IMG/VR virus record: IMGVR_UViG_3300033977_000049
Span: 1 to 64,000 of that record
Source of the DNA: a virus
Length of the DNA stretch: 64,000 nucleotides
Strand: one strand, 5' to 3'
Shown here: positions 1 to 64,000 of the stretch, in pieces
Position numbering within the stretch: position 1 is the first letter of the stretch
How the letters are laid out: every line of letters starts with the position of its first letter
The notes under the pieces: generated by a model
The model's database searches: none
Told to the model about the DNA's origin: nothing
Seen by the model: the letters and a program-made list of their open reading frames with translations, nothing else
Translations under genes and position numbers: made by a program

Positions 1-225
1 TTGCCTGCTAATGCCAAGCTGAGCGCGGGTGGGGACCTTTATTTGCGCAACCTGACTACGCTCCCTGCTAATGCCAAGCTGAGCGCGGGTGAGAACCTTA
101 ATTTGCACAACCTAACCATGCTCCCTGCTAATGCCAAGCTGAGCGCGGGTGGGGACCTTGACTTGAGCGGCCTGACTACGCTCCCTGCTAATGCCAAGCT
201 GAGCGCGGGTGGGGACCTTTATCTT
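1..225 (+). repeat. 60-bp in-frame tandem repeat
   Basis: Four units in register with a period of exactly 60 bp (starting at 1, 61, 121 and 181) encode the 20-residue protein repeat. The first 30 bases of each unit (the PANAKLSAG part) are nearly invariant and changes gather in the second half. That fits recent unit duplication. The array probably continues beyond the left edge. Confidence 0.9.
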
Positions 226-294
226 AATAATGATTTACGTGAAACGAAACTTTCTAAAGATGTCACTATTAAGAAAAATATCATTTATTATTAA
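1..294 (+). CDS. Leucine-rich-like repeat protein, C-terminal fragment
   Basis: The gene is cut by the left edge of the window, so only its last 97 residues are seen. They consist of almost identical 20-residue units of the form LPANAKLSAGGDLYLRNLTT, followed by a lysine-rich tail ending in NIIYY. The regular L-x-L and N-L-T spacing resembles short leucine-rich or beta-helix repeats, which usually act in binding. No catalytic motif is visible. The true start lies upstream. It could be a secreted, surface or host-interaction protein; the sequence does not decide. Confidence 0.6.
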   Translation: MPANAKLSAGGDLYLRNLTTLPANAKLSAGENLNLHNLTMLPANAKLSAGGDLDLSGLTTLPANAKLSAGGDLYLNNDLRETKLSKDVTIKKNIIYY

Positions 295-317
295 AAACTA
301 AACCTTCTGGAGGACTT

Positions 318-503
318 ATGAAAGAAACTATTGTACGCGATAAGTTATATGAAACATATAATAAAGTATTCGCAAGATTTATTCACGATCATCTTGCTAA
401 CAATAAACAGGCAGAATTGGAATTTGATAGAATCGTTTGGGAATTAGCTAGCGATCAAGCTAAACGGTTTGTAGAATTCTATGACAATATGGTGACCACA
501 TGA
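318..503 (+). CDS. Hypothetical protein, 61 aa
   Basis: The start is supported by a strong Shine-Dalgarno sequence (GGAGGA) six bases upstream. The product is a small, charged, probably helical protein starting MKETIVRDKLYE. No family was recognised. Its stop overlaps the start of the next gene (ATGA), which suggests translational coupling in the early rightward operon. Confidence 0.7.
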   Translation: MKETIVRDKLYETYNKVFARFIHDHLANNKQAELEFDRIVWELASDQAKRFVEFYDNMVTT

Positions 504-826
504 ATGGTGCAGCTTTATTAGCCACTGTTTTATTCTTAGGCGGACCTGGCCAGGGACTTACAATCGATGCGGGGCCTATTTGTTCCTGTAAGATAGATCA
601 AGTGGGGGATACGCTTATTATTTATCGCAAAAAAGTTTACAGAGGAGAGGCAACTGAAAGATTGCCCGTAGTTACAATTCCCTCCTCCGAAAGGAATTGG
701 AATCGCGCTGTTAATCTATGCATGGCCTATCGCAGGCGAGAAAAATGGGCATTACAAAACGATCCAATGAAGGTAAAGGAGAGGAAAGATGCCATACATA
801 AACAGGGGATACAGAGAAAAACTTGA
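500..826 (+). CDS. Hypothetical protein with hydrophobic N terminus, 108 aa
   Basis: The start codon overlaps the stop of the upstream gene. Residues 3-14 form a short hydrophobic stretch (AALLATVLFLGG) that could be a membrane anchor or weak signal peptide. The rest is a basic soluble domain with a lysine-rich end. Its last 38 bases overlap the next gene. No family recognised. Confidence 0.6.
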   Translation: MNGAALLATVLFLGGPGQGLTIDAGPICSCKIDQVGDTLIIYRKKVYRGEATERLPVVTIPSSERNWNRAVNLCMAYRRREKWALQNDPMKVKERKDAIHKQGIQRKT

Positions 827-1088
827 TCCATTTATTAGTGTTTTATCTGAGAAAATTTGTGAAACTGCACAAAATAAAACCGATATTTTTGGCATGTTGA
901 ATTATGCCTTTACCAGGATATCGTTATTGGTTATTGAAAGTACTTATGAAAGGCTGCAATATTGGTTGATAGCTGAATTAACCGGAATATTGCACAATAT
1001 TTCGGATGAATTTTATAGGCGCGTAGTTTCGCCGTATGAAGATAATAAGATGAAAGAATCAGGAGATGTACCAGAATATAAACAATAG
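789..1088 (+). CDS. DUF6899-like phage protein, 99 aa
   Basis: A Shine-Dalgarno sequence (GGAGAGGAAAG) precedes the start. The pattern MPYI....R.KLDPFI near the N terminus, GMLNYAFTRI in the middle, and FYRRVVSPYEDNKMKESGDV at the end matches, from memory, a small conserved phage family annotated DUF6899. Its function is unknown. It sits in the tightly packed early operon. The assignment rests on motif memory, not on a search. Confidence 0.65.
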   Translation: MPYINRGYREKLDPFISVLSEKICETAQNKTDIFGMLNYAFTRISLLVIESTYERLQYWLIAELTGILHNISDEFYRRVVSPYEDNKMKESGDVPEYKQ

Positions 1089-1097
1089 GAGAAAAAT

Positions 1098-1172
1098 ATG
1101 TGCGTTGTAAAAATAGGTTTAGTTAGTTTTTCATTAGTTTTTGCTGGATTCCTCGCTGCCAGATGGAGGTAG
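1098..1172 (+). CDS. Possible 24-aa membrane peptide
   Basis: A short frame with a Shine-Dalgarno sequence (AGGAGAAAA) encodes a peptide that is almost entirely one hydrophobic helix (residues 5-21), ending AARWR. In the +1 frame an uninterrupted reading continues to 1242 and ends in SIEKEKKK. So this could be a tiny membrane peptide, or a slightly longer membrane protein broken by one frameshift. The 167-base gap between the flanking genes holds nothing else obvious. Confidence 0.35.
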   Translation: MCVVKIGLVSFSLVFAGFLAARWR

Positions 1173-1255
1173 AAAATTTATTGGAGTAGAGCAGCAGTTT
1201 CAGGGTCTTATGGATAGTATAGAAAAAGAAAAGAAAAAATGAAGGATTCAATAAT

Positions 1256-2350
1256 ATGGCATATTTATACAAAAATCAACAGGGGCATGAAGTCAATGTA
1301 CATAGTTTCAGTTCTGGCTCAGATTTCAGAAAATGCCCAAGGCTTTATCAATTAAAGCGCATCTTAGGCTGGCGTGAGAAAGAAGATCGGGCCGCCATGA
1401 GATTTGGAAATGCCTTGGAATCTGCTATACAAAAATATCATGAGACTCAATTATCTCCGGAAGAAGAATTTAAAAGAATTTGGGATAAAGTAAGACAGGT
1501 TGAGAGTGTAAACTATGGGGAATCTTCTTGGGAAGAAATGTTAATCCAAGGCGCTGATATGTGCAGGCTATATGTTGCTAAATGCTCTACATTTCCGATT
1601 GACAGGCCCAAGTTTCAATTGAATTACAGAAAAGAGGTATATCCTAATACTTATTTAGGTGGTATTATTTTCACTGCTTATCTCGATATTCTCTCTCAAT
1701 TGCCGGAAAGTGGAAAGTTAATTATTGACGTTAAAAGTTCTGGCCGGGACCTGCAATCACCGCTACTCGCTCTTGATCCTCAGCTTCGCCGGTATGCCTG
1801 GCTAACGGGAATAGAAAATGTGGCCTTTATGTGGTTTACTAGAGTTACGCCGGAAATAAAAAGGGGCCATAAAGTATATGTATTTGAGCGCCACGGAGAT
1901 CCCCTAATAGTGTTTGTTGCGGGTATTCCAAATGAATCCAATCCTGTTCTTATTAGCGAAAAAGACTATGAGGAATATGAAAAAAGCAGCCAAGGATTAA
2001 AAGGTAAAGCCCTGGATGGCATTAAGGAAAGCTTTGCGGAAACTAGGGGGATAGTTATTCCTCATAGCGGATTTACAAAACAAAGATTAACATTTTTTCA
2101 GGGAAAAATCTCCAAAGAAGAACAGGATGATTCCGGAGAGGCTATAGGCCGGGAAATAGCAGAAATTGTAGCGGCAAGAGAGGCTGGTAAATATCCCCAA
2201 CATTGCGGTATCCGTTTCCCGGACGATAATTGCTTGCATTGTCCTATGCGGGGTATTTGTGGACATGATGATAAGTTAAGAGATGAATTATTGATAGCCC
2301 CATCAGCACAACAAGATCCTGATTGGGTAAAAGAATTTTTGGAGGATTAA
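1256..2350 (+). CDS. Cas4/RecB-like PD-(D/E)XK nuclease with Fe-S cluster
   Basis: This 364-residue protein has the layout of Cas4/AddB-type nucleases. An early cysteine (C27 in FRKCPRLY) is followed by active-site residues of the PD-(D/E)XK fold (D144 in AYLD, D158 and K160 in IIDVK). A QLRRYAWL segment resembles the QxxxY motif. The C-terminal C326-x2-C329-x5-C335 would complete a four-cysteine iron-sulfur site. The expected role is exonuclease trimming of DNA ends during phage recombination, replication or host DNA breakdown. It opens a replication-linked gene run and abuts the ClpP-like gene. Confidence 0.85.
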   Translation: MAYLYKNQQGHEVNVHSFSSGSDFRKCPRLYQLKRILGWREKEDRAAMRFGNALESAIQKYHETQLSPEEEFKRIWDKVRQVESVNYGESSWEEMLIQGADMCRLYVAKCSTFPIDRPKFQLNYRKEVYPNTYLGGIIFTAYLDILSQLPESGKLIIDVKSSGRDLQSPLLALDPQLRRYAWLTGIENVAFMWFTRVTPEIKRGHKVYVFERHGDPLIVFVAGIPNESNPVLISEKDYEEYEKSSQGLKGKALDGIKESFAETRGIVIPHSGFTKQRLTFFQGKISKEEQDDSGEAIGREIAEIVAAREAGKYPQHCGIRFPDDNCLHCPMRGICGHDDKLRDELLIAPSAQQDPDWVKEFLED

Positions 2351-2353
2351 ATA

Positions 2354-2920
2354 ATGAATGATATCAATCATCGGGATATATGGGAATATATAACTGCCAA
2401 AGAATTAGAATCCGGCATTGTCAGATTAAGCGATGATATACAATCATGTAGCCTCCATGATTTTTCAAAAACATATAATTACCTATTAAGTAAGAAAATG
2501 AAATATGCTCAATTAATAATTACCAGTCCGGGGGGTGGTGCATATCATGCATTTGCTATGTATGATATATTGAAAATGGCTGAAAATAAAGGACTTATAA
2601 CAACTGGATTGGTAGAGGGATTTGCCGCTAGCGCAGCGTCTATGATTGTTCTTCAGGGATGTAAACATAGGCTATCCACTCCACTTGCTAGGCTACACCT
2701 TCATGAAGTTCAGCAATGGGTTTTCTTGGATGTACAAACCGCCTCTGATGTACAGGATAGGGCAAAGGAAATGAAAGTTTTAATGGATATGATTGTAAAA
2801 ATCTTGTCTGAAAGAACTGGTAGGTCAGCAACAGAACTTTTAGAATTTATCCAGCGCCGGGAAAGGTGGATGTCGGCTAAAGAAGCATTAGAATATGGAT
2901 TGATTGATGAGATTATTTAG
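2354..2920 (+). CDS. ClpP-like serine protease
   Basis: The protein is 188 residues long, close to ClpP size. ITSPGGG (57-62), EGFAASAAS (88-96, nucleophile S93), LHLHE with the likely catalytic H117, and WMSAKEALEYGLID near the end are all typical. The usual catalytic aspartate in the RDxFMSA motif is replaced by E170. It starts three bases after the nuclease gene. Phage ClpP homologues often act in capsid maturation, but this copy lies in the early arm far from the head genes, so a role in host or phage protein turnover is as likely. Confidence 0.85.
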   Translation: MNDINHRDIWEYITAKELESGIVRLSDDIQSCSLHDFSKTYNYLLSKKMKYAQLIITSPGGGAYHAFAMYDILKMAENKGLITTGLVEGFAASAASMIVLQGCKHRLSTPLARLHLHEVQQWVFLDVQTASDVQDRAKEMKVLMDMIVKILSERTGRSATELLEFIQRRERWMSAKEALEYGLIDEII

Positions 2921-2928
2921 GAGGATGT

Positions 2929-3171
2929 ATGATTACAAAAATCAAGCTTGTTGAATTGATTTTTACAGCACTTCCCCTACCCAGGCCTCATGATATTAGT
3001 TGTGTATCTGAAAAAAATGCAATACTTTTTATTTGGGGCGTAGATAAAACTAAATTTAGGGTAAATGTAAATCTTCATGTAGAAGAGGTAAAGGGCTGCC
3101 TTGTAAGTAAAAGCGACAAAGCCGCATTAATCGAAAATATTTTTGTTAGAAGCTTAGGACTGATTATTTAG
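2929..3171 (+). CDS. Hypothetical protein, 80 aa
   Basis: The start follows a strong Shine-Dalgarno sequence (AGGAGGATGT). The product is a small mixed alpha/beta protein with no recognised family and no membrane segment. It is co-directional with and close to its neighbours, so it is probably in the same operon. Confidence 0.6.
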   Translation: MITKIKLVELIFTALPLPRPHDISCVSEKNAILFIWGVDKTKFRVNVNLHVEEVKGCLVSKSDKAALIENIFVRSLGLII

Positions 3172-3179
3172 GAGATTTA

Positions 3180-3272
3180 ATGAATAGAATATGTAATCGG
3201 ATATGTTTTTGTTGTGGGGAACATTATAGAACCGGATGTGTTTTAGGTCCAATTTGCGGTAAGAAGTTTTAA
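3180..3272 (+). CDS. Cysteine-rich 30-aa peptide
   Basis: A short frame begins with ATG eight bases after the upstream stop, after GGAGATTTA as Shine-Dalgarno. It encodes 30 residues with six cysteines (positions 5, 9, 11, 12, 20 and 26), a zinc-knuckle-like density. Small metal-binding peptides are common in phages, but the function is unknown. The clear ribosome binding site and tight packing favour a real gene. Confidence 0.45.
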   Translation: MNRICNRICFCCGEHYRTGCVLGPICGKKF

Positions 3273-3299
3273 AACTAAGAAAAATCTAGAGGATGATGA

Positions 3300-4421
3300 A
3301 TGCCAAAAAGAATCATAGACGGAGAGGCCCTTTGGACATCTCAAAAATTAAAAAATGTTCCCTATGAATATAGACTTCATTATGCCATGTGGATACCATT
3401 AGCAGAGGCTAACGGATGTTTTGAGGCTTCCGTGCCTTTAATTAAATCAAAAGTTTATTCATTTTTATTTCCAGATATAGAATTGCAAACTATAGAAGAT
3501 ATATTAACAAGTTTTTGCCGAGTAGGATTAATTAATCTATATAATGCCCGTGGGAAAAAATGGGGATTTTTCGTTGGAATTGATAAACCAGGTAGATTAC
3601 CTTCTAAAAAACACTTAGATAGATATCAAAATTTACCTCCAGGTCCTATGGATATAAAATCTGTCCCGGAAAGTCCGGGACCGGGAGAGGATAAAACCCA
3701 AACCAAACCAATCCAAAACCAAACCAAACCCTTCGGGCATAGTCCCGGACTAGAATATGATGAAAATCAAAAAAAAGACTTATATTCGGAGGAAGAAATG
3801 TCAAGCCTTATAAAAGAAATTAGAGGAATTTGTATTAAATATTTTGGAGCTTACGAACCGTTAAAACAGATGGGTGATCCGACTGTGGAGGTTTTGAATG
3901 AATACGCTGAAGCTTTTGGTAGACAATTTGTCATAGATTCTTTTGAAGATTTTATTAAAACCCAAGGCTCTGATATAGGCCCGTATCCTATCAGGAAGTT
4001 TCTACATTACGCGCCGGATATTTTTAAGGGTAAAAAGATTTTTAAGCCCGATGATATGCTGCAAAATCTTCTTGAAAAGATTATCCGAATTTCTGGATCT
4101 GATGTTACTTTTAGCGCGGCTCAACTTGGAGCAGTTAAAGATTTATTGGATAAATATGGAGAAAAAGATTTTCTTCTGGCTTATCGGGATTTTTATTCTC
4201 GCATCCAGGGAGATGATTTTCAATTAAAGAATGCCGGAAAGCAATGGGCTGAAAGGGGTGAGCAATTTATTATGAATCTGAATATTGCCCGTGAGCGCCA
4301 ACAGGAACGAAATATCCTAGCGGGAAAATTAGAAAAATTGGGAAGGGAACAAGTTGATAAAGTTAGGCAAGAAAGAGAGAAAAAAGAAAAAGAAGAAATG
4401 GAAACGGAGGTTCCAATATAA
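3300..4421 (+). CDS. Replication initiation-like protein, helix-turn-helix type
   Basis: This 373-residue protein starts MPKRIIDGEALWTSQKL. Residues 1-110 look like the winged-helix N-terminal domain of phage replisome organiser proteins. A low-complexity proline/glutamine linker follows (about 115-150), then a helical C-terminal region and a highly charged lysine/glutamate tail (about 340-373). That layout (DNA-binding domain, linker, helicase-contacting domain) fits a replication initiator or helicase loader. The primase-helicase and clamp lie downstream. Direct homology could not be confirmed. Confidence 0.55.
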   Translation: MPKRIIDGEALWTSQKLKNVPYEYRLHYAMWIPLAEANGCFEASVPLIKSKVYSFLFPDIELQTIEDILTSFCRVGLINLYNARGKKWGFFVGIDKPGRLPSKKHLDRYQNLPPGPMDIKSVPESPGPGEDKTQTKPIQNQTKPFGHSPGLEYDENQKKDLYSEEEMSSLIKEIRGICIKYFGAYEPLKQMGDPTVEVLNEYAEAFGRQFVIDSFEDFIKTQGSDIGPYPIRKFLHYAPDIFKGKKIFKPDDMLQNLLEKIIRISGSDVTFSAAQLGAVKDLLDKYGEKDFLLAYRDFYSRIQGDDFQLKNAGKQWAERGEQFIMNLNIARERQQERNILAGKLEKLGREQVDKVRQEREKKEKEEMETEVPI

Positions 4422-5008
4422 TGAAACAAGCATATAAAATAGCGATTATTGCGGCCCTTGCATATCTGGTTGGATTTGGAATTACAATAACTTTGGCGTA
4501 TAAACAGGCCTTGCCAACTCTTCCATTTTATAACAACGCATCGGGAGATAAAGAAGAAAAAGCTATACCCGCAACCGACGAAGAAATTAAGGCGCTATCT
4601 AATCAGTCTAAAGAAGCTATGAAAGTTTTTGCGGCTGCGATAGTATTAGAATCAGGCATTGATGTAGAGGCAGCGCAAGAAAATAAAGATATTATTCAGC
4701 ATGTCATGGAAATATTAGGAAAAATTGAAAAACAACCGCAGTTATTTAATTCGCCCCTTGGATTTGATTTAGTATGGGAATTAGATAATGCTTCTTACAA
4801 TGCTTTATGGTGCGTGGGAGTGACAGAACATATCGCGGCAGTTTCTTTATACAATAAAGAAGAAATAGACCCCGGATTGATTGAGGTTAATAAGGCTTGT
4901 AAAGCTGCTAATCATGCCTTATACGAAGCTTCTATCGTGGCACCGAGATTGTATCGCCAGTATCTTCTAGATCATACAAAATCACAGAAATTACAGGCGG
5001 GATTATAA
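4421..5008 (+). CDS. Membrane-anchored hypothetical protein, 195 aa
   Basis: The start overlaps the last base of the upstream gene. Residues 7-27 form one strongly hydrophobic helix, followed by a mainly helical soluble domain with several alanine-rich stretches. It is probably anchored in the inner membrane with its bulk in the periplasm or outside. No family recognised. Confidence 0.6.
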   Translation: MKQAYKIAIIAALAYLVGFGITITLAYKQALPTLPFYNNASGDKEEKAIPATDEEIKALSNQSKEAMKVFAAAIVLESGIDVEAAQENKDIIQHVMEILGKIEKQPQLFNSPLGFDLVWELDNASYNALWCVGVTEHIAAVSLYNKEEIDPGLIEVNKACKAANHALYEASIVAPRLYRQYLLDHTKSQKLQAGL

Positions 5009-5023
5009 AATTCGGAGGATTCA

Positions 5024-6022
5024 ATGCTTCGCATAGGTGTTATAGGTTATGGCTATTGGGGTCCGAATATAGTTAGGAATTTATATGCCCTGGATGATGT
5101 GAGATTTGTATCTATATGCGATCAAGACCCAATAGCCCTAAAACGAGCCATGCGTTTATATTCAAACGCTTGGACTACTTTAAATTCAGATGATATATTA
5201 CGTTCGCCAGATATTGATGCAATAGCCGTTACTACTCCCACATGGACCCATTTTGATTTAGCAAGGGTTGCTCTTGAAAACGGAAAACATGTTTTCATTG
5301 AAAAACCTATGACCCTTTATTCATATGAAGCTGAAAAATTAATTGAATTAGCTCAGAAGAAAAATCTAAAGATTATGATAGATCATACTTTTCTTTTTAC
5401 TGAAGCAGTTAAAATGATCCATCAATTGATTTATCAAGGCGTGTTAGGAGATGTATACTATTATGATTCCATGAGAGTAAATTTGGGAATTTTCAGGAAC
5501 GATACCGATGTGATATATGACCTCGCATCTCATGACTTATCTATTATGGACTATATTATTAACAAGAAACCTCAAGGGATAATAGCAACCGGCAAGGCAC
5601 ATTTCAATAAGCATATAGATATGGCTTTTATTACGGTTTATTTTGGAAAAAATACTATTGCCCATATAAATGTCAACTGGCTTTCGCCCGTAAAAGTACG
5701 AACCACCTTAATCGGAGGGTCAAGGAAGATGATAATGTGGAATGATCTCGATGCAGATGAGAAAGTAAAAGTTTATGATAAGGGCGTGCAATTGGCCGAC
5801 ACGCAAAATATCCATGAGGCTTTGGCTAGTTATCGATCCGGAGATATTTGGATTCCTAAACTATCCCAGGAAGAAGCGCTAAAAGTGGAATTGGCCTATT
5901 TTTTGAAATGTATTGAGACAAATGAAACTCCCATTAACGATGGCGTTTCCGGTTTACGGATAGTTAAATTGCTTGAAGCAGCAGAGGAATCTATACGGAT
6001 GGGAAGGGAAATTATATTGTAA
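5024..6022 (+). CDS. Gfo/Idh/MocA-family sugar dehydrogenase (WlbA-like)
   Basis: The N-terminal Rossmann fold has the nucleotide-binding motif GVIGYGYWGPN (5-15). EKPM near residue 93 is the conserved EKP motif of this family, and DHTFLF and DLASHDLSIMDY match the substrate domain. The length (332) is standard. The closest known role is oxidation of UDP-GlcNAc uronic acid at C3 (WlbA/WbpB) for diaminouronic acid synthesis. The acetyltransferase encoded one base downstream fits the same pathway. The Shine-Dalgarno CGGAGGATTCA supports the start. Confidence 0.88.
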   Translation: MLRIGVIGYGYWGPNIVRNLYALDDVRFVSICDQDPIALKRAMRLYSNAWTTLNSDDILRSPDIDAIAVTTPTWTHFDLARVALENGKHVFIEKPMTLYSYEAEKLIELAQKKNLKIMIDHTFLFTEAVKMIHQLIYQGVLGDVYYYDSMRVNLGIFRNDTDVIYDLASHDLSIMDYIINKKPQGIIATGKAHFNKHIDMAFITVYFGKNTIAHINVNWLSPVKVRTTLIGGSRKMIMWNDLDADEKVKVYDKGVQLADTQNIHEALASYRSGDIWIPKLSQEEALKVELAYFLKCIETNETPINDGVSGLRIVKLLEAAEESIRMGREIIL

Positions 6023-6502
6023 ATGCGATATACATTTAATTTATCTTTTATTAAAAATTGCCATTTTGGAAAAGATGTTAGAATCTCCAAATTTTTGAAT
6101 CTTTACGATTGTACTATTGGGGATGAAACCAAGATCGGTGCATTTGTAGAAATTCAAAAAGGCGTTATTATTGGGAAAAGATGCAAGATTTCTAGCCATA
6201 GTTTGATTTGTGAGGGTGTAATTATTGAAGATAATGTTTTCATCGGACATGGGGTTATGTTTACCAATGACAAATATCCCAGAGCAACTAATCCAGATGG
6301 AACCCCTCAGGGGCCGGATGATTGGAAATTAGAACGAACCTTGGTGAAACGGGGAGCCTCTATAGGATCTAATGTCGTCATCCTGCCCGGAGTAATTATT
6401 GGAGAAAATGCTATGGTGGGGGCCGGAAGTGTAGTCACCAAAGATGTTTTGCCTAATACGGTTGTATTGGGAAATCCGGCTAGAATGCAAGTAAGGGGTT
6501 GA
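6023..6502 (+). CDS. Hexapeptide-repeat N-acetyltransferase (WlbB-like)
   Basis: The 159-residue protein is built of left-handed beta-helix hexapeptides (IGAFVEIQKGVIIGKRCKIS, IEDNVFIGHGVMF, IGSNVVILPGVIIGENAMVG) and ends AGSVVTKDVLPNTVVLGNPA. It contains TNDKYPRA, a sequence seen in WlbB/WbpD-type UDP-sugar N-acetyltransferases. It begins directly after the dehydrogenase stop. The dehydrogenase and acetyltransferase would make two steps of an amino-sugar uronic acid pathway. The aminotransferase between them is absent from this window. Confidence 0.88.
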   Translation: MRYTFNLSFIKNCHFGKDVRISKFLNLYDCTIGDETKIGAFVEIQKGVIIGKRCKISSHSLICEGVIIEDNVFIGHGVMFTNDKYPRATNPDGTPQGPDDWKLERTLVKRGASIGSNVVILPGVIIGENAMVGAGSVVTKDVLPNTVVLGNPARMQVRG

Positions 6503-6507
6503 CCAAT

Positions 6508-6819
6508 ATGAAAATATATGAACTGATTAAATATTTATATGGTATAAAGCCACGCTATACGGCTTTCTGCTTAACCCCTAAAACAGAACCAAAACAAATT
6601 AAATTGCCCAATGGAACTATTATAACCTATACAAATAAAGGCATTAGCTCTTACGAAGCCCGACATTTTCAAACTCCAGAATATGCTCAAGAATGGGCAA
6701 GGCTATCTGGTATCCAGATTTCGTTGGCACACGCTAGAAATTGGTTACCTACATCAGGCAGCGGCATCTGGCGAAGGGGTTCAGAAAATAAATATGCAAC
6801 CCGACAAAGACTTTCTTAA
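6508..6819 (+). CDS. Hypothetical protein, 103 aa
   Basis: I chose the ATG at 6508 rather than an upstream TTG because AAGGGG lies at normal spacing before it. The product starts MKIYELIKYLYG and has a basic C-terminal region. It overlaps the likely start of the primase-helicase gene by 26 bases. No family recognised; the reading could be shorter in reality. Confidence 0.5.
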   Translation: MKIYELIKYLYGIKPRYTAFCLTPKTEPKQIKLPNGTIITYTNKGISSYEARHFQTPEYAQEWARLSGIQISLAHARNWLPTSGSGIWRRGSENKYATRQRLS

Positions 6820-8743
6820 AAGGCATCCGTCCGTTATCCGGTTATATGCTTCTATTTTGGGTCAGCAATTACAGAAGGAAGGCCCAAATTATGTGGCATT
6901 ATGCCCAATGCACCCGGATAAGTCTACTAAATCTTTTAAAATCAAAGTCGGGCCGGAAGATAGGAATTACTGGCATTGCTTTGGTACTTGTAGCCGTGGA
7001 GGGGATATATTTGATTTATTGATGCTTATCAAACCGGATAGATTTAAAAGTTATAGCGATGCGGTTTCTTTTGTTAGGGAATATGTGGAAAAGAATGCCA
7101 CTAGTTGGGATAAAGATAAAGACAAGGTTGATGCTATTTTTAAGCCCCTATCAGAAGAGAAAAAAGAATATCGAAAAATTGATCTAAAGTGGTATCTCGA
7201 TCATTATGTCGCTAATCTTATGAATAGTTCAGAAGCTCAAGAATGGCTTATGCGGGAGCGCGGCATAACTCTAGAAACAGCCGTTCGTTTAAATCTAGGC
7301 TACATTAAAAATCTGGGAGAAAAGTTGGGTCAGGATTTAGCCGATAAAGGTTGGATTTCTCTTCCCTATATTGACAATGAACAAGTGATTCTTTTAAAAT
7401 ACCGCAGCATGGCGAAAAAAGATTACAGACGTTTTCCCGGTATGGAAACTACCTTATTTAATCTACCCACCATTGATGCCTTTGACAGTCTTTATACCTG
7501 TGAGGGGGAGTTCGACGCCAGTATTTTAGAACAAGCTGGATTCCATGCTATCTCTTTACCAGCAGGAACTAATTCTAAATATAAATCAGTAATTACTTCC
7601 GAAATGCGTGATCGTATTATGGAGGCCAATGAAATTATTTTAGCAGGAGATAACGATCCCACTGGCATAGGAACAATGGATAAGTTGTGGAATGAATTAG
7701 ATGATTGTAAAAAAGTTCGTCGGCTTGTATGGCCGGAAGGATGTAAAGATGCTAATGCTACTTTTCTTACAAAATGTAAGGGAGATGTGCAAGAATTTAA
7801 AAAATTAGTTGAAGAATTGTCTGCGGCATCTAGGTTATACGTCATGAAAAATGTATATTCTCTACAGCAGGCAATGCTCTTATCGGGACGTACCAATCTG
7901 GCAGATGATCCTCGACGCTTACGCTTTCCATGGCCCAGCGTAGATAATATGGCAATTCTTTTACCTGGATCGGTGATGGCCTTTTCAGCTACACAGACAA
8001 AACAGGGTAAGAGTACATTTATTTTACAATCTACTTTAAATCAAGCTATGCAATATAAAGAGGTGATCTTAAATTATCAATGCGAACTAACTAGAGATGA
8101 GCTAGCCTGTATAGCGACTTCCCATCTTCTTCAGCGCAATCGCAATCACTTAACGCATGAAGATTATATTGAGGCATCAAAATTAATTGCTGGTATACAA
8201 TATTATATTGGCCGAGATGAAACATTACGAACCATTACACCGGTCTTGGATTTAATCGAGGCAGCTATTAAACGCCTGGGGGCTACGGTTGTAGTCTTAG
8301 ATCATTTTCATTTTGTTTGTCGCAATGTTGATAATCAAATACAGGAGGAGGAAAATGCCTTCCAAAGAATAAAACAAATGGCCGGTAAATATAAGATTAA
8401 ATTTATTGTGATTGGACAGCCCCGCAAAGCCCGACAATCCGAAAAGGGTAAGATGATTCATATCACAGATTTAAAGGGATCGGAAGTCTTTGGTTCGGAC
8501 AGCGATGCTATATTTATTCTCCATCGAGATTTAATTGTTAATTCAGACCCCGATAATCCCCCGGTAGACGATTATGAGCCGGATACTAAAATAGTGCTAT
8601 TAGCGGCTCGGTCTAAGGGGGATGGGGCAACTGAAGCTCGACTTTATTATACTGGTACTTTGGCCACTTTTAGGGAAATGGATGAAATGACTTTTAAAGA
8701 TAAAGGAGATGCGATTCAGGATAACGTACAATCTGAATTATAA
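6794..8743 (+). CDS. Primase-helicase fusion
   Basis: Numbering is from the ATG at 6794 (MQPDKDFLKR); the frame stays open upstream to 6683, but that part lies inside the previous gene. A zinc-binding primase module comes first (C37, H40, C62, C66). A Toprim fold follows, with EGEFDAS near 237 and GDNDPTG near 285. The C-terminal RecA-like helicase domain has a variant Walker A (ATQTKQGKST), Walker B-like VVVLDHFHF, and the DnaB-type QPRKAR...DLKGS region. It would unwind DNA at the fork and lay down primers, like T7 gp4. Confidence 0.92.
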   Translation: MQPDKDFLKRHPSVIRLYASILGQQLQKEGPNYVALCPMHPDKSTKSFKIKVGPEDRNYWHCFGTCSRGGDIFDLLMLIKPDRFKSYSDAVSFVREYVEKNATSWDKDKDKVDAIFKPLSEEKKEYRKIDLKWYLDHYVANLMNSSEAQEWLMRERGITLETAVRLNLGYIKNLGEKLGQDLADKGWISLPYIDNEQVILLKYRSMAKKDYRRFPGMETTLFNLPTIDAFDSLYTCEGEFDASILEQAGFHAISLPAGTNSKYKSVITSEMRDRIMEANEIILAGDNDPTGIGTMDKLWNELDDCKKVRRLVWPEGCKDANATFLTKCKGDVQEFKKLVEELSAASRLYVMKNVYSLQQAMLLSGRTNLADDPRRLRFPWPSVDNMAILLPGSVMAFSATQTKQGKSTFILQSTLNQAMQYKEVILNYQCELTRDELACIATSHLLQRNRNHLTHEDYIEASKLIAGIQYYIGRDETLRTITPVLDLIEAAIKRLGATVVVLDHFHFVCRNVDNQIQEEENAFQRIKQMAGKYKIKFIVIGQPRKARQSEKGKMIHITDLKGSEVFGSDSDAIFILHRDLIVNSDPDNPPVDDYEPDTKIVLLAARSKGDGATEARLYYTGTLATFREMDEMTFKDKGDAIQDNVQSEL

Positions 8744-8749
8744 AGTATC

Positions 8750-8790
8750 GAAATTTGTGGGAATCATGGTATTATAATGGTGGAGGATGT
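8750..8790 (+). promoter_or_regulatory. Candidate promoter with ribosome binding site before the clamp gene
   Basis: This 49-base gap is one of few real gaps in the rightward arm. It contains TATAAT at 8773-8778 and, directly after it, GGTGGAGGATG, which supplies the Shine-Dalgarno for the clamp gene. No good -35 box is seen. The TATAAT-to-GTGGAGGA layout recurs at 47761 and, with a slightly longer spacer, before the intron endonuclease gene on the minus strand. Confidence 0.4.
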
Positions 8791-8792
8791 AG

Positions 8793-9866
8793 ATGACATT
8801 AAGTGAGCAGGATCTTAATACGCTAAAAAGATTGGTAACCGTGCTCTATAATGCCACCAAATCATATAGGAATTCTCAAATCACTTTTAATGCTAAAGTG
8901 GAAACTTTACATGCGGCTGATTATGGAATCGATATCGTAACCCCATTTCCGTTTTCCGGAATCGATCCTGCTATATTGTTTCGGGTAAACGCAAAAGCTT
9001 TGCGCGATGTTTTGGTGGAATTCGATAAAGAAATAGAGTTTAAGCCAGAAGAAAATTTTCTTTATATAGAAAGGGAATCTGCCAAGATTAAAATTCCTAT
9101 TCAGAAAGTTAAAATTATTCCTGATATGCCTGTATTAGAGGGAATATTAGGCCTACAGTGTCCTGGTAAACAACTTTGTGAGCTTTTGGATTATGCGTTA
9201 ATGATTGAATTGAATTTAGGATATCCCGACATTCAAATCGAATTAAATAAAAGTCAATTACGGGTCTTTTCTACCGATGGACGCTGTTTAGTTATGGCAC
9301 AACAAAAATTAGAATCTGACCATCCCCCTGATCCATATACGATTTTAATCGGAAGACATGCGGCAGAAGTAGTGCAAATGGTCGGATCTAAATTAAAAGA
9401 TATCATAATCTTTGCTAATGAAAATACTTTAGCTTTTGATTTAGGAAATATCCGTCTATATGCTCGTCCTAGTAGTCGTAAATTTCCTGATTACGGAGGT
9501 TTTATGGATTTTCCATATAGGAATTCTTATTATATTGCACCGTCAAATATTAAAAAGGCTTTAAAGATTTTGGCAACAGTTATAGAAGATGAAAAGGGAA
9601 CTACAGTAATATGGAGATTCTCAGGGGATAAATTAACCCTATCAGTGAATGATGAACAAGCAAATAATACCATCGAGATAACTCCCATAACGTATGATCC
9701 CGCCTTTGGCGGATCAGATGAAACAGTAAAGCTTGGATATGCTTATCTTAAAAAAATATTTGATATTTTTCATGATACGGTCATGGTTAAAATTCACACG
9801 GATGATGGGAAGCCAGTGCAGTTTGAATGTAATAATGTTAGGGTTACATTGGCGCAAAAGGTATAA
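8793..9866 (+). CDS. DNA polymerase sliding clamp (DnaN-like)
   Basis: The protein has 357 residues, close to the usual length for a bacterial beta clamp (about 366). FSTDGRCLVMAQ matches the conserved TDGHRLA region of the second domain. Regularly spaced beta strands follow throughout, and the C terminus PVQFECNNVRVTLAQKV resembles the final strand. It would tether the replicative polymerase to DNA as a dimeric ring. The phage polymerase itself is not in this window. Confidence 0.85.
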   Translation: MTLSEQDLNTLKRLVTVLYNATKSYRNSQITFNAKVETLHAADYGIDIVTPFPFSGIDPAILFRVNAKALRDVLVEFDKEIEFKPEENFLYIERESAKIKIPIQKVKIIPDMPVLEGILGLQCPGKQLCELLDYALMIELNLGYPDIQIELNKSQLRVFSTDGRCLVMAQQKLESDHPPDPYTILIGRHAAEVVQMVGSKLKDIIIFANENTLAFDLGNIRLYARPSSRKFPDYGGFMDFPYRNSYYIAPSNIKKALKILATVIEDEKGTTVIWRFSGDKLTLSVNDEQANNTIEITPITYDPAFGGSDETVKLGYAYLKKIFDIFHDTVMVKIHTDDGKPVQFECNNVRVTLAQKV

Positions 9867-9874
9867 GGATTTCA

Positions 9875-10519
9875 ATGACTGTTGACCCAAATAATATACC
9901 GCTGAAAATGACACGAGAAGAATTGGAATATTGGATTCTCTTTGCTATTTGTGTTGCTAATAAACCAGCAAGCGTGACATCTCAAAAGATGAATCAATTC
10001 ATGGCGCTATCTGAAAAATCGATGCCATTTGAAAAAGTTCAAGACATGTTAGATCATAATAATCTTGATTATTGTTTGCGTTTAGTAAAATTCGGTCAAT
10101 ATAAGCGTATTAATAAAGCATTTATAGAAGCTATTAAATTAGATTTAATAAAATTAGAACAAGCTGAGCCGCCTGAAGCTCTTCAAATGCTTATTAATAT
10201 TTCGGGTATAGGTACTAAAACGGCCCGTATGATTTTAATGTATGCCTTTCCAGCGCATGCAGATCTATGGGTTCCGCTGGATACGCATATTCTTAAATTT
10301 TTACGCAAACAGGGTTATGTTACACCGGCGCACACTCCCCCTGCCGGTATTATCTATAACATTCTTCAAGATGCATTTCGCCGTGAAGCTCAAAAGCGAA
10401 ATATGACCATGCGGGAATTGGATACTAAAGTTTGGTTATCTTATGCAGAGAATAAGGGGGATCTTTCCTGGGATATACAAGCGGAGCAAAATAATGGACG
10501 AACAATTAGCCAAAACTGA
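9875..10519 (+). CDS. Endonuclease III-like DNA glycosylase/lyase (HhH-GPD)
   Basis: The helix-hairpin-helix NISGIGTKTARMIL (108-121) is followed by PLDTHIL (134-140). K115 is in the position of the catalytic lysine of endonuclease III and D136 in the position of its catalytic aspartate, so both base removal and strand cleavage are possible. The C-terminal cysteine loop for an iron-sulfur cluster is missing. It would excise damaged or modified bases. It follows the clamp gene by eight bases and overlaps the next gene. Confidence 0.8.
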   Translation: MTVDPNNIPLKMTREELEYWILFAICVANKPASVTSQKMNQFMALSEKSMPFEKVQDMLDHNNLDYCLRLVKFGQYKRINKAFIEAIKLDLIKLEQAEPPEALQMLINISGIGTKTARMILMYAFPAHADLWVPLDTHILKFLRKQGYVTPAHTPPAGIIYNILQDAFRREAQKRNMTMRELDTKVWLSYAENKGDLSWDIQAEQNNGRTISQN

Positions 10520-11195
10520 AAAATTAGAAAAATTTATATTTACCCCATCTGATAAAAAGCGGGCGGGAGAATTAAAAAAGGAAATCGATGATACTGTAGT
10601 GCGGATTGCAGATGGGTATATTGCAGTCCACCAGGGATTCGTCCGGCTTGGGGCTTTGGTTTTAGAAGTAGAACAGAAGAAATTTTGGTATTTGTGGGGG
10701 TCTACTTCTTATCATAATTATATTTATGATTTGGGCAAGAAAATTCTTAAGGGGCATACGCAGATCTATAATGCGGTTAGCGTTGCGAGACATTTACTTC
10801 CTCATGTGAATGAAAAAGATTTAGAAGATATGGGTATCACAAATGCGAATGCCCTTGCTAGAGTGGTAAGGATAACCGGTCAAGCGCCTTCAGAAGGTAT
10901 TGTAGAAGCTGGGAAAGCGATGACGCTTCCCGAATATCGCGCTGCTCTTGAAAAAGAATTCAAAGTAATTGATACTAAGCCTGGTGAAAAATATCGAGAC
11001 TTGGGAGGTTTCTGGTGTACAGATGAAGAATGGGAAACGATTCAGCAGGCATTAAGAATTTTAAAAGTGCAGATGATTAAATCAGGGGAAGTCACAAAAG
11101 ATAGTAACGAACAATATATTTTTAAGATTTCTATATTGCATATGGCAGAGGAAATTATAGGAACCTATTCAGAGGAGGAATCAAATGATCGTTAA
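10494..11195 (+). CDS. Hypothetical protein, possibly DNA-binding, 233 aa
   Basis: I chose the ATG at 10494 (MDEQLAKTEK) because GCGGAG precedes it; the frame is open upstream within the glycosylase gene. It has a charged helical N terminus and a segment around 75-100 (QIYNAVSVARHLLPHV) that resembles helical DNA-binding regions of phage ParB- or DUF3102-like proteins. That likeness is weak. It overlaps the next gene by 11 bases. Confidence 0.55.
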   Translation: MDEQLAKTEKLEKFIFTPSDKKRAGELKKEIDDTVVRIADGYIAVHQGFVRLGALVLEVEQKKFWYLWGSTSYHNYIYDLGKKILKGHTQIYNAVSVARHLLPHVNEKDLEDMGITNANALARVVRITGQAPSEGIVEAGKAMTLPEYRAALEKEFKVIDTKPGEKYRDLGGFWCTDEEWETIQQALRILKVQMIKSGEVTKDSNEQYIFKISILHMAEEIIGTYSEEESNDR

Positions 11196-11409
11196 AATAA
11201 CCCTTAAATATACTTCATTAGGTTTGGGATCTGTTTATCAATATCCTCTTGAGCGAGTATTCTTGGATGTAAAAAAGATTTCTTTTTCTCCTAGATTTGT
11301 GGTAGTGAAATTGGAATCGGGTGCAACGCATTCATTTCCTATAAATGAAATTCTTGAAATAACTAGAAAAGAAGGAAGTGCTTCCCGTGGACCGGAAATA
11401 AAAGTATAA
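11185..11409 (+). CDS. Hypothetical protein, 74 aa
   Basis: A strong GAGGAGGAATCAA precedes the start, inside the end of the upstream gene, which indicates coupling. The small product looks all-beta (alternating hydrophobic strands such as RFVVVKLESG). No family recognised. Confidence 0.6.
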   Translation: MIVKITLKYTSLGLGSVYQYPLERVFLDVKKISFSPRFVVVKLESGATHSFPINEILEITRKEGSASRGPEIKV

Positions 11410-11415
11410 TTTAAA

Positions 11416-11787
11416 ATGAAAGCAATTGCTTATGTGGAATTAAAAGACGGTCAGCCGATTCGGATTTTTCGTACCGTAAAATCGGCTATGGCATATTCTG
11501 CCAAGATAGTTACGCATCCTGAATTAAAAAACCGGCAGGTTGTGCCGATGGCAAGGATGGATGCGGTTAGAGCGATTAGGAATAAAATATTTGAAATGCA
11601 AGGCCATCGCTGCTTATGGTGCGGAGAATGGCTGGCCAAGGATACAGCGCAGATGCATGAACAGCAGCCGCGTGGGGAAGGCGGCGAAATTAGCTTGGAA
11701 AATTCGATTGTGCTTTGCTATGATTGCCATCAGGGAAGAAAAGATAGTGCCCATGGGAATCGAAGATTACATTTTGGAGGTAAATAA
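11416..11787 (+). CDS. HNH endonuclease, small
   Basis: The C-terminal half has the HNH layout: HRCLWCG supplies the first zinc pair, MHEQQPRGEGGEISLENSIVL the His and Asn of the motif, and CYDCHQGR the second zinc pair. The N-terminal 50 residues are not recognised. It may cut DNA as a free-standing homing enzyme, or act in packaging or repair. It is different in type from the endonuclease VII homologues elsewhere in the window. Confidence 0.82.
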   Translation: MKAIAYVELKDGQPIRIFRTVKSAMAYSAKIVTHPELKNRQVVPMARMDAVRAIRNKIFEMQGHRCLWCGEWLAKDTAQMHEQQPRGEGGEISLENSIVLCYDCHQGRKDSAHGNRRLHFGGK

Positions 11788-11969
11788 TGTGGATTAGATT
11801 AACAATGCCCAATGATAAAAGTATCTATGTAAATTCAGAAGCTATGGATTTTATTCGACTCCCCTTAGCTGTAGAAAATGGGGAATGTGTCATTGGATTT
11901 GCATCTGGACATATACAAGCATTTAAAGAATCCTTTACTGAGGTTATATCTAAAATCATCAAGGAATAA
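11787..11969 (+). CDS. Hypothetical protein, 60 aa
   Basis: The start overlaps the stop of the HNH gene (TAATG), with GGAGG just upstream. The product starts MWIRLTMPNDKSIYVNSEAM and is predicted beta-rich with a C-terminal helix. Function unknown. Confidence 0.6.
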   Translation: MWIRLTMPNDKSIYVNSEAMDFIRLPLAVENGECVIGFASGHIQAFKESFTEVISKIIKE

Positions 11970-11972
11970 AAT

Positions 11973-12557
11973 ATGGGAACCACGAGTCAAACCAAAATCA
12001 CTGTTACCTGTGACAATCCTAAATGCGATGCGGTTGTGGAATGGGTTGCGGAAGAAGTAGAACAAAATGAAGAGGCTGTTCCGGAAGCCTTTTTCCGGAT
12101 TTTAAAATTAACTCGAAGTTATATTGATCCGGCTTCTGGCGAAAAATTAAATCTTTGTTTTTGTTCGGCGCATTGTTTAATTAAATGGCTTCAAAGTTGT
12201 TATAAGCCCTCTATTTCTCCGCGTGAAAAGACTCGGCAGATGCAGGGCAATAAGGATATTTCCAAGGCTGAAAGTGCTTGCAAGGCAACTGGTGTTATCG
12301 ACACCATTCCGCCCCCGCTACCGGAGGGGATAATATTATCCCCTCCGCATTTTCTGCAAGGCGAAGAGAAAATAGTTCGGGCTGAGGAGGTCGATAAAAA
12401 AGCGGTCAACGTAGTTCCAGCCCCGATACCGGAGGGAATGGTATTATTCCCTCCGTATCCTCTTGCTCCAAAACAAGCAGAAGATGCTGCGGCAATGCAA
12501 GCGGATAATGTAACACCCTTGGAAAGTATTGAAAATGAAAACATTAATCCATCATAG
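11973..12557 (+). CDS. Zinc-finger hypothetical protein with duplicated proline-rich segment
   Basis: The N-terminal part contains cysteine pairs (CDNPKC near 13-18, and CFCSAHC near 53-59) that could bind one zinc ion. The C-terminal half holds two copies of a proline-rich unit, PPPLPEGIILSPPH and PAPIPEGMVLFPPY. Each copy encodes a 26-base palindrome (see the repeat entries). Residues 80-194 are otherwise acidic and probably disordered. Function unknown. Confidence 0.6.
   Translation: MGTTSQTKITVTCDNPKCDAVVEWVAEEVEQNEEAVPEAFFRILKLTRSYIDPASGEKLNLCFCSAHCLIKWLQSCYKPSISPREKTRQMQGNKDISKAESACKATGVIDTIPPPLPEGIILSPPHFLQGEEKIVRAEEVDKKAVNVVPAPIPEGMVLFPPYPLAPKQAEDAAAMQADNVTPLESIENENINPS
12322..12347 (+). 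repeat. Perfect 26-base palindrome inside a coding region, copy 1
   Basis: The left arm CGGAGGGGATAAT (12322-12334) is followed without a loop by its exact reverse complement (12335-12347). It is in frame within the zinc-finger gene. A sister copy lies 108 bases downstream with matching changes in both arms. The run after the stem (CATTTTCT) is too weak to call a terminator. Confidence 0.7.
12430..12455 (+). repeat. Diverged 26-base palindrome, copy 2
   Basis: The left arm CGGAGGGAATGGT (12430-12442) faces ATTATTCCCTCCG (12443-12455). Compared with copy 1, a G-C pair is replaced by an A-T pair on both sides, and two further changes keep G-U pairing in RNA. The whole 13-pair stem therefore stays intact at the RNA level. 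Confidence 0.65.
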
Positions 12558-12565
12558 GAGGAAAA

Positions 12566-12946
12566 ATGTGGATTTATGAACAAGCTACCGGTCGTCTATT
12601 AACTCCCGATATAAGCCATATAGCTACCGGTTATGCAGGTGGTAATGAAGGAAAAAATCCTGAAGGCAAAAATAATCCAGATATGCAATGTATTCCAGAT
12701 GTGGGGCCATTGCCACGCGGTATTTATTATATGCAGGAACCAGTGGAGCATCGCTTAGGGTTATTCGCAATACCATTATTGCCAGATAAAAATAATGATA
12801 TGTGCGGACGCGGAGGATTTTATTGCCATGGTGATAAAATTTCTGATCCGGGAAACGGATCAGAAGGATGTATTGTGATGCCAAATGAAATCCGTCATAA
12901 GATGTGGGATTCCATAGATCATGTTATAGCAGTGGTACATGGATAA
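12566..12946 (+). CDS. DUF2778 (tlde1-like) peptidoglycan-active protein
   Basis: The 126-residue protein shows the DUF2778 pattern: TGYAGGNEGKNPEGKNNPDM, then VGPLPRGIYYM, then a catalytic H88 in FYCHGD and C102 in SEGCIVM. This is the His-Cys site of L,D-transpeptidase-like folds, which cut or rearrange cell-wall cross-links. Its overlap with the SleB-type hydrolase gene suggests a joint role in lysis. No signal peptide is present, so a holin or similar protein would be needed for export. Confidence 0.82.
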   Translation: MWIYEQATGRLLTPDISHIATGYAGGNEGKNPEGKNNPDMQCIPDVGPLPRGIYYMQEPVEHRLGLFAIPLLPDKNNDMCGRGGFYCHGDKISDPGNGSEGCIVMPNEIRHKMWDSIDHVIAVVHG

Positions 12947-13406
12947 AAATATGGATGAAGATCTTCAAAGAGAATATTTAAGTCCGGCTGGATACTTGCT
13001 TTATTTAGCATGTACTTTAGCCTGGAGGGAAGAAAGAAGTAATGGATTAAATGGAATGATGGGAGTATTGTTTGTGCTTCGCAATCGGGTGAAGAAAGAA
13101 TTTTTCGGTGGATCGCTCTATAAAAATATTATTCAGCACGGTCAATTTTCCAGCATGACGATTGTGGGAGATTCCCAGACTGTTGCATATCCTGATCCCG
13201 CTGATCCGACATTCCAAAAATTAATGTCTATGGCCCCTTCGATTCTTAGTGGGGCTAATGAAGGTGATATTACGGCGGGGGCTTTATATTATGCCGATCT
13301 TGGAAGCCCTGCATATGTTAAGGGCGGATGGTTTGATAAGACGATAGTGAATTCTAGCCAACATGAAAGAACAGCGGCAATCGGCAGCACCTTATATTTT
13401 AACTAG
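12939..13406 (+). CDS. SleB-family cell wall hydrolase (candidate endolysin)
   Basis: The 155-residue protein has the SleB/Hydrolase_2 layout: a catalytic glutamate region LAWREERSNG (E31 or E32), the helix VLFVLRNRV, GQFSSM, and the C-terminal GALYYADLGSPAYV and TAAIGSTLYF. Family members are lytic transglycosylases or amidases acting on peptidoglycan. It overlaps the DUF2778 gene and precedes a secreted protease, together forming a lysis-type block. Confidence 0.85.
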   Translation: MDKNMDEDLQREYLSPAGYLLYLACTLAWREERSNGLNGMMGVLFVLRNRVKKEFFGGSLYKNIIQHGQFSSMTIVGDSQTVAYPDPADPTFQKLMSMAPSILSGANEGDITAGALYYADLGSPAYVKGGWFDKTIVNSSQHERTAAIGSTLYFN

Positions 13407-13415
13407 GAGAATGAA

Positions 13416-14213
13416 ATGAAATTGTTATTGGCTTTAATTTTGGCTGTATTATCTGCACCATTGCTTTTGGCACAAACTCTTTCCCAGGCGGAGAAGGATT
13501 ATGTCAACAATACATTGTACCCCGCGACAGCGTTATTATATGTGCAAAACTCGGAAGGTTCCATGGACATGCGATGCACAAGCACGGCCATAGCAGAAGA
13601 TGATAAAAGTTATACATTTGTCAGCGCAAGCCACTGTGGATGCGTAGAAGATACAGTGAAAAATCTTGTGACTCCAGAAAAAACTTTTTTCTTTATAGCG
13701 CCGGATTCCAGTAAAGATAAAATTTACCTTCGAGCAACTGTTGTGGGATGCGGATTCCGCCATCGTGGTGATGATTTTTTATTGCTCACTATAGGTAAGA
13801 CTGTACATTTCCCTATTGTACCGCTTGGTAAAGATCCCAAATTACTTGATGCATTTATTAATATAGGGGGGCCGCTAGGATTAGGACGACAAGTTTTTCT
13901 TGGTTCGGTTAGTGCTCCGAAGGTAGATAGACCTATAATAGAGGGTGATATAAATTGGGAAGGGGCTGTATTAATTCAGGAATTTGGTGTAAATGGCGGA
14001 TCTAGCGGATCAAGTGTTATATGTCTCGATCAGCATGCTGTGTGCGCGTGTATAGTGGGTAGCGTTGGAGAGACTACTATAATCGGAATGCCAGTTTCCA
14101 GATTAATTAAATTTAAGGCTGATTTAGAGGCTGGAAAATACCGCTGGTATAATTCAAATCCCGATTTGCCTGCAAAAATCATTGTAGAAGGAGAGAGCGG
14201 AAAGAAAGACTAA
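13416..14213 (+). CDS. Secreted trypsin-like serine protease
   Basis: Residues 1-20 form a clear signal peptide (hydrophobic, ending LLLAQ). The chymotrypsin-fold triad is visible: H73 in SASHCG, D120 in GDDFLLL, and S197 in GGSSGSS. Several cysteines (54, 74, 76, 112) could form disulfides outside the cytoplasm. A phage-encoded exported protease may attack envelope proteins late in infection or modify the cell surface. It lies just downstream of two wall-active genes, with AGGAGAATGAA before the start. Confidence 0.85.
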   Translation: MKLLLALILAVLSAPLLLAQTLSQAEKDYVNNTLYPATALLYVQNSEGSMDMRCTSTAIAEDDKSYTFVSASHCGCVEDTVKNLVTPEKTFFFIAPDSSKDKIYLRATVVGCGFRHRGDDFLLLTIGKTVHFPIVPLGKDPKLLDAFINIGGPLGLGRQVFLGSVSAPKVDRPIIEGDINWEGAVLIQEFGVNGGSSGSSVICLDQHAVCACIVGSVGETTIIGMPVSRLIKFKADLEAGKYRWYNSNPDLPAKIIVEGESGKKD

Positions 14214-14221
14214 GGTGATAC

Positions 14222-14557
14222 ATGTTATATGCATTTACTGCAATTACGCTGGCTTTACTAATCTTATTAGTGGGTGGGGGCACCGTGGCTATCGTGGCCC
14301 TCTGGTCTTCTTCCAGAACTTATCGACAAATAGCAGAACAATTAAAAGAGGAAGGATTGCGCTTGGCTGCTCAACTTGCAGAGCGCGACCTTCACTGCCA
14401 AGCGGTGGCAAAAGCTTTAGAAATAGAACGCAATGTCTTCCAGGAATTTATTAAGAAGCCTATTATTGCCGCTCTTAGTACAGAACAATTTCAAATTTTG
14501 GTTCGGGAAATTAAGTCGGGATTAAAGTACGATAAAGATAAGGAATTATTGAATTAA
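14222..14557 (+). CDS. Single-pass membrane protein with coiled coil
   Basis: Residues 3-27 form one transmembrane helix and about 33-75 a charged coiled coil (QIAEQLKEEGLRLAAQLAER). That layout is typical of inner-membrane spanins and of phage Rz-like proteins. No outer-membrane lipoprotein partner was found nested or downstream. The ATG at 14222 is preceded by AAGGTGAT. A lysis role is an inference from the layout and neighbours. Confidence 0.6.
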   Translation: MLYAFTAITLALLILLVGGGTVAIVALWSSSRTYRQIAEQLKEEGLRLAAQLAERDLHCQAVAKALEIERNVFQEFIKKPIIAALSTEQFQILVREIKSGLKYDKDKELLN

Positions 14558-15009
14558 TGAACATAAAAGCGATTAACGCTCGCCTTGAAAAATCTTATGG
14601 CATAACCCTGGACGAATATAATCAACTGTTGAAAAGCCAGGATGGGGTGTGTGCAATTTGCAAACGTCCGCCAAAGAAAAATATGCTTAGCGTGGACCAT
14701 GACCATAAATTTAATAAAATCAAGGGCTTTGTGGCAAAATACGGCGTAAAATATGAGGCCATCCCAACCGGAAAGTTTTGGGAATTTATCAAATTAACTC
14801 CCAATAAAGGTATTATTGGGGCCACAAGAAAAGAAGCTCTGGAAAAATTTAGGGCATTTTTCAAAAGAAGATCAATAAGAGGTTTGTTATGTATGAGATG
14901 CAATCGTTCTCTACAAATGATGTGCGATGATCCTGTCAGATTAAGGAGAGCGGCTGATTATTTAGAGCTATTTAATTTGTCCGTAAAGCGGACGGATACA
15001 ATACAATGA
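14557..15009 (+). CDS. Endonuclease VII-like HNH nuclease
   Basis: YGITLDEYNQLLKSQDGVCAIC (from residue 14) and SVDHDH, then RGLLCMRCNRSL, are the hallmark of the recombination endonuclease VII family. These enzymes resolve branched DNA or act as homing enzymes. About 45 residues are inserted between the HDH part and the second zinc pair, which makes the protein longer than its relatives. The start overlaps the last base of the previous gene. Two more homologues occur at 47783 and 61031. Confidence 0.82.
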   Translation: MNIKAINARLEKSYGITLDEYNQLLKSQDGVCAICKRPPKKNMLSVDHDHKFNKIKGFVAKYGVKYEAIPTGKFWEFIKLTPNKGIIGATRKEALEKFRAFFKRRSIRGLLCMRCNRSLQMMCDDPVRLRRAADYLELFNLSVKRTDTIQ

Positions 15010-15317
15010 TTGCAAAATATACTTGCATTAGATGCCATAAAAAGATTAAAGAGGAAGCGTGGTTACATTATGATAAAATAGAATTGGCATTATGCAAAGA
15101 ATGTACTATAAAATCCGTTATGCAATGGGAATCGGATCTCCTGGCGGCAATCAATATTCCTAGCGCTGCTATAGCTGCTTTAGGTAAAAGAGCTAACGGC
15201 TTAGCCGGTAGAACTAAAGGCAAAATAGTTAGAAATCATAATCCGGCAATGCCAACATTATCACTAGAAAGAATGTTTGCGATGGCAAAATCGGTATGGC
15301 AAAAGACTATAATATAA
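15006..15317 (+). CDS. Zinc-ribbon hypothetical protein, 103 aa
   Basis: CIRCHKK near the N terminus and CKECT around residue 31 form a likely zinc ribbon. A basic alanine-rich region follows (KRANGLAGRTKGK), which could bind nucleic acid. The start overlaps the stop of the endonuclease gene (ATGA-type). Function unknown. Confidence 0.6.
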   Translation: MIAKYTCIRCHKKIKEEAWLHYDKIELALCKECTIKSVMQWESDLLAAINIPSAAIAALGKRANGLAGRTKGKIVRNHNPAMPTLSLERMFAMAKSVWQKTII

Positions 15318-15520
15318 ATACAAAACAGGAAAACAATTCTGAAATGATATTTAATCAGGCGGTTACATTTAGAAGTGTAAGAATGAAAGATCCGGACTTT
15401 ATTACTTTGCATAATATATGTAAATTATTAGATTGTAAGCCAAGTCAAGTATCGAGAAAAGTAAAAGAACTTTTTGATGAGATAGAAAATCTTATAAAAC
15501 AGATTAGGGAATTTCACTAG
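15296..15520 (+). CDS. Small helix-turn-helix-like protein, 74 aa
   Basis: Residues 40-70 (TLHNICKLLDCKPSQVSRKV and what follows) read like a helix-turn-helix with a recognition helix, so it may be a small DNA-binding regulator. It overlaps the previous gene by 22 bases. A later ATG at 15344 is possible, and neither start has a good ribosome binding site. Confidence 0.5.
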   Translation: MAKDYNINTKQENNSEMIFNQAVTFRSVRMKDPDFITLHNICKLLDCKPSQVSRKVKELFDEIENLIKQIREFH

Positions 15521-15555
15521 GATAAAAGTTGTAAATGAATTTTTAGGAGATTAGA

Positions 15556-16383
15556 ATGAAAAAGATTTGTGTTGTTTCGGATATTCATGCGGGAAGTAGT
15601 TATGGATTACTTCCTCCGAATGCACATTATGGAGAGAATGACTGTCCGCAAAATGATTGCCAAAAATATCTTTGGGATCTATGGCTGAAACATTGCGAAA
15701 CTTTGAAGCAATTAAGGCCCGATCTTTGCATTTTTTTGGGCGATGCTATAGACGGAGATCAATGGAGAAATGGTGGGAGGGAAGTTCGCTCTGTAATTCT
15801 TTCTGCTCAAATTGAATGGGCAAGCGAGATCCTTTCTTATCTTCCTAAAGTTCCTAAATATTTTATCCATGGAACTCCTTATCATGATGGCAAGTCGGGA
15901 GAATGCCTTGAATTAGTTGCAAAAGATATGAAGGCCGTTCAGCCTCCAAAGGGATATCCTTTAGCTGGAAATTATTCCTTCCATAGCCTGGATTTATCTA
16001 TGGAAGGAGTGGATATTAATTTTTTACATGAAATTCCCATTAGCGGAGCGTTATATCGAGGGGTGGCTCCAGATAGGGAAATGATTTGGAGCGCCCTGGC
16101 CGGGAAAGAAGGAAAGGCTTTAAAATGCGATTTGGTTGTAAGGGCGCATGCTCATTATTTTGTACATGTAGAACATGCAAGTAAACATGGCGTGATTAAT
16201 CCCTGCTGGCAACTTCCTACGCCTTATACTACTAGAAAATCCGCTTTCCGGATGATACCGGATATAGGAGGAACCTTTATTACGGTTGATGGTAAAGCAA
16301 AAGAGGCAGGAAGAGATCCTATTTTTGTTCAAAAATTTATTTATCCTCTGCCTCTATTTAAATCCATATCAATAGGGAAATAA
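15556..16383 (+). CDS. Calcineurin-like metallophosphoesterase
   Basis: The metal-binding motifs appear in order: D9 and H11 in SDIHAG, D63 in LGDAIDGD, the GNHD-type loop in variant form as HGTPYHDG, and a late VRAHAHYF. The length (275) fits a single-domain phosphoesterase. The GNHD asparagine is not conserved in the usual place, which may change substrate preference. It could act on nucleotides, nucleic acid ends or phosphoproteins. AGGAGATTAGA supports the start. Confidence 0.82.
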   Translation: MKKICVVSDIHAGSSYGLLPPNAHYGENDCPQNDCQKYLWDLWLKHCETLKQLRPDLCIFLGDAIDGDQWRNGGREVRSVILSAQIEWASEILSYLPKVPKYFIHGTPYHDGKSGECLELVAKDMKAVQPPKGYPLAGNYSFHSLDLSMEGVDINFLHEIPISGALYRGVAPDREMIWSALAGKEGKALKCDLVVRAHAHYFVHVEHASKHGVINPCWQLPTPYTTRKSAFRMIPDIGGTFITVDGKAKEAGRDPIFVQKFIYPLPLFKSISIGK

Positions 16384-16385
16384 AT

Positions 16386-16700
16386 ATGGATGCTAAAAAA
16401 TATTTTAAAGATCAAATATTAGCCATGAAAAATATTAAGCCAAGAATTGTGGATATGAATATTAATTTTATTATTAATGATATTCCTTTTAAAGAATCGA
16501 ATACAGATAGGGTTAAGAAATATTTGCAATCTTTATCATTAGGGAAAATGGTTACAACCAATAAGCTTGCTAATATTTTACAGATACATCCGGCGGATTA
16601 TTCTTTAAAAAAATTATCCGATTATCAAGTTCGATATAATGGAATAAAATATTGGGGAAATATAGATACTATAAAGAAATTTAAAGAAAAATATCTTTAA
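16386..16700 (+). CDS. Hypothetical protein with possible winged helix, 104 aa
   Basis: It starts two bases after the phosphoesterase stop. Residues 55-90 (MVTTNKLANILQIHPADYSL) look like a helix-turn-helix and end in a beta hairpin. The product is lysine-rich. It might be a small regulator, but no family was recognised. Confidence 0.5.
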   Translation: MDAKKYFKDQILAMKNIKPRIVDMNINFIINDIPFKESNTDRVKKYLQSLSLGKMVTTNKLANILQIHPADYSLKKLSDYQVRYNGIKYWGNIDTIKKFKEKYL

Positions 16701-16705
16701 TTTAA

Positions 16706-17137
16706 ATGAGATTATATTTAGCTGCTAGCTATTCTCGCAAAAAGGAAATTAAAGCCATAGCCAAGCGCTTTAGAAAGGCTGGCTTTAAAATAACATCGGA
16801 TTGGTTCAATCGCACTGATGGCCTTCATTTAAAGGAAGAGGCGGAAAGCGATATTGCCGGTGTGCGTCTGTGCGATGCGCTTGTACGCTTTACTGACAAA
16901 GCAGATGAAAGTTATGTTCCAATAGAATTAATCAGTGGCGGTAGGATGTTTGAAACGGGATTTGCCTGTGCTATAGGAAAGATTATAGTTACCGTGGGCG
17001 GGAAACAGAATGTATTTGATGATTTGCCTTATATTATTCATGCAGAAAATGTTTCACATGCGATTAAAATCTTAAGGAGAAAACGGGATGGGATCAACGC
17101 AAAGATTCGCAACGGGAGCAACGCGAGATGCAGATGA
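16706..17137 (+). CDS. Nucleoside 2-deoxyribosyltransferase-like protein
   Basis: The start MRLYLAASYSRKKEI, the middle DIAGVRLCDALVRFT and the signature GGRMFETGFACAIGK (about 77-91) match the nucleoside 2-deoxyribosyltransferase-like superfamily. Members cleave or exchange bases on deoxynucleosides. Together with the next gene it points to phage control of the deoxynucleotide pool. No strong ribosome binding site is present, so translation may depend on coupling. Confidence 0.75.
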   Translation: MRLYLAASYSRKKEIKAIAKRFRKAGFKITSDWFNRTDGLHLKEEAESDIAGVRLCDALVRFTDKADESYVPIELISGGRMFETGFACAIGKIIVTVGGKQNVFDDLPYIIHAENVSHAIKILRRKRDGINAKIRNGSNARCR

Positions 17138-17441
17138 AGGAAAATTAGATTATGAAGGTTTTCTTTCCCCTTTAGCAATTAAGCGATATGCTCAATATAT
17201 GCATGAGCATAGAATGCAATCAGATGGCACTTTAAGAGATTCAGATAATTGGGCCAAGGGAATTCCGCGTAGAAAATATATGAAATCGTTATATCGTCAT
17301 GTGTTAGATGTATGGTATCTCTTGCGTGAATATCCAGAACTGGCAACCACCAATGATATTCAAGATGCCCTTTGTGGAGTCATGTTTAATTCAATGGGGA
17401 TGCTCCATGAAATACTTCTTAAGAGAGACGTCAATTCATGA
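17088..17441 (+). CDS. dATP/dGTP diphosphohydrolase N-terminal-domain protein (DUF5664-like)
   Basis: The sequence FATGATRDADEGKLDYEGFL followed by LAIKRYAQYMHEHRMQSDG and SDNWAKGIPRRKYM matches the DUF5664 family, which Pfam later described as the N-terminal domain of a dATP/dGTP diphosphohydrolase. The length (117) corresponds to that domain alone. It overlaps the previous gene by 50 bases. The biochemical role is from family memory, not shown here. Confidence 0.75.
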   Translation: MGSTQRFATGATRDADEGKLDYEGFLSPLAIKRYAQYMHEHRMQSDGTLRDSDNWAKGIPRRKYMKSLYRHVLDVWYLLREYPELATTNDIQDALCGVMFNSMGMLHEILLKRDVNS

Positions 17442-17848
17442 TTTATAAAACCACCAAAGAAAATTTTGAATGCTTTAAGCAGTCTGTTATTTGCTGGCAA
17501 AAATTATTTGGCCTTACCGATTATCGTATAGAAGTAGAACACAATAAACTTCAGCGGCAGGATGCTCTGGCTCATATATCTTGCGATATAGATGAAAGGT
17601 GGGCCGTTATTACTCTCAATATAAAATGGCCTTTTAAGCCAAACGGACTCGGCTTAGAAAAATCAGCATTCCATGAAATCTGCCATCTTTTGACGGCAGA
17701 AATGGATAAGCTTGGCAAGGAAAGATATAGTACTTTGGATGAAATTAATCGGGCTAATGAAGCATTTGTTTCAAGAATGGAAAATTTCTACGAAGATTTT
17801 ATCTATCCAAAAATGAAAAATGGGCATCTTAAAAAGAATGCCCATTGA
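17438..17848 (+). CDS. Small zinc metallopeptidase-like protein
   Basis: KSAFHEICHLLTAEM carries the HExxH zinc motif (H79, E80, H83), and E95 or E101-E106 could give the third ligand. The length is 136 residues. Similar small phage proteins look like stripped-down SprT or gluzincin peptidases. The start overlaps the upstream stop (ATGA). It is the last gene of the rightward arm, and its stop codon lies in the terminator stem. Confidence 0.7.
   Translation: MIYKTTKENFECFKQSVICWQKLFGLTDYRIEVEHNKLQRQDALAHISCDIDERWAVITLNIKWPFKPNGLGLEKSAFHEICHLLTAEMDKLGKERYSTLDEINRANEAFVSRMENFYEDFIYPKMKNGHLKKNAH
17819..17846. terminator. Two-way transcription terminator between converging arms
   Basis: AATGGGCAT (17819-17827) pairs with ATGCCCATT (17838-17846) around a ten-base loop. 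On the minus strand the stem is followed by TTTCATTTTT, a usable T tract for leftward transcripts. On the plus strand an AT-rich run follows. It sits exactly where the two gene blocks converge. Confidence 0.75.
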
Positions 17849-17877
17849 AATAAAAATATATATTTTTTATTACGTAA

Positions 17878-20800
17878 TTACTCTTCTTCCCAAGGCCTTG
17901 ATCCGGGGAACGTCCTAAGAATCCATTGATAAGTTGGATCTGCTTTTCTTTCAGCCGGGGTCATTTTCTTTAATGCCTTCGTCTGGTAAGCCTTTTTCTT
18001 TTGTAGCATTAAGGCCGAAAGAGATGTTTTTTCAGAACTAGTCATTAAATCCCACACTTGTAAAAAATCCGGCATGGCTAGCCTACTACATCTGAGATAT
18101 AGCCTAGCTAATGCCGGGTCCATACCTCCTGTAGTTCTAATTTCTTTTACAATACGCTTAGCTTCATCAAGCGGAATCTGCCCATCTTCAACCATTTGAT
18201 GTAAATCTTGTTGGCTTATTTCGCCCTTACGAAGTTGATCTTCATATTCCAACATTAATTGATGTTTGCGAAGGGCGGCTTCATCCACTGGACCTTCTTC
18301 AGTTCTATTAGTAGCTAATTGTATGGCCTTACTTTCAGCCTCAGATCTTAATGGAGTAGGAATAATTCCAGCACCCCTTAATCCCTGTTGCCAACTAGGA
18401 ATTTCGGCAGGCATTTCACCCGCTGCGGATTTGCCTATATATTGCAGTGAAATGGGCATAACATTACGGACCACATCCATAGTTTGCTGCCATGGGGTTA
18501 ATTTTCTGCCTAAAGCATCTCTGCCACTATATAAGCTGGTAGCCATGCGCATAGTAGGACTTGCCCGACCACGCATAAAGCCAACCGGATCATCAGCCAT
18601 ATGAAACATATCGCCCGGCAAGGTCCGCATACTCCAAACTTTTTTATGGCCTTCTTTATCTTCTGTAACTATGCCAAATGGAGCTTCTGGATGCGCCTGT
18701 CCGTTATTTACAAGCATATTGACGGCCCTAGCGGTTACCCACATTGCGCCTACAAAATAAGCCATATCGCGGCGTAATAATTTCCCCCCGGTGGGATCGA
18801 ATAATCTTTTGACTAAGCGGACTTCAGATTCCAGCCAATCTGGAGCTAGAGTAACCAAGCGGAACCAATCTTGAGTACCAACAGATCTTCCCATATCTCG
18901 GTAATTCAATCCACCAAATCTTTCATTGGTTTCGATAGCCGCTGCCCTTGCCGCTGCCCTGATTGGATCAAGGCCAGAAAAATCAGGATGGGCCTGTAAA
19001 TATCGCTCATATAATTTTGGATCTTTGGCAAATCTTTCTCGCCATTCCCCAAATAATTTTTTCCCCACCATGGCTTTAAGGCTAGGCATTAATCTTTCAA
19101 AAGTAAATTCTTGTAGCCAATTTTGCGCATCGCGTATTCCAGGCATTTTTCTTAACAATATACTTTTAGTCCCGCTAGCCGATAATCCTTCGCTAAAGTC
19201 TGATTCTGCCTGGAATCGATGGCCTAATGTCATTGACTGTTCAACTAACATAGCTAGGTCTGGATCTGTTTTTAAATCCCACTTAACTAGTCTTGGTATT
19301 ACACCACTCATAAGGGAACGCAATCCAAGTTGACTGATATGAAAGGGTGATAATGATAATAGAATTTGTTTAAATTGTGTTCCTAATCCTAATACAGCCC
19401 GGCCAACAGCGCTTCCGCGCAGCGGAGATTGTTCGAGTCCTAATCTGCGAGTCACATATTGATAAACATCGGGATGAACCCTTACATCACCCTTAACTAA
19501 GACTGGAGTTCCATCAGGCGCATAAGCAGCCCAATTCCAATGCCTAAAGGCTGGATGGTCAATGGTCATGTAATCATGTGTATTATAGAGATATATTGGA
19601 TCGCCTTTTGGACGCTGAAGCGTGGCATCTAAAGGATCTTTAGGCGGTGGATTATCTGGTACTCCGGTTAATCTTTGTGTCTTATCTTCTATGGCGGGAG
19701 GCAATGCCATTTCTTCTCCGGATATAGGCCCACCCTTTTCTTGAAGTAATATATTTTCTTTATTGGCCCTATTTATTAATTTCCTTGTAATATCTTTTAT
19801 AGTACCATGATAATGATTATATTGCCTATCCTCCCATTCTTCTAGTGGTATTTCTCTTAAAACAGATATATATATATCTGAATTATCTGGAGATGCCGGT
19901 AGTCTATTTAAAGTATCTAGAGCGGATTGATAACTAGATGTTTCAATGTTCCATTGTTTATAATCGGGTGCATTATCTGATTTCCAAGATCTAATTCTAA
20001 TATAACCCCTGTCTATTGCTTTATTGCTAGCCTCCTCTCCAGTTCCAAATCGTTCGGGTAATATATCTGGATGTTCAGATCCTTCTGGTAATTCTTTGAA
20101 TTTTCCAGATGGAGAAATCCATCCACTTCCGGTAATGGATTCTTGAATGCCCATTCTTTGAAATAGTAATTTAGGAGGTTTTGTTGGAAAATCCACAAAT
20201 CCCTTTGGTTCTTTATAGTTATACCGACCCGAATATCCTGCCGCCCTTAAAGCATTATCTACTCTATCTTGAACATATCTAGGATCGATCAATTCTACTC
20301 TGGCAAGTTCTCTGGCAATATATGCAAGATGGTTGGTATCATTATTAGCTGCTGTTTTTTGGATATTTTTTAAATCTTCGGGTCTGGATTTTTCAGCCAT
20401 TTTCAAAATATGCCTTAACGAATCTGCATAGATTTCTGGATCTTTTATAATAGCATCATTATGCCGAAGTCGCATTTGCCTAAACCATTCATTCATTGGC
20501 ATTGGATGATCCCATAGCAAGGCAGCGCCATCTTTTACAGCTTGATCCCGTTCATCCCATGCCGGAGATTCTTGAAATAAAGCTGTAGGATTAGAAGGTA
20601 TATTTTCTATAGATCGTGGAGTTGAATATGCTTCTGTATTTAATTCATTAGAAATCCTACCATGAATATTATGTTCACCCATCATGCCATATCGCAATGC
20701 TCGAATGGCATCAATAGGATCGCTAGTGATAAATGGTTTTGATTTGCCGCTGAAAATGCTGAACGATTCGGCATCTCCGAATCTTTCCTGGATGGCCCTA

Positions 20801-23800
20801 GCAATAGCATTTTTCGCGGCTATATCAAATTTCCCAGCTTCAAACCAATATCCATTTCCATTCTTGCCAAATTTTATAGCTCCCTTTTCCAAGGCGCTGT
20901 CAACTGTATCTCCCAATCCATATTTCAGCATGGATGATAATTTCAAATTTTGTTCGTGAGTGCTAAATTTTCTTATTGGAATTATATCGTTTCCAATAAT
21001 CCAACCCTGTTCATACGGCTTGCGCGTTATTGGCTTGGGGATTTCGGCTCTAAGGCGTAAGATACTGTCGGCTTTGGCTGCCCTGTTTTTTTCGAGATCG
21101 GTTCTGTAATCCTGGATGCGTGTGGCAATATCTTGCAAAGTCTTAATATCAGGTTTTTCAACTGAGCCTTCCTCGATTCTTGTGACTGCATCTTTTGCTG
21201 CGCGTTCTGCGTTCTCAATAACGCCTGGATCAATTCCTGCTCCTGTGAGGGCATCTCTTACCTCCTTATCGGTTGCTAAAAGTTCTACTAAATCTGTGGT
21301 CTGTGCTTTTAATTCTTTTTGCCATATATCCGGACTGGATTCCATTTGTTTAACAATAAAATCTAATGGCTTGCTACTCGCTGTATCCAATCCACTTAAT
21401 TCCGCTAGGGTTCTCATAAATATCCATACTGAGGCCTGCGCTTGTGATGGAGTCCAGTTTAAATCCTTGGCTATGTTTCTTAATTGAGCTTGATATAACA
21501 AATATTCATGAGGCCTGCCTTGATAATCAAACGGTTTTTGGCCCTTAAACAATTGCATCCATGTATCAATTGTAGCTCGATGGTTATTGCCCATTAAATT
21601 AGCGAAGAAGGCAGAAACTTTTGGCCCTGAAAGATCACTCCATTCCGATAGGGTTGACATAATATTGTCCGGGACTTTATATGGTCGTGGTTCTCCGGTG
21701 CGATAATCTCTATAATCATCATAATATTCAGAACCGGCTAGATCTGTTCCAATTTTTTGAGATTCAATTGCCCTGCCATGCGCTATATCAGTAATTGATT
21801 TTCTGTCCGCTGGCCTTCCTTTATCATTCCAATCTCCCCATATCTGCAAAGCCTGGATAAGGTCCGTTTTTACAGCCTTACGGGGAGAAATGGCAGCAAG
21901 TAATTTAGTAAAAATTGGAAAATCTTCCGGATTGAATATTTTTTGGAATCCAGCTAAATATCTATCATACCAGAAACGGCCTCCTGCGCCCACTAATGCG
22001 GCAGCTTTTAATTGTTCGGGCATTGCTTTATCGGCGGTATCTGCTGCCAAATATAATTTTTGATAATGCGGTGACAGTTTATTCCATTCCCATTGGTCAA
22101 TACCTGAAGGCGTGGGAGTCTGTTGTTTTCCATATCTTTCCGCTCCATGGGATTCATCAATTAAATCCTGGGCATGTTTATAAATCTCACCCATTGCATG
22201 ATGCAAGCGGGGATCTATTTCTTCGGCCAACTTTCTAGAATACAAGGCATATCTTTCCCTGGCTTCGTTGACGATTTTTTCTAAAGGCGAGGCGGATTCA
22301 TGCAAGGTGGTAATATCAATATCTGGGGCTAGTTGAAGTAAAAATTCCGCTCCTTTAGTTGCGGCAGCATGCAATTTGTCAGTACTTATAGCTGGAAGTC
22401 TACGTTTTAAAGATTCTGGCATGCTGTTAAGCATTTGGCTTGCCAATCCATAAAGCTTGCCAGCAAAATTTCTTAACATTGTAGTATCTGCCCAGCTTTT
22501 TTCTAGGGCATTTTCATCAAAATCAGCCTCGGATGCGGTGGTAAGTTTTTTGGCTAATTCAGTTCCCTCATATACTGCTGTGTTATAAATATTGGCATGG
22601 GAGATATTATCCGCATTCTTTTGCAACCAATCCACGGTACGAGCCATAGATTCGGCTGTTTCTCCCGGAAGTCCGATCATGATGTTGGGAATCAGGGCAA
22701 TATCCGCTTCCTTTAGCCTGGCGGCTGCCTTATCAATTAACTGCTCTGTAGCTGGTTTGTGCAATTCTTTCAATAGATCATTATTATAAGTTTCTACTCC
22801 GATTTCCGCAAAGCGGATACCAGATTTCTTTAACCAATCAATGGAAAATTTATTTGCTTGCGCGGCTGTGGTTTGTATAATGAATCCGCCAAAATCGGGA
22901 TTAATATCCTTGATGCGGTTATAAAGTTCCGGAAGCATTTCATAATTGGGAGCTTGCCCAAATGTTTTGTCGTTCAGATATACCAATCTCGAACCTAGCT
23001 TGCCAATAGCATCGGCCTGTTGATTAATAGCTTCTGGAGATGGCATTTCAATGCGTTTTTCTATCGTACAAAAGGCGCATTTATGTAGGCATCCAGTAGA
23101 CATGGTAAGGCGAGGAATAACATCCTGGCCAGATTCTTTGAAGTGGCGATAGTCCACGCCTTCTTTATACGGCACGCCCATGTCACGGGCTAGGCTTGCC
23201 ATATTATCATGCCATTTTACATTAGGTAAATCTTTAAAGAATTCCGCTCCACCGCTATATCCGCCAACATCTATATGGCCTTTATAGGCAGATGCTATAT
23301 TACGGATCATATCTCTATTAACATCTAGTGCTGAAAATGCTATTCTTCCATATCCGGCCTTACTCAAAAAATCTTTAGCTTCCGATAAACTACGGATCAC
23401 ATATGCATCAGCATCGGGAATAAAATTAGAAGCAAATCCCATCCACTGCGGAATCTCCCAAAAATCATCTAGGCGTTTATATCCCGGCCTGCTACCATCA
23501 TATAATTTATCATAATAACGGCTTTCCATAACCTCTTCCGGCAATCGAGGTTCGCTTGATTCTGGGTTAATTAGCTTATTGGATATTTGAACGAGCAATG
23601 TTCTATGAGCATTGCCGGTTTCTCGCGCTCCCTTGCCCGTGTCTACGGATCTACGTATCCAGGGGTTTCCGGTATCAGCAGATGCTTCCTTATAGGTATA
23701 ATTGGGATTGGAAATATCGCTTCCATCAATATTTAGAAGCTTTAGATCTGGCAACCCCTCCCTGGATCTTATTTCTTCGGCACTTAAAGGAATATTAGCT

Positions 23801-26800
23801 AAATCAATTGAATCTTTTCCTTGCAGGAGAGTATCATTTGGTCTAGCCAGCTTTCTCATTGCCTGTTTACGAAAACCAAATTCCGAATCGTTAGCTTCGG
23901 CAAGATTTCTATAAGCCAAATGTCCATAACCCTCTCGATCAACATTCCAGTCAATTCCAATAGGGCTATTAGGATGAGTTTTTAATCTAGTTAAGGCATC
24001 GGAAACTTGCTCAATTGTATTAGGATTGAGTCGCCCAAATTGAATACCTACAAATCCAGCATGTTGATCGCCTGGATTCATAATACGGATTAATCCTGCA
24101 TTAAATGCATCTTCATAGTCTGTATATCCATGCTCTGTCAACCATTCAGGATGCCCAAGGGGAACCGTTTCAGATCGGCCATCGGGAAAGATAAATGAAG
24201 ATCCCTCAACCGGGCCTAATATTATGCTAGGGCGCTTTCCTTTTATATCCACTCCAGCTTCTTCCCGAACTTTATCCTTCATTTGCAGGAGAACATTAAA
24301 TTGTTGCTGTTCAAATTTCCTGCCTTGTTCTTTTCTCATTTCCCCAAGGCGATCTTCGGGATTAGGCCATGCCGCGTCCCCTGGTTTTATACCGGTTCCA
24401 CCGGTGGAAATAAATGGATAATTTTTACCATCAAGATGTACGATTCCCTGCTGGTTATATTTTTTCCCCAGCATCATAGCTTGCCCTATATCCGGCACAG
24501 TTACACTAACTTCCATTATCCATTGTTTAGCATCTTTATCATACCAAACTCCTACGTTATTAGAAGGATCGCGCAATAATCCTATTATTTTAGGGCTAGC
24601 AATAAACCCCTGCACTTCTTTAGCAGTAGGTTTATGATCTAATTTAATTGTATATTCATTTTCGGGATAGATACTAACTGCATATTCTCCCGAAACTCCC
24701 ATATTACCGCGATATAAATTAAAGGTAGCTCCATTATTAGCCTGAACTAAATCAGAAATAGCTTCATGGGGATTTAATATTTCTTTTCTAGGTCTACCTA
24801 TGCGTCCGAATATTTCTTCAAGAAAAGGAGGTAGTGGGATCTTAAGCATTTGGGCAGATGGATTTCTTAGGCCATCATATATATCTCTCATCCACCGCTT
24901 GAACTTAGCAAATACCCCTGCCATTTCCGGTACATAAGTTCTACCGGTAATTAAATGAGATTCCAAAGCTCTTGCAGTTTTTTCTTCAGCATCAACAGTC
25001 CATGTTCCGTTTTTCACTCCAGCCCAATTTTCTAATATCCTTAAATCTTCTTCCGGTAGCCCTCTCCGGAAAACGTGGAACATTTCATGCACAAGCGTAC
25101 TAAAATCGGCCCCTTGCATAGCGCGTATAATCACCTTGCCATCATTCTGAAAATCGGCCATGCCTTTTACACCGGCCCATCTTTCTCTAGGTATGCCAGC
25201 AGCCCTTAAATGCTCTTCAGTCCCTCGTTCAAATCCTTCTAATCCTCTTTCCCTCCAATATTCTTCTAGTGACACCCCTCGCATGCGAGCAAAGGCGCGA
25301 GCCAAGGAAATTCCACCCTCCACTTGTTCATCTGTTAATCCCATTCCCCAGGCATCTTTAATTTGCTGTCTAAATTTATCTGTAACAGGTTCCAGTCCAA
25401 CCGTTTCTTGTAATAATGGCTTTTCTACTTTAGGAACCGCTTCTTCTGGGGGAGCTAATTTAGGAAATCTGACAACAATATCACCATTTTTAATGGCCTT
25501 ATCTAATGTTCCTTCTTTTCTCCTAGCTTCGATTTCCTTAGCGGCAATGCGAATATCTCTAATTCTACGTCCGTCAATCAAAAGAAATGGATTTTCACCA
25601 TTAGGCATTTCCACAACTTTTCCGGAACCGGAATAGGCTGCTATTGGCCTGCCATCTGAAGTTTTATTACCGCGATCAATCATATCGGCTACAAATTCAC
25701 GAGCCGCAATAGCCTCTCCCAAACGGGCTTTATAATTAGCCATTAATTCAATAGGATCGGTTATAAGAAGTTTTTTACCCAAAAGCATGCCCAGCACTGT
25801 ATCATCTATAATACGATGATTCAGCATGGAAATATTAGTATGAAATTCTGAATAGTTTCTTATTTCATGCACAAAACGATTAACTGCCTGATTATCGGTA
25901 TCTTTACCCCAAATACGAGTAATATAATCTTCGATAAAAGGTATGTGTATATCATGCAGGGCCGCATTTGCTAAATCCGCTGCAAATTCATTTTCAGACA
26001 ATTTTGCCAATTCCCGAATACGGGCAGTAGGATTAATTGATTTTTCATATATCTTGATTATTCTATCAATTTCTTCTGGAGTATATTTTGTTGATACTAA
26101 ACGACGCCCCGCAACCTCCAGTTTTCTTTTATCCATTTCTTCATGAATAGAAGTCAGGTCCGGCCTAATATCAGTCCGTCCCATTTCTAGCACAGGAATG
26201 TGTTCAAATCCTAAATCTTTATAGGCTTGCAAAGCATATCTTCCATTAACGCCAACAATATTACCTTCCGCATCTCGATAAATTTCAATCGGATCTATCG
26301 GCCTTCCCGCTCTAATGCGATGAATAACAGTATCAATATTCTTTTGGGCTTCTTCTCTAAGCTCTGGAGACATGCCTTGACGTATATCAAGGCTTCCAGA
26401 TGTTGCCATAAGCGTAGCATCAACAGATTTAAGAATAGGCTCTTGATTAGCCCTAGCGTTTGGATCGTAAATTTCAGCGCGGGGCCTTAATCTTTCTGTG
26501 TCTTCGGCGGTAGCCCTTCCAGCCGATTCTTTGAATAAACTTAAATCTCTCTGAAGAGCTTCTTTATCTTCTCCTCTATCCCTTAAAAGAAAGGCAGCAA
26601 ATCTATCTTCAGGATTTACATCTTTAAATGTTTTGTTTTTATCAGCCCTAAATAAATCCGCCGTTCGATTTACTTCGGTAACTTTTCTATCAAATTCACC
26701 ACCCATCTGTCGTGTTTTTTGAGCTTCCTCGCTAGGTATTAAATTTTGAATTCCAAATTTTTCTGCTAATGCTCCCACTTCTGGCCTTAAATGAGCGCGA

Positions 26801-27900
26801 GCTTGAAATCCTGCTGCCACTCCTAGTCCTATATTACCCAAAATAGAAGGTGCCATTTCAAGTGCTTGTGCCGGATCTTCAGAAAGAGCCTTTCTAAATT
26901 GAGGATATTGGTATATCGCTCCCAATATCATATTTGTACTAAAACCTAAATCAGTTAACCCCTGTATGGTTTTTGCAATAGTATCAGCCTTGGTTAATGG
27001 CATTCTAGCGCTACGAAGTATAGCGCCAAGTCCATTAATAATCAGTCCGCGATTTCTTAAATCGGAAAGATCAAGCCCTATCCTTCTTAGCCAATATCTT
27101 CCTTCTGTAAATAAGCGAGGATTAATGCCAGCCGATGAAAGAGCTTCTGGAACGCTTCTTCCTAAAGACATGGCTTTTTCAGCTATTTGTGCTCCACGGG
27201 CGATTTCTCCTATTTCATCATTTGTAAATAATCTAGCGGCAGCGGCAACTCCCTGCTTGCCTAGCGCTTCAATGGTTTCTTTACTGGCAGCACCAGCCGC
27301 TACATCTCTAAGCGCTGCCTCTCCAGCCGCCGTACCCAATCCACCTCCCCAGGTTCCTATAGTCAATGCGAGCATAGCAGGAGCGGTTTGAGAATATAGC
27401 AAATCTGTAATAAATCTACCCACACCTCCCACAAGTGCTCCAGTATATTTCCCGGCAGCCTCTCCAGCAAAAGTGCTAACAGCTTCTTTAGTGGATTCTC
27501 CGATCTCTTTAGCCCATCTTCCTCCTTCATATTTTAATACATCTGGTAATCCCAAGGCATCAACTATTTGATTGCCCTTAGGTTCCCAAATCCAATCCCA
27601 CATAGATCTGATAACGCCTTCTTTATCTCGCTGGGAAGTGGCAGGTGGGGCTATAGCCGGTTCGGTAGAAACTGGAGTTGAACTGATCGGAATTAATCCT
27701 AATTCCTCTGGGCTTTTGTAACCAATGGATTCTTTTGTTATAGAAGTTAATGGTGTTAGCCCAAGTTCTTCAGGAGATTTATAAGTAGTAGGAAATCGCC
27801 CTGCTATAGGCGGTGCTACTGGCATGGGAGATTTAGCTTTTGTTGCTACGGGAATTAATCCAAGCTCTTCCGGCGATTTGTAAATATCTTGATCTGCCAT
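17878..27900 (-). CDS. Giant multi-domain (polyvalent) virion-type protein with radical-SAM domain
   Basis: The gene encodes 3,340 residues. The N terminus has three copies of YKSPEELGL (at 7, 40 and 61). A ParB-like nuclease/binding segment lies around 505-580 (VNGRYALQ, N552). HEMFH (938-942) is a metallopeptidase signature. A radical-SAM domain has C1604-x3-C1608-x2-C1611 and a GLPGET motif near 1743. The C-terminal 500 residues are long helices with hydrophobic segments. Such proteins are usually carried in the particle and injected. I saw no T7-like RNA polymerase motifs as in N4 gp50. No Shine-Dalgarno is obvious. Confidence 0.85.
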   Translation of the reverse strand: MADQDIYKSPEELGLIPVATKAKSPMPVAPPIAGRFPTTYKSPEELGLTPLTSITKESIGYKSPEELGLIPISSTPVSTEPAIAPPATSQRDKEGVIRSMWDWIWEPKGNQIVDALGLPDVLKYEGGRWAKEIGESTKEAVSTFAGEAAGKYTGALVGGVGRFITDLLYSQTAPAMLALTIGTWGGGLGTAAGEAALRDVAAGAASKETIEALGKQGVAAAARLFTNDEIGEIARGAQIAEKAMSLGRSVPEALSSAGINPRLFTEGRYWLRRIGLDLSDLRNRGLIINGLGAILRSARMPLTKADTIAKTIQGLTDLGFSTNMILGAIYQYPQFRKALSEDPAQALEMAPSILGNIGLGVAAGFQARAHLRPEVGALAEKFGIQNLIPSEEAQKTRQMGGEFDRKVTEVNRTADLFRADKNKTFKDVNPEDRFAAFLLRDRGEDKEALQRDLSLFKESAGRATAEDTERLRPRAEIYDPNARANQEPILKSVDATLMATSGSLDIRQGMSPELREEAQKNIDTVIHRIRAGRPIDPIEIYRDAEGNIVGVNGRYALQAYKDLGFEHIPVLEMGRTDIRPDLTSIHEEMDKRKLEVAGRRLVSTKYTPEEIDRIIKIYEKSINPTARIRELAKLSENEFAADLANAALHDIHIPFIEDYITRIWGKDTDNQAVNRFVHEIRNYSEFHTNISMLNHRIIDDTVLGMLLGKKLLITDPIELMANYKARLGEAIAAREFVADMIDRGNKTSDGRPIAAYSGSGKVVEMPNGENPFLLIDGRRIRDIRIAAKEIEARRKEGTLDKAIKNGDIVVRFPKLAPPEEAVPKVEKPLLQETVGLEPVTDKFRQQIKDAWGMGLTDEQVEGGISLARAFARMRGVSLEEYWRERGLEGFERGTEEHLRAAGIPRERWAGVKGMADFQNDGKVIIRAMQGADFSTLVHEMFHVFRRGLPEEDLRILENWAGVKNGTWTVDAEEKTARALESHLITGRTYVPEMAGVFAKFKRWMRDIYDGLRNPSAQMLKIPLPPFLEEIFGRIGRPRKEILNPHEAISDLVQANNGATFNLYRGNMGVSGEYAVSIYPENEYTIKLDHKPTAKEVQGFIASPKIIGLLRDPSNNVGVWYDKDAKQWIMEVSVTVPDIGQAMMLGKKYNQQGIVHLDGKNYPFISTGGTGIKPGDAAWPNPEDRLGEMRKEQGRKFEQQQFNVLLQMKDKVREEAGVDIKGKRPSIILGPVEGSSFIFPDGRSETVPLGHPEWLTEHGYTDYEDAFNAGLIRIMNPGDQHAGFVGIQFGRLNPNTIEQVSDALTRLKTHPNSPIGIDWNVDREGYGHLAYRNLAEANDSEFGFRKQAMRKLARPNDTLLQGKDSIDLANIPLSAEEIRSREGLPDLKLLNIDGSDISNPNYTYKEASADTGNPWIRRSVDTGKGARETGNAHRTLLVQISNKLINPESSEPRLPEEVMESRYYDKLYDGSRPGYKRLDDFWEIPQWMGFASNFIPDADAYVIRSLSEAKDFLSKAGYGRIAFSALDVNRDMIRNIASAYKGHIDVGGYSGGAEFFKDLPNVKWHDNMASLARDMGVPYKEGVDYRHFKESGQDVIPRLTMSTGCLHKCAFCTIEKRIEMPSPEAINQQADAIGKLGSRLVYLNDKTFGQAPNYEMLPELYNRIKDINPDFGGFIIQTTAAQANKFSIDWLKKSGIRFAEIGVETYNNDLLKELHKPATEQLIDKAAARLKEADIALIPNIMIGLPGETAESMARTVDWLQKNADNISHANIYNTAVYEGTELAKKLTTASEADFDENALEKSWADTTMLRNFAGKLYGLASQMLNSMPESLKRRLPAISTDKLHAAATKGAEFLLQLAPDIDITTLHESASPLEKIVNEARERYALYSRKLAEEIDPRLHHAMGEIYKHAQDLIDESHGAERYGKQQTPTPSGIDQWEWNKLSPHYQKLYLAADTADKAMPEQLKAAALVGAGGRFWYDRYLAGFQKIFNPEDFPIFTKLLAAISPRKAVKTDLIQALQIWGDWNDKGRPADRKSITDIAHGRAIESQKIGTDLAGSEYYDDYRDYRTGEPRPYKVPDNIMSTLSEWSDLSGPKVSAFFANLMGNNHRATIDTWMQLFKGQKPFDYQGRPHEYLLYQAQLRNIAKDLNWTPSQAQASVWIFMRTLAELSGLDTASSKPLDFIVKQMESSPDIWQKELKAQTTDLVELLATDKEVRDALTGAGIDPGVIENAERAAKDAVTRIEEGSVEKPDIKTLQDIATRIQDYRTDLEKNRAAKADSILRLRAEIPKPITRKPYEQGWIIGNDIIPIRKFSTHEQNLKLSSMLKYGLGDTVDSALEKGAIKFGKNGNGYWFEAGKFDIAAKNAIARAIQERFGDAESFSIFSGKSKPFITSDPIDAIRALRYGMMGEHNIHGRISNELNTEAYSTPRSIENIPSNPTALFQESPAWDERDQAVKDGAALLWDHPMPMNEWFRQMRLRHNDAIIKDPEIYADSLRHILKMAEKSRPEDLKNIQKTAANNDTNHLAYIARELARVELIDPRYVQDRVDNALRAAGYSGRYNYKEPKGFVDFPTKPPKLLFQRMGIQESITGSGWISPSGKFKELPEGSEHPDILPERFGTGEEASNKAIDRGYIRIRSWKSDNAPDYKQWNIETSSYQSALDTLNRLPASPDNSDIYISVLREIPLEEWEDRQYNHYHGTIKDITRKLINRANKENILLQEKGGPISGEEMALPPAIEDKTQRLTGVPDNPPPKDPLDATLQRPKGDPIYLYNTHDYMTIDHPAFRHWNWAAYAPDGTPVLVKGDVRVHPDVYQYVTRRLGLEQSPLRGSAVGRAVLGLGTQFKQILLSLSPFHISQLGLRSLMSGVIPRLVKWDLKTDPDLAMLVEQSMTLGHRFQAESDFSEGLSASGTKSILLRKMPGIRDAQNWLQEFTFERLMPSLKAMVGKKLFGEWRERFAKDPKLYERYLQAHPDFSGLDPIRAAARAAAIETNERFGGLNYRDMGRSVGTQDWFRLVTLAPDWLESEVRLVKRLFDPTGGKLLRRDMAYFVGAMWVTARAVNMLVNNGQAHPEAPFGIVTEDKEGHKKVWSMRTLPGDMFHMADDPVGFMRGRASPTMRMATSLYSGRDALGRKLTPWQQTMDVVRNVMPISLQYIGKSAAGEMPAEIPSWQQGLRGAGIIPTPLRSEAESKAIQLATNRTEEGPVDEAALRKHQLMLEYEDQLRKGEISQQDLHQMVEDGQIPLDEAKRIVKEIRTTGGMDPALARLYLRCSRLAMPDFLQVWDLMTSSEKTSLSALMLQKKKAYQTKALKKMTPAERKADPTYQWILRTFPGSRPWEEE

Positions 27901-27912
27901 AATTTATTTTTA

Positions 27913-29838
27913 TTAGGGAAGTATGGCTCCCGCCACAGTTGGGAGCACAGTCCTGGCAGTTGAAATTGCGCCGGGGCGCTGTGAAGGAGGAATTGCTTCT
28001 GCCGCTGCTTCAACTGGAATTTTTTGATATTTTTTATTGTTAATATACCATTGTACATCTTTTATTGGGACTTGTTCTATTTTACCTTCGGGAGTCAGCA
28101 TGGCTGTATAACCCGCACGCTCTCCTGGATGAAATTCTTTCATAAGTTCTGTCGTTCCACGAGGGGGAATTCTTTTATAGCCAGCCTTAATCGCAGCTTC
28201 AGCTTTTTCTTTAGTATCGGCCTTTACTGGTACGCCACCCCTAGGATTATATAGCCATTCCTGCCCTGGCTTAAGACTATCCCATTCTTCTATTGGTATT
28301 TGAGCTTGTAGCGCCGCTATATCCTCGGGTGGAGGGGCCGCAGCTTGAACCTTTCCTCTTAATAGGCCTAGGCGTTGTTGATAGCTATCTCTTTCTCTTT
28401 GTAAACTATCTACAATATCCATTTGTTTTGCAACTGCGGGATCTTTCGGGTCTGCATCTTTAGGAAAGCTAATATGTGATAATTGATCGTTAATAGCATC
28501 CATTCTTTCTTCAAACGTTCCCGCTAAATCAACCGCATCTGAAACGGTTAATGTATCCGCAACCCGTTTTTGAGCCTCATCTGTAGGAACTCCTTGCCTT
28601 TCAAGCGTCATAACATCGCTAGACCATTTTTTGAGAAGATCTAATTGAGCTTGTTTTTGTAGTTGTTCTTTCCGGGTGCCCTTTTCCACGTCTATTTCAA
28701 GATTTCTAAGTAATTGAGATAATCTTTCCGTTTCTAATCTACTCTTTTCAGTTGCCAGTTTAGCTTGTTCTTCTTGTTCTGCTAAATCCCTTATTCGTTT
28801 ACCCGAATTCTTTTCCTCGGCCTGCTCTGTATGTAAAAGTATAGTATTAAATTGATCCCAAGTTATGGATTTATTATTTGCAGCATAACCCTTAAGGGTA
28901 TTAGTCAAGCCTTCAAAATCTTTATCTACTCCGCTTTTTTCTAATTTATCAATAATAGCTTGACCTTCGGGAGTATTGAAGGGGATGGGCTTATTTGGAT
29001 CAATATCAATTACCCCTATATTATTATCGAAACTCACACTACCCCTAGACCCATCTGGATTTAATACATTAGGATCATCTTTCCAGGTTGAAAGATTTGG
29101 ACCAAGATCAATAAATAATTTTTTATGAGCATCACCTGCCATTTTTTTAGCCTCAGCGGTGCTAACTATTTGACCGGACATTTGAAGCTTATTAACTAAT
29201 AGATCATATATAGGACGATTTCCTTCCGTTGCCATTTGTTGAATTTTTAAATCCTGATTAGCCCTGTTATACATACCTTGAATCATTTCTTGATTTAAAT
29301 GAGCTATATTAGCTTGGACTAATGTTTCTTCGCGCTTTTCTCTGGATAATTCCATGCCCCGCTGAAATTCCTGTTGAGCTTGCTGTATTTGCTGTTGGCG
29401 TTGTCCGCCTAAAAATTGACGCTCTGTTTCTGCCCCTGCTATTTCAGCCTGGAATCCTCCGCCCCAGATGTTTCGCTGGTGCTGCTCCATACCAGCCGCT
29501 CCACCTAATATAGAAGCCGCTAATATATCCCGAAAGAATGCTCCGGGCCGTCTTCGGCCAACATTAACTTCTTCCATTTGTCCGGTTTTCGGATTAATTC
29601 TAGGAACAGATTGCTCTGCATTCATTGAGCGATATAAAGATCGTGCTGCGCCACGAATATCTCTTCCCATTCTTTGCCTTAATCCGGGGCGTTGCATTGC
29701 CGGTGGTGCCGCTTGAGTTGCGGCAGGAGGTATAGTAGTAGGGGCAAGAGCGGTTGGCAGTTGCGCACCTGGACTTCCAAGCACTGCTATTCCCGGCGCT
29801 GTATTTGCTTGTGGAGTAATATTATTTCCGTTTGCCAT
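27913..29838 (-). CDS. Internal virion protein-like, coiled-coil rich, 641 aa
   Basis: It begins with a proline/alanine-rich disordered N terminus (about 1-55), then a basic helix-rich part. Long glutamine- and glutamate-rich coiled coils follow around 130-200 and 340-400, and the C terminus is proline-rich. Neither enzyme motifs nor a family could be recognised. Its place between the giant gene and two other structural-type genes suggests an injected or internal virion protein that works with the giant protein. Confidence 0.6.
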   Translation of the reverse strand: MANGNNITPQANTAPGIAVLGSPGAQLPTALAPTTIPPAATQAAPPAMQRPGLRQRMGRDIRGAARSLYRSMNAEQSVPRINPKTGQMEEVNVGRRRPGAFFRDILAASILGGAAGMEQHQRNIWGGGFQAEIAGAETERQFLGGQRQQQIQQAQQEFQRGMELSREKREETLVQANIAHLNQEMIQGMYNRANQDLKIQQMATEGNRPIYDLLVNKLQMSGQIVSTAEAKKMAGDAHKKLFIDLGPNLSTWKDDPNVLNPDGSRGSVSFDNNIGVIDIDPNKPIPFNTPEGQAIIDKLEKSGVDKDFEGLTNTLKGYAANNKSITWDQFNTILLHTEQAEEKNSGKRIRDLAEQEEQAKLATEKSRLETERLSQLLRNLEIDVEKGTRKEQLQKQAQLDLLKKWSSDVMTLERQGVPTDEAQKRVADTLTVSDAVDLAGTFEERMDAINDQLSHISFPKDADPKDPAVAKQMDIVDSLQRERDSYQQRLGLLRGKVQAAAPPPEDIAALQAQIPIEEWDSLKPGQEWLYNPRGGVPVKADTKEKAEAAIKAGYKRIPPRGTTELMKEFHPGERAGYTAMLTPEGKIEQVPIKDVQWYINNKKYQKIPVEAAAEAIPPSQRPGAISTARTVLPTVAGAILP

Positions 29839-29840
29839 AT

Positions 29841-30248
29841 TTATTCCTTATCCGTTAACCGGACAGATTCATTAAAATATTCTAAAATCGTTTTTTCCGA
29901 TACCTTCTCATCCTGCAACGCTCGCCGGAGAAATGATATTATTTTTTTTACATTACCGGGATCTGATATTCCATATACTCTAAGAAGAGAAGCTAAAGTA
30001 TCAGTGGTTTTGATATTCGCCCGGCTACTACCGCTAATCTTTTTCTCAAGATCGAAATAACCGGCTCTATAACCAGCCACTAAACTTGTAAATTTTCGTC
30101 TACCTTCATCATCGGTTTCATGTTTTCCTGGAGGACCGAAACTTTTAAGCATAAGGGGATTGCGAAGTTTGTAAGCTGTTGATCCAGGATCGGTGAATGC
30201 CCCGTTGAGATTGCCAAGTGCATCTAATAGAGCTTCAAGCTTATTCAT
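29841..30248 (-). CDS. Hypothetical protein, 135 aa
   Basis: I prefer the ATG at 30248 (MNKLEALLDALG) because GAGGG lies at normal spacing; the frame remains open to 30278. It is a basic, mainly helical protein with FISFLRRAL-type amphipathic helices near the C terminus. The coding end overlaps a TCCG-N5-CGGA palindrome at 29851. It may be a small virion or chaperone protein. No family recognised. Confidence 0.6.
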   Translation of the reverse strand: MNKLEALLDALGNLNGAFTDPGSTAYKLRNPLMLKSFGPPGKHETDDEGRRKFTSLVAGYRAGYFDLEKKISGSSRANIKTTDTLASLLRVYGISDPGNVKKIISFLRRALQDEKVSEKTILEYFNESVRLTDKE

Positions 30249-30249
30249 T

Positions 30250-31200
30250 TTAAAAACCCTCAGGAACCACGGGTTCAAATGTAGAAGGTCCGGTACTAGT
30301 TACGGCTGATGCTATAGTAGGATTACTTACATCTGCAATTAACTGAGGAGTGCTATTGGTAGGGGTAGAACTTCCACCACCTAAAACCCCTCCCCATTGC
30401 CCAAGACCTCCGCTAAGATAATTAGCTCCAGGTCCAGTTGCCCAGGATGATCCGCTGGCTGCGCCCCCTACGGCCTGCCCGAATTGCGCTCCTAATTGTG
30501 CCCCTGCTGGTCCGCCCAAAACTGCTCCTGCTATTCCACCCAAAGCTCCTCCAATTGCGCCCCATGGACTTGCAGCGGCTTGTTCTGCTGCTATTTGAGT
30601 TTGAGCAGCAAAGGCTTCTTTACCAGCCGCGCTAGCTTGAGCGGCCATAGATGAGGGCGCTTCTAATGCAGCGGTTTGACCAAGCACACCAAGGGCGGTC
30701 TGCCAATTCTGTCTTCCCTGTGCATATCCAGCTTCCGTAATTCCTGTCATTAATTGTGATTCTTGACCTGCCGCTGCTTGATAGCCTTGACCTTGTAATT
30801 GTGCCGCAGCGCCACTAGGGAGGAACGCATTACCCCCTCCCCTTGCCGCCAAAGCTTCATTTAGCGCCTGTTGATTGGCCGCAAAAGTAGTTGCAGTTTG
30901 TCCAATAGCCTGAGTTTCAAGCGCTGCCTGTTCTGTTGGAGAAAATCCATATTGATTAGGCCCGGCAGCTACGATCCCTTGAGCAGCATTTCTAAGGCTG
31001 CCTAAAATAGCCTGTTGACCAGAAAAGGCAGTCGCCCATGCATTATTAAGAGCGGCATAAGTTCCGGACATATCATTAGCAATAGTAGTTTGTGCCACTG
31101 AAGGTCCCTTGGCTAATTCTAATAGGCCATGGTATTCATAAAATTCATGCTCAAGAATATTACCATGCCAATCTATAACAAATTTGGTTGTTATTCTCAT
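30250..31200 (-). CDS. Alanine/glycine-rich structural protein, 316 aa
   Basis: The first 35 residues look globular (FVIDWHGNILEHEFYEYHG). The rest is dominated by alanine, glycine and glutamine, with long helices and a glycine-zipper-like segment (GAIGGALGGIAGAVLGGPAG, about 215-235) that can cross or disturb membranes. This composition is typical of proteins ejected from podovirus heads to form a channel. The role is inferred. Confidence 0.6.
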   Translation of the reverse strand: MRITTKFVIDWHGNILEHEFYEYHGLLELAKGPSVAQTTIANDMSGTYAALNNAWATAFSGQQAILGSLRNAAQGIVAAGPNQYGFSPTEQAALETQAIGQTATTFAANQQALNEALAARGGGNAFLPSGAAAQLQGQGYQAAAGQESQLMTGITEAGYAQGRQNWQTALGVLGQTAALEAPSSMAAQASAAGKEAFAAQTQIAAEQAAASPWGAIGGALGGIAGAVLGGPAGAQLGAQFGQAVGGAASGSSWATGPGANYLSGGLGQWGGVLGGGSSTPTNSTPQLIADVSNPTIASAVTSTGPSTFEPVVPEGF

Positions 31201-31201
31201 A

Positions 31202-31375
31202 TTACTTCTCTTTGGGACTAACTAACTCGTGGGCAGCAGAAATTACTTTCTTTGCCAACACGTTAATTTCTTTTGCAGATACGTTAGGGAAATGGGATCT
31301 GACTATGCGCCCAACAGTAAAGTGCGATAATCTATTAATAGAATTATGGATTTCTCGCCTTTGATTTTTATTCAT
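31202..31375 (-). CDS. Small basic protein, 57 aa
   Basis: An unreported short frame fills the gap between the alanine-rich gene and the glycosyltransferase gene. It starts MNKNQRREIHNSINRLSHF, and its ATG overlaps the glycosyltransferase stop. It stops one base before the next start. It is basic and helical. Tight packing on both sides favours a real gene; function unknown. Confidence 0.55.
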   Translation of the reverse strand: MNKNQRREIHNSINRLSHFTVGRIVRSHFPNVSAKEINVLAKKVISAAHELVSPKEK

Positions 31376-32583
31376 TAAATATTTAACGCTCCCGCTGGTC
31401 TATATCCATTTTTTAAGGATACTAATTCGGCCACTACCCAGCATTCTCCGTCAAAATTTTTCTCGGTTGTAAATAAGCGAGGGGCTTGAAATCTTACCGG
31501 AGTTCCTATTTGCTGAGCTTTGATTTTATTAGTAAAATATAGAAAGCTATTTTGATTCCAAAAGCTTTTATTAGAAGAGTCTTGAAAGGCTCCTCTGCCA
31601 TCGGTTGAAGAAACTTGAATGAATGCCCATCCAGCCGGGGCTAAAACTCTATACAATTCCTTTATAACGTGAATGGGATCTTTTAATTTAGAAAATATAT
31701 CGAAAGCCCTTATAACTCCCACCGAACTATCGGCTAAGGGCCATTTCTTATTTAAATTATTATCTAGGCATGTAAATCCTTGGCGCGTGACTTTACCCAA
31801 TTCTATTTTCTTCAACCCATTAATATCTGCCCAGCGCTCTGTAAGTTGTTTAATATATTTATCATATATCGTAAAAACATTATCTTGAATCTCTGCATTA
31901 ATATCTGATTTTAGCCAAGTATTTTCTCCATGAATTCTGTAAATATATAAACCTTTATCAATTCTGAGAAATTTAGTGGCTAAATACATTCTGCATATTA
32001 AATCCAAATCATCTAATACCCTTAAATCTTTTGCATATCCACCAATAGATTCATAAACGGATTTGCGAAATGCTCTTATGTGATCTGGGGCATACCAAAT
32101 TCTGGAAACAGAATCGGGATATGGATCAAAGGCAATGAATTCATTTAATTTTATCCCATTCCATTCTATTTCTCTATATTTCCAACCATGAGTTTCATCG
32201 TACAATGCAGGCTTCGTATAGCGCGGGCCTTCTTTATTCAATTGAGCATGGACTAGATTAGAATATACAAATCCAATTTCTGGATCTTGAAAGGCTTTAT
32301 AAACTTCCTCTAAGGCGTTGGGCATTAAAAGATCATCGTGATCCATTTCCACAAATATCTCTCCTGTAGCTTTTGCACATGCCGCCGCCTTTAGCGGACC
32401 AATCATTTTAGGGGCATTCCATTCTAAAAATCCCTTAACCCTAGAATCACTAAATTGAATGGGCTGTGCCCCGTTATTATAAAGGATTATCCATTCCCAA
32501 TCCGTATAGGATTGTAATTTTAAAGATTCGTATAACTCATTCAACCATTTAGAATCATGCGTTGCAGTGTATACTGAAATCAT
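31375..32583 (-). CDS. Glycosyltransferase family 2 fused to a degenerate methyltransferase-like domain
   Basis: Residues 1-230 form a GT-A fold with VYTATHDS at the start and a DxD-type site in EMDHDDLLMP (metal and nucleotide-sugar binding). Residues about 255-402 resemble a class I methyltransferase (VTRQGFTCLD, WPLADSSVGVIRAFDIF, ELYRVLAPAGWAFIQV). The glycine-rich SAM-binding loop is shortened to ELGKV, so this half may be inactive. It starts directly at the stop of a second glycosyltransferase gene. A role in decorating the fibre is inferred from position. Confidence 0.8.
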   Translation of the reverse strand: MISVYTATHDSKWLNELYESLKLQSYTDWEWIILYNNGAQPIQFSDSRVKGFLEWNAPKMIGPLKAAACAKATGEIFVEMDHDDLLMPNALEEVYKAFQDPEIGFVYSNLVHAQLNKEGPRYTKPALYDETHGWKYREIEWNGIKLNEFIAFDPYPDSVSRIWYAPDHIRAFRKSVYESIGGYAKDLRVLDDLDLICRMYLATKFLRIDKGLYIYRIHGENTWLKSDINAEIQDNVFTIYDKYIKQLTERWADINGLKKIELGKVTRQGFTCLDNNLNKKWPLADSSVGVIRAFDIFSKLKDPIHVIKELYRVLAPAGWAFIQVSSTDGRGAFQDSSNKSFWNQNSFLYFTNKIKAQQIGTPVRFQAPRLFTTEKNFDGECWVVAELVSLKNGYRPAGALNI

Positions 32584-33110
32584 TATTTTGGTGCGCTCCG
32601 ACTTCCAGAATGAATTCTATATATCCAAGTAATTTCTGGAATAAATTTAAATTTAGCTCCAAGCTCGCCCAATCTTAACCACATATCCCAATTGGGATAA
32701 ACGGCCTTTCTAAATCCATTTACACTTAGCAGTGTAGATTTTTTGGTTAAAACAGTTGTTGGAATATAATTTTTTACCCTTAATGAAAATAAATCAAAAT
32801 CTTGAGATGTCCAGCTTTTACAGGCTCCCTGCATTTCGCAATCAGAATAAATTACGTCACATTCATCATGTTCTGCCCATAATCTTTCTAAATGATGTGG
32901 AAGAAATAAGTCATCGTCATTTAAAAATGCAATCCATTCTGTTTTTGATTCTCTTAATAAAGTATTAAGGGTATCAGCCTCTCCCTTGCGCTGTTGATCT
33001 ATGGCAATAATATGGTCAAACGCCTTCATAGTTTGATGTGAAACGGATTTCCTGCATTCCGTTAGCATACAATAGCGCTCTGGAAGAGATGGAGTTAAAA
33101 CTGTAATCAT
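32583..33110 (-). CDS. Glycosyltransferase family 2, short
   Basis: I chose the ATG at 33110 (MITVLTPSLPERY) instead of the longer frame from 33122. The 175-residue GT-A domain has LNDDDLFLP as its metal-binding site and ends with WIYRIHSGS, typical of GT2 enzymes. It lies directly downstream of the collagen-like fibre gene, with two bases between them. The substrate cannot be read from sequence; the fibre is an attractive candidate. Confidence 0.82.
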   Translation of the reverse strand: MITVLTPSLPERYCMLTECRKSVSHQTMKAFDHIIAIDQQRKGEADTLNTLLRESKTEWIAFLNDDDLFLPHHLERLWAEHDECDVIYSDCEMQGACKSWTSQDFDLFSLRVKNYIPTTVLTKKSTLLSVNGFRKAVYPNWDMWLRLGELGAKFKFIPEITWIYRIHSGSRSAPK

Positions 33111-33111
33111 A

Positions 33112-34836
33112 TTACACCACAATTAAAGTTGCTGAAGAATAACCTTGAAGATCTGCAACTTGACCGGCATTTGTAGTCTGTCCTTGTACGTATAAGTGTG
33201 CAGCGCTACTAGGAGTAACAATTGTTCCTTTAATTAAAACCCAACTATATCCGGTTGCTTGACACATTACCGCCCCGACTGATCCAAAGCCAACAGTACC
33301 CACAGCCCCTATCAATTGTGCGCTTAGAGAAGTATTTACTCCCTGTGCTCCTTGCGCTCCCATAATTAATACAGAACCACTAGACATGGCTACAGTACCC
33401 TGTATAGTAAACTGCAAGCCCTGTGCTCCAGCGGAGACGTAAATGGGTAAATATATATCTACTTGATAAGCCGTGGATGTGGCTAATGTTGGAAAGGCAA
33501 ATATATTAGATAAAGTAGTGCTTAAAGAAGCTGCCGCAGCATAGTAAGCATAAAGTGCTCCAGTTGGCCCTGTATAGCCAGTATATCCTGTATATCCAGT
33601 GAAATTACCTGCTCCAGTATAGCCCGTGTAGCCTGTATATCCAGTAGGGCCTGTATAGCCGGTATAACCTGTAAAATTTCCTGGGCCAGTATAGCCAGTA
33701 GGGCCAGTATATCCAGTATATCCAGTAAAGTTTCCCGGTCCAGTATATCCCGTTGGACCTGTGTATCCTGTATATCCAGTATATCCCGTGAAGTTGCCCG
33801 CTCCCGTATATCCAGTAGGGCCTGTATAGCCGGTATAACCTGTAAAATTTCCTGGGCCAGTATAGCCAGTAGGGCCAGTATATCCAGTATATCCAGTAAA
33901 GTTTCCCGGTCCAGTATATCCAGTTGGGCCGGTATATCCGGTATAGCCTGTATATCCTGTAAAATTTCCCGGTCCTGTGTAACCGGTGTATCCCGTTGGA
34001 CCGGTTCCGGTATATCCAGTATATCCGGTATAGCCGGTTGCACCCGCTCCTGTATAGCCTGTATATCCAGTATAACCAGTAAAATTACCAGGTCCGGTAT
34101 ATCCGGTATAGCCGGTTGCACCCGCTCCTGTATAGCCTGTATATCCAGTATAACCAGTAAAATTACCAGGTCCGGTATATCCAGTTGGCCCTGTATATCC
34201 AGTTGGTCCTATTACTCCAGCAGTACCTTGAGGTCCTGTATAGCCGGTATAACCGGTATATCCAGTTGGGCCAGTGTATCCAGTAAAAGCTCCAGATCCG
34301 GTATAACCGGTATATCCAGTTGGACCGGTATATCCCGTAAATGCCCCAGGGCCGGTATAGCCTGTATAACCCGTAGGGCCGGTATATCCAGTATAACCTG
34401 TAAATGCACCGGGGCCAGTATAGCCTGTATAGCCAGTGGGACCTGTATACCCCGTATATCCAGTAAATGCACCCGCGCCGGTATATCCAGTGGGTCCAGT
34501 ATATCCCGTATAACCAGTATAACCAGTTGGTCCAGTCGCTCCAGCCACGCCAATAGGTCCAGTATAACCTGTATAGCCGGATGGTCCGGTATATCCAGTA
34601 TATCCAGTTGGGCCAGTATAACCAGTAAAATTACCCGGACCTGTATATCCGGTATAACCAGTAGGACCCGAAAATCCACCATAGGGAAGAGAATTCCAAG
34701 CTGTTACACCATCCCCAATTTTTATTTGATGGGTATCGATTTCTAGTCCCATTTCTCCTGAATAGAGAACTGGGTTATTCGATGTCCAGTTGGAGGCGGT
34801 ATCTCTTCGGAATTGAAAGATCAAATCGAAAGACAT
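33112..34836 (-). CDS. Collagen-like fibre protein
   Basis: Residues 1-54 form a conserved phage fibre N terminus ([20 protein letters not shown], then [17 protein letters not shown]). About 55-428 is an almost unbroken Gly-X-Y array built from GYTGPTG and GYTGYTG units, with threonine in nearly every third position and tyrosine or proline in the second. Residues 430-574 form a hydrophobic, glycine-rich beta head likely to trimerise. It would be a rod-like fibre on the tail or capsid. The dense threonines suit O-glycosylation, as in the Bacillus BclA collagen-like protein. Confidence 0.85.
33555..34671 (-). repeat. Gly-X-Thr collagen-like coding repeat
   Basis: About 1.1 kb of 9-base periodic sequence encodes collagen-like triplets. 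Blocks such as [18 protein letters not shown] recur at intervals with small variations, a sign of duplication and slippage. Long open frames in other phases here are by-products of this repeat. Confidence 0.9.
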
Positions 34837-35069
34837 TATGAAACCTGTGCAGAATTACCAAAATCTATCGCAAAACAACTACTGGTTCTCGGGGTAGAAG
34901 CAGAACCTCCATCAATAAGTAAATTGCCAAAGAAAATAGTAGCCATCTGATTTAATGAAGCCTGTACCGTTTGGCCGCTTTGCACTAGGGGTATAATTTC
35001 CCCTCCCTGTAGGGCAGCGGCTTGCGGCAATTGGCTTATTTTTATCTCTTGTCTATTAATATATGCCAT
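34836..35069 (-). CDS. Small fibre-associated protein, 77 aa
   Basis: The segment [20 protein letters not shown] (11-30) is typical of N-terminal attachment regions of phage tail-fibre and baseplate proteins. The stop overlaps the fibre gene start. It may be a connector or adaptor for the fibre. There is no recognised catalytic motif. Confidence 0.65.
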
Positions 35070-35071
35070 GA

Positions 35072-35410
35072 TTAATATTTATTAAAAAATCCAGACAGCC
35101 ACGGTTCTTCTTTTAAAAAAGTAGAAATTAAATTGTGCATAGAATCGTTCAAGGGATTTTGAAGCATGATCGCTGACTTGGCTGCTGTAATGGAATCGTT
35201 TTGAGTTAAAGATAGATCGCAAGCGGCGCTTGACGCATACATTTTAATCCAAAAAGAATACCAAGCATAACTTACCGCATTTAATAAAAGCGTTCCATTT
35301 AATTGATCCAGCCAATTTACTGTGTTATCATCTAAAATGGTTTCGCATTCTAATAATGTACTAGATTCGGTATCTATAAGCGTTTCACTTTCTGTCATTA
35401 AGTCGAACAT
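35072..35410 (-). CDS. Hypothetical protein, 112 aa
   Basis: An acidic, threonine/glutamate-rich N terminus is followed by helices and a final EEPWLSGFFNKY. The C-terminal pattern resembles that of the 86-residue product at 47213 (EDPSLAQFFSSY), so the two may be distant relatives. It overlaps the multi-domain glycosyltransferase gene by 13 bases. Probably a virion or assembly protein. Confidence 0.55.
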   Translation of the reverse strand: MFDLMTESETLIDTESSTLLECETILDDNTVNWLDQLNGTLLLNAVSYAWYSFWIKMYASSAACDLSLTQNDSITAAKSAIMLQNPLNDSMHNLISTFLKEEPWLSGFFNKY

Positions 35411-38400
35411 TCTAGCTTAGCCAACTCTTCTTTTAAAATCTTTCTATCTTCTTCGCGGTGCGACCATCCAAGTCGATATATATCATCCATAACTTTTGGC
35501 TCTCTGGAAAAATGATGATGAATCATTTTGGCATCTTCGCACCTATGGGCTTCATTTATTTTAATGGCCCTGGACCATAACAGGTTATCGCATCCTACAT
35601 GAAAAAACTTTTCCGAAAAGATTTCTCCGAATTTTTCAATCAAATCTTTTCTAATTAAAAAGTGCTCGCAAATATTACTTTTGTCTGGATAAAGCTCTCC
35701 GGTATTAAATGTTACAAGGCCATGATTCTTTGATGCCTTTACTGCATTATAAAGGCTCCAGGATTCAAACTCCGTATCATTAGCGGCAAAAACATAAACA
35801 TCAGAATTGTTGTTTGCGCGGTACATTCTATTAACTTTTTGAGGAACTGTAGCTTTTTTATCGTTATCTATAATAACATCAATGAGATGCTTGGGATAAT
35901 AAAGGCGATCAATTGAATCCAAGCACCGCTTTAGTCCCGATTCTCTTTCTAGGGTTGGAATTAAAATGCCCACCCTAGGAAGGAAATTGGGTGAATCAGA
36001 AGCCCAACTTTTCATAAAATGATGGAATCCTATAGTATTATCCGTTAACCGGATAGTCCCATCTTGATGATTATAGGGGAAAAAATATTCAGGGGAAAGA
36101 ATTTTAATGGTATAATCCGATGCTACCTTTCCTGGCGCTAACCATAGACATCTAGGCTCGCCATAAGCTTGAAGATATATCTTTGGGGTAATCACTTCTT
36201 GCGCTGCTTCAAAGACATATGCATCATCTCCGGAAAATTTTTCTTCTATTTCCCTAAGGCACTCTTTCATAATTGGATGATGCGGAATAGATCCCATTAT
36301 AGAATTAGCAATAAAACAATTTTCTTCTTGGCATACAAATAGCTTATATTGTAATAAATTATCAAAATTTTTTCCCGAAAGAATTTCCATATCGGCATCA
36401 CAATAAATGCCACCTTCTTTTTCTAAATACCACATGCGCAGATAATCAACCGCCTTAATCCATTTTCCCGATGCCAAAGCCTTTTCCACATAAGATATAT
36501 TTCTTGGAATGTCTTTTAATCCAATAATTTTATGCTCGTAACCTAGCACCGCTCGCTGGCTGTTAATACATTTTTCTATAAAGGGTGGCATGGTTTCATT
36601 ATTAGGTAATCCCCATATAGTAAAAATTTTCTTGGGAATTAATAATTCTAAAGAAATCATGTCTTTATATAATTCCTGCATTTCTATTAGAGGGGGTTGA
36701 TAATCTCTTGTTTGGCCTAAAAAAATAGGATCAAATGCACTTCCCGTATCTAAGCATGTAACATTATGATTGGCTTCCAATACACTAGCTATCAGTGGTT
36801 TAGCTGCAAGTCCACAGCTAAATATAAAAATAGAATTATTTTGGCAATATGGGCGTAGCTTGTCTAAAATGGCGTTGTAATTTGCAAATGCATTTCTTTC
36901 TGGAACTTCTATAAATTTAGCCTTCAACATTTCTGTAACTTTACTTAGCTTAGACGGTCCTATAAAAACCTTTATCCTGTCAAGATTGCTTAGGGTTTTA
37001 TAAAAATCATGGATGGGAGTTAGGTCTTTATCTTTTGGATGTAATAAAATATTTCCCAATTGTAAGCTATCTTTATCTCTCCAGAATGCAATGTAAGTAT
37101 CGGGCAGATTATATAAAAAGTTGAATGCTTTGCGCAGGGCTTGATTAAGTTCTAGGGAATAAGCTTGCCCATCACAATTTTCGCCCTTTACATATTCCAT
37201 GCAATGTTGTTCACCGTCGCCAAATTTGATGAAAGCAAATGGTTCGTTCGATATAAGTTTTTGTAAAAGTTCGTTTAACGATTTTGGATATTTTCCAAAT
37301 GGTTTCTCTACTATATCACTATGCCATAACAGACCATCCGGCACTTGTTCCACCTGAGATTCCTCAACAGGATTTCTTTCTTCAAAATATTGTCTATCTT
37401 GATTATATTTTGGATGTTGAGGGTCATAAGCTATAGCTTTTTGCCAGTGCTCTTTTGATTTTTCTTGCTGGCCTAAACGCCAAAATGCCCAATATAACAT
37501 TTCATGGGGATAATTTGTATAGTGCGATCCTATATTGCAATAACAATCATTAAGGGGAATTTCTAATGCAGCCGCTCCATAACATACTGTCTTTTGAGCA
37601 TCGCCCTTTTTATAAAAATATTCAGCTAGTTTAATTAAAGGTTCGCGCCTAGTTCCGTCTACCGTAAAAGATTTATGGTAAGCTTCTAGCGCCCTGTCAT
37701 CTTCACCCAAAGCGAGATAGGAATCCCCTATAAAAATAAAAGATTGCCCGCGCTCCTGTGCCCACCTATTCATTGCAACGTGTCTGTTTAATTCCTGAAT
37801 AGCAGATTTGAAACGCCCATTCCAACATAATTCTCGGCCAAAATAGTGTGCATTTCGGTCATTTTCCGGATGTAAATAACAATCTAGGGCAAGGGCTGGT
37901 AAATAATTAGAGCGATGTTCGTGAGGTGCTTGATGGTGCTCTACTAACATGATTTCTTGGGGTAAATAGGTGCATTTAGCTTGTCCAACTAATATTTCAT
38001 GTACGATTCCCTGCCAGTGCATTTTGCGCCGATCATAAGTTCTGCAATGTCGAAATTGAATAGCGGGCTGCCCATTAGGATATCGGCAGAATATAAAATG
38101 CATTTCCATCTGCTCGTATCCTTCATCAATTAATTTTTCGATAGCATCTATATTTAAGGTGTTATATTTTTCATCACAATCAACAATGGATACGATATTA
38201 TTGTTAGCCAATTCCACGGCGCGATTTCGGGCAGCAGCAAAATCAAATAATTTATCTCCGGCCTTGATAATAGATTCTTCGCCTTCAATAATAAACTTTT
38301 TATTTACCGCGTCGGCCACTTCTTCGGTAACTATGTGTTTAAATTTCTCGCCTTCTTCAAATACTCTATAGCCATAATTTCTGGCTACCTTAACAGTATC

Positions 38401-38571
38401 ATCCTTACTTCCGGTATCAACTAGGACGACTTCCCCGCCTCGCTTTAAAAATTCAGATAAAGATTTATGAAGTCTCCAGAGATTCGGTGCTTCATTGCGA
38501 GCAATTAAGCATACCGAGAAGCGAACTCCTGATTTATGGATTTTTATTGGATGCCGACTTTTCTTTTCCAT
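35398..38571 (-). CDS. Four-domain glycosyltransferase fusion, 1,057 aa
   Basis: The domains in order are: a WaaE-like GT2 domain (about 17-240, LIARNEA and VDTGSKDDT); a TPR-like helical region (about 250-400); a GT-D domain of the DUF1792 type (about 420-640, with FGDGE near 449); a GT32-type sugar transferase (about 660-860, with the DxD motif CDADMEIL near 726); and a second GT2-like domain (about 866-1057, starting GILIPTLE). DUF1792 enzymes elongate O-glycans on bacterial surface adhesins. GGAG before the ATG at 38571 supports the start. Confidence 0.85.
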   Translation of the reverse strand: MEKKSRHPIKIHKSGVRFSVCLIARNEAPNLWRLHKSLSEFLKRGGEVVLVDTGSKDDTVKVARNYGYRVFEEGEKFKHIVTEEVADAVNKKFIIEGEESIIKAGDKLFDFAAARNRAVELANNNIVSIVDCDEKYNTLNIDAIEKLIDEGYEQMEMHFIFCRYPNGQPAIQFRHCRTYDRRKMHWQGIVHEILVGQAKCTYLPQEIMLVEHHQAPHEHRSNYLPALALDCYLHPENDRNAHYFGRELCWNGRFKSAIQELNRHVAMNRWAQERGQSFIFIGDSYLALGEDDRALEAYHKSFTVDGTRREPLIKLAEYFYKKGDAQKTVCYGAAALEIPLNDCYCNIGSHYTNYPHEMLYWAFWRLGQQEKSKEHWQKAIAYDPQHPKYNQDRQYFEERNPVEESQVEQVPDGLLWHSDIVEKPFGKYPKSLNELLQKLISNEPFAFIKFGDGEQHCMEYVKGENCDGQAYSLELNQALRKAFNFLYNLPDTYIAFWRDKDSLQLGNILLHPKDKDLTPIHDFYKTLSNLDRIKVFIGPSKLSKVTEMLKAKFIEVPERNAFANYNAILDKLRPYCQNNSIFIFSCGLAAKPLIASVLEANHNVTCLDTGSAFDPIFLGQTRDYQPPLIEMQELYKDMISLELLIPKKIFTIWGLPNNETMPPFIEKCINSQRAVLGYEHKIIGLKDIPRNISYVEKALASGKWIKAVDYLRMWYLEKEGGIYCDADMEILSGKNFDNLLQYKLFVCQEENCFIANSIMGSIPHHPIMKECLREIEEKFSGDDAYVFEAAQEVITPKIYLQAYGEPRCLWLAPGKVASDYTIKILSPEYFFPYNHQDGTIRLTDNTIGFHHFMKSWASDSPNFLPRVGILIPTLERESGLKRCLDSIDRLYYPKHLIDVIIDNDKKATVPQKVNRMYRANNNSDVYVFAANDTEFESWSLYNAVKASKNHGLVTFNTGELYPDKSNICEHFLIRKDLIEKFGEIFSEKFFHVGCDNLLWSRAIKINEAHRCEDAKMIHHHFSREPKVMDDIYRLGWSHREEDRKILKEELAKLECST

Positions 38572-38983
38572 GGTCGCTCCTTTTTTCTATATCTGATATT
38601 CTTAACCTATAAACCTTCCAGGGCAATTCTTCAAATCCAAATTTTTTGGAAAATGTAGGAATAGTTTCTTCAGTAGCTACATAATATATTTCCCCGGAAC
38701 CTTCTTGTATAGCTGATGTAATGGCATCTTGGAATAGCGTCTGTAATGCTACTGCAATTTCCCCTATCGAAGCTGAAGGATTAATACAAAGGCTTTCTAA
38801 ATGCAAGGGCCTTTGAATTGGTGCAAACATAATTGGCCCATTTTTATTGCAAATAGCTCGAATGGATGTATTTTTATAAGTTAAAACGCTGGGATCTATC
38901 TCATTATTTCTAGTAGACAGTGCCCATTCACAGAATAATTTCCTATCGCTAGCCTTTGCTGGACGCACGAATACGGGTAGCAT
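38534..38983 (-). CDS. GNAT-like acetyltransferase
   Basis: The layout fits a small GNAT fold: VFVRPAKASDRKLF at the N terminus, a central strand LHLESLCINP, the acetyl-CoA-loop region ASIGEIAVALQTLF, and the late KFGFEELPWKVYRL. Similar GNAT genes are frequent next to fibre genes in podoviruses. It overlaps the start of the glycosyltransferase fusion by 38 bases. It could acetylate sugars or a host protein; the target is unknown. Confidence 0.65.
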   Translation of the reverse strand: MLPVFVRPAKASDRKLFCEWALSTRNNEIDPSVLTYKNTSIRAICNKNGPIMFAPIQRPLHLESLCINPSASIGEIAVALQTLFQDAITSAIQEGSGEIYYVATEETIPTFSKKFGFEELPWKVYRLRISDIEKRSDHGKEKSASNKNP

Positions 38984-38991
38984 ATATTCTC

Positions 38992-39384
38992 CTAATTTTT
39001 GGGATCGGCGGTTGCAGCAGTGGACATTTTTGAAGGACTGACCGCAGTGCTAATTTTAGCCTTTGCCATGCCCAGCCTTTCCCTTTCCGCAGTATCCAAT
39101 CGTTTATTAATATCAGTTATGGCTTGTTCTATTCGAGCCACGGCGGGAACAATTATATCTAATTTTTGTTTAAAGTCTTCATTGGCACTTTGCAATGCCG
39201 TTACTTTTTCATTAATAGATGTGGATTGTATGGCATTTCCTGACAGTTGATCCGCCACTTTGGAGCGGTCTGACCATAGCCACCCTATTAATCCAAATAG
39301 AGCACAAAGCAGCATAATAATAACCGTTGCTGCTCCCCAATTAATATGTGGCGATCTACATTCCGGATGATGGTGATTATGCAT
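38992..39384 (-). CDS. Single-pass membrane protein with histidine-rich N terminus
   Basis: MHNHHHPECRSPH is followed by one transmembrane helix (about 17-38) and a coiled coil (about 55-105). The topology is like a spanin or a membrane adaptor. The stop side is close to the GNAT gene, and the start overlaps the preceding glycosyltransferase. The role could be lysis or anchoring of the sugar-modifying enzymes at the membrane; neither is proven. Confidence 0.55.
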   Translation of the reverse strand: MHNHHHPECRSPHINWGAATVIIMLLCALFGLIGWLWSDRSKVADQLSGNAIQSTSINEKVTALQSANEDFKQKLDIIVPAVARIEQAITDINKRLDTAERERLGMAKAKISTAVSPSKMSTAATADPKN

Positions 39385-40516
39385 TTATTTTTCCTTCAGC
39401 AAAGGACCTATTACTGATAATTCTTGATGCTTCATTTTCCGGTAAAGACAAGTTTAAAATTCTATCGCATATTAGTTTGGATAGATAATATTTGCCGACC
39501 CAATAGGCAGAAATGGCAAGTTCGTCTAGTGCTCGCCATTCATATACTTCTTTTTCCACAAACAATCTATCATTTGGAATCGGTATGTTTACTGCTTGTT
39601 GGGCAAAAAGAAAAGCAGCATCATGATAATTATGACATCTATAATATCTAGCCAGGCGATATATAGGTTCGGCCCTAGTCGGACGGCGATTATAGGCCCT
39701 TAAATATGAAAATACTATTTCTTTTTCTGATAAATCAAGTTGCTCTGATACGCAGCCAATTTGATATGCCGACCACCAAGCCTCTTCATCCCAGCCGCCC
39801 ATTTCCATCCGTCGTGTATAAAGATCTATGGCTTCCTTAAAATTTCCAAGATCACGATGGGTTTGGGCTAGATAAAATATTGTACGGCAATCGTCTGGAT
39901 TTTTTCTATAAGCCCCTAAAAGAAGCCCCAAATCCCTTTCTAGCTTTTCTTTATATTGTTCCGGAGTTTTTCCGGGTCGTTCTCTATAAATTCCGGAAAG
40001 CGGATACGTGGTATAAAATCTCTGACAATCCAGATATTCATGAGTCTCACCTTTCCAAATCCAAGGTAAATTGCTTCTAATTAAAAATGGCCTTAAATAT
40101 TGCAGTGAACAATATTTTTCCAATATTTCATAGCAATCTTTTTCTAGGGGATCGGGAAGTTTGAAATTCGTGTCTGGAAATAATTTTGTGCGCCCATCCA
40201 TAAGCATAATATAATCACAATTCATTTCTTGGGCTAATTTTAGTGCTTCATTTCTATTATGCTCAAAATTTTTCCATTCGCTAGTTTTTATTGTTATCGG
40301 AAGGCCAAGATTATTACACGTTTCCTGGCAAATCTGTAAAGTATTATCTTTGCTTCCGGTATCTATAATTGCGGCATGTGTAATAAAGGGCAATGCCGAT
40401 TTAATAGTATTTTCTATGTATTGCGCCTCATCTCGCACAATCATATTCCAGCAAATTGTATTTTTAGTTAAAGCATTTGGCTCGTTAAAACGACGCCGAT
40501 CAATAACTTTTATCAT
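39377..40516 (-). CDS. Glycosyltransferase family 2 with TPR region
   Basis: Residues 20-190 are a WaaE-like GT2 domain (NMIVRDEAQYIENTI, IDTGSKDNT, EHNRNEALKLA, MLMDGRT). Residues 205-379 contain TPR-like repeats (FYLAQTHRDLGNFKEAIDLY). The N-terminal domain resembles that of the four-domain fusion at 35398, so the two probably share ancestry. TPR-fused glycosyltransferases often modify proteins rather than lipids. It lies between the LamG fibre gene and the fusion gene. Confidence 0.82.
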   Translation of the reverse strand: MIKVIDRRRFNEPNALTKNTICWNMIVRDEAQYIENTIKSALPFITHAAIIDTGSKDNTLQICQETCNNLGLPITIKTSEWKNFEHNRNEALKLAQEMNCDYIMLMDGRTKLFPDTNFKLPDPLEKDCYEILEKYCSLQYLRPFLIRSNLPWIWKGETHEYLDCQRFYTTYPLSGIYRERPGKTPEQYKEKLERDLGLLLGAYRKNPDDCRTIFYLAQTHRDLGNFKEAIDLYTRRMEMGGWDEEAWWSAYQIGCVSEQLDLSEKEIVFSYLRAYNRRPTRAEPIYRLARYYRCHNYHDAAFLFAQQAVNIPIPNDRLFVEKEVYEWRALDELAISAYWVGKYYLSKLICDRILNLSLPENEASRIISNRSFAEGKINA

Positions 40517-40527
40517 TTTCCCCTTTT

Positions 40528-43281
40528 TTAAGTTACACTTATCAAAAATACAATTTGATAATTACCATTACTTCCTGCAACTGAATAAGAAAATGTGGGA
40601 TTTAATGGCCCGCCCGTAGGAATGCCTGTATATAAACAACCAGAAGCATTAGCACCATCATTAACCTGTTGCTGTTTCGTAACCGTAGCTGCTGGATCGG
40701 ATACAGTATCAGTAGAAGCAGCGCGATTAGAACCAAAATAAATCGCCAAATCCGTAGAACATGGAGAGGGTGAGGTACTTGAGTTCATGCTAAGTGTTAT
40801 AGAAGAAGATCCAGTTGTATTAATTTGACTGGTAATGGGAAACCAAATTCTATCCATGCCCTTGAGAGTTATAATGGCTAAGACCGCATCATACGTTCCA
40901 CTAAAACTGATTGTAACTGATCCATTGCTAATGTCAGTAGAATTTAAAACTTTCCAAAAAGTATTTTTTGTCCAACTAGCTTGATTAACTGAATCAATGG
41001 AAACCCATCCGTTAGGAGTTGTGGCATAATAACCTCCAGCCGTAAAAATAATAGCCAAATCACCAGCTTGGGTTCCCGAAGGCCAAGAAACTGTATAACT
41101 TGACGCACTCGATGCTTGAATGCCAGTTCCCCTAATGGATGGCGTGGAAACCGCCCCTCCCGTAGCACCAGTTGGTCCGGTTGCTCCAGTGGCTCCTGCT
41201 CCAGTTACTCCAGTTAGTCCAGTGGGTCCAGCGGGTCCAGTGGGTCCAGCGGGTCCAGTGGGTCCAGTGGGTCCAGCGGGTCCAGTTGGCCCTTGTAATC
41301 CAGCAGCCGCCGTATTTGGCGGACCTTGCACAATAGTTGTATCTGTAACGGCTCCGGCCCATCCATTACCACTTAAATCCGGCTCTGGGCTAGTGCCCAT
41401 AAATTTCCAATAAACTGTAGGATAGCCCACCGATACATCCATTGAGGGATATCCATTTGCCAGATTAGTTATATCTGTTGCGGTTAATTCTTTTCCTATC
41501 CACACCGCAGGCTCGGCAACGGAATGAGGTGAAAAATAGCTTGTAGTAGTTCCCACTATACCAGCATTAGTCTGGAAAAATCCATTAGTACCAGTCATAG
41601 GACCTTGATTGCTTCCCGGACCAATCGTAGAAACTAATGCTCCGTTTAAATAAGTATAATATGTTCCATTCCCAGAAGTAATAAAGGCTATATGATTCCA
41701 AACTCCCACCATTCCAGCCCAATAACTCGATGGAATACATACAGCGCCCCAATCGATCCAGGCTTGGGAACCGGAATTATAATAAGAAGTCCATAATAAT
41801 GCTCCTGATGGGCCGCTTTGCACATCCCAATCTAGGGCCATGTCGAAATAATAATTTGCCGATCCATCATTCCAATATGATTCTGCAAAACAGCATTCTA
41901 TAGTATCACTTGCTTGGCCAGTTTTAGGTTGCCATAATGGTTTAAACCAAAATGACATAGACATAGAACCGCCAGAATATGTAATTCCAGAACTGGTGGT
42001 ATAGGTTGTGGTTATATGTCCTGTAGAGCCATCGCCTTTACGTCCGGAAAATGGAGCAGTGGCATTAGCGCCCGTTGTTCCGGTTAATCCGGTTGGACCA
42101 GTCATGCCAGTTGGCCCTGTTGATCCAGTGGGTCCTGTTCCCCCACCACCCGATCCTCCCGTTGGAGCTTCCCAATTTATTCCATAGGGCTGAGAAGGAT
42201 CAACGGTTAATACATAACCAGCGGTTGCTCCTACTGGTAACACTACATCTTGTTTGCCGCTGCCAGTAATTAATCCGCCTTCAGGCAATAAGGGTAGTCC
42301 CGTTATAATTTGCTGAGCCGCAGAGGAAAATGTTGCTAAAATGACCGCATAAGCTGCCGCTGATGTTCCCGGACCCCCTACCGATGAGGTTACTTGACCA
42401 GATGGCAGATTGCTTATCGATGCAGTAGCAATCTCATACCAACCGCTACTCCAGGAGGGAACCGTAAATGAAGAGGGAGACCAAGATCCCCATGTTGGGG
42501 TATAATAAAATGAAAAAGTAGCAAGGGCCAATACCGGACCAGATGAACTAACTGTGCTAGTAGCAAGTGTTCCCGGTTGATTTCCAGCATTTCCCGTACC
42601 AACTGTTAGACTTGGCTTTCCTTGAATTTCAATAACATAACAAACATCATATCCGTATCCCGGAGTTGGCCAAGTGTTAGAAGTAAAATTCCAAGAGCTT
42701 CCATCTCCCGATTGGACAATTTTTTCTCCTATAACTGCATTGCCGCCATATCCAGAACCGCTATAACTGGATAATTGTTTAAATCCAGTCGGAAGATTTA
42801 TTGTAACCGGACCACTGGACGAACTAGAGAGTGCTATAGCTATTAACGTATTTCCTGGTGTGGGAGAATTAGGAAGAGTAACGGTAAGTGGATTGGAATA
42901 AACATTTCCAGTTTGAGAAGCTTGTACGATTTGAGGAATAGTAGGCGCTGTGGGTTGTACCGTTACAGTTCCAGCAGCAGCTTTTTGAGCCGCTTGATTA
43001 GCTTTTACAAGAGCTTGCTGCGCTGTATTACTTATCAGCGTAGGCATTGTAGGAAGATTTCTAACAAAAGTTGGCCGATCTGGAAAGAATCTGGTTGTAT
43101 AAATATCAGCAGCCGGATCTACGGGAAGATTCCCACGATTGGGAGATGGATTTCCGGGAACAGATAGAAGGGTTCCTTGATCCTTAGTTGGCGCTATGGG
43201 AATTTGTGGCGCTGGATTTTGCGAGGATTGAAATTCCGCCTGCGTTGCTGGCGTTGCCGCTCTTGATTCAAGTGATGGCAT
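40528..43281 (-). CDS. Fibre protein with LamG-like domain and collagen-like hinges
   Basis: The 917-residue protein has a proline-rich N terminus and beta-rich repeats (about 100-350). A short Gly-Pro-Thr stretch follows (around 375-405), then a LamG/concanavalin-like lectin domain (about 420-640, [25 protein letters not shown]). A second Gly-Pro-Thr stretch (about 660-710) leads into a beta-sandwich C terminus. This suggests a receptor-binding fibre with flexible collagen-like joints. The start has no strong Shine-Dalgarno. Confidence 0.75.
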
Positions 43282-43286
43282 CTAAT

Positions 43287-46200
43287 TTATTCTCGTCCGC
43301 TTAGACTTCCCCAAACGGAAAGGGTATAAAGCTCATTTCTTACGGCTTCCGCTGGAAATGCTATTTGCATTTGTATATGCCGACCAATAATTGGTACAGC
43401 GCCTTGCAAAAGATAAAACCTCTTACTCATAATCGAGGTACTAGGGGTTAAAATCGGAGGATCGCTTACGCTATTAGGAAGTGCTTCAAATGAAATGCGA
43501 GTTGGATTTAAATAATCATAAACCTCATCTAATATAACGCTAACGGTTGGAATGCTTCCTTTATTAGGCAATTCAACAGTAATACTTTCAATTTCCGCTA
43601 TCTGTCCCGGTTGGGCCAAAACCAAGCTACCAAGAATAATAGAACCAGTATATGTATTTCCTAAATCGGTAAATATTCCATTGGGTCCGGGAGGAGTTCT
43701 ATAGGCAACCATTGCCTGATTCGTGTATGAATTCCATACCCCAACTAATAATTGATGAACTCCAGGGGCGGTTTCGACAGAGCCGATAGATGTATAGCTC
43801 CATTGAGAATTATCGTATCCGGTTCCAGTATTTCCAGTTGCAGCAACTCCATTAGCATTGGTCACTGTGAATGTACTAGAGCCGATTGCCGTTACGGGAA
43901 ATGTTCCGTTATTACCAGCATTCGCCATGCCGATAACAGTAATGTTATCTCCAACTACTATAGCATTACCCGTTAAGCTGGTATAGGTATAAGTCCAAGA
44001 ACTTCCCGAACCTGACACCGTGGTTATGGTATTTATTATAGGACCAGCAAAAAATTTTGCCTTTGGACTCCACGCGGGTCCGCCTTCTGGAGGCTGATTC
44101 CAATTACACCTGTACCAAGTAGAACTTCCATCAGCAAGAAATACCGCTTTATCTGAACTTCCTGAAATCAATGATGCTACGTAAACTGTACTAGGATTAT
44201 ATGCCGGATCAATTTCCAGCCGATTACCAATTGCGAATCCATCCTCATTAATACCAGCAGCCGAAAATCTTATAAATTGGCGGTCGGCAGAATACAACCA
44301 AGTATTTACCCCATCTGCGGCAAGAGCATTATACGAACTAAGTCCAAGGCCCGTTAACATGGGCATGGGATACATGGATGCAAGAGTACTTCCGGCAATA
44401 TAATAAAGATCGGATTGAGTCCATACTAATAAGGCAGATGATGTGGGAACTAATCTATTGATTTGTGTTGGAAAGGTAAAATAATTTAATGGCGGAAATG
44501 CCTCTGAGCCATTTCCAACAAGGCAATCTGGACCAGCAGAATAATAAAGTAAATTGCCGACCGCTCCCCATATCCGCCCTAAATGATAAGCCATCTTAAC
44601 AATGCCAGATGGAGGAGGGTTGTTTACATAATTTACTGGTCCTGGTTGGGTTATTATAAGTGATATATCGGGAGAGTTATCTTCTATTTGTACCGTGCTT
44701 ACGCCCGGAGTCCATCCACTAGGCCAAAGAGTGGTGCAAAGATATGGAGAAGTTGGAATATTTAAAAATATTGATCCACCATCAGTAATACGAAATACCC
44801 AAATTTGATCTACCTGTGGATCGGTAGGGGCTAAAAGCGTTACCTTAACTCCCGTAGCATTTGTAAATATTCCCGTGCCCGTACTAGGAGGAGTGGTGGA
44901 AGAAACATGTCCACTTTTACTATTTCCATAAGCCGCAACATATTGATATCCAGTAAAGGCATTAAATGTTCCGGGCGTGGTATCAATAGATATAGGCGGA
45001 CCTCCGGTTGCCCATATAGTGATTTTAACCCAAGTAATATACCACGTTGCCAATCCCGTTCCTTGAGGATTAAATGCTTGAAGCGCTACACCAAATCCAA
45101 TTCCACCCACACTAGAAGCGGCGATATTTTGTATGCCCCAAAAATCTCCAGCCCCTCCTATGGAAATTGTACTCGAAGAAGTCCCTAACTGTACCGTTCT
45201 TACATTTCCGGTAGGCTGTCCGGCCAATAAAAGCTGAGCGGTTAAATAACATCCCGAAGGATTGCTTCCTTGATATCCATTTACCTGAACCTGAATTCCT
45301 TGCACGACAGATGGAGAAGTAATATTAAATCCAAAATTAGTTCCCTCTAATAAGTCGCTTTTATTAGACGATGGCAAGCTATAAGTAACCGCAATTTTAA
45401 TGGCATCTACTTCACCCACATTTGCTTGCGTTGCCGGATAACCAGTTGCGGTAACTATTAAACTTACTCCAAAGGCAGATGAATTAATAAGATCGGGAGT
45501 TAATGACGATCCCCATAAAACTCCATCGTAACTTCTCCAAGTCAAATTTCCGGGCCATGAATTGGGACTAACATCATATTGGGCATTACTAGATCCAACT
45601 CCCAAAAGTTGCAAAGAGCCATATAATCCGGGATATTGAGAAGTTTGATATTGAGCGGCACATTTTACCGATACTGTAACATCAATAATTTTTGCATATG
45701 AAGGTATGGTAAATCCAAATCCACTTGCCTGTAATGGGCTGGAGGTTGTTCCCGGCTGCATAGTAATAGTAGCACAATTTCCATCTTCGATTTCCACATA
45801 GAAAGGATTCTGCCATTCATTCATGTAATCAATGGCAGCGGTGGGAAATAAAGGCCCCACGACTTTTGAAGGAATAGACCCAACTGTTACTGTAGCGGGT
45901 CCGCCAGTTCCGGTAGTAATACTACCATAAGCGAACCAAGGAACTCCATTACCAAAACTATAATTAGACCCATTGCTAATAACTACATTACCGGCTCCAG
46001 AATTTACAATAGATACTATAAATGGGCTGCTAGGAGATCCCAGCAAAGGCATTGTTACTGCCACGCCGGATGCGTTATTACAAATAATATAAGTACCATT
46101 ATCATTGCTTTGAATTGTATAAGTTGATCCAGTTACAGGGGAATTTGGGCTTTGTGTGGTAGTCAAAACCTGACCGGACTGATAATGAAGATTAGTTCCG

Positions 46201-46850
46201 TCACAATAAAGCGTTACAGTATCGTTAGTGCGAAGCGTAATACTTAATACTCCTGCCGCTGATACATCAGCCGCAGTACCCGGCAGGGAAGGCCCAGATG
46301 GTCCGGAAAACGGACCAATAGAAATACCCCAATTTCTTACTCCCTGTGTGATTCCGCTTACATTAGGGTCGCACCATGCTAAGGCGCGAGAGCCGGTACC
46401 CATATAGAGCACATTTCCCACGCCTTGAAAATAACATTGATTATTAATTTCGGAAGCTTGTTTGGAAAAAATTTGGGTAGATAACGAAGGGGTAATGACA
46501 TCTACTTCCACCGCCGTATCCACTATTACATCAAACGGATTGGGGATAGAAGCTATTTGGCGGAAGGAATAAAAACTTTTGATTTGTGCGGATAGGCTTG
46601 CAGTAGAATAAGGGGCTAATCCAGGACGGCGAATATATGTACCATAATTAGTCAACTCCATATTCGAGCCGTCAACCAACATGTCAGTGCGGACGCCATA
46701 GAATCTGGTATAATACCTACTGTCGGGTCCGTTGAAAGGACTGCGATTAGTCCAAAGGCCAGAGAAGAAATGCTGTGTGGACAGGGGTATAAAATGAGTC
46801 GCGTTTTTAGGTTGAGCGCCAGAAGACTGAAGCAGTCCTGGATCTGCCAT
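43287..46850 (-). CDS. Large tail/appendage structural protein, 1,187 aa
   Basis: It starts with a region common to phage tail-appendage proteins (FSGLWTNRSPF, GSNMELTNYGTYIRRPGL). The rest is threonine-, serine- and glycine-rich beta structure with no enzyme motif. Position between fibre genes and head-tail genes and its size point to a tail tube, needle or appendage scaffold. The N-terminal RRPGL pattern is a repeated feature in structural genes of N4-like and metagenomic podoviruses, from memory. Confidence 0.65.
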   Translation of the reverse strand: MADPGLLQSSGAQPKNATHFIPLSTQHFFSGLWTNRSPFNGPDSRYYTRFYGVRTDMLVDGSNMELTNYGTYIRRPGLAPYSTASLSAQIKSFYSFRQIASIPNPFDVIVDTAVEVDVITPSLSTQIFSKQASEINNQCYFQGVGNVLYMGTGSRALAWCDPNVSGITQGVRNWGISIGPFSGPSGPSLPGTAADVSAAGVLSITLRTNDTVTLYCDGTNLHYQSGQVLTTTQSPNSPVTGSTYTIQSNDNGTYIICNNASGVAVTMPLLGSPSSPFIVSIVNSGAGNVVISNGSNYSFGNGVPWFAYGSITTGTGGPATVTVGSIPSKVVGPLFPTAAIDYMNEWQNPFYVEIEDGNCATITMQPGTTSSPLQASGFGFTIPSYAKIIDVTVSVKCAAQYQTSQYPGLYGSLQLLGVGSSNAQYDVSPNSWPGNLTWRSYDGVLWGSSLTPDLINSSAFGVSLIVTATGYPATQANVGEVDAIKIAVTYSLPSSNKSDLLEGTNFGFNITSPSVVQGIQVQVNGYQGSNPSGCYLTAQLLLAGQPTGNVRTVQLGTSSSTISIGGAGDFWGIQNIAASSVGGIGFGVALQAFNPQGTGLATWYITWVKITIWATGGPPISIDTTPGTFNAFTGYQYVAAYGNSKSGHVSSTTPPSTGTGIFTNATGVKVTLLAPTDPQVDQIWVFRITDGGSIFLNIPTSPYLCTTLWPSGWTPGVSTVQIEDNSPDISLIITQPGPVNYVNNPPPSGIVKMAYHLGRIWGAVGNLLYYSAGPDCLVGNGSEAFPPLNYFTFPTQINRLVPTSSALLVWTQSDLYYIAGSTLASMYPMPMLTGLGLSSYNALAADGVNTWLYSADRQFIRFSAAGINEDGFAIGNRLEIDPAYNPSTVYVASLISGSSDKAVFLADGSSTWYRCNWNQPPEGGPAWSPKAKFFAGPIINTITTVSGSGSSWTYTYTSLTGNAIVVGDNITVIGMANAGNNGTFPVTAIGSSTFTVTNANGVAATGNTGTGYDNSQWSYTSIGSVETAPGVHQLLVGVWNSYTNQAMVAYRTPPGPNGIFTDLGNTYTGSIILGSLVLAQPGQIAEIESITVELPNKGSIPTVSVILDEVYDYLNPTRISFEALPNSVSDPPILTPSTSIMSKRFYLLQGAVPIIGRHIQMQIAFPAEAVRNELYTLSVWGSLSGRE

Positions 46851-46861
46851 CTAATTACTCC

Positions 46862-47203
46862 TTACATTTCTTCTATGCCGTAAATATAGCCGCTGACGGC
46901 ACCGCTTGCCGTTACGTCGAGATAAAGTTTATTATTTTGTGTGCTAGATAGATATCCGGAATACGGAAATTGTGCGACAATGCCAATTCCCGCTGCCAGT
47001 AATGGAGTGCGTATAAATTCCGTTCCGCTTCCATCTTCAAAAAGAATACTACCGGCAACGCTTAATGATAAAGCCCATCCTAATAGCCTAAACCATTTAC
47101 CGGTAGCTGGAGTCCAAACCGCTACGGGAGTTCCAGCGGTAATAGATGTAGCTTTTAGTTCATTTATAACCAACTTTATTTGGTCTAATCTGTCTAAAAT
47201 CAT
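46862..47203 (-). CDS. Small structural protein, 113 aa
   Basis: The sequence GKWFRLLGWALSLSVAGSIL and NNKLYLDVTASGAVSGYIYG occurs, to my memory, as a small conserved virion protein in many tailed phages. It is beta-rich and glycine-rich with no enzyme motif. It could be a head decoration or tail-tip protein. Its coding region overlaps a TCCG-N5-CGGA palindrome at 46955. Confidence 0.6.
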   Translation of the reverse strand: MILDRLDQIKLVINELKATSITAGTPVAVWTPATGKWFRLLGWALSLSVAGSILFEDGSGTEFIRTPLLAAGIGIVAQFPYSGYLSSTQNNKLYLDVTASGAVSGYIYGIEEM

Positions 47204-47212
47204 AATTGCTCC

Positions 47213-47473
47213 TTAATAACTGGAGAAAAATTGTGCTAAGCTGGGGTCTTCCGCCAGCCTGTTTTTAATCATGCCATGAATCGGGGCATCGGGTGCAATG
47301 CCTTCCAGGGCGGTATTCCATGCAAGAAAATAATTATTCCATACAGCTTTTTGCGCTATGGATTTTCCGGATAATATTTGGGCACACGAATTTCTAGTAC
47401 TATAGGGAAAGAAAATATTTCCTACTATATCCAAGAGTATATTGGGAGGCATTGCATCAAAAGGAAGGGCCAT
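47213..47473 (-). CDS. Hypothetical protein, 86 aa
   Basis: It starts MALPFDAMPPNILLDIVGNI and ends DPSLAQFFSSY. It is mainly helical. The C-terminal pattern is like that of the 112-residue product at 35072. It overlaps the membrane gene upstream by 17 bases. Function unknown. Confidence 0.55.
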   Translation of the reverse strand: MALPFDAMPPNILLDIVGNIFFPYSTRNSCAQILSGKSIAQKAVWNNYFLAWNTALEGIAPDAPIHGMIKNRLAEDPSLAQFFSSY

Positions 47474-47732
47474 GTAAATGTTTCTTTAAATAAATTATAC
47501 CAAAAGCCAAGAGTGCTCCTATTAAATAAGCTGTGGTATCATGCCAGCCACTCTGAATAGTTTGTTCTTCTACGATAATATCAAAAATAAACTCCTTCAA
47601 AATTGACCAGATAATGAGCAGCAGAAATGCCAGCTTTATATGCTTAAAATAAGCGCCGGTCATGATAAAGGCATAACCAGCAGCAATATGGGCCAAACAA
47701 CAAATTAAAGCATCTGAAGGTGCCCAAATCAT
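47457..47732 (-). CDS. Three-helix membrane protein, 91 aa
   Basis: Three hydrophobic segments (about 8-28, 31-50 and 66-84) with a basic C-terminal tail (LKKHLHG) describe a small integral membrane protein. Holins have this size and topology, but so do other phage membrane proteins. It is not next to the endolysin candidates, which weakens the holin idea. Confidence 0.55.
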   Translation of the reverse strand: MIWAPSDALICCLAHIAAGYAFIMTGAYFKHIKLAFLLLIIWSILKEFIFDIIVEEQTIQSGWHDTTAYLIGALLAFGIIYLKKHLHGPSF

Positions 47733-47736
47733 AATT

Positions 47737-47782
47737 TGCTCATTTTACAAAAATCTGTGGTATAATAATCGTGGAGGATGCT
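47737..47782 (+). promoter_or_regulatory. Promoter of the counter-directed HNH gene
   Basis: TTGCTC (47737-47742) and TATAAT (47761-47766) are separated by 18 bases, a sigma-70-type arrangement. GTGGAGGATG follows directly and provides the ribosome binding site. The gene it serves is the only plus-strand gene in the leftward virion block, so a private promoter is needed. The -10 to Shine-Dalgarno part repeats at 8773. Confidence 0.6.
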
Positions 47783-48487
47783 ATGCCACGACCAGTTCAC
47801 TTACGGGCTAATAATGGCCTAAAAATATGTTCAAAATGTCACCTAGAAAAGCCGCTATCGGAATTCTTTAAAGATAAGCGGAATGCCTATGACGGCCTAC
47901 AAGGGCACTGCAAAGATTGCCATAGACACGCTATTAAGAGATGGGGGTTGGCACATAGGAGAAAAATCCCCATTGTTATTGGCTCCGTTGATCCATTAAA
48001 AGAATTGCCACAGGGACCACCTAAAAATGAAAAAGGTAAATATGTCAGGGAGCCTATTATGGAAGGATCAAAAATCTGTTCTCAATGCCATCAAAACAGG
48101 TTGGTTATTGAATATCAACCCCAATCTGAAAATTTAGATGGAAGGCGTAATATGTGCAATGAATGTCGTAGTTTAAGAAGAAGAAAATTTGACCAATTAA
48201 ATCCAGAATTGGCAATTAAAAGAAATAGAAAAAATACTCTAAAACAGTTTCATAATATGACACTTGAAGAATATAACAATTTATTAAAAAAGCAAAATAG
48301 AGTTTGTGCTATTTGTAAAAATCCTCAAAAATGGACGCAAACTAAAAATCTCGTTATAGATCACGATCATAAAACAAATACAAGGCGAGGTTTATTATGT
48401 GTTCATTGTAATAGTATGTTAGGTCAGGCCCATGATAATCCTGACATTCTTCGCTCTGCCGCTGATTATTTAGAAAAATATTCCTAA
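47783..48487 (+). CDS. Endonuclease VII-like HNH nuclease with two zinc-ribbon repeats
   Basis: I use the ATG at 47783 (MPRPVHLRANNG), which has GGAGGATGCT before it, rather than the GTG at 47771. Two similar zinc units (CSKCHLEKPLSEFF with CKDC, and CSQCHQNRLVIEY with CNEC) precede a nuclease domain: MTLEEYNNLLKKQNRVCAIC, VIDHDH, RGLLCVHCNSMLG. It runs against all surrounding genes with its own promoter, which looks like a mobile HNH insertion. The family resolves branched DNA or acts in homing. Confidence 0.82.
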   Translation: MPRPVHLRANNGLKICSKCHLEKPLSEFFKDKRNAYDGLQGHCKDCHRHAIKRWGLAHRRKIPIVIGSVDPLKELPQGPPKNEKGKYVREPIMEGSKICSQCHQNRLVIEYQPQSENLDGRRNMCNECRSLRRRKFDQLNPELAIKRNRKNTLKQFHNMTLEEYNNLLKKQNRVCAICKNPQKWTQTKNLVIDHDHKTNTRRGLLCVHCNSMLGQAHDNPDILRSAADYLEKYS

Positions 48488-48612
48488 TTTATTCCTAGCC
48501 TATAAATATAATCTAATTATAATTTAATTCTTTGATTTTAAAGAAGATATTTTTATAATCAACATACATATGGGTTTTCAGGACCAAGGAAAATTGAATA
48601 AGTCCTTTATTA

Positions 48613-49611
48613 TCACCACTGTCCATATGCGTAAGGATTCGCGGGTCCTAGCGGATATCCGAAACTGCCTGCCCCTGTAATCCCACTACTAGGATAAAAT
48701 GAAAATGCCTGCTGTTCTCTATCAGCCGCTCTCAATGCAGTATTCAAATCCAGCAACCATTGCTGAAATGCATCAACCGATTTTCTATCTCCGGCATCCT
48801 GGTGCTTTCTCAGCATCGATATAAATCCCTGGCGGAATAGATAGCTGTAATCATCTGGTATGGGTGTAATTAAACTGGTTAATGAATTTAACTTGGGGGC
48901 TTTTTTCTGATATACACAATAAACGGACCATACGATACCCGATGATGGGGGAAGCGTAGACATTCTCAGGGCTGCACCAGCAGGATCGGCAACGGTCCAT
49001 ACAACTGTCCCATCAGAAACCGTTGTCCCCGGCGTGGCATTCATCGGTGCATACGGTGCCGTAGTTCCAGTAGTTCCCCATGTAGAAACAAATAAATAAT
49101 TTCCATTGCTATCTATAATTTGTTGAATTGGACTTGCTGGACAAGTCGTAGCTCCTAATCCTGTAGGATAAAGAGTGTTAGCCAACCAAGTTCCATATAT
49201 AGCAAGCGGAACGGGCACCCAGCAAATTCCAAATGGCTGCGCCTGCATATAAATAGGTTGTAAATCACGCACCGCTTCCATAGGAAAGAGTGGCTTGGGT
49301 ATCGAAGTATTATTTATATCAACCCTAGTGCATGCCTCTAGCCATCCCATATCTATGATACTTGGATAGGTGCTATAAAGAGCCTGCACGCCTATATAAT
49401 CCTGCTGAAGGGCAACAGTACAAAATGGTGCAACATATTGCCGGTTCCATTTCCAATTCATGGGCTGTGCTAACATGCGTTGCATAACATCGTTAGCAAT
49501 AGTAAGCGCTGGTTCTTGTGCCCATCCAGCGTCCGGGAATAAAGAGACTAATTCCGGAATAGTTCTGGCAAAGTGAAGAACTTGATCTATCGTTATTGTA
49601 GTGCTAGGCAT
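48613..49611 (-). CDS. Virion protein, paralogue 1 of 3
   Basis: The pattern WAQEPALTIANDVMQRMLAQ and WKWNRQ near the N terminus, and PIPDDYSYLFRQGFISMLRKH near the C terminus, are shared with the next two genes. This copy has about 80 extra residues in the middle (YLFVSTWGTTGTTAPYAPMN). It lies between capsid genes and tail genes, which fits head-tail connection or a tail tube. The exact function is unknown. Confidence 0.7.
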   Translation of the reverse strand: MPSTTITIDQVLHFARTIPELVSLFPDAGWAQEPALTIANDVMQRMLAQPMNWKWNRQYVAPFCTVALQQDYIGVQALYSTYPSIIDMGWLEACTRVDINNTSIPKPLFPMEAVRDLQPIYMQAQPFGICWVPVPLAIYGTWLANTLYPTGLGATTCPASPIQQIIDSNGNYLFVSTWGTTGTTAPYAPMNATPGTTVSDGTVVWTVADPAGAALRMSTLPPSSGIVWSVYCVYQKKAPKLNSLTSLITPIPDDYSYLFRQGFISMLRKHQDAGDRKSVDAFQQWLLDLNTALRAADREQQAFSFYPSSGITGAGSFGYPLGPANPYAYGQW

Positions 49612-49612
49612 A

Positions 49613-50359
49613 TTATGCTCCGCGTGGCTGTTGCTGAACTTGCATTCCTAGTTCAGCGCGGGATGTCACAATGCGTTGCACATCCTTTTGAGTTATAAGG
49701 CGCTCTTTAAGAAATATATTTCTTTCAGTTTCGGTTAGCCCGGTATTCGCCGCCACGACTTGCCGGATAAATAAATCCATGGCAACCTCGGCACGGGGAT
49801 CGCCTGAATATTCATAGCTTCGGGCAATAAAACCCTGCTCGATTAAATAAAAGAATTGATCCGGCACTGGAGAAAATGTTCCACTTAAAGCTGTTAATCT
49901 GGCCGGGGCTTGCTGGAAAACCACTACCACGCTATATGCCTGATCGGAAAGTGGAAATAATCTAAAAGTAACATTTCCAGTAGATGGATCTTGTTTAAAA
50001 ACGCAAATACTATTGGGCCTCATTACGGTTTGATCTATGCCCAATACATGCCTAACATTTAGAGTTAAATTACTAGGGCTAGTCCCCGCAATGCTTAAAT
50101 TGGCATTTTCGATATATCCATATGCTGTTAAAGCACTAACTACATTATCTTGCGTACTTGTGCTGGCAGTAAAGGTTGTGGTATTGCGATTCCAGGGATA
50201 GCTAAATGGAGGAGAAAGAATAAATGAAAGAACATAGTTGGCAATGGATAGGGCAGGTTCCATGCTCCATCCTGAAATTGCATTAATTGGTATTAACGAT
50301 GGATTAGCCCTTGCATATCTTACAAGGTCATTAACTGTATAGGTGGAAATGCCCGCCAT
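49613..50359 (-). CDS. Virion protein, paralogue 2 of 3
   Basis: The ATG at 50359 (MAGISTYTVNDL) has GAGG before it; the frame is open further upstream inside the next gene. Shared motifs are WSMEPALSIANYVLSFILSP, YPWNRN and PVPDQFFYLIEQGFIARSYE. The copy is shorter than paralogue 1. It starts one base after the stop of paralogue 3, consistent with tandem duplication. Confidence 0.7.
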   Translation of the reverse strand: MAGISTYTVNDLVRYARANPSLIPINAISGWSMEPALSIANYVLSFILSPPFSYPWNRNTTTFTASTSTQDNVVSALTAYGYIENANLSIAGTSPSNLTLNVRHVLGIDQTVMRPNSICVFKQDPSTGNVTFRLFPLSDQAYSVVVVFQQAPARLTALSGTFSPVPDQFFYLIEQGFIARSYEYSGDPRAEVAMDLFIRQVVAANTGLTETERNIFLKERLITQKDVQRIVTSRAELGMQVQQQPRGA

Positions 50360-50360
50360 A

Positions 50361-51101
50361 TTAACCTCGTTCCGCAATATTATAACGAACGCTTTGCGGA
50401 GGTTCTTTCATTTGAGTACCCGAATAGTCTGCCATGCGATTGCGCAAATGAAGATTTTGCTGCGTTTCCCCTTGGCCTGCATGATGGGAATTAAGCATTT
50501 GGAAAAAGTTATTCATGATATAGGCAAATCGCTCATCACCCTTTTGCTCATAAGCCTTAGCCATAAATCCCGTATTATATATATAACTAAGAAAATCGGG
50601 GATGGGTGTCCATGTTCCGGTAGTGGCAGTAAAGAGAGGAGCTTGGGATTGCGCGATAAGGGTTACGGTATAAGCTTGATCGGGGGTAGGAAAAATTCTA
50701 AAACCAATATTACCGGCATTATCATCTGTTTGAACGGCAATAGCAGTTGGCTCAGATGTAGTAGTATCTATAGCCAGGGAATCTCTAATAAATAATTCTT
50801 TAACTACGCCGGTTGTACTGATAACAGCTTTTTCCAGCCATCCAAAATTAGTTATGGATGTAGAATAATCCTGACCCCCGGCAGTGGATATTGATAAGGT
50901 GGGATATGGAGTTATCCGATTCCACCTCCAGGCATAGGGTGGTGCGAGCATGGCTTGGCGAACCCAATCTCCCATACTAAGAGCCGGTTCATTGGAGAAA
51001 CCAGAAATAGCTCCAAGACCTACAAGGGGGCGCATTTGCACGAAAGTCTGTACAAATGCCACAGTACGGGCAAGTGTATTCGTACAGTTAGAATACGGCA
51101 T
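50361..51101 (-). CDS. Virion protein, paralogue 3 of 3
   Basis: It carries FSNEPALSMGDWVRQAMLAP, YAWRWNR and PIPDFLSYIYNTGFMAKAYE, the same three landmarks as the two downstream genes. Its ends differ from them, so the copies have diverged for a long time. Likely a virion component near the head-tail joint. Confidence 0.7.
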   Translation of the reverse strand: MPYSNCTNTLARTVAFVQTFVQMRPLVGLGAISGFSNEPALSMGDWVRQAMLAPPYAWRWNRITPYPTLSISTAGGQDYSTSITNFGWLEKAVISTTGVVKELFIRDSLAIDTTTSEPTAIAVQTDDNAGNIGFRIFPTPDQAYTVTLIAQSQAPLFTATTGTWTPIPDFLSYIYNTGFMAKAYEQKGDERFAYIMNNFFQMLNSHHAGQGETQQNLHLRNRMADYSGTQMKEPPQSVRYNIAERG

Positions 51102-51115
51102 TTAAATATCCAGAT

Positions 51116-51631
51116 TTATTCTTTCTTACCTTGACCTAGGCGGATAGCTTTGGCGGGATCGGTAAAGGTTCTCCGACCAGAAGCAGAGGGTTGATTTCCA
51201 GACTTCTTTCGCATGAATAAGTTATAATCCGGATCTCCCTGTCTCCATACTCGCGTGCAATTGGTGCAAATACCAATCACTTCTCCGCTATCCAAATAAT
51301 GCTTAATAATAGCAGTTAAACCGTAGGGACTTTTAAAATCGCTTTGACTATTTGAACCCTGAATATGTTCACAACTCTGTTGGTCAAGAAGGCGATTAGC
51401 CTCTAGCTGTTCCCGCTGCTTTTTCATGGCAGCCCTAATGCGCCTATTATTTTCATCTACAACAGGGCTTACATAAGGTTCGCGGGACTTGATAATAGCC
51501 TCGACAAGCGCTTTTTGCTGTTCGGCTTGCTGGTCAGCTATTTTTCCTATCAATTCTGCAAGATCATTCTTGGTAAGAGTAATTTTTTGTTCGTCTCCTG
51601 CGAAAGCAGGATCTTCTACCTTATTAGTCAT
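51116..51631 (-). CDS. Hypothetical protein with coiled coil and zinc pair
   Basis: Residues 30-80 form a charged coiled coil (NRRIRAAMKKQREQLEANR). One cysteine pair appears later (CTNC, near 120), possibly with C87-H88. A conserved hairpin covers the region just before the Shine-Dalgarno AAGGAGAATG. It could be a scaffold-like assembly protein. No family recognised. Confidence 0.6.
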   Translation of the reverse strand: MTNKVEDPAFAGDEQKITLTKNDLAELIGKIADQQAEQQKALVEAIIKSREPYVSPVVDENNRRIRAAMKKQREQLEANRLLDQQSCEHIQGSNSQSDFKSPYGLTAIIKHYLDSGEVIGICTNCTRVWRQGDPDYNLFMRKKSGNQPSASGRRTFTDPAKAIRLGQGKKE

Positions 51632-51648
51632 TTCATTCTCCTTAACTC

Positions 51649-51666
51649 GGTTACAATCCGGTAACC
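51649..51666 (-). promoter_or_regulatory. Conserved hairpin before the gene at 51631, copy A
   Basis: Read on the minus strand it is GGTTAC-CGGATT-GTAACC: six pairs around a CGGATT loop. The stop codon of the upstream gene lies inside the stem. Copy B before the scaffold-like gene at 57883 has the same loop and surrounding bases but a swapped closing pair. The shared context reads CCGTGGTTA.CGGATT.TAACC. Confidence 0.55.
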
Positions 51667-52391
51667 ACGGTTGAGTTAGGCCCTTTTATCAGACGGCTGC
51701 GAAGATTGTATAAATCCCGCCTCCATACAATACTAGCTGGCCCTTGTGCTTCACCAAAAGCTTTATTACAATCTTCTTCGGTGATTAATCCTTTTAAAAT
51801 AAAGCGCATTAGTGGAGTGCGCCACCCGCGAATTTGTTCTTTAACTGGTACATCTCTGGAATTAAAAACATAAATACTATATTCGGGAAGTGGCCCCATG
51901 GGAATGTAACCCATATAAGAATAATCTTTGCCATCTGCCTGGGGTCTACCATAAGCAACCCATAGGGCAATATCAAAAACAAATCTTCCGTCCATCAAAT
52001 AAAGCAAACGATCTCCGCTTAAAGATACAAGTTTTCTTAATTTATTTAAAAACTCACTATGGTGCATCCATTTTCCGGATAAACGCGCTGCAACATTCAT
52101 ATAATCTTCTTGATTTTCCCAGCGCTGGATTTTAGTGCCTTCTAGATTATAATTTAATTCTTTAAGCCTGTGAATATGTTCAGCGGTAGATAATTTAGGC
52201 GCCATTTCACATTGAGCGCATTGATTACGAACACCTTCACGATACGAAGAGTCTCGCCTAAAAGCTGAATGGGGTAAAATATTCCAACAACTTTGGCATT
52301 GTTTCCAATTGGGGGTATTTATTGTTTGATCTAAAACCTCTAGGGGAACCGGAATTCCGTTATGTCCCAAAATCTGCTCTGCTGTCAGCAT
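51651..52391 (-). CDS. Zinc-finger hypothetical protein, 246 aa
   Basis: CQSCWNILPHSAFRRDSSYR (from about residue 32) followed by CAQCE is a zinc ribbon of the same style as those preceding HNH domains. The C-terminal part is helical and tryptophan/arginine-rich without an HNH motif. It may be a nuclease relative that lost its catalytic part, or a separate zinc-binding virion gene. Confidence 0.55.
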   Translation of the reverse strand: MLTAEQILGHNGIPVPLEVLDQTINTPNWKQCQSCWNILPHSAFRRDSSYREGVRNQCAQCEMAPKLSTAEHIHRLKELNYNLEGTKIQRWENQEDYMNVAARLSGKWMHHSEFLNKLRKLVSLSGDRLLYLMDGRFVFDIALWVAYGRPQADGKDYSYMGYIPMGPLPEYSIYVFNSRDVPVKEQIRGWRTPLMRFILKGLITEEDCNKAFGEAQGPASIVWRRDLYNLRSRLIKGPNSTVVTGL

Positions 52392-52402
52392 TTTGTTAAC
52401 TC

Positions 52403-53041
52403 CTAAGTGAAAACTTCTTCTCTTTTGCTAATTCTTTCTAGATCAGGCTTGAATATTGGATCTGCCTGTAATTTTCCGTTTGCAAGATATACCATGGCCA
52501 CTCCCCCTGGCTGGACAAGGGTACGGGTATGGTCTTGATGTAAGAGTACGCCCAATTCATGTACTATACTAGAATGGCCTGAAATGATATCCGGTATTCC
52601 AGTTGCCAATCCATGCTCTATTCCTTCTAAAATAACAGGATCAACTCTCCGGCGAAAATCATTCAAAGTTTCTCCTCCGGGAAATGGGATATCTGGATAT
52701 AATACGGTATAGTAATGAACAATGTTTTCTGTTTCTGGGTTTCGCTCTTTGCCGCTAAGCTCTCCGACATCTAAAGCATGTAATTGTTCTGTATAAATCG
52801 GAGTAATACCCTTTTTACGGCCAATAATATCAGAAGTCTGGACTGATCTTAATTTATCAGAAGAAACAATTAATCCCACTTCGAGTGGTTCAAAGAAATA
52901 GGCCAAAACATTAGCATCTTTAAAGCCTTGTTTATCCAGGGGTGGATTGGCCGGACCGCGAAATTTATGCTGTTCGTTTAAAACGGTTGTGCCATGGCGC
53001 ACAACATATAAAACAGGAATTTTATCTGGATTTTGGGCCAT
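52403..53041 (-). CDS. Histidine phosphatase family protein
   Basis: VVRHGTTVLNEQHKFRG (from residue 13) has the phospho-accepting H16 with its R15 and G17. A second conserved histidine is in SGHSSIVHE near 153, and SDKLRSVQTSDII matches the family's middle motif. The length (212) is standard. Substrates range from sugar phosphates to phosphoproteins. Finding it inside the morphogenesis block is unusual and its use there is unknown. Confidence 0.85.
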   Translation of the reverse strand: MAQNPDKIPVLYVVRHGTTVLNEQHKFRGPANPPLDKQGFKDANVLAYFFEPLEVGLIVSSDKLRSVQTSDIIGRKKGITPIYTEQLHALDVGELSGKERNPETENIVHYYTVLYPDIPFPGGETLNDFRRRVDPVILEGIEHGLATGIPDIISGHSSIVHELGVLLHQDHTRTLVQPGGVAMVYLANGKLQADPIFKPDLERISKREEVFT

Positions 53042-53049
53042 GTTATATC

Positions 53050-53241
53050 CTAATCGTAAAATATAGCATTAAGATTTGGCATTCCGTTTTTAGTGGTTAC
53101 GGATGCTTGGAATGGACTGTCAGATGTTCCGCTGGCAGGGTTTGAAGGATCTGATATTACTCTTCCGCACTCTTTGCACATATTTCCGGGAGTTAAAAAA
53201 TAAACCAAAACCCATTTCTTACAAAATTGGCAATATTTCAT
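53050..53241 (-). CDS. Zinc-ribbon protein, about 63 aa
   Basis: YCQFCKKW and MCKECGRV give two cysteine pairs about 20 residues apart, a classic zinc ribbon. The start is uncertain: ATG at 53241 (MKYCQFC), ATG at 53277, and a GTG at 53310 are all open, and none has a good ribosome binding site. I prefer the first because the others lie in the membrane gene. Confidence 0.55.
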   Translation of the reverse strand: MKYCQFCKKWVLVYFLTPGNMCKECGRVISDPSNPASGTSDSPFQASVTTKNGMPNLNAIFYD

Positions 53242-53242
53242 A

Positions 53243-53515
53243 TTATTGGGTGGGATTTTGAGAATTGCTTTTTCCATTCCAACTAGGATGGGAAGTAATA
53301 ACTTCCGCACCTTTATCTAATCCATAAAGGGCAGATAAAAATATCGTACCACCACTCCAATCCGGCATAGCGTGGGTTTTCAATAAAACATGCATTCCAC
53401 ATGCCAACACTACAACAGCGGCAGCGGCAAAAGCTATCTTGCCTATAGAAAGAGTTCCGTCGGGATCTTCAAAAAGCTGGCGGATATCTGTATATAGTGT
53501 AGATAGTATTGTCAT
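53243..53515 (-). CDS. Small membrane protein, holin candidate
   Basis: Residues 25-46 form a strong transmembrane helix (KIAFAAAAVVVLACGMHVLL) and 55-74 a second weaker one (GGTIFLSALYGLDKGAEVIT). The N terminus is soluble and the C terminus polar, a plausible holin-like layout. It is far from the wall-hydrolase genes, so the assignment is only suggestive. Confidence 0.5.
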   Translation of the reverse strand: MTILSTLYTDIRQLFEDPDGTLSIGKIAFAAAAVVVLACGMHVLLKTHAMPDWSGGTIFLSALYGLDKGAEVITSHPSWNGKSNSQNPTQ

Positions 53516-53778
53516 TAATATTCAACTTCCTTGTATAATTTATAATCGTTCCTATACATTTTACTATGTCTAAATGTAAATTTGGGTAAATATGCATTGC
53601 CATTGACAGAGTTTGCGATATATTTTTTATCGCCAATAAATAATATAACAGTAAGCCTATCGGTTATCAATTTTTCCAAAAATCCAGCAGGATCACATAC
53701 GCCGGGGGAATAATATATACGATTGCTACAATTTCTACACAATTTATTATTTTTAATATGTTGAAATGTTATTTTCAT
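53515..53778 (-). CDS. Hypothetical protein, 87 aa
   Basis: I chose the ATG at 53778, which has GAGG before it, over the GTG at 53784. One cysteine pair (CRNC) is followed later by C28. The rest is tyrosine- and lysine-rich. The start of the next gene overlaps its stop. No family recognised. Confidence 0.5.
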   Translation of the reverse strand: MKITFQHIKNNKLCRNCSNRIYYSPGVCDPAGFLEKLITDRLTVILFIGDKKYIANSVNGNAYLPKFTFRHSKMYRNDYKLYKEVEY

Positions 53779-53788
53779 GGACACCTCG

Positions 53789-53953
53789 TTAAGGCTGTAT
53801 TTTTTGTCCGCATAGCGGACACTTTTTAGGCGCTATCCCTATCCAAATCCATCCGCAAAAACATTTTACGTCTTCACAGATATCTTTCTTTGTTAAAACC
53901 ATCGTACAATTTGGGCACTTACGAACCCAAACTAAATCTTCTCTGTAGGCCAT
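53789..53953 (-). CDS. Double zinc-ribbon mini-protein, 54 aa
   Basis: The ATG at 53953 (MAYREDLVW) follows a good GGAGGC. CPNC, CEDVKCFC and CPLC supply several cysteine pairs in 54 residues. The coding end overlaps a TCCG-N5-CGGA palindrome at 53807. It is one of several tiny zinc-ribbon products in the leftward arm. Confidence 0.55.
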   Translation of the reverse strand: MAYREDLVWVRKCPNCTMVLTKKDICEDVKCFCGWIWIGIAPKKCPLCGQKIQP

Positions 53954-53974
53954 AAAGCCTCCAGAATGCATAAA

Positions 53975-54286
53975 TTACTTACATAGCAATGGAACTGGTG
54001 TACTTATATTCCATGTGCTTTCATGTTTACAGCGGCATCGATATGTATAAATTCCTAAAAGATCATTTGTAATATAAATTATTGTTAAAGGATCTGAGCA
54101 TAATTCATTATTACAAGCGGGACAATAAATATAAGTTACCTGATTTTTAACACCATGATTTTCATCACATTTTTCCAAAGACCACATGGGTATTTGTATC
54201 CAGCGCGTACCAAATAAAAATCCGGTTACTTTAGCCCATTTACCTCGCTTATATTTTCGATACCATTTGAAATTTTCCAAAAACAT
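53975..54286 (-). CDS. Zinc-binding hypothetical protein, about 103 aa
   Basis: The product starts MFLENFKWYRKYKRGKWAKV and has a cysteine pair CPAC followed by CRCKHE near the end. The frame is open back to a GTG at 54391. The upstream part crosses a GC-rich inverted repeat and looks non-coding, so I prefer the ATG at 54286. Confidence 0.55.
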   Translation of the reverse strand: MFLENFKWYRKYKRGKWAKVTGFLFGTRWIQIPMWSLEKCDENHGVKNQVTYIYCPACNNELCSDPLTIIYITNDLLGIYTYRCRCKHESTWNISTPVPLLCK

Positions 54287-54308
54287 AAATTCTTCTGTTA
54301 ATGAAAAT

Positions 54309-54346
54309 CCTTTGGGCTGCCGGGTGGCAGCGCGACAGCCCCAAGG
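54309..54346 (-). promoter_or_regulatory. GC-rich inverted repeat with two competing stems
   Basis: The arms 54309-54319 and 54336-54346 pair over 11 positions with one mismatch. An alternative stem, GCTGCC with GGCAGC (54316-54321 and 54326-54331), uses the same bases. The two cannot form together. On the minus strand the outer stem is followed by ATTTTCATT. It lies between the capsid gene and the next gene and could be a terminator or attenuator. Confidence 0.45.
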
Positions 54347-54500
54347 GTGGCGTACAACTAATCTGCCAATTAGTTCATCGCCAAAAGCCACATCTTTTAA
54401 TGGGGCTTAGCTATCTTCCAATCCGGTTTCAAGCCTATAAACCCATCAATCATGCGGCGTGCTCGCCCATTATATTGTTATATTAGGGGGCGAGAAGTGA

Positions 54501-54522
54501 GGGAAAATATATATATTTTCCC
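54501..54522. repeat. Perfect palindrome downstream of the capsid gene
   Basis: GGGAAAATATA (54501-54511) is followed without a loop by its exact reverse complement (54512-54522). It lies 43 bases after the capsid stop on the minus strand. No clear T tract follows on either side, so a simple terminator is not certain. With the inverted repeat at 54309 it fills most of this 170-base gap. Confidence 0.5.
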
Positions 54523-54564
54523 CCAAAAATCATTAGCAATCGTTCTGTATAATCAATCCGATTA

Positions 54565-55465
54565 TTAAGGAGCGACAGCTTCAATCCTACGCAGAGTCAT
54601 AACGGAGCCGGGTCGCAATGTGTTAGTATATTTCACATTATATGAAACCCAACCACCAATTTGACGGGCAGGATCGGAAACGGAACCACTAGCTGGTGCC
54701 TCTTGGATCATGAGGCGGTAATTTTTCTCACCAGTTGTGGGGTTTTTACCCAAGAACACACTGAATATAGCGTCATCACCAAATACATATGTGATATATT
54801 TGGGAACGCCATCCACGGTCGGCGTGGGGCAAGTCGTGGTTTGCTTGAAGCGGCATCCGGCAAATTCGATCACTTCATCATCAGTGAGAGGAGAGAACAA
54901 TTTGCGGACGGTACTTTCATTGCGCTTCAAAATGTCAGTCAATCCATTGTTAGTTGTGTCGTTAAGAATATCCTCAACAACATAAGGATGAATAATGCCT
55001 CCCCAATAACCATCTTTGGTTAGGGGGCGAGCATTAACGCCCTTAAGAGACTGAGTAGCAGCACGGATAGTCGATGCGGTAACGAGTGCACCACCAGTAA
55101 GGTCGATGTTTACATTACCATCAACCGCCGCAGCAGCATCAGCCGTCAACTGAACAAGGGTATTAAGAGACAGTGCCAACCGGTAATTCAGTTCGGTAGC
55201 CAAATTTTGGAGCAGAGACGGATCATCAATTGCCACGTCCATCGCTAGATCGGAACTGTTAATAAAATCACAATATTGTCCGATTGTGGCGACTATCTTT
55301 GACGTAGACTCTGAGATCGGAGATCCAACTGAACCTTCACTAGCAGGTTGAGTGTTAGCACCAAATAGCGAATAAGTGAAGAATTGGATCTGGTTCCCGG
55401 CATGGAGCGGAAGGGGCTTCTGCTTAGTCATAAGCAAGAAGGGCGTTTCCGCTTTCAGGTTTGGG
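54565..55465 (-). CDS. Major capsid protein (N4 gp56 family), exon 2
   Basis: This exon encodes the last 299 residues of the capsid protein plus one base of the codon shared with exon 1. The beginning PNLKAETPFLLMTKQKPLPL followed by HAGNQIQFFTYSLFG matches the N4-gp56-like capsid family. The open frame's apparent start at 55437 (TTG) is internal. Joined to exon 1 the protein has 326 residues, in range for the family. It forms the shell of the head. Confidence 0.85.
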
Positions 55466-56483
55466 CAAATGTGTTTAGGCTTTAATTATCACTAATAAAG
55501 CGCTCTACATGTTACCATGTAGTTCGGACTCTATCTTAACTTCCAAAGAAGTTTCCGGCGTATTAGTCTCTGGGGATAATGGCTGATAAAGTTTTTGGAA
55601 TTGTTGATATAAATCTTCTCTAGCTTCCTGATTTACTTTACTATCTAAACGTATAAATTGTAAAATCAAGTTTGCTTCTTGTTTTTTTAATATTAAATAT
55701 GGCAATATTGCCAGTAGAAGATTTTCTTGAATTTCATTCCCGAATATAGTCCATCGGAAAGCAGGTATATAATTTTCATTTGCAGAATGTTTTGGTTTAA
55801 ATATTCCACCAAAATGTAAAACTAAATATTCCATTAATGCCCTACTGCAATTAGTAATATTTATAACCTTGTGATAGCAATAGCCATTGGCATTATATTG
55901 TTTAGTTTTAATTATTCTTAAAGAACCCTCGCCATCGATTAATGCTGCAAGGTAGGAAAAATCTGATTTTGTATTATGCATTAATCCAATAGATTTCGAT
56001 GACCCGCTATTTAATATCTTACTTTTAAAATAAAAATTTTCACGTATATCGGGAATGATTTTATTTCCTAAATCAATAAAAGAAAGACATAATTTTGCCT
56101 GTTCTTTTTTAATGATAAGGGAATCTAAAACAGATAGTAACAGAGACTTTATCCTCTCTTTACCACCATGCGGTTCCCAATTAAAAGATCTTGTTCCGGG
56201 TTTAAAGGAACCGCCAAAATGCTTTATTAGGTAATTCATTAACCTTTTATCTTTATTAGATACGCTAAGATTAATAGAATATCCCCAATAGCCTTTTTGA
56301 TTTTTACAGCGATAGACACCAATATTGCCTTCTCCGTCAATTAATCCCGCAAGATAAGCATAATGTCTATCTTTTCTAGCCATTCTTTCCTCCGTCTAGT
56401 CCTCCCACAATCATTATAACATATTTTTTAAAAAATATGTGGATTTTGACGGATATAGCCGAATTTAAAGGCGACCAAATTTT
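55466..56483 (-). mobile_element. Group I intron in the capsid gene
   Basis: The 1,018-base insert has group I hallmarks, read on the minus strand. P1: the exon end GGCGAT pairs with the intron's GTCGCC, leaving the classic U-G pair at the 5-prime splice site. P7: GGACT of an R-like element (GGAGGACTAGACGG, about 56392-56405) pairs with AGTCC of an S-like element (AAGATAGAGTCC, 55526-55537). P9: CTACATG-GTAA-CATGTAG (55505-55522). The intron ends in G (55466). Splicing restores one continuous capsid frame. The endonuclease gene fills the P8 region. Confidence 0.88.
55505..56383 (-). CDS. LAGLIDADG homing endonuclease, intron-encoded
   Basis: The 292-residue protein has two LAGLIDADG helices, YLAGLIDGEGNIGVYR (about 10-25) and YLAALIDGEGSLRIIK (about 145-160), so it should work as a monomer. 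Each contains the acidic residues that bind metal. It would cut the intronless capsid gene and so spread the intron. Its 3-prime end overlaps the S and P9 elements. It has GGAGGAAAGA before the start and a TATAAT further upstream, which could be its own promoter. Confidence 0.88.
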   Translation of the reverse strand: MARKDRHYAYLAGLIDGEGNIGVYRCKNQKGYWGYSINLSVSNKDKRLMNYLIKHFGGSFKPGTRSFNWEPHGGKERIKSLLLSVLDSLIIKKEQAKLCLSFIDLGNKIIPDIRENFYFKSKILNSGSSKSIGLMHNTKSDFSYLAALIDGEGSLRIIKTKQYNANGYCYHKVINITNCSRALMEYLVLHFGGIFKPKHSANENYIPAFRWTIFGNEIQENLLLAILPYLILKKQEANLILQFIRLDSKVNQEAREDLYQQFQKLYQPLSPETNTPETSLEVKIESELHGNM

Positions 56484-56563
56484 ATCGCCTGACGCTCATA
56501 GAAAATGGCAACCAAGTTCGGGAATGTTCCCGAAGTTAACACCGAAGCAGGAGTATAACTCAT
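56484..56563 (-). CDS. Major capsid protein, exon 1
   Basis: The 80-base exon encodes MSYTPASVLTSGTFPNLVAI then FYERQA and two bases of an isoleucine codon. The motif (TSGTFPNLVA..YE) is the N terminus typical of N4-gp56-like capsid proteins. It ends at the P1 splice site. The Shine-Dalgarno is weak (AGGGC, somewhat distant). On its own the frame would run on into the intron and stop soon. Confidence 0.82.
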
Positions 56564-56608
56564 GGTTGTTTTGCCCTAAACGGGCTAAATACCTCTTGTT
56601 AAGATAGT

Positions 56609-57883
56609 TTAGCGCCGAGCGGATTGACGTGTCTTAAAGCGAATAACTGAAGCCATAAGCTCGTTAATATCTTTATCAGACATGCTCTCCAACTCTTCGA
56701 CTGTGGGCGCTGCGCTTGGTTCTGAAGTAGGTGCTCCACTGGCCTCGCTGGTTCTAACTCCAAATCCAATACTAGCCGCTCGCGGACGTGGCGCTCCAGG
56801 AATCCCCGTGGGCGCTGGCGTCGGTGCCGGTGTTGCCGGTTGTGCTGTTACAGGTGCCACTGGTGCGGGCGCTGGCTGTGCTGCTGGCACTGGTGCTGGC
56901 GTTGGCTCAACTTCTTCTTCTACGGCTTGTAGCTCAAGCAATCCGTCTTGAGCTAAAACATCGAAGGCCTCTGCCAGTGTTTGTCTATTGAAAAATCCTC
57001 GTTTTGGCAATTCAAGCATAACTTGATTAGCATTTGCATCTGTAAGTTCTACGCCTAATTTCGCCTTTGCCAAATATCCTATAATCATCCTATAATTAGT
57101 ATCAGTAGAAAGATATTCAGGATGTGATTCCACAAATGCCCTAGCTTCTGTATCGATATAAAGTTCTTGAGATGCCTGGGCACCCAATCTTGCATTTTCA
57201 ACTATATCTTCGAGCTTCATGCCCGTCTTTTTCTCGATAAGAGCAGTTAGGGCAGCATCGGGATCGCTCGTAAGTTGATTCTTAATTTCAAACTTCTCAT
57301 CTGCCGTCAATTCACGAACTCTAGTTCTGGCTCGTGCAGGTGTTGGTGCGGCTGACTGTGTGGCAACTTTTAATTTCAACTGTTTATTTTGCTGCCTAAT
57401 TTGCTTAGTTGCGTTAAGTTTAGCAGTAAGAACTTGTCTTAGAAGTTCGCTTTCGTCTTTTCCATAAAAAACCTCCGCTCCGCTTCCTTCTCCAATGCTC
57501 AGCGTAGCCTTTTTACCAGTTGGGGTATCTTCGATAACCACCACAGAACCATCGTCATATTCATATACTTCAGGTTCTTTAGCGGTTGGTGCGGTTACTA
57601 CAGGCTGAGGTGCCGTTACTGGAGTTGACGCAGGCGTGTTTGTAATAACTTCCGGCTGTAGTACTGCTTCCGGTTCGGGTGCAAAGGGATGTGCTTGAGC
57701 AGCATCCAATTTAGCTTGCGCGGCTGCAATAGCTGCTTTATCTTCATCTGTTGCGGTATCTTCTACTAGACCTGTTAAAAAATCTGACCCTCCGGTGCGA
57801 GTATCCATAGGCGCAAATTTATCATCTAGCCAAGGCTTCACATCGGGATCTTCTGTCGGGTATTGCACTGTATCTGTGGCCAT
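56609..57883 (-). CDS. Scaffold-like head assembly protein
   Basis: The 424-residue acidic protein has an alanine/proline/threonine-rich linker (about 65-110), a helical coiled region (about 150-190, KLNATKQIRQQNKQLKLKV) and a second alanine/proline tract (about 315-370). It ends in a short helical tail. Position directly upstream of the capsid gene, and this composition, are typical of scaffolding proteins. A conserved hairpin lies just before its ribosome binding site. Confidence 0.7.
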   Translation of the reverse strand: MATDTVQYPTEDPDVKPWLDDKFAPMDTRTGGSDFLTGLVEDTATDEDKAAIAAAQAKLDAAQAHPFAPEPEAVLQPEVITNTPASTPVTAPQPVVTAPTAKEPEVYEYDDGSVVVIEDTPTGKKATLSIGEGSGAEVFYGKDESELLRQVLTAKLNATKQIRQQNKQLKLKVATQSAAPTPARARTRVRELTADEKFEIKNQLTSDPDAALTALIEKKTGMKLEDIVENARLGAQASQELYIDTEARAFVESHPEYLSTDTNYRMIIGYLAKAKLGVELTDANANQVMLELPKRGFFNRQTLAEAFDVLAQDGLLELQAVEEEVEPTPAPVPAAQPAPAPVAPVTAQPATPAPTPAPTGIPGAPRPRAASIGFGVRTSEASGAPTSEPSAAPTVEELESMSDKDINELMASVIRFKTRQSARR

Positions 57884-57893
57884 ATCATTCTCC

Positions 57894-57913
57894 TGGTTAG
57901 AATCCGCTAACCA
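57894..57913 (-). promoter_or_regulatory. Conserved hairpin before the scaffold-like gene, copy B
   Basis: On the minus strand: TGGTTAG-CGGATT-CTAACCA, seven pairs, followed at once by the Shine-Dalgarno AGGAG. The loop equals that of copy A (51649-51666) while the closing pair is G-C instead of C-G. It lies in a 48-base gap and could be a translational operator, an RNA processing site or a hairpin recognised by an RNA polymerase. Confidence 0.55.
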
Positions 57914-57931
57914 CGGGTTTAATTATGGGAT

Positions 57932-58294
57932 TTAAATTCCCTCCATTGGACCCGGTGTATGATGCCTTAAACTCTCTGAAAGCACCGCAGGGGGCTTTCG
58001 AGCGGCTTCAATCGCCGCATCCACGTCTTGCTTAAATTTAATAAATAATTGATTGGCAACTATAAAAACCGTGCTAGCTGCATTTACTTCATCTCTATCT
58101 TTAGGATCAATCTTAGTTATTTCTTCTGCTGATTTTGCAACATAAGATTGAAGCATTTCTAAAACCACATCAAATCCTGGAAGTACTCGAATTTGAGAAA
58201 GGGCACGGCCCTTTTCCCACATAGTAATATTATATTCTTCCTCTTCCGTAAGCTGGCGATTAAGAATTTGAGTTAATTTGGCAGTATCAAACAT
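57932..58294 (-). CDS. Hypothetical protein, 120 aa
   Basis: Mostly helical; the pattern LTQILNRQLTEEEEYNITMW and FIKFKQDVDAAIEAARKPP suggests a small assembly protein. It lies between the portal-side genes and the scaffold-like gene. No family recognised. Confidence 0.6.
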   Translation of the reverse strand: MFDTAKLTQILNRQLTEEEEYNITMWEKGRALSQIRVLPGFDVVLEMLQSYVAKSAEEITKIDPKDRDEVNAASTVFIVANQLFIKFKQDVDAAIEAARKPPAVLSESLRHHTPGPMEGI

Positions 58295-58297
58295 ATC

Positions 58298-58525
58298 TTA
58301 TACTCCATTGGATATATATTTTGGTGATATAAATTGTAATATAGGCTGTGGTATAAATGAAAATATAGGTTGTGGTATAAAAGGAAGAATAGGATTAGGT
58401 ATAAATTGAGGAATAGTGGACAGTGCTATGCTCCATCCGCAAAATGGACACATATCTATGGGCGGTGGGTAATCTATTAATCGATGGCAATTAGGACAAT
58501 ACATTTTTCTTTTCAGCCCTTTCAT
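58298..58525 (-). CDS. Zinc-ribbon protein with FIPQPI repeats, 75 aa
   Basis: MYCPNCHRLIDYPPPIDMCP then FCGW forms a zinc ribbon in the first half. The second half repeats an eight-residue unit of the form FIPxPIxx four times, encoded by a short DNA repeat. Such a hydrophobic proline-rich tail may bind another protein or a membrane. The ATG at 58525 has AAGGAC before it. It overlaps the upstream gene. Confidence 0.55.
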   Translation of the reverse strand: MKGLKRKMYCPNCHRLIDYPPPIDMCPFCGWSIALSTIPQFIPNPILPFIPQPIFSFIPQPILQFISPKYISNGV

Positions 58526-58952
58526 ATTGAGTCCTTACAATTTGCTCAACACAACTAGTGGCATCTCCACACCAAGCAGCTATTCCTTCTTGAGTAAGGG
58601 CATCTAAAATAGCTAGCATTATTTCATTCGGATTACGCCTACATCCCGGCTGCCTCCAAAGCCATTGCAGACATTTAGTATTAACATCTTCATCGCTTTT
58701 ACATTCTTCAGCCGGTAAAAATCCTTTGCTATGTAGTTCGGTAATAACAGATTTACGGCATAATTGAAGGGTATGAAATGTATCTCTGCCAATTTCATAA
58801 CCCGCACGCCATGCTAAAAATTGTTTTTTATAATCGGCAGATTCTCTATCGGCTTCAATAATTTCCTCGCAGATTATATTACCAATGCGATTTTGCGAGT
58901 ATCTCCAATTTTCAAATGCTTCTCGCCATTGTGCATTAATATTATTAGGCAT
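58491..58952 (-). CDS. Hypothetical protein, 153 aa
   Basis: The ATG at 58952 (MPNNINAQWREAF) is preferred over an upstream TTG. It is helical with several cysteines (around 29, 67, 86 and 94) and overlaps the end of the portal gene by eight bases. Likely a head-assembly accessory; no family recognised. Confidence 0.6.
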   Translation of the reverse strand: MPNNINAQWREAFENWRYSQNRIGNIICEEIIEADRESADYKKQFLAWRAGYEIGRDTFHTLQLCRKSVITELHSKGFLPAEECKSDEDVNTKCLQWLWRQPGCRRNPNEIMLAILDALTQEGIAAWCGDATSCVEQIVRTQYERAEKKNVLS

Positions 58953-61029
58953 TGGCTCCAAATCCTATCCCTCCAGGCGCTCCGGCCACTTCTTCCGGAG
59001 TCGCAGCTTGCTCTATACTTTGTCTGAGAACTTCATTAGCGGCCCTAGCAATATTTTTATCATCCTGAAGCTGAGCAGTATTAGTTGCTCTTTGTTGTTC
59101 TAAGGCCATTTTACCTTGACTTTGAATTTGCGCTGCCGCTGCTTGTTTAGTAGCCATCCAGCGTTGTTTATCTTCAGCGGTCATGTCTACAACAACATCA
59201 TTTATATTCTTCCAATCGCTAACTTCAAACATCATGCGTATCAATTCCCGCACATTAATCTTCTTCCCTTCAATGGCCAGCGATTCAGTAATATTACTCG
59301 CTTGCAAAAATTGCATCATAATGGGAAGCGCCTGGGCCATATTGCGCCGGGCAAGCATTTTTGCAGCCGCGCTAATAGTGAATTTCATGCGAGATTTCTT
59401 CGGATTCAATAAATCAATAATATCTCCCTGCTTATCTTTGATATATTCATGGTTTAATTCATCGCTTAGAATATATCTTACGGTTTGAAGGGGCATTAGG
59501 TTTCGGTTCATATCAGCAACTTTATATAAATATGGCACCACAACTTGATTACACAGTTTTTCTACAAAATCCTCTACCCTGGAACCGCTACCAGAAGCCA
59601 TGAAATTAGCGCCCGCTGCTGATCTTGCTAAATTAGAATGCCCAGATGCTCCTGCCACTCCCTGTGTGGCAAATTCACTGGCTCCCGAAGTTTGCTCCAC
59701 CCTAGCTTGAGACATTGATAATGCCTGCATGGTTTCGGGAATGGGCTGTGGCCTTTGTAATGGCATTAGGGCATTTTCTTTATCAATATCGATAATTTTA
59801 CCGGGCGATACGCGCAAGTTTTGAGTGGGAACGCTCTGGCCTTTTACTCTGGTATAAACTCCATTCAACATGATGGCTAACATATCAAGCCATGTATTGA
59901 CAATGCCCATTTGCAAACGCTGTTCATTTCCTATAGTCTTTGCTAAGCCCATTGACCAAAATGCATTTGGGACATCCCACCAGCCAATGCTAAAAAATGG
60001 AATTTCATTAAAATAATTTCTAGTATTGGCAATGACTAATTTTCTTTGCAAAACAAGAATATATCTTTGATTATCCCATCTTTCTATTAATTCCAAGGGC
60101 TGATTAAATGGATCTTCGGTAGGTGCTTCCCATTGGGGTGTAGCGCGAGCATCAGATAATGGTGTGGGATAAAGAGTTTCGGCTGGGCCTTGAACGACTT
60201 CTTCTTTAGGGGGAAAGAAAAGTTCTAAAAGTTTTTCCCTGCTGGGAAGATTTTTAATATCTATGCGCTGTCTTAATCTATCCAATTCTTCCCAGGTTGG
60301 GTACATTTTATGGACAACATATTTAGCTTTTCGGATATCCGGTTCTTTTAATGTGGGATCGGGCAATACGCTTCTTAGATTACTAATATTTTCAAAGGTT
60401 GGCCTATCAACCAATCTTTCCGTAGGAACTTCTTCAAGCTCTTCATCAACGCTTGGAAGTTCTTCTACACCCCCTGCGGGAGAAGGCAATTTAATATTAG
60501 GAATAACACGCCGTAATTCAATATCTTCTTTTTTATAGACTTCCCATCCGTATTTCCAAATGCCAGTTCCATATAACAAGCAATTCATTACGCCCAATCT
60601 TAAATGTTCACGTATATTCATTTCCTCAAGCTGCCATGCTATAATGGCTGCATTGGCTCTTGCAACTTGAGCGGAAGTCCCCGGCTTTGGTTGTGCTAAA
60701 AATGGGGGATCGTCATAAAATAATCCCTTAATAATCTGGGGAGCTAGGGAATTAACAACCGTAGCTAATGTAAAGAATGGAATATTGGCACGCTCAACCT
60801 GAGTGCCTTCCCAAAACCTAGTTACAACCGGAGCCTGATAAAGAGTTCCGGCGGTAGTCCATCCCAATACCCAAGATTTGGTAGCCTCAAAATTCTCTGC
60901 GCGATCAGCATCTTTTAGAACTATATTGAGCGCAGTGCGGTCATCCCATACGCCAGTGGAAAGAACTTTTTTGGCATCTTGAAATTGTACTGGCTGTTGT
61001 ATTCCCGGTGGTTGCGGTAAAAGCGCCAT
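58945..61029 (-). CDS. Portal protein
   Basis: The 694-residue protein lies directly after terminase and the endonuclease. It has the features of N4-type portal proteins: LKDADRAENFEATKSWVLGW, RFWEGTQVERANIPFFTLAT, GVMNCLLYGTGIWKYGWEVY, and a helical stem/clip region around 350-450. The C terminus is alanine/glutamine-rich, as in barrel regions. It forms the DNA entry ring of the capsid and binds the terminase. Confidence 0.85.
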   Translation of the reverse strand: MALLPQPPGIQQPVQFQDAKKVLSTGVWDDRTALNIVLKDADRAENFEATKSWVLGWTTAGTLYQAPVVTRFWEGTQVERANIPFFTLATVVNSLAPQIIKGLFYDDPPFLAQPKPGTSAQVARANAAIIAWQLEEMNIREHLRLGVMNCLLYGTGIWKYGWEVYKKEDIELRRVIPNIKLPSPAGGVEELPSVDEELEEVPTERLVDRPTFENISNLRSVLPDPTLKEPDIRKAKYVVHKMYPTWEELDRLRQRIDIKNLPSREKLLELFFPPKEEVVQGPAETLYPTPLSDARATPQWEAPTEDPFNQPLELIERWDNQRYILVLQRKLVIANTRNYFNEIPFFSIGWWDVPNAFWSMGLAKTIGNEQRLQMGIVNTWLDMLAIMLNGVYTRVKGQSVPTQNLRVSPGKIIDIDKENALMPLQRPQPIPETMQALSMSQARVEQTSGASEFATQGVAGASGHSNLARSAAGANFMASGSGSRVEDFVEKLCNQVVVPYLYKVADMNRNLMPLQTVRYILSDELNHEYIKDKQGDIIDLLNPKKSRMKFTISAAAKMLARRNMAQALPIMMQFLQASNITESLAIEGKKINVRELIRMMFEVSDWKNINDVVVDMTAEDKQRWMATKQAAAAQIQSQGKMALEQQRATNTAQLQDDKNIARAANEVLRQSIEQAATPEEVAGAPGGIGFGANA

Positions 61030-61030
61030 G

Positions 61031-61546
61031 CTAATTTCCTAATAAATCTTGATGTTTCTGAAGATAAGATATCGCGGAAATAAGTGTCTGAATGTTATCT
61101 TTTGCCAATCCCAACATACCATTGCATGCAATACATAAAATTCCCCTAATTTTTATTCCACCAGTTCTATTTTCATATGCATGACAATGATCTATGCACC
61201 ATCCATCTCGCCTGCCTTGATTAAACGGCGGATTGGTGGTTCCGCATATAGCACATCTATTTCCTTGATTTTCTAACATTTTCGTGCGTTCTTCAAAAGT
61301 TATACCAAATTTTGATTTAATTTTTGAAGAATAATTATGAGGCCATTTTCTGGATTCATAAAATTTTCTTTTATGTGCCCTAAATTCTTTATAATGGTCT
61401 CTCTTCCAATCTCTTGCTTTTTGATATTCTTTATCTTTTTGTCTAGCTCTATAACGTATTTGAGCTTCTCTTTTATATTTTCTATATCCTACGGGATCTT
61501 CTTTCTTAAAATTTTCTCTCCATAATTTTGTAGTTTCTTTACTCAT
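61031..61546 (-). CDS. Endonuclease VII-like HNH nuclease between terminase and portal
   Basis: A highly charged N-terminal helix region (about 1-75) is followed by FGITFEERTKMLENQGNRCA then ICG, CIDHCHAYE, and IRGILCIACNGMLG, the endonuclease VII pattern. HNH nucleases beside terminase genes can be required for packaging, but this one belongs to the same family as the genes at 14557 and 47783 and may be a mobile insert. It starts two bases after the terminase stop. Confidence 0.82.
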   Translation of the reverse strand: MSKETTKLWRENFKKEDPVGYRKYKREAQIRYRARQKDKEYQKARDWKRDHYKEFRAHKRKFYESRKWPHNYSSKIKSKFGITFEERTKMLENQGNRCAICGTTNPPFNQGRRDGWCIDHCHAYENRTGGIKIRGILCIACNGMLGLAKDNIQTLISAISYLQKHQDLLGN

Positions 61547-61548
61547 AT

Positions 61549-63504
61549 TTATCCAACTAATCCCGCACCCAAGAGTGGTGGTAATCCATCACACGGAGTA
61601 ATGGGCTTAAGCCCCGTATCTGGCTGTTCTGTTGGATTAATAACATGTGATCCGGCATCGCTAAATCCGGGTCTTCCAAATGCATCGCAATGCTCTTCGT
61701 AAATTAAATTCCAAGCCGCATCTTCCCTACTCCAAGCTGGCAATTCTCGCTTGGTAATCATTATTTCAATTTTAGGAAGCCATCTCACCTGCTGGGCAAT
61801 GACATCTGGAATATCATCATGATGATGACTTATAAGGCAACGCTCGAATTCATTATATAAAACATCTAAATATGGCAAGTGAGAAACAAACCATAGCCTA
61901 TCGGACATTAAGAGAGGATGCAAGGCTGCCATTCGTATTCTTTTTGCATCCTCTTGCTGATCCGGAACAAACCATTCGATTCGCCTACACACATCTAAAA
62001 GCCATTGCTTTTTGCGATTTTCAGCTTCAGCCATAATTGTAGGCTCTAGCAATCTTGATCCAGCACAATCTTCTATAGCTAAAACAGCGGGACGATATCT
62101 TTCAGCCTGATCCACTACAGATTTGGCCAATCCGGTAGGGCTGAATCTTTGCCTAACTAAATCAATCACATATAATTGGCTTTTGGCATTGTAGACGCTT
62201 ACGGCACAGGTGGAATAATCTCTTTTCTTTTTCTGGCTAAATGCAAAATCCCAAGTTATAATTGCAGGTGCCGTTGCTGGCACTTTATTAAAAGGTATAG
62301 TATGTAATTGCAGCAACGGCTTATCAAAAGTTATATTGCGTCGGGGGCGTGGATTTTGATTAATTTGTCCTTCAAATACAGCTTCATTTTCTTTTTGTTT
62401 ACGACGCAAGGTTTCATAAGAAAGAAGTTCTGGAAATAAAATATACCAATCTTCTTTTTTTAAATCATCTTCTTTTATTTCATTTGCTAAAAGCTTTTTT
62501 CTAGGTTCTGGCTTAACTTCCCAACCCTTGCCAATTAAAATAATTTTTCCCGTAACTGGATTTTTAAATAATTCCCATGGGCGAGGATCACTGGCACTAT
62601 CAAGGCCTTTGATTATTTCTATATCACCCACATTCTTTTCAATTTCTTCACCATAGCGATCTTCTTCGGCATAGCGAGTGCCAAGCATAACTACATAGCC
62701 ATAAGTGACCAGCATATTCTTATCAATATCCCAATTTTTAGATACCTTAGCGCATCCTTCAGGTGTTTGGGAATTGATATTGTCCACCATATCATCCGGT
62801 TTAATAATCTCAAAGTGGAGTCCGCTTACAGTGGATATGATAGAGGCTGCCATAATAGTTGACTCTTTACGAGTTACCTGATTGGCAAGCCATATTGGAC
62901 AATTAAAAGTTTCTCCAACTAATTTCTTTTCATCAACACAAAATTCTGGAAAAAATAAATTCATGGGCGAGGGGTCTTCCCTGATAACAAAATGCCCTCG
63001 TGTTTCATCTACAAATCCAGCAGCCAATTTATCTGTAGCGGTAAGATATAAAATTCTAATATCTGGAAAATTTAATATCCATTGCACGCTGTCTATAACA
63101 TCTATTGAACTTTTAAAGCTTCCTCTAGGGTAGAGGATAAATCGTTCTTTATAGACCGGATCTTGATCGGCTATTGATTTCGTATCATCTTTCTTGATAA
63201 AAACATCGCAAAGCGGGCGATGGGTGGCTTCATTAATAAGATTTACTTCAATAGGCTTGCCCACTCCGGTTGGGCATGAAGGCCAACAGAAATATTTAGC
63301 TGCCCAATAAAGATCCGCTTTGGTTCTCCGGCGCACTTCTTTAACTACAGGAATTTCTTTGAATTTATCCAGTCCTAATCTAATAGAATTTACTAGATTT
63401 TTCTTTACAACGGGATTTATAATAAAATTATATAATTCTAGATCGGGTATTAATTGCGGCCCATGAAATTGTACAGATAATTCATCAAACGTGATTTGGG
63501 ACAT
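61549..63504 (-). CDS. Terminase large subunit
   Basis: The ATPase domain has a Walker A-type motif PRGSFKSS (126-133), with YLTATDKLA downstream, and an acidic Walker B-like region PDDMVDN near 235. The nuclease domain starts with IITWDFAFSQ (near 415), whose aspartate binds metal, with a second acidic site AIEDCAGSR (near 475). The length (651) fits. It powers packaging of DNA into the head and cuts the concatemer. Confidence 0.92.
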   Translation of the reverse strand: MSQITFDELSVQFHGPQLIPDLELYNFIINPVVKKNLVNSIRLGLDKFKEIPVVKEVRRRTKADLYWAAKYFCWPSCPTGVGKPIEVNLINEATHRPLCDVFIKKDDTKSIADQDPVYKERFILYPRGSFKSSIDVIDSVQWILNFPDIRILYLTATDKLAAGFVDETRGHFVIREDPSPMNLFFPEFCVDEKKLVGETFNCPIWLANQVTRKESTIMAASIISTVSGLHFEIIKPDDMVDNINSQTPEGCAKVSKNWDIDKNMLVTYGYVVMLGTRYAEEDRYGEEIEKNVGDIEIIKGLDSASDPRPWELFKNPVTGKIILIGKGWEVKPEPRKKLLANEIKEDDLKKEDWYILFPELLSYETLRRKQKENEAVFEGQINQNPRPRRNITFDKPLLQLHTIPFNKVPATAPAIITWDFAFSQKKKRDYSTCAVSVYNAKSQLYVIDLVRQRFSPTGLAKSVVDQAERYRPAVLAIEDCAGSRLLEPTIMAEAENRKKQWLLDVCRRIEWFVPDQQEDAKRIRMAALHPLLMSDRLWFVSHLPYLDVLYNEFERCLISHHHDDIPDVIAQQVRWLPKIEIMITKRELPAWSREDAAWNLIYEEHCDAFGRPGFSDAGSHVINPTEQPDTGLKPITPCDGLPPLLGAGLVG

Positions 63505-63508
63505 AAAA

Positions 63509-63925
63509 TTACAATGGAGCTAAATGGCGATACCATAAGAGATAATATAGAAGCATGGCCGCATTAGTTAATACGCCCTCTTTCATGGCAGTAAAAGCAA
63601 TATACCAAGGATAAAAAGATATCAAAAAGGCGCTAAATCTTTTAGTAAAATAACACCGCAGTCCCTTATAAATTAAATATCCCATGGGTAAATAAAGTAT
63701 GAGATAAAACTCTGCATGAAGAAAAAGGGCCGCGCTTGTAATTAATTTGTGGTTGAATGGATCACGGGCAAATGGATTTGCCTCTGACCAAGGTGGCATA
63801 TAAACATCACAAACAAAAGATATAAGCAAGTCTAGAGCATTGGCTATTAACATGGCAGAAATAGACATCCATAAAGGTTTGAAATCCCCGCTGTAAGAAT
63901 TTTTAATAGCCTTCCAGAGTCTCAT
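63509..63925 (-). CDS. Membrane protein with four helices, 138 aa
   Basis: Hydrophobic helices lie around 19-42, 62-86, 95-112 and 115-130. A motif YMPPWSEANPFARDPF between the first two resembles small DUF5658-like membrane proteins. It sits upstream of terminase and overlaps the partial gene before it. A lysis or membrane role is possible; there is no firm evidence. Confidence 0.55.
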   Translation of the reverse strand: MRLWKAIKNSYSGDFKPLWMSISAMLIANALDLLISFVCDVYMPPWSEANPFARDPFNHKLITSAALFLHAEFYLILYLPMGYLIYKGLRCYFTKRFSAFLISFYPWYIAFTAMKEGVLTNAAMLLYYLLWYRHLAPL

Positions 63926-63999
63926 TATTTCCTTCGCCCACCCATACTCATTAGCCCTATGGCAGAACGGGCTTGGCTGGCAGTTTCACTCTTTCCCTT
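63925..63999 (-). CDS. Partial gene at the right edge, C-terminal 24 aa
   Basis: The minus-strand frame enters from beyond the window and ends in SMGGRRK with TAATG overlapping the next start. Only 24 residues are visible, alanine-, serine- and glycine-rich, so the product cannot be named. Being next to the terminase region, it may be a small terminase or membrane gene. Confidence 0.5.
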   Translation of the reverse strand, partial: KGKSETASQARSAIGLMSMGGRRK

Positions 64000-64000
64000 T

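What the first reader, a model, noticed from the sequence alone, without database searches (positions are those of the whole stretch)
17878..27900. Giant 3,340-residue phage protein with an embedded radical-SAM enzyme
C1604-x3-C1608-x2-C1611, preceded by a Rossmann-like region and followed by a GLPGET motif, is a convincing radical-SAM core of the B12/MiaB-like type. It is flanked by a ParB-like segment and a HEMFH motif in one polypeptide, in the gene position where N4-like phages keep an injected protein. A particle-carried, oxygen-sensitive radical enzyme delivered with the DNA would be a new kind of takeover tool.
Basis: partly seen in the sequence, partly recalled or inferred. Interest (0 to 1): 0.8.

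Follow-up and report, generated by a model that had tools for sequence, protein, structure and literature searches.

The report
Giant phage protein with radical-SAM module
A virus of bacteria encodes a 3,340-residue multi-enzyme protein that contains a genuine radical-SAM enzyme module; the same module recurs, always with its catalytic cysteines, in dozens of other giant phage proteins and as a stand-alone phage gene, so phages appear to use radical chemistry as one of the swappable activities they deliver to the cell.

Summary
ORF 17878-27900 (-) is an intact 3,340-aa frame with C1604-x3-C1608-x2-C1611 and HEMFH at 938. Pfam Radical_SAM scores 54 bits (cut-off 29.5, E 2.9e-14). The AlphaFold model (pLDDT 84) matches AprD4, MtaB, MgmA and MiaB, so the stated refutation (no TIM barrel) failed. 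The ~445-aa module is conserved in 56 loci, every one keeping CxxxCxxC, at dN/dS 0.04-0.15 in close pairs. It sits in 41 giant ORFs (1.1-4.6 kaa) and also as free 370-440-aa genes in replication regions. In one chassis family it is a cassette: sister giants lack it and carry GNAT or ART-PolyVal domains instead. This is therefore a new effector type in 'polyvalent proteins' (Iyer 2017, whose main text never mentions 'radical'). A second domain, DUF7178, accompanies it in about half of the loci; sequence profile, fold and a conserved Lys/Asp pair 18 residues apart make it an Ogg2-like DNA glycosylase/AP-lyase relative. My best guess is an early-acting nucleic-acid-modifying enzyme, delivered in the particle. 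Packaging and substrate are inferred. The phage is T7-type rather than N4-like, and the ParB segment could not be confirmed.

The parts
17878..27900 (-). giant ORF, 3,340 aa, polyvalent-type protein
27697..27882 (-). three copies of the N-terminal peptide YKSPEELGL(I/T)P; synonymous codons have diverged, so it is kept as a peptide; candidate packaging signal (inference)
   Evidence: (z 13.7)
26041..26448 (-). ParB/sulfiredoxin-like segment, aa 485-620, by eye only
   Evidence: not confirmed by any profile
24799..25143 (-). zincin-like metallopeptidase domain, aa 920-1034, HEMFH at 938-942
   Evidence: shared with phages AF, CP2, JY46 with HExxH kept
22399..23730 (-). radical-SAM module, aa 1391-1834: B12-binding-like Rossmann part plus radical-SAM barrel
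23068..23091 (-). CxxxCxxC [4Fe-4S] ligands, C1604/C1608/C1611
   Evidence: 56 of 56 modules
21391..22032 (-). DUF7178 domain, aa 1957-2170, Ogg2-like DNA glycosylase/AP-lyase relative with K2094 and D2112
9875..10519 (+). separate 214-aa ORF of the same superfamily (Ogg-HhH / DUF7178-like) in the replication region
   Evidence: (Pfam Ogg-HhH E 9e-4)

Best explanation
The ORF is a polyvalent protein: a giant multi-enzyme phage protein encoded in the late operon and most likely packaged and ejected with the DNA. Its central module is an apparently intact radical-SAM enzyme of the COG1032 / B12-binding-like and MTTase-like lineage. SHOWN: the fold by prediction, invariant [4Fe-4S] cysteines, purifying selection, embedding beside a zincin domain and a DUF7178 domain, presence/absence of the module as a cassette in a giant-protein chassis, and free-standing genes in replication regions, often with a free DUF7178 gene. 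INFERRED: the chain is packaged unfolded or without its cluster, threaded into the cell, perhaps cut into parts by the zincin domain, and the cluster is then built by host Fe-S machinery, so no oxygen-sensitive cluster need survive in the particle. INFERRED and weaker: the radical enzyme modifies a nucleobase, most likely in DNA, at the very start of infection, with DUF7178 recognising, excising or exchanging bases in the same DNA.
For: Pfam Radical_SAM E 2.9e-14. AlphaFold pLDDT 84, with Foldseek best hits all radical-SAM enzymes that have an N-terminal Rossmann domain: AprD4 E 7e-14, MtaB, MgmA, MiaB, TsrM. CxxxCxxC in 56/56 modules, with D1644, E1699, E1703, N1739, G1743 invariant. dN/dS 0.04-0.15. 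41 giant ORFs against 12 free genes, the label changing only twice on the tree. Cassette absence: L027 aligns to L166 up to 1196/1082 and resumes at 1673/1130, skipping exactly the module. Polyvalent context: ART-PolyVal, GNAT and histidine phosphatase in the same giant family; MPTase-PolyVal gene beside the free pair in L073. DUF7178 in the same ORF in 22 of 41 giants and within the fetched flank in 11 of 20 free-standing loci, the most frequent neighbour family. Meaningful PDB profile hits of DUF7178 are seven N-glycosylase/DNA lyase chains; the only probability-1.00 fold hit is M. jannaschii Ogg2. Some free genes lie near PolA, Rad52 and primase genes.
Against: No proteomics, so packaging is untested. 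DUF7178 is common without the radical-SAM module: about 12 different giants and many marine T7-like phages, so the pair is not obligatory and part of the co-occurrence may be shared chassis ancestry. PDB profile hits for DUF7178 are individually weak (E 0.007-1.6), and its fold hit has E 0.04, TM 0.48. Several free-standing genes have no DUF7178 in reach. Nothing identifies the substrate.
Confidence: 0.5

Rival explanations
1. Injected radical-SAM enzyme that modifies tRNA, ribosomal protein or another translation component, as MiaB/MtaB/RimO do, to protect or redirect translation.
For: RimO and MiaB/MtaB are among the nearest profile and fold relatives; phage and giant-virus tRNA methylthiotransferases appear in the viral fold search.
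Against: No N-terminal MTTase cysteines are conserved: only the three CxxxCxxC cysteines are. NCBIfam MTTase models score far below their cut-offs (43 against 251 bits). The most frequent partner is a DNA-glycosylase-like domain.
Confidence: 0.17
2. Injected radical-SAM enzyme that acts on small molecules (nucleotides, SAM pool, defence signals) as a counter-defence or host-takeover activity.
For: Sister giants carry other host-modifying or conflict domains, namely ART, GNAT and histidine phosphatase; polyvalent proteins are interpreted that way (PMC5512222).
Against: No nucleotide-signalling partner was found next to the free-standing genes.
Confidence: 0.25
3. The protein is an ordinary intracellular late protein that is not packaged; the radical enzyme works only on newly made phage products.
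For: Packaging is not shown; free-standing versions lie among early/replication-region genes, not virion genes.
Against: Giants lie beside head, tail and internal virion genes; fusion to zincin and kinship with ART-PolyVal giants is the pattern described for ejected proteins; repeated N-terminal peptides suggest targeting.
Confidence: 0.2
4. The module is a degenerate, non-catalytic radical-SAM fold used as a structural part.
For: None beyond its unusual position inside a giant chain.
Against: The cluster and barrel motifs are kept in 56 of 56 modules across a wide range of divergence, with dN/dS 0.04-0.15 in close pairs.
Confidence: 0.04

Closest known systems
Polyvalent proteins (Iyer et al. 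2017, PMC5512222), including N4-like vRNAP fusions with zincin MPTase
   Same: Giant multi-enzyme phage polypeptide, zincin domain, unrelated enzymatic domains swapped between relatives, ART-PolyVal and GNAT in sister giants, virion-gene neighbourhood
   Different: Radical-SAM cargo; the paper's main text has no occurrence of 'radical' (supplement not read). No vRNAP here, and no PolyVal Pfam model hits the window protein itself
AprD4 / B12-binding-like radical-SAM enzymes (COG1032; PhpK, HpnJ, MgmA)
   Same: Rossmann-like N-domain plus radical-SAM barrel; SxL-like and GG motifs of the B12-type domain kept (S1523, G1546-G1547)
   Different: No DxHxxG motif seen; NCBIfam scores far below all curated cut-offs (PhpK 61 of 600 bits); embedded in giants; own conserved N-terminal YYDxLY...DFWEIPQW motif
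MiaB/MtaB/RimO methylthiotransferases
   Same: beta-2 motif alignable with RimO DTTSYG; same order of Rossmann-like part and barrel
   Different: No conserved auxiliary-cluster cysteines; no TRAM domain detected
Ogg2/AGOG 8-oxoguanine DNA glycosylase/AP-lyases (for DUF7178)
   Same: All-helical fold, Lys and Asp 18 apart (as K120/D138 of EndoIII, from general knowledge), profile and fold hits
   Different: Pfam keeps it as DUF7178 of unknown function; activity untested; hits are weak

Membership tests
Radical SAM superfamily (PF04055) | score above curated cut-off | tested here: met
   54 bits against 29.5; also in L001 and L002
Radical SAM superfamily (PF04055) | CxxxCxxC cluster ligands | tested here: met
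   56 of 56 modules
Radical SAM superfamily (PF04055) | partial TIM-barrel fold | tested here: met
   by prediction only: pLDDT 84; the 25 best PDB matches are all radical-SAM enzymes
Radical SAM superfamily (PF04055) | SAM cleavage / 5'-dA radical | not testable with these tools
   needs biochemistry
B12-dependent radical SAM | B12-binding domain with DxHxxG | tested here: not met
   SxL-like and GG kept, no DxHxxG in the alignment; some B12 enzymes lack it too, so cobalamin use stays open
MTTase (MiaB/RimO) | three extra N-terminal cysteines; family score above cut-off | tested here: not met
   no other conserved cysteines; scores below cut-off
Polyvalent proteins | several unrelated enzymatic domains in one large phage polypeptide | tested here: met
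   radical SAM, zincin and DUF7178 in one chain; GNAT, His phosphatase, ART-PolyVal in giants sharing a chassis with radical-SAM giants
Polyvalent proteins | zincin-like MPTase domain (a frequent, not universal, feature) | tested here: inconclusive
   HExxH domain homologous to phage AF/CP2/JY46 giants, but PF18818 does not hit the window genome
Polyvalent proteins | delivered with DNA at infection | not testable with these tools
   gene position only
N4-like phages (Schitoviridae) | vRNAP giant and N4-type virion genes | tested here: not met
   no RNAP domain in the giant; T7-type portal
HhH-GPD DNA glycosylase (for DUF7178) | fold and catalytic Lys/Asp | tested here: inconclusive
   K in 33/34 and D in 34/34; Ogg2 is the best fold and profile hit but E-values are weak; the window's free paralogue hits Ogg-HhH at E 9e-4, below the cut-off
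ParB/Srx domain | profile match | tested here: not met
   no hit with Pfam or PF02195

The most novel reading that the evidence does not exclude
Phages inject, with their DNA, a radical-SAM enzyme coupled to a DNA-glycosylase-like domain that rewrites or removes bases in host or phage DNA in the first minutes of infection, before any phage gene is expressed: the first virion-delivered radical enzyme.
Probability: 0.33. Interest if true: 0.86.

Novelty: new variant of a known kind. Interest (0 to 1): 0.66.

Why it matters
Injected phage effectors known so far modify proteins (ADP-ribosylation, acetylation), cut nucleic acids or transcribe. A radical-SAM member would add C-H activation chemistry to that set and raises a concrete question: how an Fe-S enzyme is carried through a tail and assembled in the recipient. 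The free-standing genes give small, expressible proteins (about 390 aa, plus a 200-aa partner) in which the chemistry can be tested directly, and the DUF7178 result offers a function for a domain widespread in marine T7-like phages.

Tried and rejected
N4-like assignment: rejected, T7-type portal and no vRNAP. ParB domain: could not be confirmed. Obligatory radical-SAM/DUF7178 pairing: I first read the neighbouring free genes and the fusions as a strict pair; the reciprocal scan found many DUF7178 giants without radical SAM, so only a frequent association is claimed. Relation of DUF7178 to the thymidine-hypermodification transferases: considered from memory, no text found to support it, not claimed. 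The same N-terminal peptide in other proteins of the record: not found. C-terminal 690 aa against isolated phages: no match. A cellular origin: genome contigs gave only one distant hit at 23% identity. Virion proteomics of phage AF: paper not held, a related paper silent. A paper that seemed to mention radical SAM in N4 vRNAP: only a remark on HExxH.

Full report
OBSERVATION. The window is part of an 87,974-base virus record. ORF 17878-27900 on the minus strand is a single open frame of 3,340 aa with ATG start. The stated residues are there: C1604, C1608, C1611, GLPGET near 1743-1748, HEMFH at 938. Pfam gives Radical_SAM at aa 1600-1759, E 2.9e-14, 54 bits against a cut-off of 29.5, and DUF7178 at 2079-2163, 29.5 bits against 27. 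NCBIfam hits are spread over B12-type and MTTase-type radical-SAM families, all far below cut-off, best PhpK. So this is a true superfamily member of no named subfamily.

THE MODULE. A single-protein scan found two relatives, both inside other giants. Profile scans of viral contigs raised this to 62 loci and, with a profile of free genes, 74 loci (many overlap). In the set analysed, 41 rows are giant ORFs of 1,113-4,599 aa, 12 are free genes of about 370-560 aa and 3 are truncated. Every one of 56 modules has CxxxCxxC, and near-invariant residues cluster at the expected strand ends. Close pairs have dN/dS 0.04-0.15. The AlphaFold model (13 sequences, pLDDT 84) shows a Rossmann-like part followed by the barrel; the 25 best PDB fold matches are radical-SAM enzymes, AprD4 first (E 7e-14, TM 0.58). 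Sequence profile hits in PDB are RimO (2e-9) and others. The N-part keeps the SxL-like and GG motifs of B12-binding domains but no DxHxxG was seen; no auxiliary-cluster cysteines are conserved.

A SWAPPABLE CARGO. Outside the module, the giants mostly do not align with the window protein. Within one group of giants (L006, L013, L027, L029) the N-terminal ~1,190 aa and, where the ORF is complete, the C-terminal DUF7178 region are shared with about a dozen giants that lack the module. L027 against L166: alignment ends at 1196/1082 and resumes at 1673/1130, i.e. exactly the module (1213-1650) is absent. The variable middle carries histidine phosphatase and GNAT (L027/L150), GNAT (L155) or ART-PolyVal (L157). 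The window protein itself does not share that N-terminal chassis; only its DUF7178 region and a ~130-aa stretch align to members of the group. On the tree, free and embedded forms need only two label changes (root and some long branches uncertain). This is the behaviour described for polyvalent proteins (PMC5512222). The word 'radical' does not occur in that paper's main text nor in the jumbo-phage survey that cites it; library searches found no report of a radical-SAM domain in such proteins. Unread supplements and papers outside the held library could still contain it.

DUF7178. Among the free-gene loci, the family most often found near the radical-SAM gene is a ~200-aa protein that Pfam calls DUF7178 (E down to 2e-38); the stop and start codons overlap in L072. 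With the second scan, 11 of 20 free-standing loci have it in the fetched flank. It is in the same chain in 22 of 41 giants, the window's included. Its profile hits in PDB are seven N-glycosylase/DNA lyase chains (E 0.007 upward, otherwise only noise). A model (pLDDT 80) has one high-probability PDB match, the M. jannaschii 8-oxoguanine glycosylase/lyase. A Lys (33/34) and an Asp (34/34), 18 residues apart, are conserved (K2094 and D2112 of the window protein; the numbers printed are one higher), matching the catalytic spacing of EndoIII-type enzymes (general knowledge). The window's own free paralogue at 9875-10519 hits Pfam Ogg-HhH at E 9e-4. Each line is modest; together I rate a glycosylase relationship at about 0.8. 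Some depositors annotate homologues as N-glycosylase/DNA lyase. Caution: DUF7178 is frequent without radical SAM.

DELIVERY. The window phage has a T7-type portal, terminase, major-head-protein-like gene and T7-type primase-helicase. The giant is the last gene of the minus-strand late region, downstream of tail-fibre genes. Giants elsewhere lie by head-closure, virion and tail-fibre genes. The zincin domain is homologous to that in AF_016 of Pseudomonas phage AF, which follows internal virion proteins A and B and the structural lysozyme. Free radical-SAM genes lie instead near PolA, Rad52 and primase genes in the loci checked, so one activity appears to be available either by delivery or by early expression. 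The giants often start with repeated short peptides: YKSPEELGL x3 in the window, EYLGPL x3 in L017, WSPPDEISG in L046, YEGFDFGF in L048 (z above 7 in six N-termini; middle segments never above 2.8). The window copies differ at synonymous sites, so the peptide seems to be under selection. I propose a packaging signal, by analogy with T4 capsid-targeting sequences (general knowledge); this is a guess.

MECHANISM AND VERDICT. Shown: a conserved, apparently intact radical-SAM module as cassette cargo of giant phage proteins. Inferred: packaging, unfolded ejection and cluster assembly by the host, zincin processing. Speculative: nucleic-acid substrate with DUF7178. New variant of a known kind (new effector chemistry, and a radical-SAM subfamily without a curated model, within polyvalent proteins).

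Noticed in passing
window 27697-27882 (-); also L017 8564-8659, L046 5912-5974, L048 2387-2458, L065 6578-6655, L055 6071-6142, L027 N-terminus: Giant proteins of different lineages begin with two or three copies of a short peptide that differs between lineages; possible virion-targeting signal. Not seen in mid or most C-terminal segments.
   Followed up: partly
window 33112-34836 (-), with 31375-32583, 35398-38571 and 39377-40516 (-): Collagen-like tail fibre ([10 protein letters not shown] repeats) surrounded by three ORFs with glycosyltransferase domains, one fused to a methyltransferase-like part; possible glycosylation of the virion fibre.
   Followed up: no
window 9875-10519 (+): Free Ogg-HhH / DUF7178-like ORF just after the DNA polymerase processivity-factor-like gene.
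   Followed up: partly
window 5024-6022 (+): GFO/IDH/MocA-type NAD oxidoreductase (Pfam E 9e-25) in the early region of a podovirus-like phage.
   Followed up: no
L073 9998-13281: Radical SAM, DUF7178 and MPTase-PolyVal zincin as separate neighbouring genes: an unfused set of polyvalent domains.
   Followed up: partly
L150 (same contig as L027), L155, L157: One giant-protein chassis with variable cargo: histidine phosphatase plus GNAT plus radical SAM, GNAT only, or ART-PolyVal plus DUF3293.
   Followed up: partly
L127 2543-17467, L052 6161-19951, L053 6158-19360: Very large single ORFs (4,974, 4,596 and 4,400 aa) carrying the radical-SAM module.
   Followed up: no
L037 last 130 aa of the truncated ORF: Strong internal repeat (z 25) in the part of the giant at the contig end.
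   Followed up: no

What the first reader, a model, noticed from the sequence alone, without database searches (positions are those of the whole stretch)
31375..43281. Possible self-encoded glycosylation of a collagen-like fibre
Four glycosyltransferase genes (31375, 32583, 35398, 39377) are interleaved with a Gly-X-Thr collagen-like fibre (33112) and a LamG fibre with Gly-Pro-Thr hinges (40528). Threonine-rich collagen triplets are O-glycosylated in Bacillus BclA, and DUF1792 GT-D enzymes extend O-glycans on streptococcal adhesins. The WlbA/WlbB-like genes at 5024-6502 could supply an unusual sugar. Together this suggests a phage that builds its own glycoprotein fibre.
Basis: inference. Interest (0 to 1): 0.75.

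Follow-up and report, generated by a model that had tools for sequence, protein, structure and literature searches.

The report
Phage with self-glycosylated collagen fibres
This virus of bacteria appears to carry its own enzymes for attaching sugars to its collagen-like fibres, and the same enzyme-and-fibre pairing recurs in dozens of other viruses and in spore-forming bacteria, where one relative by architecture and gene order is already proven to sugar-coat collagen.

Summary
Four soluble glycosyltransferase (GT) genes lie in a tail-gene operon around two collagen-like fibres. The interpretation survives the tests that could be run, though no glycan has been measured. (1) IMG/VR contigs fetched only by collagen DNA patterns carry a GT2 in 26/30 (Gly-Tyr-Thr type), 18/38 (Gly-Pro-Thr) and 4/44 (Gly-Pro-Lys) contigs of at least 16 kb. 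(2) Conversely, 72/80 loci fetched by the 1057-aa enzyme's first module encode a Gly-X-Thr collagen, median 1.6 kb away, 70/72 on the same strand. For the 379-aa enzyme it is 39/54, median 0.44 kb. (3) Partners are matched: the first family sits by Gly-Tyr-Thr collagens, the second by Gly-Pro/Ala-Thr ones (P=8e-13). The window holds both pairs. (4) Both enzymes have the SunS/ThuS peptide-glycosyltransferase fold (Z 22-23). (5) Distant bacterial homologues lie 3-90 bp upstream of Gly-Pro-Thr collagen genes, the arrangement of C. difficile sgtA-bclA3, a proven Thr O-GlcNAc transferase on a collagen. (6) The phage's nearest relatives lack both enzymes and Gly-X-Thr fibres. Best reading: a phage module that O-glycosylates its own fibres. 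I found no earlier description of the pairing in the literature searched.

The parts
43287..46850 (-). tail protein conserved in relatives; marks the conserved side of the insertion
   Evidence: homologues at the same place in L006, L008, L009 and Tunturi_3
40528..43281 (-). fibre 2 (917 aa): conserved ~95-aa N-terminal head, two Gly-Pro-Thr hinges, LamG-like domain; proposed substrate of GT379
   Evidence: in relatives only the ~100-aa head is present
39377..40516 (-). GT379: GT2 + TPR, SunS-fold glycosyltransferase, 11 bp downstream of fibre 2
   Evidence: family beside Gly-X-Thr collagens in 39/54 loci
38992..39384 (-). 130-aa protein with one N-terminal membrane segment and coiled coil (spanin/holin-like); probably not part of the glycosylation module
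   Evidence: similar small membrane protein at this place in L009
38534..38983 (-). 149-aa protein (GNAT-like by eye), conserved in relatives; separates the two inserted segments
   Evidence: homologues L008, L009, L006 at 47/41/32%; no Pfam hit
35398..38571 (-). GT1057: multi-module glycosyltransferase
37378..38529 (-). GT1057 residues 15-398: GT2+TPR module, proposed first-sugar (Thr) transferase; invariant D131xD133E134, W186, H191-E192
   Evidence: SunS/ThuS fold Z 21.5-22.3; 72/80 homologous loci beside a Gly-X-Thr collagen
36736..37284 (-). GT1057 residues 430-612: GT-D-like module, proposed extender (weak assignment)
   Evidence: TIGR03728 E=1.3e-4 and PF08759 E=0.0023, both under cut-off; pLDDT mostly 70-94; no PDB sequence match
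36322..36654 (-). GT1057 residues ~640-750: DXD sugar-transferase domain (PF04488), proposed extender; low-confidence model
35401..35988 (-). GT1057 residues 862-1057: GT-A-fold module, proposed extender
   Evidence: model pLDDT mostly above 85; matches many GT-A enzymes at Z 15-17, GalNAc-Ts among them
35072..35410 (-). 112-aa protein of unknown role; overlaps the end of GT1057
   Evidence: no family
33112..34836 (-). fibre 1 (574 aa): Mtd_N head, Gly-Tyr/Pro-Thr collagen, C-terminal domain; proposed substrate of GT1057
32583..33110 (-). GT179: GT2 domain protein (175 aa) starting 1 nt after the fibre 1 stop (TAA-T-ATG), proposed extender
31375..32583 (-). GT402: GT2 fused to a methyltransferase-like domain, proposed extender/methyl cap; start overlaps the end of GT179 by one base
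30250..31200 (-). conserved virion-region gene marking the other side of the insertion
   Evidence: homologous gene follows the 149-aa gene directly in L006, L008, L009
5024..6502 (+). sugar oxidoreductase and hexapeptide sugar acetyltransferase; possible sugar supply, not shown

Best explanation
The region is a fibre-glycosylation module. Two SunS/SgtA-type GT2+TPR enzymes each put a first sugar on threonines in the Gly-X-Thr stretches of their own neighbouring fibre: GT1057 on the Gly-Tyr-Thr fibre at 33112, GT379 on the Gly-Pro-Thr hinges of the fibre at 40528. The extra GT modules of GT1057, the small GT2 and the GT2-methyltransferase then extend or cap the glycan. All of this would happen in the cytoplasm during late gene expression, before or during virion assembly, with nucleotide sugars from the host and perhaps from the phage's own sugar genes. 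Shown: genes, folds, gene order, conserved catalytic motifs, association in both directions, matching of enzyme subfamily to collagen type. Inferred: that Thr is modified, which sugar, the order of steps, presence on the virion, and any biological role (adsorption, stiffness, protease or defence shield).
For: Collagen to GT: 26/30, 18/38 and 4/44 contigs of 16 kb or more with a GT2 for GYT, GPT and GPK collagens (GYT against GPK P=8e-12). GT to collagen: 72/80 loci, median 1.56 kb, 70/72 same strand; 48/54 among contigs absent from the collagen set; GT379 family 39/54, median 439 bp. Matching: GYT triplets 37% against 0.3% of partner collagens, P=8e-13 after dereplication; the window's own two pairs fit. 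Fold: SunS/ThuS top hits, Z 21.5-22.3 and 22.1-22.9; invariant DxD and HE motifs. Bacteria: about nine homologues directly upstream of a Thr-collagen gene; 17/30 Clostridia loci with a Thr-collagen within 1.5 kb. Biochemistry of a protein with the same layout and gene order: C. difficile SgtA adds beta-O-GlcNAc to Thr/Ser of collagen-region peptides of BclA3 (PMC7157674). Gain or loss together: seven related contigs and Tunturi_3 have neither a GT2 nor a Gly-X-Thr run; cultured Tunturi_5 has both. Coupled reading frames and no membrane segment evident in any of the four GT proteins.
Against: No glycan, glycopeptide or enzyme activity was measured. Donor sugar unknown. 4/30 long GYT contigs lack a GT2 match and 8/80 enzyme loci lack a detected collagen. 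The phage enzyme is only 22-29% identical to bacterial homologues, and SgtA itself was not in hand to compare. Window proteins do not match the SunS equivalog model. Many of the 80 contigs share other genes, so they are not 80 independent cases (26 of 29 groups have a collagen when three shared genes link a group). The seeds of the two enzyme families came partly from collagen-selected contigs. No random-contig rate of collagen genes was measured. Whether fibre 1 is in the virion is inferred from its Mtd_N head and tail-gene neighbours.
Confidence: 0.8

Rival explanations
1. The GTs modify the host surface (LPS or capsule) to block superinfecting phages, as often assumed for phage GTs near tail genes, and lie beside fibres only because both belong to a host-recognition island.
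For: This is the usual reading for pelagimyophage host-recognition clusters (PMC7029224). The phage also has a second sugar cluster outside the window with a heptose-kinase-like gene and a GT31/GT11-like protein, which could serve LPS.
Against: It does not predict subfamily-to-triplet matching (P=8e-13), the near absence of GT2 beside GPK collagens, a peptide-glycosyltransferase fold, or bacterial homologues sitting directly upstream of their own collagen genes. No clear membrane segments in the GTs.
Confidence: 0.1
2. The GTs glycosylate another virion or host protein, and the collagen fibre is only a frequent neighbour.
For: Mycobacteriophage capsid and tail-tube proteins carry glycans, as cited in PMC12619734. 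Collagen is absent from 8/80 enzyme loci.
Against: Collagen is the shared neighbour in phages and in Clostridia, with matched triplet type in phages; relatives with related tail genes but no such fibre have no GT2.
Confidence: 0.06
3. The GTs glucosylate modified phage DNA against restriction.
For: A known role of phage GTs, proposed for other phages (PMC10202952).
Against: The Pfam scans made here show no hydroxymethylating or base-modifying enzyme (not every small ORF was scanned). The GTs sit in the late tail operon, and their fold is that of peptide glycosyltransferases.
Confidence: 0.02

Closest known systems
Clostridioides difficile SgtA / BclA3 (exosporium collagen O-GlcNAc system)
   Same: GT-A domain followed by TPR repeats, encoded next to a Gly-X-Thr collagen-like protein; distant bacterial homologues of the phage enzyme sit directly upstream of Gly-Pro-Thr collagen genes in Clostridia
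   Different: Phage virion fibre instead of spore coat; the phage has two enzyme/fibre pairs; GT1057 carries extra GT modules in one chain; Gly-Tyr-Thr rather than Gly-Pro-Thr for one pair; SgtA sequence itself not compared
SunS / ThuS glycocin glycosyltransferases
   Same: Same overall fold (GT-A plus helical TPR-like part), top PDB matches at Z 22-23; peptide acceptors
   Different: SunS/ThuS act on small bacteriocin peptides; the window proteins do not match the SunS equivalog model
Mycobacteriophage virion glycosylation (Freeman et al. 2023, cited in PMC12619734)
   Same: Glycans on the phage's own virion proteins, attributed to phage enzymes
   Different: C-termini of capsid and tail-tube subunits, not a collagen fibre; whether those GTs are related to these was not tested
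Mimivirus collagen glycosylation by L230 (described in PMC4691112)
   Same: A virus glycosylates its own collagen-like proteins
   Different: L230 hydroxylates Lys and glucosylates hydroxylysine; a eukaryotic virus; here Thr is the likely site and no hydroxylase was seen

Membership tests
SgtA/BclA3-type collagen O-glycosyltransferase system | GT-A domain followed by TPR repeats | tested here: met
   Pfam GT2 + TPR in GT1057 and GT379; models with GT-A then TPR helices
SgtA/BclA3-type collagen O-glycosyltransferase system | Gene adjacent to a Thr-rich collagen-like gene | tested here: met
   GT379 11 bp from fibre 2; in fibre 1's operon GT179 is 1 nt away and GT1057 two genes upstream; conserved in phages and Clostridia
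SgtA/BclA3-type collagen O-glycosyltransferase system | Sequence relationship to SgtA itself | not tested
   SgtA sequence was not retrieved; only Clostridia homologues with the same layout were compared
SgtA/BclA3-type collagen O-glycosyltransferase system | Transfer of a sugar to Thr/Ser of collagen peptides | not testable with these tools
   needs an enzyme assay
SunS-type peptide glycosyltransferases | SunS fold | tested here: met
   7msp/7msn/7msk top hits, Z 21.5-22.3 for GT1057 and 22.1-22.9 for GT379
SunS-type peptide glycosyltransferases | Match to the curated SunS S-glycosyltransferase model TIGR04195 | tested here: not met
   no match at E<=0.01 for the window proteins; bacterial homologues match far under the cut-off (20-75 against 350 bits)
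SunS-type peptide glycosyltransferases | Catalytic DxD and conserved HE | tested here: met
   D131, D133, H191, E192 invariant in 24 phage and in 21 phage+bacterial sequences; H159-E160 invariant in the GT379 family
GT-D (DUF1792) | Pfam PF08759 above gathering score | tested here: inconclusive
   18.2 bits against 27; TIGR03728 E=1.3e-4, under cut-off; region modelled at pLDDT mostly 70-94 but not searched alone
O-antigen conversion (Gtr) enzymes | Membrane-anchored GtrB with GtrA flippase | tested here: not met
   no typical membrane segment in any of the four GT proteins; the highest hydropathy value, 1.81, lies inside the GT-D-like fold of GT1057
Wlb pathway (UDP-diacetamido-uronic acid) | Dehydrogenase + aminotransferase + acetyltransferase set | tested here: not met
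   dehydrogenase- and acetyltransferase-like genes present, no DegT aminotransferase in the 88-kb record, which may be incomplete
Collagen-like phage tail fibre | Gly-X-Y array with a phage fibre head domain | tested here: met
   PF01391 93.8 bits and PF18454 Mtd_N 48.2 bits; PHROG tail fibre hits

The most novel reading that the evidence does not exclude
Phages and spore-forming bacteria share a general system in which a dedicated SunS-fold enzyme is paired with, and matched to, its own collagen: one phage subfamily reads aromatic (Tyr) triplets, another Pro/Ala triplets. In phages the starter enzyme is often fused to further GT modules that build an oligosaccharide in one chain, so that many environmental phages carry glycoprotein fibres whose sugars take part in host contact or shielding.
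Probability: 0.5. Interest if true: 0.85.

Novelty: new variant of a known kind. Interest (0 to 1): 0.77.

Why it matters
Glycosyltransferases beside tail fibres in environmental phages are usually read as LPS- or DNA-modifying genes. Here the acceptor can be named from sequence and the pairing is widespread. If right, a large class of phages builds glycoprotein fibres, which would affect models of adsorption, phage stability and host range, and would offer a ready collection of collagen-glycosylating enzymes with differing triplet preference. Two isolates with such a pair (Tunturi_5 with a GT379-like gene, DSL-LC01 with a more distant relative) allow a direct test.

Tried and rejected
A single-protein scan with GT379 found no relatives; a family alignment was needed. 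A wider GT379 alignment was too diverse to scan with. Recent acquisition by composition: the GT genes have lower GC (35-37%) but the same third-position GC as the tail genes, so composition does not show recent transfer. A WlbA/B sugar pathway: no aminotransferase in the record. GT-D as a firm assignment: below cut-offs. PDB sequence search of the GT1057 middle gave nothing for residues 428-621 and only a weak toxin-like/GT match for 622-858. Remote relatives in Pseudomonas phage PaBG and Erwinia phage Alexandra lie near NAD-dependent DNA ligase and head maturation protease genes with no annotated collagen, so the wider GT family is not tied to collagen everywhere. Counting the 80 loci as 80 independent cases was rejected after the shared-gene test.
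Full report
WHAT IS THERE. The window is part of an 87,974-bp IMG/VR virus record. Its terminase is closest, among cultured phages, to Tunturiibacter phage Tunturi_3 (30% identity). The block 31375-46850 reads on the minus strand as one run of closely spaced genes: tail protein, fibre 2 (917 aa), GT379, a 130-aa membrane protein, a conserved 149-aa protein, GT1057, a 112-aa protein, fibre 1 (574 aa), GT179 and GT402. GT179 starts one base after the stop of fibre 1 (TAA-T-ATG) and GT402 overlaps GT179 by one base, so fibre 1 and these two GTs look translationally coupled; GT379 starts 11 bp after fibre 2. Pfam gives GT2 in all four GT proteins, TPR repeats in GT379 and GT1057, and a methyltransferase-like domain in GT402. 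Fibre 1 has an Mtd_N head and a collagen domain far above cut-off. In strict Gly-X-Y runs it holds 36 GYT and 11 GPT triplets, while fibre 2 holds 8 GPT and no GYT among its commonest triplets.

RELATIVES SHOW AN INSERTION. Three related contigs keep the order tail protein, a gene of about 100 aa matching only the head of fibre 2, the 149-aa gene, then the homologue of 30250-31200. The GT genes, fibre 1 and the body of fibre 2 are missing there. A search of the whole records finds no GT2 and no run of four Gly-X-Thr triplets in seven related virus records or in complete Tunturi_3, whereas cultured Tunturi_5, from the same host genus, has both a GT379-like gene and a Gly-X-Thr tail fibre. Enzymes and fibres come and go together.

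ASSOCIATION, FIRST DIRECTION. I fetched IMG/VR contigs by DNA patterns for three collagen types, blind to GTs, and searched 50 records of each for PF00535. Among contigs of at least 16 kb a GT2 was found in 26/30 (Gly-Tyr-Thr), 18/38 (Gly-Pro-Thr) and 4/44 (Gly-Pro-Lys type); Fisher P is 8e-12 for the first against the third. The GPK set includes prophages of other hosts, so part of the difference may be ecological. Within the collagen loci, homologues of the GT1057 N-terminal module (up to 57% identity, many at 45-50% over some 380 residues) lie mostly 0-5 kb from the fibre.

ASSOCIATION, SECOND DIRECTION. An alignment of 24 such modules was used to fetch viral loci regardless of collagen. 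Of 80 loci at 42% identity or more, 72 encode a Gly-X-Thr collagen, at a median distance of 1.56 kb, 70 of 72 on the same strand, with Thr in 68% of Y positions. Among the 54 contigs not present in the Gly-Tyr-Thr set it is 48. The GT379 family gave 39/54, median 439 bp, 38/39 on the same strand. The contigs are partly related: when three shared other genes link two loci, the 80 form 29 groups, 26 with a collagen, and the 54 form 21 groups, 13 with a collagen. I did not measure a random background of collagen genes.

MATCHED PAIRS. After dereplicating the enzymes at 85% identity, partner collagens of the GT1057N family contain 37% GYT triplets and those of the GT379 family 0.3% (Mann-Whitney P=8e-13). 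The window has exactly this arrangement: GT1057 with the Gly-Tyr-Thr fibre and GT379 with the Gly-Pro-Thr fibre. An island of unrelated genes would not predict this. Because the first family was reached through sequences from Gly-Tyr-Thr contigs and the second through Gly-Pro-Thr contigs plus the window, the contrast should be repeated with neutral seeds.

FOLD AND ACTIVE SITE. AlphaFold2 models are confident for GT1057 residues 15-398 and for GT379. The best PDB matches for both are the glycocin peptide glycosyltransferases SunS and ThuS (Z 21.5-22.3 and 22.1-22.9), well above the next rows, which match only the TPR helices or a single GT-A domain. The DxD motif and an HE pair are invariant across 24 phage sequences and across 21 phage and bacterial sequences; the HE pair is also invariant in the GT379 family. 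The remaining GT1057 modules are a GT-D-like part (weak), a DXD sugar-transferase domain (weak model) and a good C-terminal GT-A fold.

BACTERIAL COUSINS AND BIOCHEMICAL PRECEDENT. In bacterial genomes, homologues at 22-29% identity lie immediately upstream (3-90 bp, one overlapping) of Gly-Pro-Thr collagen genes in Clostridia and other Firmicutes MAGs. In a draw of 245 genomes of the class, 43 have a strong family member, and 17 of the 30 loci examined have a Thr-collagen within 1.5 kb. C. difficile SgtA has the same size, domain layout and position (358 aa, GT then TPR, immediately upstream of bclA3) and adds beta-O-linked GlcNAc to Thr, and to Ser when substituted, in peptides of the BclA3 collagen region; its loss removes GlcNAc recognition on spores (PMC7157674). 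I did not have the SgtA sequence, so membership in its family is argued through these cousins, not shown.

MECHANISM. I propose that GT1057N and GT379 are starter enzymes acting in the cytoplasm on newly made fibres, and that the extra modules and small GTs extend the chain, with a possible methyl cap from GT402. None of the GTs has a clear membrane segment. Sugar supply could be the host's UDP-GlcNAc; the phage also has an oxidoreductase/acetyltransferase pair at 5024-6502 and, outside the window at 64178-69896 of the record, a heptose-kinase-like gene, a nucleotide-sugar epimerase and a GT31/GT11-like protein. Which sugar is used cannot be told.

COMPARISON AND NOVELTY. Phage virion glycosylation is known in mycobacteriophages (as cited in PMC12619734), virus collagen glycosylation in Mimivirus through hydroxylysine (PMC4691112), and Thr O-glycosylation of collagen in C. 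difficile. Papers on phages with both GTs and collagen-like genes read the GTs as LPS or DNA modifiers. In the open-licence library searched I found no report of the dedicated pairing; subscription papers are not covered. I therefore rate it a new variant of a known kind.

Noticed in passing
window 17878-27900 (-): Giant 3340-aa virion-region protein carrying a radical SAM domain (PF04055, 54 bits, residues 1600-1759) and a DUF7178 match; homologues in related contigs are only 1203-1659 aa.
   Followed up: partly
record G000 64178-69896 (outside the window; L017 1179-6897): Second sugar cluster: HddA-like heptose kinase, nucleotide-sugar epimerase, a protein joining GT31-like and GT11 parts, and a 231-aa protein that looks GT31-like by eye.
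   Followed up: partly
window 35072-35410 and 47213-47473 (-): Two small proteins with similar C-terminal ends (LKEEPWLSGFFNKY and LAEDPSLAQFFSSY), possible paralogues, one inside the inserted cassette.
   Followed up: no
L351, L144, L179: GT379-like genes lie beside collagens with almost no Thr in the Y position (0-2%), so some family members may modify another residue or another protein.
   Followed up: no
window 47771-48487 and 55505-56383: HNH-like gene (by eye) and LAGLIDADG homing endonuclease (PF00961, 42 bits) between structural genes.
   Followed up: no
L428 (Actinomycetia phage DSL-LC01): A tryptophan-halogenase-annotated gene lies between two Gly-Pro-Thr collagen genes and a GT; might be a further fibre modification.
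   Followed up: no
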